21,642 nt of DNA from a virus. Shown here piece after piece: positions 1 to 21,642 of this stretch (the stretch's first letter is position 1; the number at the start of each line of letters is the position of its first letter). Under the pieces are notes generated by a model that had not been told where the DNA came from, did no database searches, and saw only the letters and a list, made by a program, of their open reading frames with translations. Position numbers and translations under genes: made by a program. The DNA is taken from IMG/VR virus record IMGVR_UViG_3300004807_000150, positions 1 through 21,642 of that record; one strand, written 5' to 3'.

Positions 1-442
1 CGTTGGCAGGTCCGGGAACGGTATTTTGAGCGGCGCTGTCGTGCACCCGTACAAAAGACTCAGGAACATCACACATATGGTCATCTTTAGTATTGATTTC
101 AGCTGTAATTTTATCATGTACCACCTCAATTTCTTTTTGCTTTTCAATGAACTTTTGCACAACAACCTTAGTTATGACTTTTTGTTCTGTAACTATTTTC
201 TCAACTTCATGTTTACCTTCAATCAAAATATCTTGGCGGCCTTGCAACCAAAATCCAAGACCAACCAACACAAAACATAAAATTGTGATACCAAATCTAT
301 ACAATATAGGTATTAATTTACCGAATATGTGAGCCAATAAAAAAAGGGCAATGCCGAATCCAGCAATTGCCCATGGTACCCATGTTGGCAGTAATCCTAA
401 TGCATAATTTATAACATATTCAGGAGAGAACATATCAAACAT
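1..442 (-). CDS. Putative spanin-like inner-membrane protein (3' end missing)
   Basis: Reading from ATG at 442 gives 147 codons with no stop before the left edge, so the C-terminus is missing. The N-terminal half has two hydrophobic stretches, about residues 14-33 (LPTWVPWAIAGFGIALFLLA) and 41-60 (around GITILCFVLVGLGFWL), separated by a short polar linker. A charged, heptad-like coiled coil rich in Glu, Lys and Val follows (about 63-115). The last visible residues include FVRVHDSAAQ, a motif I associate with Rz-type inner-membrane spanins. A spanin, which joins inner and outer membranes at lysis, is therefore the best guess; a holin-like or other membrane-anchored phage protein is possible. 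AAGGA sits a few bases upstream of the ATG. It follows the preceding gene by 9 bases, so it is probably co-transcribed with it. Confidence 0.55.
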   Translation of the reverse strand, partial: MFDMFSPEYVINYALGLLPTWVPWAIAGFGIALFLLAHIFGKLIPILYRFGITILCFVLVGLGFWLQGRQDILIEGKHEVEKIVTEQKVITKVVVQKFIEKQKEIEVVHDKITAEINTKDDHMCDVPESFVRVHDSAAQNTVPGPAN

Positions 443-451
443 CTTATGTCC

Positions 452-664
452 TTAAATTTTTGGTGGTTTTCTTGAACCCATTTTCATCATTATAGGGTTA
501 TGTGCTTTCTTTTTTCTAGGTAGATAAACACCAGGTTCTCCACCTTTGCCGCCTGTACCAGCAATAGCACCTGTACTGACTACGTTAGTTGGACCTGCTG
601 AACCTACTGCACCAGCACCCATACCGTCTTCTTGTATGTTCATAAACTGTTTAAATTTAATCAT
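452..664 (-). CDS. Small Gly-rich basic protein with capsid-targeting-like N-terminus
   Basis: A 70-residue protein starting MIKFKQFMNIQED. This start resembles the N-terminal peptide shared by five other genes in the window and the capsid-targeting peptide of T4 internal proteins; I-Q-E at 10-12 fits the T4 prohead-protease preference for I/L-x-E. A Gly/Ala/Ser-rich stretch follows with the motif PTNVV.TGAIAGTG..GEPGV (about 25-47), a pattern I recall from small marine T4-like phage proteins. The tail is Lys/Arg-rich (RKKK, then GSRKPPKI). The ATG is preceded by AAGGAAAATAG, a strong ribosome binding site located inside the upstream gene, which it overlaps by 8 bases. I cannot give an enzymatic role. 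A small packaged head protein is the likeliest reading. Confidence 0.6.
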   Translation of the reverse strand: MIKFKQFMNIQEDGMGAGAVGSAGPTNVVSTGAIAGTGGKGGEPGVYLPRKKKAHNPIMMKMGSRKPPKI

Positions 665-902
665 CTATTTTCCTTGATATTTCGGCCAGTTTAGCAGACA
701 ACTCTTGTAACTCTTTTTTGATATTTAACTTTTCTTCAGTTTCTTCGTGCATGTGCTTAAAATACTGAACTTGTCTTTCTCTTTTTTCAATGCCTGCTTT
801 TGTGCTGGCAGTACCAAGGTTTTTGCCAGTTTTCTTTGAAACCAATTTGTAACCACTGCCAGTTTTGACAATGTGTTCCTTAAAGGTTTTAAAAGTTTTC
901 AT
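657..902 (-). CDS. Small Lys-rich protein with capsid-targeting-like N-terminus
   Basis: I place the start at the ATG at 902, giving 81 residues beginning MKTFKTFKEHI. A longer reading would need a GTG at 914 and adds only four residues inside the upstream gene; the ATG shares one base with the upstream stop (TGATG), which is typical coupling in this genome. Residues about 16-50 contain YKLVSKKTGKNLGT followed by KAGIEKRERQVQYFKH, a short motif I recognise from many tailed-phage proteins of unknown function. It may be a small nucleic-acid or virion-associated domain. The C-terminal 30 residues are a charged amphipathic helix likely to form a coiled coil. It sits second in a row of four small genes with the same N-terminal peptide and is probably a packaged head protein. 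Confidence 0.65.
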   Translation of the reverse strand: MKTFKTFKEHIVKTGSGYKLVSKKTGKNLGTASTKAGIEKRERQVQYFKHMHEETEEKLNIKKELQELSAKLAEISRKIDD

Positions 903-1696
903 CAGCAGTTCCACTTTCTTAGTGCCAAGGCTTTACGAGTTGGTTTACCATTTGGCTTCTTCATTGGACCTTTCATGCCACCCATACGAGCACAGAAAGA
1001 CTTTCTACGTTTTGCAGCTTTAGAACCTGGTTTTAGTTTTGATGGTGGTGTTGTTACTGCCATGCTCAACTTAGAACCTGGATGTTCTCTGCGATAAGAA
1101 GCAATACCCTTACGGTTCAAACCACCTTTGGGGTCTTTACCTGCACTTCTTTGCCATGCGGCCGACTCATACAATTCTTCATCCGATACGTCATCAAGGT
1201 CTTCCCAAATAACTTCCGGATCAATATTATTGGCTTCTGCAATTTCCATGACAAGTCCTTCAACTACATCGAACATTGCATCTGGATTGTGTTCTTCTTT
1301 AAGTTCACTACGCATGTAATTGGCAACAGTCATGATGTAGTCTTCTGCTAATGTAATCTTAGATTCAACCCATTCTGGCAAATCTGTTTTCTCACCAATC
1401 AAGTCCATCATTTCTTGTGCATTATGCATGATGGTACGTAATTGGTTAACTGCCATGTATGGGTCAGCATATTCTGGATCTTTAGTTTCTTCTGTGACTT
1501 CTTCTTTGGTACTTCTCCAGCCACCACCCATTGCTTTATATTTTTTAGATGCCCAACCGTTAGCGTAAGCAGAAGGATAAACAGCAAACTTAGATTTAGC
1601 TGCAGCCTTAGCACGAGCCCATTTTTCTGGACTTGTTGGAACATTCTTTTCTTCTAAATCTACAACTTCTTCACGAAATGTTCTAAGTGTTTTCAT
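902..1696 (-). CDS. Three-module phage protein, C-terminal DUF6321-like, packaged-protein N-terminus
   Basis: 264 residues, start MKTLRTFREEVVDLEEK, which fits the shared capsid-targeting-like peptide; L-E-E at 14-16 is a possible prohead-protease site. Three modules follow. Residues about 22-61 carry SPEKWARAKAAAKSKF then PSAYANGWASKKYKAMGGGWR, a short domain common in phages. Residues about 79-132 are a helical segment (NQLRTIMHNAQEMMDLI, then EWVESKITLAEDYI) typical of another small phage domain. Residues about 179-264 carry WQRSAGKDPKGGLN, SFCARMGGMKGPMKK and the final ALRKWNC, which I associate with DUF6321. The C-terminal third is very basic, consistent with DNA contact in the head. The ATG overlaps the previous stop by one base (TAATG) and has AAGGGAACAATA before it. 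The biochemical function is unknown; module recognition is by memory of motifs. Confidence 0.7.
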   Translation of the reverse strand: MKTLRTFREEVVDLEEKNVPTSPEKWARAKAAAKSKFAVYPSAYANGWASKKYKAMGGGWRSTKEEVTEETKDPEYADPYMAVNQLRTIMHNAQEMMDLIGEKTDLPEWVESKITLAEDYIMTVANYMRSELKEEHNPDAMFDVVEGLVMEIAEANNIDPEVIWEDLDDVSDEELYESAAWQRSAGKDPKGGLNRKGIASYRREHPGSKLSMAVTTPPSKLKPGSKAAKRRKSFCARMGGMKGPMKKPNGKPTRKALALRKWNC

Positions 1697-2337
1697 TATT
1701 GTTCCCTTCTTCTTTCTGCATTACTTTTTCTTAATGGATGGTCAGGATTCTTATAAGGAGTTTTTCTCATTCCTTCTGAATCATAATTTCCTGATTTTTT
1801 CTTTGCTATTGCTGTGGCGGCCGCAATTGCTGCAGCAGCACTTTCTGTCTTAACATTTATAGGTGCACCACGGCGTTCTGGATTTGGATCCTCACGGCGT
1901 TTTCTTTGTGCAGCTTTTGCTCTACCTTCTTTACCGAGTGCGTTTGCTTTTGCTCTAGGTAGACATTTTGGTTTACCTTCACCTGGATCTCTGGCACAAT
2001 GACCTTTGACATTACCTTTGGTGTCCATGCGAACCCAATCTTGCTTAAACCATTTGCGTAAGTCTTCATTAATCCAATCGTCTGGTGTTTTACCGTGTTT
2101 GGATTTAAAATCGTTGTGTAAGTCTTTACCTGTTATGCCATGGTTTTTTGATATCTTAGTCATCAATTCATCAATTGTGTGATAATCATGACTATCTAAT
2201 TGTTTCAAACCATCTTCTAATTCTTTTACATGGTCTTCTTTGGTGCAGCTACCTGGAGAATATGGAGCTTTACCAGGTACTGGTCTGTAACCTGGCCAAC
2301 ATCTACTTTTTTCTCTAATCTGTTTAAAAGTTTTCAT
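1696..2337 (-). CDS. Basic Cys-containing phage protein, DUF5872-like, packaged-protein N-terminus
   Basis: 213 residues, start MKTFKQIREKSRCWPGY, again the shared N-terminal peptide, with I-R-E at 7-9 fitting the I/L-x-E cleavage preference. A small cysteine motif (CWPGYRPVPG then SPGSC, 13-31) is followed by a helical region (about 33-88). Next comes a conserved-looking segment (about 89-150) with KWFKQDWVRMDTKGNVKG, CARDPGEGKPKCLP and GKEGRAKAAQRKRREDP, which resembles DUF5872-type phage proteins. An Ala-rich stretch (AAAAIAAATAIAKKK) and a basic tail end it. Paired cysteines and the strong positive charge suggest a small nucleic-acid-binding or metal-binding fold, but I see no catalytic signature. 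It starts inside the ATGA overlap with the upstream gene, so translation is probably coupled. Confidence 0.65.
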   Translation of the reverse strand: MKTFKQIREKSRCWPGYRPVPGKAPYSPGSCTKEDHVKELEDGLKQLDSHDYHTIDELMTKISKNHGITGKDLHNDFKSKHGKTPDDWINEDLRKWFKQDWVRMDTKGNVKGHCARDPGEGKPKCLPRAKANALGKEGRAKAAQRKRREDPNPERRGAPINVKTESAAAAIAAATAIAKKKSGNYDSEGMRKTPYKNPDHPLRKSNAERRREQ

Positions 2338-2720
2338 ATCTTTCTCAGTATATCTGCAACTCTCATATCTACTGGAATAACATCTGTTGTTATATTCTTA
2401 CCCCTAATACCATTAACATTTTCTGGCAATATGTTCAAATAAAGCAAAAATGTCTTCAATACATCGTAATCCTTCTCATCGGTCCTAAAAAACAATATTC
2501 TTGCTGTAGCTTCAGGTCCAAAAACATTATTCAAAAGAATGATATGATTTAGAATCAATCTCTCTTTAAGACTTTTGGTAATTTTATACCTACGAAATAG
2601 TCTCTTGAGATACTTGGTTCTCTTCAAGTCTCCTTCAAATTCTGACATAAGGCAGTTTGGAGATGTATAACACTTTGCCGCATACATCACAAAATTATCT
2701 TCATTCAATTCATCAAACAT
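2334..2720 (-). CDS. Conserved small T4-like phage protein (DUF7207-like)
   Basis: 128 residues, start MFDELNEDNFVMYAAKCYTS. The pattern EFEGDLKRTKYLKRLFRRY, then LKERLILNHIILLNNVFG, then ATARILFF and a C-terminal LKTFLLYLNILPE is one I recognise from a conserved single-domain protein of marine T4-like phages and relatives, usually without assigned function. It is predicted to be all-helical and soluble. Unlike its neighbours it does not carry the capsid-targeting-like N-terminus, so it is probably not cargo of the same class. Its ATG has no Shine-Dalgarno sequence at normal distance; AAGGA lies 21 bases upstream with a CUUCGG hairpin between (see the separate entry). Its stop overlaps the next start (ATGA). 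Confidence 0.7.
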   Translation of the reverse strand: MFDELNEDNFVMYAAKCYTSPNCLMSEFEGDLKRTKYLKRLFRRYKITKSLKERLILNHIILLNNVFGPEATARILFFRTDEKDYDVLKTFLLYLNILPENVNGIRGKNITTDVIPVDMRVADILRKI

Positions 2721-2746
2721 AATGTTGGGGCCGAAGCCCCATCCTT
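2720..2746 (-). promoter_or_regulatory. Hairpin-bridged ribosome binding site (CUUCGG tetraloop)
   Basis: Read on the minus strand, AAGGA (2746-2742) is followed by TGGGGC-TTCG-GCCCCA (2741-2726), then ACATT and the ATG at 2720. The stem has six pairs and the exceptionally stable C(UUCG)G loop. Linearly the Shine-Dalgarno is 21 bases from the ATG, which is too far; with the stem folded only about five bases separate them. The same arrangement is documented in T4 for genes 25 and 38. The hairpin has no U-tract, so it is a poor intrinsic terminator. Confidence 0.7.
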
Positions 2747-2747
2747 A

Positions 2748-3374
2748 TTATAGACCAGTGAATGCTTGACCCCAGCTAGTATTAGCTGAGTTTGTATTTG
2801 CAGCAGTTGGGCTAGCCAAGGCAACTAATGTTTCTTTGATATAACGCACAGAACCATCATTGTTGGTTTTCTTTTGAATGTGAACCCAACCAGGAACAAC
2901 ATCACCTAAGGCAACAGTATTGTTTGCCAAACGTGTTGGTGTAACTAAAATTGTATCTGCACCATATGTTTTGGTCATTGTTTTGTTTGTGTTATAAACA
3001 ATACCTTTATCAAACTCAACACCAAAACCAGCACTTACAGTATTAAATAAAGCTGGTGTTAGTGTAACTGTGTTGCCACTTATAGAAGCAACAGTTGTGT
3101 TCGAAGCAAAGAAACCGGGAATACCATTGCCTGCTTGGCCACCTTTGTTATCACCAAATCCGTTGGCCCAGAAATAAACGTATTGACCGGCAGTAATACC
3201 GATGTTTGCTACGTTATTTGCGCCGCCATCCAAATAATTGATACTGATGATGGTATTTCCTGAAGTGTTACCTGCAAAAACAGTTGCTTGAACATTTTCT
3301 CTGGTGACTCTTACAGTATCCCATTTTGGTTTGCCTTGGTTACTATTTGCGTCTGTATTTTTCCACGATGACAT
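2748..3374 (-). CDS. Probable virion surface/structural protein
   Basis: 208 residues, start MSSWKNTDANSNQGKPKWDTV. The N-terminus (SSWKN.D....KPKW) and the C-terminal segment PGWVHIQKKTNNDGSVRYIK-ETLVAL (about 161-187) match my memory of abundant virion proteins in marine T4-like phages. The middle is Asn/Thr/Gly/Val-rich with alternating hydrophobic residues, as expected for a beta-sandwich; there is no signal peptide, membrane segment or catalytic motif. A decoration-like or other capsid surface role is my inference; a tail or fibre role is possible. Expression fits a late, abundant product: the gene has its own late-promoter-like motif in the 36-base gap upstream and a near-ideal TTTAAGGAGATAAAA-ATG start region. 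It is the most Asn/Thr-rich, least charged protein in a block of highly charged ones. Confidence 0.6.
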   Translation of the reverse strand: MSSWKNTDANSNQGKPKWDTVRVTRENVQATVFAGNTSGNTIISINYLDGGANNVANIGITAGQYVYFWANGFGDNKGGQAGNGIPGFFASNTTVASISGNTVTLTPALFNTVSAGFGVEFDKGIVYNTNKTMTKTYGADTILVTPTRLANNTVALGDVVPGWVHIQKKTNNDGSVRYIKETLVALASPTAANTNSANTSWGQAFTGL

Positions 3375-3401
3375 TTTTATCTCCTTAAAGGGTAATCTAT
3401 C

Positions 3402-3409
3402 TATTTATT
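3402..3409 (-). promoter_or_regulatory. Late-promoter-like motif AATAAATA
   Basis: CAATAAATAG on the minus strand directly follows the stop codon of the upstream gene and lies 27 bases before the ATG at 3374. It differs from the T4 late promoter TATAAATA by one base and fits the NATAAATA form reported for cyanophage late promoters. It is followed by a strong AAGGAG, as expected before a structural gene. Confidence 0.6.
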
Positions 3410-3410
3410 G

Positions 3411-4244
3411 TTATTGTTTTTTGCCTGTATTTGTGGCAATATAGTCTGGTTGTTTACTACGATTTTTCAACATTGGGTCAATTTCAATCGTATCTCGTTT
3501 CTCACCAGTTAAAGTTGTACCACCTTTAAGGATCATACGAGCATTGGTTCCCTTTTCATCACTATCATTCACCTCAGTCTTTTTAATGACTTTTGGTTGT
3601 TTAACATCGGTACCTGGACCTTTGTCATCCTTTTCGTGGTCATACAAGTCTTCTTTTAGTCTATGTTTTGCATAGATTTCTTTGACCATTTTAGCAGCTT
3701 TTGTTCTTTTTGGTGAAGCAACATCATTGGTAGTGTTAGCACCATCAAAAGGAGATTGTGTCGCACATTGTGGATCGTTGATATTGTCTTCTTTTTGCAT
3801 TGTATGTTTCATACTTCCTGCTGGTGTTGGTACCGCATAGTGTGAAGCTGCTTTGTCTAGTTGACGTTTTCTTTTCAAAGTCGGAGACTTGGAAATTTCA
3901 GAACGAGTTTCTGGAGCTCCAGTATGTGGGCCATTATACTTTGTTGTCAAATCCTCATTGACTTCATCTTCTTCATAAATTCCATGGTCACGTTTCCATT
4001 TTTCATATTCGCCTTTTTTAGATTGTGCAACTCTTTGGTTCTTACTGACATAATCAATGTTGTAACCTTTAGATTTGTAGAATCTTGAAAGTAAGTCTGC
4101 ACGGCGAGATGTGACATTTTCAGGCAAACCAATGCCACCACCATCACCTGTGGTGGACCATTGGTCCCATGGATTTTTTCCAAAAGATGGTTTGACTTCA
4201 GTCTTTTTGACGATGCCTTTAACCAACTCTTTTGCTTTAGTCAT
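3411..4244 (-). CDS. Charged head-associated-type protein of unknown function
   Basis: 277 residues, start MTKAKELVKGIVKKTEVKPS. Residues about 22-92 (GKNPWDQW, then LLSRFYKSKGYNIDYVSKNQRVAQSKKGEYEKWKRDHG) match a recurrent marine T4-like phage motif of the type SKGxNxxxxSKxxxxAxSKxxxFxxWKxxH, seen in head- or virion-associated proteins. The rest is polar, Lys/Asp/Thr-rich and probably largely disordered (about 93-277), with no membrane segment or enzyme motif. It overlaps the preceding long charged gene by 8 bases and is separated from the next, surface-protein gene by a late-promoter-like motif. A scaffold, core or packaged protein is plausible; this is inference from composition and neighbours. 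Confidence 0.55.
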   Translation of the reverse strand: MTKAKELVKGIVKKTEVKPSFGKNPWDQWSTTGDGGGIGLPENVTSRRADLLSRFYKSKGYNIDYVSKNQRVAQSKKGEYEKWKRDHGIYEEDEVNEDLTTKYNGPHTGAPETRSEISKSPTLKRKRQLDKAASHYAVPTPAGSMKHTMQKEDNINDPQCATQSPFDGANTTNDVASPKRTKAAKMVKEIYAKHRLKEDLYDHEKDDKGPGTDVKQPKVIKKTEVNDSDEKGTNARMILKGGTTLTGEKRDTIEIDPMLKNRSKQPDYIATNTGKKQ

Positions 4245-5688
4245 CTTTCTTTTCCTCAGAAGTACCTAATTTACCCATCATAGTTTCGTTTCTAATCTTT
4301 TTGAAAGATTTACGAGCCAACTCTTTTGCAACTTCCATTGGTGAAGTTTTTTCTTCTTCTTCAACATTCAACTTAACTTTGTAAGAAAGTGGTTGATTGT
4401 GGTAATCAGCATGAACTTTTTGGCGACCTTTTAATGTGTCAACAGTTTTGGTTTTCATGTTTTCACCTGGATCAATACGAACATCATCCTCTTCACTCAT
4501 TGTGCTAATGCCGCCAATGTCTTCTTTTTTAGTTTTTTTTACATTCATTTTATGGGCTTCTTCATGGTGCATACCCATTTCTTCCATTTCCATGCAATGT
4601 CCTTCATGGCAGTCACATAGATGTTTTTCTGCTTCTTCACAGGTTTTGTGACCAATCATTTCTTTCATTGTTGGGTGGTGAATGTAAGCCCATTTTGTTT
4701 TTCCAGTATGTCTGCCAGAAGAACTAATATCATGGTACTCATGGATTTCACCAATCTTTTTACCCTTGTGATATGCATGTAATACCTGAATCGTATCAGG
4801 ATGGTGATGCATTCCATGTTCTCTCTTATATTCTAACTCTTCTTGTAAGTTAGCAAACTCTTCTTTCATGGCTTGCTTAGTAGCAGTAGCATACATTACA
4901 TTCTTTGCACGGTCACCATAACGGTCTTTGAAACCAGCCATGCCTTTTTTCATAGACATAACAATCTTTTCACGTTTTTCTTTTTCAGAAGGAGTCATGT
5001 GACGTTCTTCATCAAGGTCAGTTTCTTTATGACCTTTGTGCATTGATTTTTCGTGTTTGTGAACTTCTTTATCAGCAATTTTCTTTGCTTCTGGTTTAGT
5101 TACATACTTTCCAGTTTCTTCACCCATTGAATGTTTAGACAAATGAGTTTCTTTTTCTTCTTCTTTCTTCAAAGCAGAAGGTTTGACCATTTTCTTGACA
5201 AGTGCTTTATCTTCTTTCTCGTCAGGATGGTCTTCTTCTTTCATTGCTTTCTTGGTGTATACATCACCAGTAGAAGTCTTTTTGTGTTCATGGCCAGTCA
5301 ATTCGCCTTTTTTCTTAGGCATTTGACTCATGTATTTGCCTTTTAAAACATCAAAAGGATTAGATGATTTTTTCATTTCATCTTCTTCTCTAACGTCAGC
5401 TGAATGTCCAGACGCTGCGGCTTTGTCATCTCTTTTTTTGTAAATCTGGCCGCCAATTTTTTCTGGAGGAACCATGCCTTCTGCGTGTGGTTTTGCTGTA
5501 ACAGGATATTTCTTACCTTGGAATTCAAAGTGAGATTGTCCTGCTTTCTTAGCAGCATGAGCAGCCATATGAAAACCAGTCTCATCTAGTTCTGGTTCTA
5601 AAAGCATCTTTTTCTTCTTTTCGTCTGCTTCCAAGATTGATTTTGTTACGTCAATCAAGGCTTGTGACACTAGAGATTTGGTAAACAT
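4237..5688 (-). CDS. Long Lys/Glu/His-rich protein, probable head core or packaged protein
   Basis: 483 residues, start MFTKSLVSQALIDVTKSILEAD. I-L-E|A at 18-21 is a very good match to the T4 prohead-protease site. Recognisable pieces are GFHMAAHAAKKAGQSHFEFQ and KKYPVT (38-64), a short motif common in marine T4-like phages; a long Lys/Glu-rich region (about 85-240) that looks disordered or helical; RYGDRAKNVMYATATKQAMK (256-275), a helix recurring in many T4-like virion-associated proteins; and a His-rich part (291-380) with clustered Cys and His. No enzyme signature is visible. The composition resembles prohead core and internal proteins. The ATG directly abuts the upstream stop (TAAATG) and has GGAGTAAAATAA before it. 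The exact virion role is not determinable here. Confidence 0.6.
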   Translation of the reverse strand: MFTKSLVSQALIDVTKSILEADEKKKKMLLEPELDETGFHMAAHAAKKAGQSHFEFQGKKYPVTAKPHAEGMVPPEKIGGQIYKKRDDKAAASGHSADVREEDEMKKSSNPFDVLKGKYMSQMPKKKGELTGHEHKKTSTGDVYTKKAMKEEDHPDEKEDKALVKKMVKPSALKKEEEKETHLSKHSMGEETGKYVTKPEAKKIADKEVHKHEKSMHKGHKETDLDEERHMTPSEKEKREKIVMSMKKGMAGFKDRYGDRAKNVMYATATKQAMKEEFANLQEELEYKREHGMHHHPDTIQVLHAYHKGKKIGEIHEYHDISSSGRHTGKTKWAYIHHPTMKEMIGHKTCEEAEKHLCDCHEGHCMEMEEMGMHHEEAHKMNVKKTKKEDIGGISTMSEEDDVRIDPGENMKTKTVDTLKGRQKVHADYHNQPLSYKVKLNVEEEEKTSPMEVAKELARKSFKKIRNETMMGKLGTSEEKKDD

Positions 5689-7491
5689 TTATTTTACTCC
5701 TGTTTTCTTCTTTTTGATTGTTATACCCGATTGGCCAAATTTTTCAGATGGCTTAACGAAGTCTTCCTTATTACTAGCACCACCAAGAGTGCCACCTACA
5801 CCAGAATCTCCTTGACCAAAATCAAAGATTGATTCCTTAAACTTTTTTAATTTCTTATTTTTTTCAGCTAACGGGTTGGGGTTAACACCTCTTGGTTTAC
5901 CCGCATAATCTGCAACATCATCATTACTGTATTCTGTTTCTTCACGGTATGTAGAATCTCCTAAACCTGCGCCAGCAGAAGCACTTGTTCCTGCTGCTCT
6001 TGAATTCATTGTTTGGCCAATACCATCGACACTGCCTAATTTTGCAGAATTTAAAGAACGGTCACCCAATTTTTTTCTTCTGACACTATCAGCATCTTTG
6101 TTGAAATTTGCCACTTTAGGTTCTGGCATTTTAATCATTTTTTGTGCATCTTCTGTATATGTATTACCTCCGCCAATTTTAGGCATGTAATCACTATTTT
6201 GTTTGATATCACCATCTCTAACATCATCTCTACGACCTAATTTTGCAGCAAATTGCATAACAGGACTATTGTTGTCCTTCAGTACATTCAAACCTCTGTC
6301 TTTTAGATTTGATTTCTGAATAGATTTTGCACCTTCATAAATTTGTAAAAATCTATTGGAACTTGTATAATGAATAGAACCATTGTCCAAAAACTTTGTT
6401 GTTTCTGTGAATAGTTCAGAGATATCACTAACTTTATCTTCTAGATTTCCAGTGTTATCAAAACGAGAGAAACTTTCAAATAATTCCGAAAAATGTGCAA
6501 TATTCTTTTGTGCTTCTGTCCAACGAGCGTGACGAGTTGATTCAACCATCATTCTGGACAATAATGTGTTTCTTTCTTGGCTTACTTTGTCGGTTGTATC
6601 AACAAAAACCATCATGGTGTTATAACCCAATTCTTCCAATTCTTCTTTGATTTGGGAAATCTTTTCATAATCATCGGCAGGTCCATTAATAATAAGTGGA
6701 CCACGTTGACGAATTGCTTCCATCTTAGGATTCATAGAACGCATAGCCAACTTGTGCTTGTCGTTCATGATATCCATAACTTGTTGGAAGTTCAACTCCA
6801 CAATGTTTTGTTCTGCGATACACTCACGAATAACAACGTCTTTACCAGAACCAGGACCACCAGTAACAAAGATGGCTTTACCTTGTCCACGATTGGTAGA
6901 TTCATGTAGGCCCATACCTTTAGTTACATCGTGGAACAATTCTGTTGCATGTTCCGGATGTTTTTGTATGTTTGATGGTAGATTCTTTTTGAATTCTTTA
7001 AAGTTACCATTTTTAACGTGGTTACGCATATCGGTACCAGAAATACCTTGTTTACGTTCACCTGTTGATTGTTGTTCAATGTGGTCAAACTTAAAGTAAC
7101 CATGGCGGCCTTCTACACCATTATACTTTTTCAACAAGTGATAATTTGCTGAGGCGTCTTCACCAGAAGCAACGATAGCATGATTGTAACCTTTTTTGTG
7201 CATTTCTGCCGCATGATGTAATAGACCAGGTGCTTCTTTTGATGCTGGAACAATATTTGCATCTGGAAAAGCACGTTTGATGTGCTTCATTTTTGTTTTG
7301 ATATCTAACGGATTCTTTTTGGCATCATGAGCGTGCGAAGCCACAATAATGTGGTCAGCATTATTTTTCTTGGCCAAAGCTTGAATGCCTTTGACATTTT
7401 CCTCATGACCCTTAGTAGGTGGGTTCATGCGGCCAATTGCCATGACAATCGACTTGGTCTTTTCTTCTACTAATTGTCTAAATGATTTCAT
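5689..7491 (-). CDS. NMNAT-like nucleotidyltransferase fused to P-loop kinase, packaged-protein N-terminus
   Basis: 600 residues, start MKSFRQLVEEKTK (shared capsid-targeting-like peptide; L-V-E at 7-9). Residues about 14-160 form an HxGH-type nucleotidyltransferase domain: GRMNPPTKGHEE (20-31) carries the TxGH form of the motif, and ISGTDMR (150-156) corresponds to the C-terminal ISxTxxR signature of NMN/pantetheine-phosphate adenylyltransferases. Residues about 205-345 form a P-loop kinase-like domain: Walker A GGPGSGKD (211-218), an LIING strand near 266-270 and an Arg/Glu-rich lid region. The last about 230 residues are polar and poorly defined. The order nucleotidyltransferase-kinase recalls NadR-type NAD salvage proteins, but the substrate cannot be read from sequence; transfer to another nucleotide or to RNA is possible. 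It overlaps its upstream neighbour by ATGA. Homologous fusions occur in marine T4-like phages. Confidence 0.75.
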   Translation of the reverse strand: MKSFRQLVEEKTKSIVMAIGRMNPPTKGHEENVKGIQALAKKNNADHIIVASHAHDAKKNPLDIKTKMKHIKRAFPDANIVPASKEAPGLLHHAAEMHKKGYNHAIVASGEDASANYHLLKKYNGVEGRHGYFKFDHIEQQSTGERKQGISGTDMRNHVKNGNFKEFKKNLPSNIQKHPEHATELFHDVTKGMGLHESTNRGQGKAIFVTGGPGSGKDVVIRECIAEQNIVELNFQQVMDIMNDKHKLAMRSMNPKMEAIRQRGPLIINGPADDYEKISQIKEELEELGYNTMMVFVDTTDKVSQERNTLLSRMMVESTRHARWTEAQKNIAHFSELFESFSRFDNTGNLEDKVSDISELFTETTKFLDNGSIHYTSSNRFLQIYEGAKSIQKSNLKDRGLNVLKDNNSPVMQFAAKLGRRDDVRDGDIKQNSDYMPKIGGGNTYTEDAQKMIKMPEPKVANFNKDADSVRRKKLGDRSLNSAKLGSVDGIGQTMNSRAAGTSASAGAGLGDSTYREETEYSNDDVADYAGKPRGVNPNPLAEKNKKLKKFKESIFDFGQGDSGVGGTLGGASNKEDFVKPSEKFGQSGITIKKKKTGVK

Positions 7492-8666
7492 CGTGGTCTT
7501 GCCAAAAAGTTAAGTCTATTGAATTCTTGTCTATCGTTTAGTTTAGATACTCTACCTTTGTGTGTTGCAACAAAACCTTCTGGTTTAACTGATGCATCAC
7601 CAACTGTATGTTCTAAACCACCTGTATGTCTAGCCAATACATGAACCAAAGAATCTTTGGCTTTCTGTAAATGGTTGTGCATTTTGAAGAAATTTTCATA
7701 ATGTTGAGTATTATTATCTATGTGTTCAATGTGAGCTTTCTTTTCTGCTTCTTTTCTAGCAATTGCCGCAGGTGTTTTGACCTTTGCAATGTCTTTGTCA
7801 TATTTTGTTTCAATAGATTTTTTGAGTCCAGCAACGCTTGGTTTCTCACCAGTTCTGATAGTCTGGTTAATATGTGTCTCTATAGGACCACCAGCATTAC
7901 GGTGTGGTTCTGTTGCTGTATACATTTGTTTACCATGTAGGTCATGTAATGCTTGTGCTGATGCCAAATGGTGATGAAATTGGTCATCATCATGTTTTGA
8001 CATCATAACTTTAGATGTGTCGTGACCAGGTTCTCTGTGGTACACATCTGCATGGTTTTTAAATCCAGACAAATCTGGATGAAAGTCAGCCTTCATATCC
8101 GCTAAAGTTTTTCCATGGTATTGTGTATGTGTGTATACACCAATCTTGGCTTTACGAATTTTCTTACCTTCTTCTGAGTCTTTAGGTGCAGAATAGTTAA
8201 TTGTATTTGGTTTGAAATGAACTCTACCATCATGTTCAGTCTTATCACCATGGCCGAACATCATATCACCTTGATAAACACCAGTTTTTGGTGCAACTTT
8301 TGGTAAATGATGCAATGCGTCTTTTAGTTTGGCCACAAGACCTGGTGCATGGCCATGGTTCATTTCAATGTCTTTATCCGAGTAATTAACTTTTGGATTT
8401 ACATTAAATGCAGATTTGGATGCCACAAAGAACTTACCTGTCTCTGGATGATGACCATAAACAATACTTGGTGAACCATCATGTTTCATTGTCAAAGTAG
8501 GATCATTCTTACCTGCTTTGATATGTTTTCTCACTTGATTCAACACTCCAACTGCGTGATTAAAGCCTTCCGCACCATCATGGATGGCATGGTCTTCCAC
8601 ATGCGTGATGTGTTTTAGCTTGGACTCGTCAGCTTCCTCTTTGAGGAGGGATTTGAAACTTCTCAT
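7488..8666 (-). CDS. DUF6267-like protein with ligase-type KxDG motif, packaged-protein N-terminus
   Basis: 392 residues, start MRSFKSLLKEEADESK, the shared N-terminal peptide with L-K-E at 8-10. I recognise the family (DUF6267-type) from T4-like marine phages. The core reads TMKHDGSPSIVYG (59-71), FFVASKSAFN (79-88), GVYQGDMMFG (129-138), then FKPNTINYS (151-159) and KIGVYTHTQYHG (174-185). KHDG at 61-64 fits motif I (KxDG) of the covalent nucleotidyltransferases (DNA/RNA ligases, capping enzymes), and my memory is that relatives keep K-x-D-G. A ligase or guanylyltransferase-like fold is therefore inferred, not established. The C-terminal half is His/Lys-rich and helical. It is the first gene after an exact late promoter and overlaps the next gene by ATGA; AAAGGT precedes the ATG. 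Confidence 0.65.
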   Translation of the reverse strand: MRSFKSLLKEEADESKLKHITHVEDHAIHDGAEGFNHAVGVLNQVRKHIKAGKNDPTLTMKHDGSPSIVYGHHPETGKFFVASKSAFNVNPKVNYSDKDIEMNHGHAPGLVAKLKDALHHLPKVAPKTGVYQGDMMFGHGDKTEHDGRVHFKPNTINYSAPKDSEEGKKIRKAKIGVYTHTQYHGKTLADMKADFHPDLSGFKNHADVYHREPGHDTSKVMMSKHDDDQFHHHLASAQALHDLHGKQMYTATEPHRNAGGPIETHINQTIRTGEKPSVAGLKKSIETKYDKDIAKVKTPAAIARKEAEKKAHIEHIDNNTQHYENFFKMHNHLQKAKDSLVHVLARHTGGLEHTVGDASVKPEGFVATHKGRVSKLNDRQEFNRLNFLARPR

Positions 8667-8708
8667 GTTTACCTTTAGACTTGCAATACACTATGATTGC
8701 CATGAAGT

Positions 8709-8716
8709 TATTTATA
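8709..8716 (-). promoter_or_regulatory. T4-type late promoter TATAAATA (exact)
   Basis: The minus strand reads TATAAATA 42 bases before the ATG at 8666, in the longest non-coding gap of the window. It is an exact match to the T4 late consensus recognised by gp55-type sigma factor. It sits inside a perfect inverted repeat (8705-8722, AAGTTAT-TTAT-ATAACTT). It would drive the block of head-type genes from 8666 leftward and separate their expression from the sugar genes. Confidence 0.75.
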
Positions 8717-8734
8717 TAACTTTTTAGTTTGTAT

Positions 8735-8757
8735 ACCCAAACGTGGAGAGTTTGGGT
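8735..8757 (-). terminator. Hairpin after the sugar-gene block, possible weak terminator or 3'-end stabiliser
   Basis: ACCCAAAC (8735-8742) and GTTTGGGT (8750-8757) form an eight-pair perfect stem with a seven-base loop, starting 11 bases after the stop at 8769. No U-tract follows on the minus strand (the next bases are ATACAAACTAAAAAG), so a classical intrinsic terminator is not supported. Its place between the end of one gene block and the late promoter of the next suggests termination, RNA processing or protection of the 3' end. Confidence 0.4.
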
Positions 8758-8768
8758 TCGATACATAG

Positions 8769-9455
8769 TCAATATTTTTCGACTTGACCGTTACCAGCTA
8801 ACCAACCAGTACAATGAATTGTATCAAATTCTACCAAATATTCTTTTGGAATGTTGACAAAATGAGCATGTTCGAAATCCATGAATGTAAATAGTGGCAA
8901 GTTTTTCTGTGTTACTTCTAAGTAATTATCAATTAATGATGGGCAAAAAGAAAACATTCTGGTGATTAGAAGGTCTGTTGCACCATGTGTTACTTGCGAC
9001 ATCCATGTTGGAATACGTTTTTTGAACACGTATTTACCAAACATGTCATCATACTCATTAATATTAAAACCATCTTCCAAGACAGAACGACCAGATATCT
9101 TAAAGATTCTTTTTACATCTTTTAGAATTGGTTGTTGTTTTAGTAAGATGAATGCGTTGAATAACAAAGCACTCTCAGCCCAAGATTGCATACCTTTAGA
9201 AGAATATTCATTTACTTGTGGTACTTTATTCATATCCATGAAATAGTTACATTTAGAATAAAGTAATTCTAATTCTTCTGTTGTGAAAGTAATCACGGAT
9301 GCATCAGCCAAAATAATGATGGCTTCCGGAACTTTACTTCTGATGGAATCCAAAGTTATAATAGTTTGTTCAAATCTTTGTTGGTGATTCCAAAACCTAG
9401 TATTCAGTGATTTGATTGCTGAAGTTACAAAAAATAGGTTTTTATTTGGTATCAT
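8769..9455 (-). CDS. GT-A-like glycosyltransferase-related protein
   Basis: 228 residues, start MIPNKNLFFVTSAIKSLNTR. The N-terminal VTSAI plus RFEQTIITLDSIRSKVPEA-IIILAD (about 27-51) looks like the first Rossmann-type half of a GT-A fold. KISGR at 119-123 matches the K-x-S-G-R/Y signature in a family of putative glycosyltransferases from surface-polysaccharide loci, which replaces the usual DxD. There are no membrane segments, so it is presumably cytoplasmic. It is the last gene of the twelve-gene sugar block and overlaps its upstream neighbour by 14 bases; the hairpin follows it. Donor and acceptor are unknown. The GT assignment rests on short motifs and context, so a different WbbJ-like or hypothetical role remains possible. 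Confidence 0.5.
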   Translation of the reverse strand: MIPNKNLFFVTSAIKSLNTRFWNHQQRFEQTIITLDSIRSKVPEAIIILADASVITFTTEELELLYSKCNYFMDMNKVPQVNEYSSKGMQSWAESALLFNAFILLKQQPILKDVKRIFKISGRSVLEDGFNINEYDDMFGKYVFKKRIPTWMSQVTHGATDLLITRMFSFCPSLIDNYLEVTQKNLPLFTFMDFEHAHFVNIPKEYLVEFDTIHCTGWLAGNGQVEKY

Positions 9456-9900
9456 ATTTGTTTCTTAATTTTTCCACATAGTCACTACAAATTCCATAGA
9501 CACCATTATACTCTTTTTCCAAGTCTTTGTCAAATCTTTCCGGCATAACTATGATACTACGTTCTGTAGTTTCTTTTCCTGGATATGTCCAGATATAGTT
9601 ATGGCTAGTTAATGTGAAATCATCTTCTTGGTGCCAAAAATATTGCATATAAATTCTTGTGGTTAACCACTTTAAAGCCTCAAGGTTTTTGGCATGAATC
9701 CATAGACCAGTTTTTTGTAACCATCTTTCATTAATTGCATATTCAGGTTTATTGTGGCCAAGATAGAAAACGGAATCAACCAACCATAAGTCAACTTCAC
9801 AATCATATCCTTCTGCCAAAGACTTTTCTATTTGTTCGGGTTTGTTTTCTAGGTTAAAATTTGGACCTTGTGTTAAACCTCTATGTGCAATAAATTTCAT
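9442..9900 (-). CDS. Minimal GDPD-like phosphodiesterase
   Basis: 152 residues, start MKFIAHRGLTQGPN. It shows the front half of the glycerophosphodiester phosphodiesterase signature: H6-R7, E18-N19, the E35-V-D37 metal pair and H49 (LGHN), followed by WIHAKN at 67-72. The catalytic His pair and metal ligands are therefore present. The usual family length is about 240 residues or more, so the barrel must be abbreviated; the gene is nonetheless intact, with ATGA coupling to the upstream nucleotidyltransferase. There is no signal peptide, so it is cytoplasmic. In this sugar locus it may cleave a glycerol- or alcohol-phosphate diester on a glycan precursor rather than phospholipid-derived substrates. 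Similar short proteins are found in polysaccharide clusters. Substrate is unknown. Confidence 0.6.
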   Translation of the reverse strand: MKFIAHRGLTQGPNFNLENKPEQIEKSLAEGYDCEVDLWLVDSVFYLGHNKPEYAINERWLQKTGLWIHAKNLEALKWLTTRIYMQYFWHQEDDFTLTSHNYIWTYPGKETTERSIIVMPERFDKDLEKEYNGVYGICSDYVEKLRNKYDTK

Positions 9901-10580
9901 ATTTTTAAATTGTTATAGTTAAACCATTCTTGTGAAGTACCAACATCAACATAGTTAAGAGATAGTTTTTCTTTAAATGTGTGTCCAGATTGTAACATCA
10001 CGGCAATCACATCAGACACAAATACTTCTCTTTCTTGTGAAATGGATTCAAAAACCTCTTTATATTCTTTGACTGATTGAAACTTGTAACCACCAAGACA
10101 AAACTTATTTGATACAACTTTCTTCTCTACAATATTATTTACATTTCCATCTGCATCAGTAATGATATAACTTTTGGCTTCAGGTCTATTGAGATTCGGA
10201 TAATCAGCAATATCTGAAACACAAATGTAATTGCCTTCAGTAAGTGTGTGTGTAAAATAACTATCACAGTCTTTTATGATGAATTCATCTTCGCCAATAT
10301 TCTGAAGAATTTGGTATGCAGTATCTGCTGGACCTTTTGTCAACTCTGGAATAATAACAACATTAACTTTGTCACCTAGTTTTTCCTTGATAACTTGTTT
10401 TGAATTGTATTTCTCATTATGTTCTTTGAGTACACCAATTGTAATTGAAAGACCTGCATCCAAATAAGGTTTGATTGCCTTCTCTAACATCAATTTGTTT
10501 TCAAAATCTTCCAACAGATATTTCGGCTTCATATTCGGAAAGCGACTGGAAAGACCTGCAGCCGGTACAATTACTTGCAT
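9897..10580 (-). CDS. Sugar-phosphate nucleotidyltransferase (stand-alone)
   Basis: 227 residues, start MQVIVPAAGLSSRFPNMKPKYLL. The N-terminal AAGLSSRF followed by PKYLLE is the G-x-x-S/G-R-F...PK nucleotide-binding signature of NTP_transferase enzymes such as RfbA, RfbF and HddC, which join NTP and sugar-1-phosphate to give NDP-sugar plus pyrophosphate. KDCDSYF (about 103-109) fits the Mg-binding aspartate, and IVEKKVVSNKFCLGGYKF (about 149-166) the usual sugar-binding region. Its C-terminal part ends YVDVGTSQEWFNYNNL, also typical. It is one of three related nucleotidyltransferases here, and the only one without a fused domain. It follows the HAD-nucleotidyltransferase gene by one base and is coupled by ATGA to the GDPD-like gene. 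Base and sugar specificity are unknown. Confidence 0.75.
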   Translation of the reverse strand: MQVIVPAAGLSSRFPNMKPKYLLEDFENKLMLEKAIKPYLDAGLSITIGVLKEHNEKYNSKQVIKEKLGDKVNVVIIPELTKGPADTAYQILQNIGEDEFIIKDCDSYFTHTLTEGNYICVSDIADYPNLNRPEAKSYIITDADGNVNNIVEKKVVSNKFCLGGYKFQSVKEYKEVFESISQEREVFVSDVIAVMLQSGHTFKEKLSLNYVDVGTSQEWFNYNNLKI

Positions 10581-10581
10581 A

Positions 10582-11958
10582 TTAAACCTTATAATGTTCC
10601 AAGAAATAGTTCAAATCTTCTGGAGTACCAATACCCCACATCTTTTTGATATTCTTGGTTCTAATTTTCTTGCCGTCTTGAATAGCTTCATTGAATACTG
10701 GACAAACATAAAATTCATTGTTTGTACGAATGTTCTTTTCAATCATTTGTTCAGCATACTTGACATAATCACTACCTTGTTTCCAATAGTAGATACCAAC
10801 AGTTGCAAGATTACTGATTGGGTTCTTTTCTGCTACTTCAGATACAAAACCATCTTCACCTAGTTTTGCAAAGGACCATTTGGGGTGTGTTGCCTCAAAA
10901 GTAACAATACCACCATCAATAGAGTCGGCAGTAAATGCATATAGGCATTCATTAGAATTCCATTCAACAAACTGGTCGGAGTTGGCCATCAACAATGGTT
11001 GGTCGTTGTTAATAAGTTCCTTAGCAAGAAGTGTGGTACAAGCCGCACCTTCTGTTAAACCATCAACTTGAATGATATCACAACCTGGTGAAATTAGATT
11101 CAATAATTGTTTTAGATTGTACTTTTCATAATGTTCTTTTTGCACAATGTAGATGAAGTGAGCTTCTATGTTCAAATTTTCAGTTACAACCTGAATCATA
11201 GGTTTACCATCAACCTCAATCAACGGTTTGGGAAAAGTGTAACCCGCTTGTGCAAAACGACTACCTGCACCGGCCATTGGAATCAATACATTCATCTTAT
11301 TATTTCTCCATGGTATATTCAATTGTGTTTGTTTTTTATCAAAAGATTCAATCATATCTATGAATGTATTTCCATGCAATTCATATGCATCTTTGACAGG
11401 ATACAAAATGGCACCAGAGTTGGTTGCACCCTCTCGACCAATATGACTATCTTCTACGATAATTGTATCTTTTGGTAATGCTTTCAATGCAGTCATACAT
11501 TGCCAGTACATTTCTGGAAATGGTTTTGGATATTTCACGTCTTCATTGCTAACGATATAATCCACATACTTTAATACATCCATGGAATTAAGTGAAATCT
11601 TAATTGTTTCACGGATACTATTAGATGCAACTGCAATCTTCCAACCCATAAGGTTGAGTATTCGCATTATATAATGTGCTGATGGATTTTTTGGACATTC
11701 TGGTATTAGTTTGAATGTAGACTTCTGCTTTTCTTTCCAGATATCATCAAAATATTTTGCATCTAGACCTTTTTCTGTGGCCAACATTTGAAGTTTTTTG
11801 GTGGTATTCAAACCATCATATTTTGAGAGATGCTCTTCTCTTGTAATTACAAACTGTTCGCCAGCAACTTTACGAATTGCATCATTAAGAGCTTCATAGT
11901 GTAGTTCACGGGAATCAAGTAAAACGCCATCAAGGTCAAATATAACTAATTTATTCAT
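10582..11958 (-). CDS. HAD phosphatase fused to sugar-phosphate nucleotidyltransferase
   Basis: 458 residues from ATG at 11958, which overlaps the upstream stop (ATGA); an in-frame TTG three codons earlier is less likely. Residues 1-210 are a beta-phosphoglucomutase/phosphatase-type HAD domain: FDLDGVLLDS (nucleophile D8, acid D10), a helical cap, ASNS (111-114), the KPFP lysine (K145) and ED (169-170). Residues 222-458 are a complete NTP_transferase: MNVLIPMAGAGSRF, then FPKPLIEVDGKPM, the N-S-D aspartate region, VAEKNPISNLATVGIYYW and a C-terminal WGIGTPEDLNYFLEHY. The fusion could remove a phosphate from a sugar bisphosphate or phosphosugar and then activate the product at C1. A good internal start lies exactly at M222 (separate entry), so a free nucleotidyltransferase may also be made. 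Specificity is unknown. Confidence 0.8.
   Translation of the reverse strand: MNKLVIFDLDGVLLDSRELHYEALNDAIRKVAGEQFVITREEHLSKYDGLNTTKKLQMLATEKGLDAKYFDDIWKEKQKSTFKLIPECPKNPSAHYIMRILNLMGWKIAVASNSIRETIKISLNSMDVLKYVDYIVSNEDVKYPKPFPEMYWQCMTALKALPKDTIIVEDSHIGREGATNSGAILYPVKDAYELHGNTFIDMIESFDKKQTQLNIPWRNNKMNVLIPMAGAGSRFAQAGYTFPKPLIEVDGKPMIQVVTENLNIEAHFIYIVQKEHYEKYNLKQLLNLISPGCDIIQVDGLTEGAACTTLLAKELINNDQPLLMANSDQFVEWNSNECLYAFTADSIDGGIVTFEATHPKWSFAKLGEDGFVSEVAEKNPISNLATVGIYYWKQGSDYVKYAEQMIEKNIRTNNEFYVCPVFNEAIQDGKKIRTKNIKKMWGIGTPEDLNYFLEHYKV
11293..11309 (-). promoter_or_regulatory. Candidate internal ribosome binding site and start inside the HAD-nucleotidyltransferase gene
   Basis: GGAG (11309-11306) precedes an in-frame ATG (11295-11293) by ten bases. 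The ATG is codon 222, exactly the first residue of the nucleotidyltransferase domain (MNVLIPMAGAG), and initiation there would give a free 237-residue enzyme. The spacing is slightly long, so activity is uncertain. It may also be the relic start of a once separate gene. Confidence 0.45.
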
Positions 11959-12653
11959 TTCTTCCAACTATCATAATCTTCACGAATCAAAGAGTGCCAA
12001 GTACCATTATGTGGTCCTGGTGGAAATGGATTGTTCATGTCAACATATTGTAACTTTGGTCCAAACAAACCATATTCTCGCAAGTTAGCACTCATCATAT
12101 TTTCACCAACAAACTGTGTACCAGCACTGTAATACTTATCTAGGTTCAAAAAAGTTGACATGTATTTGTCCATGTTCTCTTGTGAACTAAATGCAAATTG
12201 GTCATTACCAAAGTCTCTTGTTGGTACCATTCTGCAATTCGGAATATACAACATTTCATTAGGCAATTCACCAAAAGGTATCTTTACGTTTAAAGCATAA
12301 TCTGTTCGGCTACGAATAACCCAATCATATTTTACATTGTTTGTCTTTGAATAATACATCATGGATTCACGACACTTATTCATTGAAAAATACATTGAGT
12401 AAACAAATCTAGCTGGAAACTTTTCTGGATTTGGAACATTGGTATATTTTCTATCAACATCCAATTCAAGTGGTGGTGAAGAAGAATGTATGACTGGTTT
12501 ATACAACTCAATCATCTTATCAACAACATTATCTGCATCCCAAGTATGAAAGAAAATATCTACATCATGATTATCTAATAGATTTTTTCTATAATACTCA
12601 AAACCTCTTTCAACAGAACGAGCTTGACCGGAGAAACATAATGCAATTTTCAT
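11955..12653 (-). CDS. GT-A-like glycosyltransferase-related protein (SGQ...HTWD type)
   Basis: 232 residues, start MKIALCFSGQARSVERGFEY. The start (KIALCFSGQARS, then NHDVDIFFHTWD at 28-39) and DWVIRSRTDYAL (110-121) are typical of a family of putative glycosyltransferases found in marine phages and capsule loci. In these the R-x-R-x-D motif takes the place of DxD. There is no membrane segment. It lies between the nucleotidyltransferase-RpiB gene and the HAD-nucleotidyltransferase gene, with ATGA overlaps on both sides, so it probably uses or serves the sugar they activate. It resembles the 227-residue protein at 14977-15660 in plan (short, M-K-I-A start, T/R-x-D motif near residue 110). The reaction is not established. 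Confidence 0.6.
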   Translation of the reverse strand: MKIALCFSGQARSVERGFEYYRKNLLDNHDVDIFFHTWDADNVVDKMIELYKPVIHSSSPPLELDVDRKYTNVPNPEKFPARFVYSMYFSMNKCRESMMYYSKTNNVKYDWVIRSRTDYALNVKIPFGELPNEMLYIPNCRMVPTRDFGNDQFAFSSQENMDKYMSTFLNLDKYYSAGTQFVGENMMSANLREYGLFGPKLQYVDMNNPFPPGPHNGTWHSLIREDYDSWKK

Positions 12654-13801
12654 TTGAACACCTTATTGAGTCTAGTTAAGTGGCGACCACCATCAAATGT
12701 TGTTTTCAACCAAATGTCAACCATTGCAGAAAACTTTTCTTCATCTACATACTTAGATGGTACCGCAAAGTGATTTGCACAATTGTGTTTGATGGAAAAC
12801 TCAGCCGTATATTCATCAAACGTCAAAGCACTAATTACACCAGACTGACTTGCTGCAATATTGACACCTTGGCCTGAACGACAGAATGCAATACCAAATT
12901 CACAAATATTGTTCCGAATCAACTCTGTGGATTGACTGATGTAATCATAGTAATCACAAGGCTTGTCAACATATGTTCCAACATCAATGTACTTGATACC
13001 TTTTTCATTCAAAACTTTCTTGGCCATTTCTTTTGCGTCAAAACCAGAATGGTCGGATGCAAGTGCAATAGGTTTGTCACCAAATCTGGCAATTACTCTT
13101 TTACGGAAGAATTCAAAACTATCCACATCTCCAAGAACGTGCATCTTTTCAGTTTCAACTGTCACAATCTTTTTACAATCTTTAATCATATGATTGTATA
13201 AAGGTGCAATGTAGAAGTCTTTGTCTGTTGGGTCATTACGCATAACATAGTCTGCATAAGATGTGAACAAGTATGCAGTCTTGAAGTAATAAAGTCCAAC
13301 GTTTGCATATCTTGAGATGACTTGTTTTTCGGCAACACGTGTGACAAATCCGTTAGAATCAATATCACAATAACTGTGGTCTGCACTATTGGCTAAGAAA
13401 GTCAAAAGAAAACCGTCACAATCTGCTGGCGGTTCATTTAACTTAAATGTTGATTGAAAATATACATCAGGTGTATAAATGTATAATGGTAAGTCTTCAT
13501 CAATTAGTTCTCTGGCCTTCAAACACGTTTCTAAAGCACCACGGGTTTCTCCGTCAACAATACAAATTTGAACATCATCACCAAACTTAGACTTCAGAAT
13601 TTCATCAATACCATAATCATAAACATGTTCTAAACGAACCACAAATATCAAATTACAATCTGTAGTATCAATAGAAGACATGGACCAATCAATGATGTGT
13701 TTGTCTTTGGCCATAATCAAAGACTTGGGCATGGTATAACCAGCATCAATGAAGTTTTGTGCTTTGCCAGCAATAGGTAAAATTACATTATACTTTTTCA
13801 T
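12650..13801 (-). CDS. Sugar nucleotidyltransferase fused to RpiB/LacA-like sugar-phosphate isomerase
   Basis: 383 residues, start MKKYNVILPIAGKAQNF, preceded by AGGAAATATA. Residues 1-238 form an NTP_transferase domain closely related to the C-terminal half of the HAD fusion (GYTMPKSLI, VAEKQVISRYANVGLYYF), but the usual G-x-G-x-R-F reads GKAQNF, so the conserved Arg is missing. Residues 243-383 form an RpiB/LacA/LacB domain: IALASDHSGFDAKEMAKKVL (SDHxG at 249-253), VGTY near 274-277, GIAFCRSGQGVNIAAS (C307 where RpiB has its catalytic Cys), HNCANHFAVP and the C-terminal TTFDGGRHLTRLNKV. RpiB-type enzymes interconvert aldose and ketose phosphates such as ribose-5-P/ribulose-5-P. The fusion suggests that one polypeptide isomerises a sugar phosphate and handles its activation. 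It is coupled on both sides within the sugar block. Confidence 0.8.
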   Translation of the reverse strand: MKKYNVILPIAGKAQNFIDAGYTMPKSLIMAKDKHIIDWSMSSIDTTDCNLIFVVRLEHVYDYGIDEILKSKFGDDVQICIVDGETRGALETCLKARELIDEDLPLYIYTPDVYFQSTFKLNEPPADCDGFLLTFLANSADHSYCDIDSNGFVTRVAEKQVISRYANVGLYYFKTAYLFTSYADYVMRNDPTDKDFYIAPLYNHMIKDCKKIVTVETEKMHVLGDVDSFEFFRKRVIARFGDKPIALASDHSGFDAKEMAKKVLNEKGIKYIDVGTYVDKPCDYYDYISQSTELIRNNICEFGIAFCRSGQGVNIAASQSGVISALTFDEYTAEFSIKHNCANHFAVPSKYVDEEKFSAMVDIWLKTTFDGGRHLTRLNKVFK

Positions 13802-14462
13802 TATATTTCCTAATCAATTCAGAAGCTGTCTTGTGTGCATAGTTTATTGCTGAGTCTATTGAACCAGATTTATGCAATTCATATAAGAAACAACTTGCAA
13901 ACATATCTCCTGCACCCAAAACATTAGCATCTTTTACAAACATATCTGGCTCTATGAAATATGCTTTCTTTGAGTCTTTGATACGCACGGTACTGCCTAC
14001 TGAAGTATGTACAATCACAGCACCTTTCGTGTGTTCTGCCAATTCTTCCAAGTTATACATTTCTTCATAAGAAATAAACAAGTAGTCCACATACTTTAAC
14101 AATTCTACATCAACTTTTGGACCTTTGCAAGTGTCCGCAGTAACTATACCATTTAATTTAGAAATGAACTTAGTATCTTTCAATTGATTCAAATATAAAA
14201 TATGTGATATGTGTGATGGTTTGATTGAGTGTTTTAGTTGTAATGCGTTTAAATTGGCCTCAGAGTCTCTGGATGAATTAAGACGGTCAACATATATGTC
14301 TGCATCACCTAATGCAGTAGGACACAATCCAAGATTGATATCTGCACCAATATCCTTGAATGTTCTAACCATATTGGCCATGGCACCAAAATCCATGGTT
14401 ACTTTGTCACCATCATGTATTGTATCGATGGCCAAATGACCATATAGTGTAATATCAAACAT
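13788..14462 (-). CDS. Short PfkB/ribokinase-family sugar kinase
   Basis: 224 residues, start MFDITLYGHLAIDTI. The PfkB fold is shown by GHLAID near the start, FGAMANMV (25-32, the G-x-x-A-N substrate motif), an ISYEEMYNL stretch (130-138; the family's N-x-x-E region) and the C-terminal signature VLGAGDMFASCFLYEL (181-196), with D186 as catalytic base in the anion-hole motif GAGD. It is about 80 residues shorter than the usual 300: the lid hairpin of the N-terminal part seems to be absent, though the ATP-binding core is intact. The likely reaction is ATP-dependent phosphorylation of a sugar or sugar phosphate, as with the kinase half of HldE in ADP-heptose synthesis. It sits between the KdsC-like phosphatase (TAATG overlap) and the nucleotidyltransferase-isomerase, which supports a common pathway. 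Substrate is unknown. Confidence 0.75.
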   Translation of the reverse strand: MFDITLYGHLAIDTIHDGDKVTMDFGAMANMVRTFKDIGADINLGLCPTALGDADIYVDRLNSSRDSEANLNALQLKHSIKPSHISHILYLNQLKDTKFISKLNGIVTADTCKGPKVDVELLKYVDYLFISYEEMYNLEELAEHTKGAVIVHTSVGSTVRIKDSKKAYFIEPDMFVKDANVLGAGDMFASCFLYELHKSGSIDSAINYAHKTASELIRKYNEKV

Positions 14463-14980
14463 TAGAATTTTTCTTTCTTATCAAGTTCATATACCTTTTG
14501 AAGATGTTCATCAAAGTCAAACCTTGGCAATTCTTTTACACTTAAGTAATCAAATAGTTGCATAACAAAGTTTTGTCCACCATAACTATGTAACTCTTGG
14601 GCGTGGTCTTTAACAATCAATGGTGAATCTTTTGGACAATAACTCTTAACAAGCTTCATCAAGCCAACATCAAATATGTCATCACCAACAAATATGATTT
14701 CACCTGGTGAAACGTCATATTTTTCACAAATTTCTGGAAGGAAATCAGCCTTCTCTTTGTTTCTGGTTACAATAACATCAATGTTTCTATTCTTAGCAAT
14801 TTCCACATTGTATGCATCTCCAGTAAGAAACATAACATTAACACCCAAAGCACGAAAACGTTTAATTGCTGTCCAATCTTTATCACAGAATGTTTTTGAA
14901 GTAACATTTCCATAACGGTCATAGTATTTTTTCCCATCGGTCAAAACACCATCTACATCAAGTATTAATAATTTAATCAT
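14462..14980 (-). CDS. KdsC/YrbI-like HAD sugar-phosphate phosphatase
   Basis: 172 residues, start MIKLLILDVDGVLTDGKKYY. This is the capless HAD class C0 type: nucleophile and acid D8/D10 in DVDGVLTDG, FLTGD (51-55) at motif II, Lys near 76-78 at motif III and VGDDIFDVGLMK (98-109) with D100, D101 and D104. Length and motifs match 3-deoxy-octulosonate-8-phosphate phosphatase (KdsC) and the phosphatase part of NeuA-like enzymes, which remove a phosphate from keto-sugar or heptose phosphates. Family tetramers use a C-terminal tail that is longer here than in KdsC; its role is unclear. It is coupled by ATGA to the upstream glycosyltransferase-like gene and by TAATG to the kinase. No KdsA- or NeuB-like synthase is in the window, so a substrate other than KDO-8-P is likely. 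Confidence 0.75.
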   Translation of the reverse strand: MIKLLILDVDGVLTDGKKYYDRYGNVTSKTFCDKDWTAIKRFRALGVNVMFLTGDAYNVEIAKNRNIDVIVTRNKEKADFLPEICEKYDVSPGEIIFVGDDIFDVGLMKLVKSYCPKDSPLIVKDHAQELHSYGGQNFVMQLFDYLSVKELPRFDFDEHLQKVYELDKKEKF

Positions 14981-15660
14981 CTGAATCTCTCTAAAACTTC
15001 GGGGTGAACTGGATAGTGATTACCTTGAAACTCGGCTTTACATATTGAATAGTATAAGTTATCGTGACTGTTTTGTTCAACATTTGTTAAAACAACTATT
15101 TTTTCTTTTGGTATATACTGAACCAACTTATTCATTAGGCCATGCGTGTCAGGTAAATTCCTATATGCGTGATATGATTCTCTCATGGCTTTGTATACAA
15201 GTGATGTCATTTCGCCTGGCCACATATACATGTTATCGCAAGTCCAATTCAAGTGTGCAACACTTTTTTCCATAAAAAGAAAATTGAACTTATCAAAATG
15301 TATGTTGTCGATTGGTTTAAACCAGTGTAAGTCTAAACGAGTAAACACAACAAAATCAAAGTCTTTGTCTAAGAGATTTTCAAAAGAAGCAATCTTAGAT
15401 GTGAATGTATTTGAACCTTGAAATTCAGAATAGTATACACCAGTCGGTTGAACCATCTCATAAAATTCTTTTTCCAGATGTTCATCAGGAATCCTGTAAG
15501 ATGAAACAAAGACTTGAACCTCATGACCCAAGTCTCTTAGTGGTTGAATGATGTTTTTGTTTACATTTGGCCAACAATGTTTGAAATCTTTTGGACTTGG
15601 TTGACCATTACGCATAAACTGGCCGTATAGTAGGCCATATAAAGATACTGCTATTTTCAT
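14977..15660 (-). CDS. GT-A-like glycosyltransferase-related protein (TRLD type)
   Basis: 227 residues, start MKIAVSLYGLLYGQFMRNGQ. The N-terminal strand KIAVSLYG, the following helix (NIIQPLRDLGHEVQVFVSSY, 36-55) and FDFVVFTRLDLHWFKPI (101-117) form the first half of a GT-A-like fold with the T-R-x-D motif at 107-110 in place of DxD. There is no signal peptide or membrane segment. I recognise this as a type common in polysaccharide loci and large marine phages, without a demonstrated reaction. It is coupled by ATGA to both neighbours, the 283-residue glycosyltransferase-like gene before it and the KdsC-like phosphatase after it. Confidence 0.6.
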   Translation of the reverse strand: MKIAVSLYGLLYGQFMRNGQPSPKDFKHCWPNVNKNIIQPLRDLGHEVQVFVSSYRIPDEHLEKEFYEMVQPTGVYYSEFQGSNTFTSKIASFENLLDKDFDFVVFTRLDLHWFKPIDNIHFDKFNFLFMEKSVAHLNWTCDNMYMWPGEMTSLVYKAMRESYHAYRNLPDTHGLMNKLVQYIPKEKIVVLTNVEQNSHDNLYYSICKAEFQGNHYPVHPEVLERFR

Positions 15661-16508
15661 GCGGTTCTATAGATAAACATTTGTGATTCATTATCTTGTC
15701 CATATTTTTCTTGGACAAATTTCTTCCATTCTGGTACACGGTCATATTGATGAACAATCGGGAACATTTCACGGTTATGTGTCCAAACGACACCATTATC
15801 AAACATAGGTTCTTCACACAAAAGATTTGGTCTAAACCCATCAATCTTAGATGGATCAACAACAGTACCAGCTTCACAAGCCCAATGATTTGTTTCTAAT
15901 ACACAATCTTTAAATGGTTGTGTGTTGATTAGAACGTTAAATACTGCTTGGTCACAAACAGGAATAGGCCTGTTGATTGCATTGGTGAAAATGTTGAACA
16001 CCATATCTTTTACATATTCAGATGTACCACCAAATGTTCCAACGTTAAAGATTTCATTGTCTTTGAATTGTTCATAGACATAAAGACCGTAAGCCTGTTT
16101 TAGATTCTCATCACCCCAAGATTCGTCTTTATATTTTAAACCTTCAGATGCAATAACAAGTTTGCATTCCAGTTTATGCATATCTTCCATAATGTCAAAC
16201 GGACTACATTGGAAGAAAACATCCTTAACATCTGTTGTTACGACATACTGATAGTTTTGCCAATTAGAATACAAGTAATCATAAATTGACAGAAAACGCA
16301 ACACATGTGGTGGAACATTTTGCATCATTTTCATAGGTACAACAAATACACCCTTTTCAATCAACCAATCGACTGTGGCTTGATTTGCGTTACCTGCAAC
16401 CAATACAACATCAGTATTATCTCCTGCAACTTCTAGTGCAGACATTACCCAAGGTTTGAGTTGATTGATTCCGTAGTTTGTAAAACCACCAATAATTAAA
16501 TTCTTCAT
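15657..16508 (-). CDS. GT-A-like glycosyltransferase with D-x-x-D motif
   Basis: 283 residues, start MKNLIIGGFTNYGINQLKPW, with AGGATATTGAA before the ATG. The fold features are NTDVVLVAGNANQATVDWL (31-49), YQYVVTTDVKDVFFQ (86-100; D93 and D96 as metal-binding pair in a D-V-R/K-D-V-F-F motif), SEGLKY (121-126), NVGTFGGTSEYV (155-166) and CDQAVFN (185-191). This series (TDxxDVxFQ, N-G, DQ) is typical of a family of putative galactosyl/hexosyltransferases that act on surface glycans or protein. It is the clearest GT-A enzyme of the block besides the family 2 member. It is followed directly by the TRLD-type gene through an ATGA overlap. Donor and acceptor are unknown; candidates include virion proteins, phage DNA or host envelope. 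Confidence 0.65.
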   Translation of the reverse strand: MKNLIIGGFTNYGINQLKPWVMSALEVAGDNTDVVLVAGNANQATVDWLIEKGVFVVPMKMMQNVPPHVLRFLSIYDYLYSNWQNYQYVVTTDVKDVFFQCSPFDIMEDMHKLECKLVIASEGLKYKDESWGDENLKQAYGLYVYEQFKDNEIFNVGTFGGTSEYVKDMVFNIFTNAINRPIPVCDQAVFNVLINTQPFKDCVLETNHWACEAGTVVDPSKIDGFRPNLLCEEPMFDNGVVWTHNREMFPIVHQYDRVPEWKKFVQEKYGQDNESQMFIYRTA

Positions 16509-16509
16509 T

Positions 16510-17268
16510 TCAATATCCTGACCTAGTTTTAATCAAATTCATAACATCTTCACTGCCTTTTTGTTCTTCACGGGGAACAAACAAAGCTCTCTGTCTCTTA
16601 TTATCTATGTCTTCTGCTGGAACAAGATAATAGATTGCTAAACTCTTTCTATATTGACCTTCAGGTGCGGTAATACCTTCAGTTACACCGTGCCAAGAGT
16701 TTTGTGTAGTATCAAACAATACTGCACGATTAAATTTTGGCCAAATAGACTTAATCAATTTCTTTGGTTGATTAGTTTCTTCGTCATGTGACCAAAGACC
16801 TATATTGCCACCCCAAGACTTCTTCCAGTTTGGATTTAAGTAAACGATGAGATTCAACTTACGCCTCATGTCCATCTTAGGATGAATATCATAATCGAGG
16901 TGAACATTCAAGTAATCACCAGCTTGATGCATGTGAATACCGCCACCATGTAAACCGTAATCTGGAACCAAATCAAATTCGTTCGTAAGATATGCAAATT
17001 TACCAACAAGAGGTTCATCTACTAAACATGATATTGCTTTGTAAACGTTTTTTGAAAACTTGGTCCAGTTTTGTATGGTGCGTTTCTTTTCAATTGGATT
17101 GTCATACTTTGCATCAGTATTTTCATCATATCCTGGCATACCATCAAAGATACTACGAGCAATTTCTTCAACAAAAAAGTTATCAATCACGGCATGATTA
17201 AAGGGTTCTGCTGATAAAAAATCTTGTGATATTTTATGCCAATCATGTTTATTAATTATTTTATCCAC
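16510..17268 (-). CDS. 2OG-Fe(II) dioxygenase (prolyl-4-hydroxylase-like)
   Basis: 252 residues from a GTG at 17268 (MDKIINKHDW), with GGAG ten bases upstream; the first in-frame ATG is codon 44 and would cut into the domain. The double-stranded beta-helix core is clear: HxD at H123-L-D125 in NVHLDYD, a strand with RKLNLIVYLN (136-145), WGGNIGLW (152-159), the distal iron ligand H193 in NSWHGV, and R207-K-S209 for the 2-oxoglutarate carboxylate. All facial-triad residues are present, so it should be active. The family hydroxylates proteins, sugars or small molecules. Here it is embedded between a family 2 glycosyltransferase (13-base overlap) and the glycan block, so hydroxylation of a sugar or of an acceptor residue before glycosylation is a reasonable inference. 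Such oxygenases are frequent in marine phages. Confidence 0.8.
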   Translation of the reverse strand: MDKIINKHDWHKISQDFLSAEPFNHAVIDNFFVEEIARSIFDGMPGYDENTDAKYDNPIEKKRTIQNWTKFSKNVYKAISCLVDEPLVGKFAYLTNEFDLVPDYGLHGGGIHMHQAGDYLNVHLDYDIHPKMDMRRKLNLIVYLNPNWKKSWGGNIGLWSHDEETNQPKKLIKSIWPKFNRAVLFDTTQNSWHGVTEGITAPEGQYRKSLAIYYLVPAEDIDNKRQRALFVPREEQKGSEDVMNLIKTRSGY

Positions 17269-17957
17269 GGGAATTTTTCTCCATAACGATTTTTCATCAC
17301 TGTATTGCCATGCAAAAAGAATTCTGGTTTAACAGAACCTTCATTGCCGGCAAGTTTATAATTTAGTGTATATTCACCGGTGCAGTCAAAATTTTTAAAA
17401 TGTGTTGACAAAACATTTAAAAACACTCTGTCTTGTCCCCAACCACCGTGCCATACATTGGCTAATCTTATCGCAATTTCAGTTTTAAGGCAATAACAAT
17501 TTGTATCTACATGGTGATAATCTTGAAAGCATTTCCATTTACCTAGTGATTCACAGTCATCATTACAAAAGTAATTTCCATCTTTATCAAGAATCTTTCT
17601 TAGTGAATAAGACCAGTCTAGATTTTTAGTTTTGATGTTTTGAATTTGTGATTCAACATGATTTGAATCAATGAAACAATCTTGATCCAAATATAGAATA
17701 TATTCTGTATTGATTAAGTGTGTAAAAGAGGCGTAGATGCGATGGCCATAAAAGCCATTTGCACCTACGTTGATTGGTAAATAAGCAACTTTAACTTTAT
17801 CACCATATTCACTGGTGATAACGCTGACTTTCCCACGATGTTGTTCGCCATCACATACAACATAACAAGTTGTTGGATATGTTTGAGATAAAACACTATC
17901 AATTGCTTTTCTCAGGTCAGGTGAACCTGTTGTAGGTATAATCACTGTTGCTGTCAT
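17256..17957 (-). CDS. Family 2 glycosyltransferase
   Basis: 233 residues, start MTATVIIPTTGSPDLRKAID. It has the classic GT2 opening (VIIPTTG....L..AIDSVLSQTYP, 5-28), a donor-binding CDGEQHRGKV (35-44), LPINVGANGFYGHRIYASF (60-78) and LYLDQDCFID (89-98) with D91-Q-D93 as the metal-binding DxD. The C-terminal part holds a Cys/Asp-rich acceptor-side segment (FCNDDCESLGKW) and WGQDRVFL (about 175-182). No membrane helix is present, so it acts in the cytoplasm. It is the first gene of the sugar block, 15 bases after the stop of the 580-residue gene, and overlaps the oxygenase gene by 13 bases. No clear promoter is visible before it; it may be read through from upstream. Confidence 0.75.
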   Translation of the reverse strand: MTATVIIPTTGSPDLRKAIDSVLSQTYPTTCYVVCDGEQHRGKVSVITSEYGDKVKVAYLPINVGANGFYGHRIYASFTHLINTEYILYLDQDCFIDSNHVESQIQNIKTKNLDWSYSLRKILDKDGNYFCNDDCESLGKWKCFQDYHHVDTNCYCLKTEIAIRLANVWHGGWGQDRVFLNVLSTHFKNFDCTGEYTLNYKLAGNEGSVKPEFFLHGNTVMKNRYGEKFPWIK

Positions 17958-17972
17958 AATATACTTTCAGTT

Positions 17973-19715
17973 TTAAGATATTTTTAAATGAAAACAACTT
18001 GTGAAAACTGTTTGTGCAACACTAACAGGCAAAGACTGTAAATCCTTATCTATATTTCCACCTAATTGTTTTTTTCTTGATTCAATTTGTTCTGGACGAA
18101 TGCCTGCACCAATACGAGATGATGAAGCGGCATCCACAAGATTTTCAATTACAATTTCTTTAGCATATTTATTTACGATACCTTCGATAGAAATAGCCAA
18201 TTCAGAAGCCGCAGTCTTGTTGTAAATCTTTTCAGCATTTGTGCCAGTTTTGACCTTATTTAAATCAAATTCTTGGCCACCATTTATTTCTGAAAACATT
18301 CTTTGCAAATAAGGAAGTAAGTCATCAGCGAGACTTTTATCTTTCGATACTGTATTTTTATATTCGTTGCCACCAAACCATAATTTATCACCAGGTTTAG
18401 GTATAATTTCGTTTAGTTTTTTACTTTCATCAGCAAACTCTTTACGTATTTTTTGTAATTTACTAATACCACTACTGTCTGTTCCCTTAATTATGAACTG
18501 ATAAATTCCTGTACCAATAGAACCAAAACGTGCATCAGCACCACCTTCAATTTCTAAACGGAAACCACCAGAAGAACCAGCTTTCATTTTTAGTTTTAAC
18601 TCTCTATTGTAAATCATCTTGTTTTTTTGGAACATTTGCAAAGTAAAATAAAACTTAACATCGATGTTACCTTGAGACAATTCAACTTTTTTAAATTTAA
18701 CAATCTTTTCAATTGCACCTGCCACGTTGATTTCATCAATATGGGGATTTAAACCAGATTTTTTCAATGAAACGGGATAACAAACACCTTTTTTATACAT
18801 CTTGTAGATTTCATCATTGACCATATTTAATATGGCCACATTATAACTATCTGGATCACTACTAGTTAGTTTTTTGGCTGCTTTATTCAACTCTTTTAAA
18901 CGTCTGATGCCTTCATTGTTATAGATCCACAAATCTGCTGGATTCCATTTATCCTCACCAATTTTACTATCAAAATTAAATTTCTTTTGCATTGAACCCG
19001 CTACTTCACGGTAAGTGGTGTATGGACTATAATCATCAGGAATTGCACCACTTCTTGCAACATAACACGATTTGCCAATACCAGAAAAACTTGCGTCAAA
19101 TTTTTTAACTTGTGCTCTTAAAATTTCATCGAAACCTGTTCCTAAAAACGCATACATTGTTTTAATATATTGATTCAATTGAGTGTCGTTAACTGAATCA
19201 CTCATGATTTCACTTAAACGATATTTGGAGATTAGTTTTTTATAATCTGAGACTGTGCCAACTGTTTGAAACGATTCTTTTTTAAAAGAATCTAATTGAT
19301 TGGTGACTTGTAACGCATAGTAGAAACAAAAACCAGTTTCAGAGAGAACTTCTGTAATTGTACCTCCAGATATTTTAGTGTTTGTTTCATCTTTAGACGT
19401 TCCACCAGTTCCACCAAATTCGTTAGTCTTGGTTAGTTTAGAAACGGCATAAACTTTATTTTCTGCACGAACACTTATCTTGGCCTTAGTTAAATTTTCA
19501 AGTTGTTTTTTAATTTGTTTTGTTTGTTCTTCTTGTTTACTTTTGACCTTTGAAAGATTAGACAAATTGTATTCATTGTTATCAATAATAATTGAAGTCA
19601 AAACTCTGGATTTACCATCATCAAAGACAAAAGGTGAAGATGTAACAAATTTATTAACGAACGTGTCAATACGACCGGGACGTTTCTTTAATTCTCCAAG
19701 TGATAAACCTGACAT
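17973..19715 (-). CDS. 580-residue phage protein of unknown function
   Basis: Start MSGLSLGELKKRPGRIDTFV, with AAAGGAGATTAGA before the ATG and a late-promoter-like motif just upstream. A helical, Lys/Gln-rich segment (about 53-80) is followed by FGGTGGTSK (100-108). DKWNPADLWIYN (255-266) is a motif I have seen in large uncharacterised proteins of marine T4-like phages. The C-terminal half is beta-rich, with LKLKMKAGSSGGFRLEIEGG and ARFGSIGTGIYQFII. I do not recognise a defined family. The G-x-G-G and KWNPADIW-type motifs leave room for a nuclease-like or other nucleic-acid enzyme, and the late-type promoter and size also allow a virion protein; neither is shown. The gene stands between replication genes and the sugar block and is separate from both by short gaps. 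Confidence 0.55.
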   Translation of the reverse strand: MSGLSLGELKKRPGRIDTFVNKFVTSSPFVFDDGKSRVLTSIIIDNNEYNLSNLSKVKSKQEEQTKQIKKQLENLTKAKISVRAENKVYAVSKLTKTNEFGGTGGTSKDETNTKISGGTITEVLSETGFCFYYALQVTNQLDSFKKESFQTVGTVSDYKKLISKYRLSEIMSDSVNDTQLNQYIKTMYAFLGTGFDEILRAQVKKFDASFSGIGKSCYVARSGAIPDDYSPYTTYREVAGSMQKKFNFDSKIGEDKWNPADLWIYNNEGIRRLKELNKAAKKLTSSDPDSYNVAILNMVNDEIYKMYKKGVCYPVSLKKSGLNPHIDEINVAGAIEKIVKFKKVELSQGNIDVKFYFTLQMFQKNKMIYNRELKLKMKAGSSGGFRLEIEGGADARFGSIGTGIYQFIIKGTDSSGISKLQKIRKEFADESKKLNEIIPKPGDKLWFGGNEYKNTVSKDKSLADDLLPYLQRMFSEINGGQEFDLNKVKTGTNAEKIYNKTAASELAISIEGIVNKYAKEIVIENLVDAASSSRIGAGIRPEQIESRKKQLGGNIDKDLQSLPVSVAQTVFTSCFHLKIS

Positions 19716-19734
19716 TCTAATCTCCTTTGATTAT

Positions 19735-19742
19735 TATTTATC
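19735..19742 (-). promoter_or_regulatory. Late-promoter-like motif GATAAATA
   Basis: On the minus strand GATAAATA overlaps the stop codon of the DUF4338-like gene and ends 19 bases before the ATG at 19715. It fits NATAAATA and differs from the T4 late consensus by one base. The leader would be very short, with AAAGGAG just downstream. It marks a possible switch from replication genes to late expression. Confidence 0.5.
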
Positions 19743-20844
19743 TAATGATTTGAATTTCTTTTCCAGAAGTCCAAACTTCTAATTCAGTCCTCAACCGACC
19801 TTCACCTTTCAATGTTTCGTATCGGTTTGAAGCCTTGTTTTTCCACCATTGTATCACATTTTCTAGTTCAAACTTATCATAGTTCTCCTTATCTTTAACA
19901 AGTGTATCAGTTTTACAACAAATATAGTCAACAAAGTTGCTATAACCATAGTTAGAAATGTAGTAACGCTTCTGTTCAGTCAATTGTTTGGCCTTCTCAA
20001 TCGTTTTATTAAAGGCATCACCCTCTATTGTACCTTTCAACGCAGCCTTTGTCAACGAAATAATTTTCATAGAAATTTTTAGTTTCTTGCTTGAAGCGTC
20101 TTCATCAACTAAGGGACCAACCCTCTCTTGAACAAAGTCACGCAAATCCGAGTAAGGTTTACCGTGCATCATAGGCAAGAAATCGGATTCTGTCAAGCCT
20201 TTATAACGAATAAATGGTTTCATGCCATCATATTGTGATACTTGTTTAGAAGAACCATACAAACTTGTTGTTTCAAATAGACACAAATTCATTCCATACT
20301 TTTTGTTTGCAATCTCACGGACTGCATGTGAAGTGCAAATTGCAGCCAAGAGTTTTCCACCAAGATAGTTGAAACCAAATGGTTGACTTGGCACAATCAC
20401 AAAACCCATCATTGCAGAGTCATTGAATCTTTTACCCCACTCAGGTTTTTGTGTAAAGACTTGGCCAAGCATTTCATTTCTTGGTTTGCAGTTGATTACA
20501 GGAGAACCTAACCGAATGAAACCAAGATATTGTCCAGACTTTCTTTCTTTGACGGCTAGGTGAATGCTACGACCAACAGGACGAATGTTGATATGTGATG
20601 AGGTGATGTTTAGGAGTGTTTCCCAAGTTTCAGTAGGAATTTCACACACTTGAATATCCATATCATTTGGATGCATGGAGAAATCAGAAAACAAATCATC
20701 TTCTGGAGGAAACAAAGGTGTTGGCATTTCAGCCAACGAATTCAATTTTTGGTCACGCATGTACTCATCAATACGGTCAAAATTACCAAAGTAATCTTCA
20801 AACGCATTTGCACAATGAATAGCATCTTCTTTAGTCAATATCAT
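19738..20844 (-). CDS. DUF4338 (DruA-like) protein
   Basis: 368 residues, start MILTKEDAIHCANAFEDYFG, coupled by ATGA to the helicase gene. The central domain fits DUF4338, the domain of DruA in Druantia defence systems: IRPVGRSIHLAVKE (87-100), LGFIRLGSPVIN (107-118), RNEMLG (122-127), FNDSAMMGFVIVPSQPFGFN (140-159), YLGGKLLA (160-167) and KKYGMNLCLFETTSLYGSSK (181-200) followed by YKGLTES. The N-terminal 75 residues and the helical C-terminus (about 240-368) lie outside it. The biochemical role of DUF4338 is not established. Position directly after the replicative helicase suggests a part in replication, repair or nucleic-acid binding rather than defence, although counter-defence is possible. 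Family assignment is by eye. Confidence 0.6.
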   Translation of the reverse strand: MILTKEDAIHCANAFEDYFGNFDRIDEYMRDQKLNSLAEMPTPLFPPEDDLFSDFSMHPNDMDIQVCEIPTETWETLLNITSSHINIRPVGRSIHLAVKERKSGQYLGFIRLGSPVINCKPRNEMLGQVFTQKPEWGKRFNDSAMMGFVIVPSQPFGFNYLGGKLLAAICTSHAVREIANKKYGMNLCLFETTSLYGSSKQVSQYDGMKPFIRYKGLTESDFLPMMHGKPYSDLRDFVQERVGPLVDEDASSKKLKISMKIISLTKAALKGTIEGDAFNKTIEKAKQLTEQKRYYISNYGYSNFVDYICCKTDTLVKDKENYDKFELENVIQWWKNKASNRYETLKGEGRLRTELEVWTSGKEIQIIR

Positions 20845-21641
20845 ACTTTAAATCCATCAAATGATTTCTTACCAGGTTTCTTTACGTTGACCGCTGCATC
20901 AACAATACCAGCATCAACAAGACCTTCTTGGCCAGATTGTTCAACGTCATAGAGTTTCATCTTTGCTCTGTCAACACCAACAGTGAATCTTTTGTACATC
21001 GTAGGATCATTGTAACGATTCTTCAATTGTTTCACCATGATTTGACCAAGTTCTTGCAAGTCTTCGGATGTAATCAAAGCAAACATCAAGTCAGCGGTAG
21101 CGGGCAAACCAAAAGACTCACTTGTGTCTTCCAGTCCGGGATCGGAACTGGTAAAGCCTGAACGTGTTGTTTGTGTAGCAGATACAATTGGAACTCCGTA
21201 TTCAACGGCAAGGCCACGCAGTTCTTCTGCAATTGACTTAACGTAGGTGTAGGAGTTGATGTTTGCTCCGGCTTTAATGCGAGAACTACAGCATATATTA
21301 AGATAATCAATAAAGATAATGTCAGGACGAAACGATTTTTTAAGATTGAGTTCATTCAATAAAGACCTAAAGTGTGTTGCGGATGCGGATGCAGTTGGAT
21401 ACTCTTTGATGATTAGTTTACCTGTAGTCTTTGCTTTTAGTTTTGCAACTTTCTTGTCATACATGTCTTTCGAAAGACTTGTCAAATCATCCAACGTAAC
21501 ATTAAGGAGATTTGCATCAATGCGTTCGGCAATCTTTTCTTCAGCCATCTCCATTGTGATGTAGAGAACATTACGACCCTGAGACATAGCACCAGCGGCA
21601 ACGTGACACATAAAAAGAGACTTACCGACACCAGTACCAGC
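20841..21641 (-). CDS. 41: DnaB-type replicative helicase, T4 gp41-like (5' end missing)
   Basis: The visible part is the C-terminal 266 residues; the gene runs off the right edge exactly at Walker A, AGTGVGKSLF (first ten visible residues). Other RecA-fold motifs are YITMEMAEEKIAERID (the H1a glutamate region), PDIIFIDYLNIC (about 106-117, Walker B with D112), VPIVSATQTTR (about 150-160, sensor glutamine Q157) and LKNRYNDPT plus FTVGVDRAKM near the end. It should form the hexameric 5'-3' helicase that unwinds the fork and works with the phage primase. T4 gp41 is about 475 residues, so around 200 residues (the N-terminal domain) lie outside the window. A basic tail KKPGKKSFDGFKV ends it. It is coupled by ATGA to the DUF4338-like gene. 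The alternative, a KaiC/RadA-like ATPase, fits less well. Confidence 0.88.
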   Translation of the reverse strand, partial: AGTGVGKSLFMCHVAAGAMSQGRNVLYITMEMAEEKIAERIDANLLNVTLDDLTSLSKDMYDKKVAKLKAKTTGKLIIKEYPTASASATHFRSLLNELNLKKSFRPDIIFIDYLNICCSSRIKAGANINSYTYVKSIAEELRGLAVEYGVPIVSATQTTRSGFTSSDPGLEDTSESFGLPATADLMFALITSEDLQELGQIMVKQLKNRYNDPTMYKRFTVGVDRAKMKLYDVEQSGQEGLVDAGIVDAAVNVKKPGKKSFDGFKV

Positions 21642-21642
21642 C

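Follow-up and report, generated by a model that had tools for sequence, protein, structure and literature searches.

The window, by which we mean the whole 21,642-nucleotide stretch analysed, is a 21.6-kb fragment of the genome of an aquatic, T4-like, uncultured virus. A preliminary description of this DNA had reported six proteins sharing one N-terminal peptide, with starts at 664, 902, 1696, 2337, 7491 and 8666, and all six N-termini were present at these positions, each with an ATG start on the minus strand. The shared peptide (hereafter the tag) was called in every case by both the T4-only score and the ten-residue profile described below. The features are as follows, with an arrow marking the putative cleavage site.

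452..664, minus strand: 70-aa Gly-rich tagged protein, start and composition like T4 gp61.1
629..664, minus strand: 70-aa protein tag, MIKFKQFMNIQE↓D, with the site displaced by two residues
657..902, minus strand: 81-aa tagged protein
873..902, minus strand: tag MKTFKTFKE of the 81-aa protein
902..1696, minus strand: 264-aa tagged protein, DUF6321 at the C-terminus (PF19846, E 8e-22)
1667..1696, minus strand: tag MKTLRTFRE↓E of the 264-aa protein
1696..2337, minus strand: 213-aa tagged protein (phrog_727 segment)
2308..2337, minus strand: tag MKTFKQIRE↓K of the 213-aa protein
2334..2720, minus strand: 128-aa DUF7207 protein, untagged, conserved cluster marker (PF23837, E 3e-37)
2748..3374, minus strand: 208-aa untagged protein, where cultured relatives have the S-layer-like protein (gene order, similar start)
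3411..4244, minus strand: 277-aa protein, untagged, same cluster
4237..5688, minus strand: 483-aa protein, untagged but carrying I[LM]E↓A/E at residues 18-21
5689..7491, minus strand: 600-aa protein (PHROG cytidyltransferase, E 3e-44)
6838..6861, minus strand: kinase-domain P-loop, GGPGSGKD (invariant, or conserved to 90% or more)
7405..7434, minus strand: nucleotidyltransferase motif GRMNPPTKGH (G20, R21, P24, T26, G28 and H29 invariant)
7462..7491, minus strand: N-terminus of the 600-aa protein, capsid-targeting-like peptide MKSFRQLVE↓E (F4 invariant)
7488..8666, minus strand: 392-aa DUF6267 protein, predicted to adopt a ligase-superfamily nucleotidyltransferase fold (Pfam PF19782, E 3e-92)
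7569..7580, minus strand: EGFV, resembling ligase motif IV (E363, G364 and V366 invariant, n=49)
8469..8486, minus strand: KHDGSP, resembling ligase motif I, KxDG (K61, D63, G64, S65 and P66 invariant, n=49)
8637..8666, minus strand: capsid-targeting-like peptide MRSFKSLLKE↓E of the DUF6267 protein, also supported by 49 relatives
8709..8716, minus strand: TATAAATA, T4-type late promoter element, the sole exact copy in the window

Position 4 is F or L in all six tagged proteins. Canonical (I/L/V)-x-E triplets were found in the proteins starting at 7491 (LVE), 8666 (LKE), 2337 (IRE) and 664 (IQE, displaced by two residues), and for these four the earlier claim of a cleavage site after most copies stands; the match is weaker in the 902 and 1696 proteins, in which the closest triplet is F-K-E or F-R-E. 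The I-L-E↓A noted in the 483-residue neighbour is present and is kept as I[LM]E-A/E in 23 relatives. The bodies of the tagged proteins had been described as unrelated, which mostly holds, the six falling in different Pfam/PHROG families; the exceptions are the 213-aa and 264-aa proteins, which match separate segments of phrog_727, and the 392-aa and 600-aa proteins, which match separate parts of phrog_455, indicating that some relatives carry these pairs fused.

Among the shorter proteins, tags of relatives read MKTFQEYITE and MVTFKEFITE for the 213-aa protein and MKRFKQFVKED and MKSFKEYIKE for the 70-aa protein; the 81-aa protein had no relatives among the related loci compared. From its similar start, size and Gly-rich body, the 70-aa protein is a possible counterpart of T4 gp61.1. 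Homology to gp61.1 was not established, the relative L020 matching phrog_1823 (PHROG) at E 0.2. The DUF7207 protein has tblastn matches in HTVC008M, Melnitz and S-SM1. The 208-aa protein was matched to the S-layer-like protein by position and start, without significant alignment, and one such protein, S-SZBM1_136, has been found in S-SZBM1 virions.

N-termini were scored by BLOSUM62 against residues 2-7 of T4 IPI, IPII and IPIII (T4-only score). The six tagged proteins ranked first among the 26 ORFs of the window, with scores of 14-26 and the next at 9. The top four of 201 HTVC008M proteins all lay within the gp41-gp61 cluster, as did four of the top five in Melnitz (n=214) and the top two of 229 in S-SM1; the top-ranked Melnitz protein is a non-cluster, unfused homologue of the kinase domain in the window. 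In T4 itself, the top four of 270 were IPI-III and gp61.1. The statement that T4 internal proteins and Alt start similarly is upheld for IPI-III and not for Alt, which is also packaged but begins MELITELFDED.

A ten-residue profile was trained solely on uncultured relatives, without virion data; it was built after the T4-only score had been tried on S-CREM2, where it performed better. In the window the same six ranked first (6.9-19.7, next 3.4), a result that is not independent because close relatives of the window were in the training set. The T4 proteins gp61.1, IPIII, IPII and IPI were the top four of 270 with this profile. Shuffled N-termini reached the threshold in 23 of 18,800 trials, and no tag hits were found in T7 (50 ORFs) or the Pelagibacter podophage HTVC010P (66 ORFs). 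Tags were enriched within the cluster, both in three cultured phages pooled (9/60 versus 4/584, p = 1.6e-7) and in the near-complete uncultured contig G010 (p = 5.5e-6).

More than 150 related loci keep the tag, down to about 30% protein identity. In T4 IPIII, genetics assigned residues 4 and 7 to head targeting and residues 8 and 10 to processing, the two sets of determinants being separable (PMC9026906). Conservation in the DUF6267 family (n=49) peaks at residues 4, 7, 8 and 10 (F4 in 46/49, F/L7 in 45/49, L8 in 47/49 and E10 in 49/49), and these columns coincide with the residues that T4 genetics marks as functional. In 36 relatives of the 600-aa protein, F4 was present in 36/36, E10 in 34/36 and K2 in at least 90%. 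Furthermore, the tag recurs on unrelated genes of T4, cyanophages, Pelagibacter phages and Methylophilales phages, and also on genes outside the cluster (the Melnitz kinase; S-CREM2 ORF6, 13 and 14). It is not invariant in the DUF6267 family, as the homologues SSM1_189 and S-SZBM1 gp135 of cultured cyanophages lack it.

A Pfam search of the window's own record found no gp21 protease, and the control genomes were negative as well; with a record of only 21.6 kb, a fragment, and controls that failed likewise, this absence says nothing about the virus. The gp21 gene was found in 5 of 11 long relatives, is annotated in HTVC008M, Melnitz, S-SM1 and S-CREM2, and a gp21-type protease is encoded by all five complete T4-like genomes examined. 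The expected protease is missing from the fragment and present in longer related contigs and complete genomes. Melnitz and S-CREM2 both have LxE↓A sites in their gp23; gp22 is rich in [IL]xE. The accessible portions of the literature searched report no cleaved N-terminus for these cargo proteins. It is unlikely that the peptide is an uncleaved, permanent docking element that keeps proteins at the scaffold or shell of the head and is no label for injected cargo. The separability of targeting from processing in T4 is compatible with such docking, as are the F-K-E and F-R-E triplets of the 902 and 1696 proteins in place of I/L-x-E, but processing residues 8 and 10 are among the most conserved of the DUF6267 tag and relatives have the gp21 gene.

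The relation of the tag to virion membership was assessed from published proteomes. The tagged nucleotidyltransferase family was detected in the virions of S-SM1 (a proteome of 41 proteins; PMC3037559), S-CREM2 and S-SZBM1. Out of 219 S-CREM2 proteins, the six ranked highest by the uncultured-relative profile were without exception among those identified in virions by mass spectrometry; leaving out structural proteins, detected and undetected proteins numbered 6 and 0 among these against 20 and 167 among the rest (p = 3.5e-6). With the T4-only score, the high-scoring S-CREM2 proteins ORF83 and ORF185 were undetected and a rank test over all S-CREM2 proteins was not significant (p = 0.13). A regular-expression test gave p = 0.001 on S-CREM2, having been devised after some N-termini were known, and is not our main evidence. 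The DUF6267 homologue gp135 is missing from the S-SZBM1 virion proteome. Taken with the columns mapped in T4, the S-CREM2 prediction and the homologues in three virion proteomes support the proposed capsid-targeting role and packaged cargo.

The S-CREM2 authors themselves raised that enzymes in CsCl-purified virions could partly be contamination, and the small number of nucleotidyltransferase peptides (3 unique ones from S-CREM2 and 2 from S-SZBM1) would fit tagged enzymes that work while virions assemble or inside the infected cell and simply co-purify. We consider this very unlikely: a profile made without virion data picked solely virion-detected S-CREM2 proteins (6/6), and unique peptides number 19 for ORF6 and 21 for ORF14. 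That the common start arose as a by-product of gene expression, with no role at the protein level, through a favoured translation-initiation region or a recent 5′-end duplication, is scarcely credible, for although the genes are clustered and partly overlapping, their starts AT-rich and two of them alike at up to 21 of 27 nucleotides, several pairs encode identical residues with different codons, the pattern outlasts divergence to 30% protein identity, and the tag recurs across phage groups on unrelated, also non-cluster, genes and correlates with virion membership.

Two of the tagged proteins had been thought to be enzyme-like, and this holds for both. The 600-aa protein comprises a nucleotidyltransferase domain (residues ~12-198), a P-loop kinase domain (~201-371) and a tail modelled mostly with low confidence. 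VIA-align gave Z scores of 14.3 to PPAT, 13.3 to NMNAT and 13.2 to bacterial polynucleotide kinase. With GRxxPPTxGH-type and SGTxMR-type motifs, containing invariant residues, on a nucleotidyltransferase fold, it has the characteristics of the Cytidylyltransferase/NMNAT-like group, and the cargo protein is predicted to be a fused nucleotidyltransferase and polynucleotide-kinase-like protein.

The AlphaFold model of the DUF6267 protein has a pLDDT of 91, with residues 1-15 below 50. On VIA-align re-alignment, from which alone a consistent ligase signal came, the top 50 chains were all RNA, DNA or tRNA ligases, with a best Z of 8.7 over 183 residues at 3.8 Å. Foldseek against the PDB ranked a ligase first without significance (no match at E <= 0.001), and a sequence-profile search of the PDB gave chance-like matches only. 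The model superposes best on ATP-dependent RNA/DNA ligases (Naegleria RNA ligase, T4 Rnl1/Rnl2), and both KxDG and the motif IV pattern EG[FY]V are invariant in the family (n=49). It differs from these enzymes in Z scores below 9, identities mostly of 8-15%, a helical insertion separating the motifs and a motif V that is not clearly canonical: C-terminal to EG[FY]V, K375 is the sole invariant lysine and the second lysine of hKxK is not evident. The DUF6267 protein is a candidate cargo protein that resembles RNA/DNA ligases.

The late promoter element TATAAATA sits about 43 bp 5′ of the first tagged gene; in Melnitz a T4-type late promoter lies about 47 bp 5′ of the cluster. Since the tag is conserved and predicts virion membership, homologues occur in virions, a late promoter precedes the genes and relatives encode gp21, the peptide is very probably a capsid-targeting sequence (CTS) like that of the T4 internal proteins, borne by packaged cargo that would be cleaved and probably accompanies the DNA.

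For these phages we infer scaffold binding, cleavage, injection and an enzymatic role of the cargo. The tagged proteins would be made late, and the aromatic or hydrophobic residues 4 and 7 would attach to the scaffold core while the prohead grows, by which the protein would become part of the head. A gp21-type protease would then cut after Glu-9/10 (hydrophobic-x-E), freeing the cargo within the head, from which it would exit together with the DNA at infection. Different phages would put this one tag on different cargo, here DUF6267, the nucleotidyltransferase/kinase-like fusion and several shorter proteins. As the tag predicts enzymes found in virions, such phages probably inject a set of ready-made enzymes with their DNA, and this cargo would most likely act early to protect nucleic acids or nucleotide cofactors from host defences, or to repair them. 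A wider proposal, doubtful as a whole, is that one tag of the T4 superfamily labels a large and variable repertoire of enzymes for injection at time zero. Here the repertoire would amount to a nucleic-acid repair kit, combining DUF6267 as a new ligase family with the polynucleotide-kinase-like/nucleotidyltransferase protein; ahead of all phage gene expression it would mend RNA or DNA, or restore cofactors, that host defences had damaged. In T4, the best-studied phage, gp61.1 would be an internal protein that had been missed.

The CTS of T4 IPI, IPII and IPIII (Mullaney and Black, 1996; summarised in PMC9026906 and PMC7697877) likewise occupies about ten residues at the extreme N-terminus in an M-K-x-F/Y-x-x-F-I-x-E pattern, has its conserved residues at the mapped targeting and processing positions, is carried by otherwise unrelated proteins and has a gp21-type protease as partner, here encoded by relatives of the window virus. 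What differs is the setting of the putative CTS described here: Kyanoviridae-like phages, in which enzymes carry it and the genes lie in a syntenic gp41-gp61 cluster. T4 Alt and P1 DarB, injected anti-host proteins, offer a parallel in enzyme-sized cargo packaged via the N-terminus and delivered with DNA, but neither has the shared peptide, the DarB signal lying within the first 30 residues. The virion nucleotidyltransferases of S-CREM2, S-SM1 and S-SZBM1 are homologous and tagged; the accessible portions of those proteome papers report detection only and propose no targeting signal.

The literature searched yielded no capsid-targeting sequences in cyanophages or Pelagibacter phages. The tag itself was already described in T4; how widely it occurs and how it serves for prediction here appear to be new. 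The tag singles out likely cargo from the genome alone, including that of abundant unculturable aquatic phages, predicts gp61.1 as an unrecognised T4 internal protein and points to the ligase-like DUF6267 family as candidate injected cargo. Moreover, it provides a sequence rule bearing on the question of the S-CREM2 authors, who could not tell packaged enzymes from contaminants. Many virion-detected proteins are without the tag, and in the S-CREM2 ‘Cas9-like’ virion protein a tag-like LRFASFMAEA lies only at residues 17-26.

All six N-terminal starts that the preliminary description had likened to the T4 capsid-targeting sequence (CTS) were confirmed exactly in the window (starts 664, 902, 1696, 2337, 7491 and 8666). 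To avoid circularity, every ORF was first scored against T4 internal proteins only (MKTYQEF, MKTFKEF; the T4-only score). When each N-terminus was compared with the rest of the proteome in this way, the six tagged proteins took ranks 1-6 of the 26 window ORFs. The hydrophobic-x-E site described as following the tag is present in most copies, the canonical site being missing in the proteins starting at 902 and 1696. The source record (21,642 bases, uncultured virus) reads on the minus strand from the gp41 end through a sugar-nucleotide island to the tagged cluster:

20841-21611, minus strand, T4-type gp41 replicative helicase, C-terminal part
8769-17957 (about 8.8-18 kb), sugar-nucleotide island between gp41 and the cluster
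14462-14980, island, HAD hydrolase
13788-14462, island, PfkB kinase
12650-13801, island, protein with C-terminal LacAB/RpiB isomerase domain
10582-11967, island, HAD and nucleotidyltransferase fusion
452-8666, tagged cluster

The domain scan of the island covers these four annotated ORFs only. Adjoining gp41, a 368-aa protein (19738-20844) matches the Pfam family DruA (Druantia; E 6e-7) and, over its full length, phrog_19197.

Cultured relatives of the cluster belong to the Kyanoviridae (Pelagibacter phage HTVC008M, Methylophilales phage Melnitz and cyanophages), with the counterpart genes lying between gp41 and the gp61 primase. By the T4-only score, the homologous cluster holds the top 4 of 201 ORFs in HTVC008M, four of the top five in Melnitz (214 ORFs) and the top 2 of 229 in S-SM1; the top 4 of 270 in T4 are IPIII, IPII, IPI and the uncharacterised gp61.1. 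Rank 1 in Melnitz is an unfused P-loop kinase outside the cluster (L005:16855-17523) that bears its own tag, MKTFAELQEG; its homologue in the window is the kinase domain of the 600-aa protein. The HTVC008M kinase (gp129) is a separate gene beside the nucleotidyltransferase, without such a tag.

A ten-residue profile was built from uncultured relatives only, with five families weighted equally, and then applied elsewhere. In three cultured phages pooled, scores of at least 5 were reached by 9 of 60 ORFs within the cluster and by 4 of 584 outside it (p = 1.6e-7). No ORF of T7 (0/50) or HTVC010P (0/66) reached this score, and 23 of 18,800 shuffled N-termini did. Cluster enrichment in two uncultured contigs, G010 (180 kb, p = 5.5e-6) and the near relative G002 (52 kb, p = 4.9e-6), is descriptive, as for the window, since the profile includes members of the same families.

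The profile was compared with published virion proteomes. Some S-CREM2 N-termini had been inspected before it was made; it contains no S-CREM2 sequence. The best 6 of 219 S-CREM2 proteins were ORF154 (cytidylyltransferase), ORF14 (APH-like kinase), ORF6 (SAM hydrolase/lyase), ORF155, ORF136 and ORF13, all of which occur in the virion mass-spectrometry list of PMC10665884. With structural proteins excluded, proteins in and absent from that list numbered 6/0 at score 5, versus 20/167 for the remainder (p = 3.5e-6; from 3.5e-6 to 0.002 across thresholds 4 to 8). The authors of the S-CREM2 study were unable to rule out that the virion enzymes had merely co-purified; the tag is new evidence against this. 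The best S-SM1 protein, SSM1_190 (T4-GC190; MKKFSAFLNE/A, slash after the Glu), was detected in purified virions by Sullivan et al. (PMC3037559). According to PMC9146016, S-SZBM1 virions contain the homologous nucleotidyltransferase (MRFRQFIIE/A) together with two neighbouring cluster proteins that lack the tag, and the untagged DUF6267 protein is missing from the virion protein list there.

S-CREM2 also has a second tagged block beyond the gp41-gp61 cluster, ORF6-ORF15 (L210:3837-13331), encoding the virion proteins SAM lyase, APH-like kinase and ORF13. Its Cas9-annotated virion protein ORF12, with no Pfam match at E 0.1, carries a tag-like LRFASFMAEA at residues 17-26. In T4 the best four by profile were gp61.1 (20.4), IPIII and IPII (9.1 each) and IPI (8.5); gp61.1 (gene 61.1, L007:18966-19130), which starts MKTFKEFIKEDMVAGDSGG..., thus scores above IPI-III under an independent profile and may be an overlooked internal protein.

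The strongest argument that the tag is the same signal as the T4 CTS comes from which of its positions are conserved. Both the DUF6267 family (94 loci) and the 600-aa family (90 loci) keep the tag start. Across 49 aligned DUF6267 sequences, information content is highest at residues 4 (3.99 bits), 7 (3.51), 8 (4.08) and 10 (4.32, an invariant Glu), and lower (1.8-2.5) at residues 2, 3, 5, 6 and 9. These conserved positions match those mapped by T4 genetics in IPIII, where residues 4 and 7 serve targeting and 8 and 10 processing (as summarised in PMC9026906). Beyond the tag, residues 11-15 vary more, and the folded domain starts at about residue 16; confidence in the AlphaFold model (mean pLDDT 91) drops only at residues 1-15 and the C-terminal end.

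Packaging of the tagged homologues is supported by the virion data; cleavage and injection in these phages are inferred by analogy with T4. On the favoured reading, cargo would be made late, bind the prohead scaffold through tag residues 4 and 7, be enclosed in the head, be freed by a gp21 cut after Glu and exit with the DNA. Of 11 long related contigs, 5 encode the prohead protease gp21 (PF03420), and those without it are all <78 kb; the protease also has an annotated gene in HTVC008M, Melnitz, S-SM1 and S-CREM2. Its I/L-x-E rule seems to hold in Melnitz and S-CREM2, judging from gp23 sites near residues 52-56 (LSE/A and LTE/A) and from gp22 rich in [IL]xE. The window has a single exact copy of the late-promoter element TATAAATA, ~43 bp upstream of the first tagged gene; in Melnitz, one lies ~47 bp upstream of the cluster. 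CTS-like sequences have been noted in other T-even phages (PMC9026906), and we found no report of the tag in Kyanoviridae, or of a link to their virion enzymes, in the literature searched, which was mostly without subscription literature. What appears to be new is thus a mechanism known from T4 in a different lineage and with enzymatic cargo, for which the tag gives a usable prediction rule.

The 600-aa protein combines a nucleotidyltransferase, with Z scores of 14.3 against phosphopantetheine adenylyltransferase and 13.3 against NMN adenylyltransferase, and a P-loop kinase whose nearest match is bacterial polynucleotide kinase (Z 13.2); the substrates cannot be read from these folds. The 392-aa DUF6267 protein has the invariant motifs K-x-D-G-S-P and E-G-x-V, and its top 50 VIA-align entries are all RNA, DNA or tRNA ligases, with a best Z of 8.7, although by the standard of the tool itself a Z of about 8 may be background; that these entries are ligases without exception, together with the motifs, makes a ligase-like fold a reasonably likely prediction. 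Since phrog_455 covers both DUF6267 and the nucleotidyltransferase, the two are fused in some phages. The other, shorter tagged window proteins have no known function. Cargo sets vary from lineage to lineage, since in cyanophages DUF6267 is untagged. Directly before DUF6267, G002 has an extra tagged gene absent there in the window (346 aa, MLTFLSFLGE/D; L116:1578-2618, contig 20578-21618), with no PHROG match at E 0.001. After the tag, the S-SM1 cytidyltransferase (L014:1256-2419) and the S-CREM2 kinase (L210:10579-12846) have a second motif in common (GYGRYADPSGNVTHMS and GFGYWADKNTGKITHRS, respectively), and in the S-SM1 protein the same region is also matched by phrog_3561, which suggests a small shared cargo domain.
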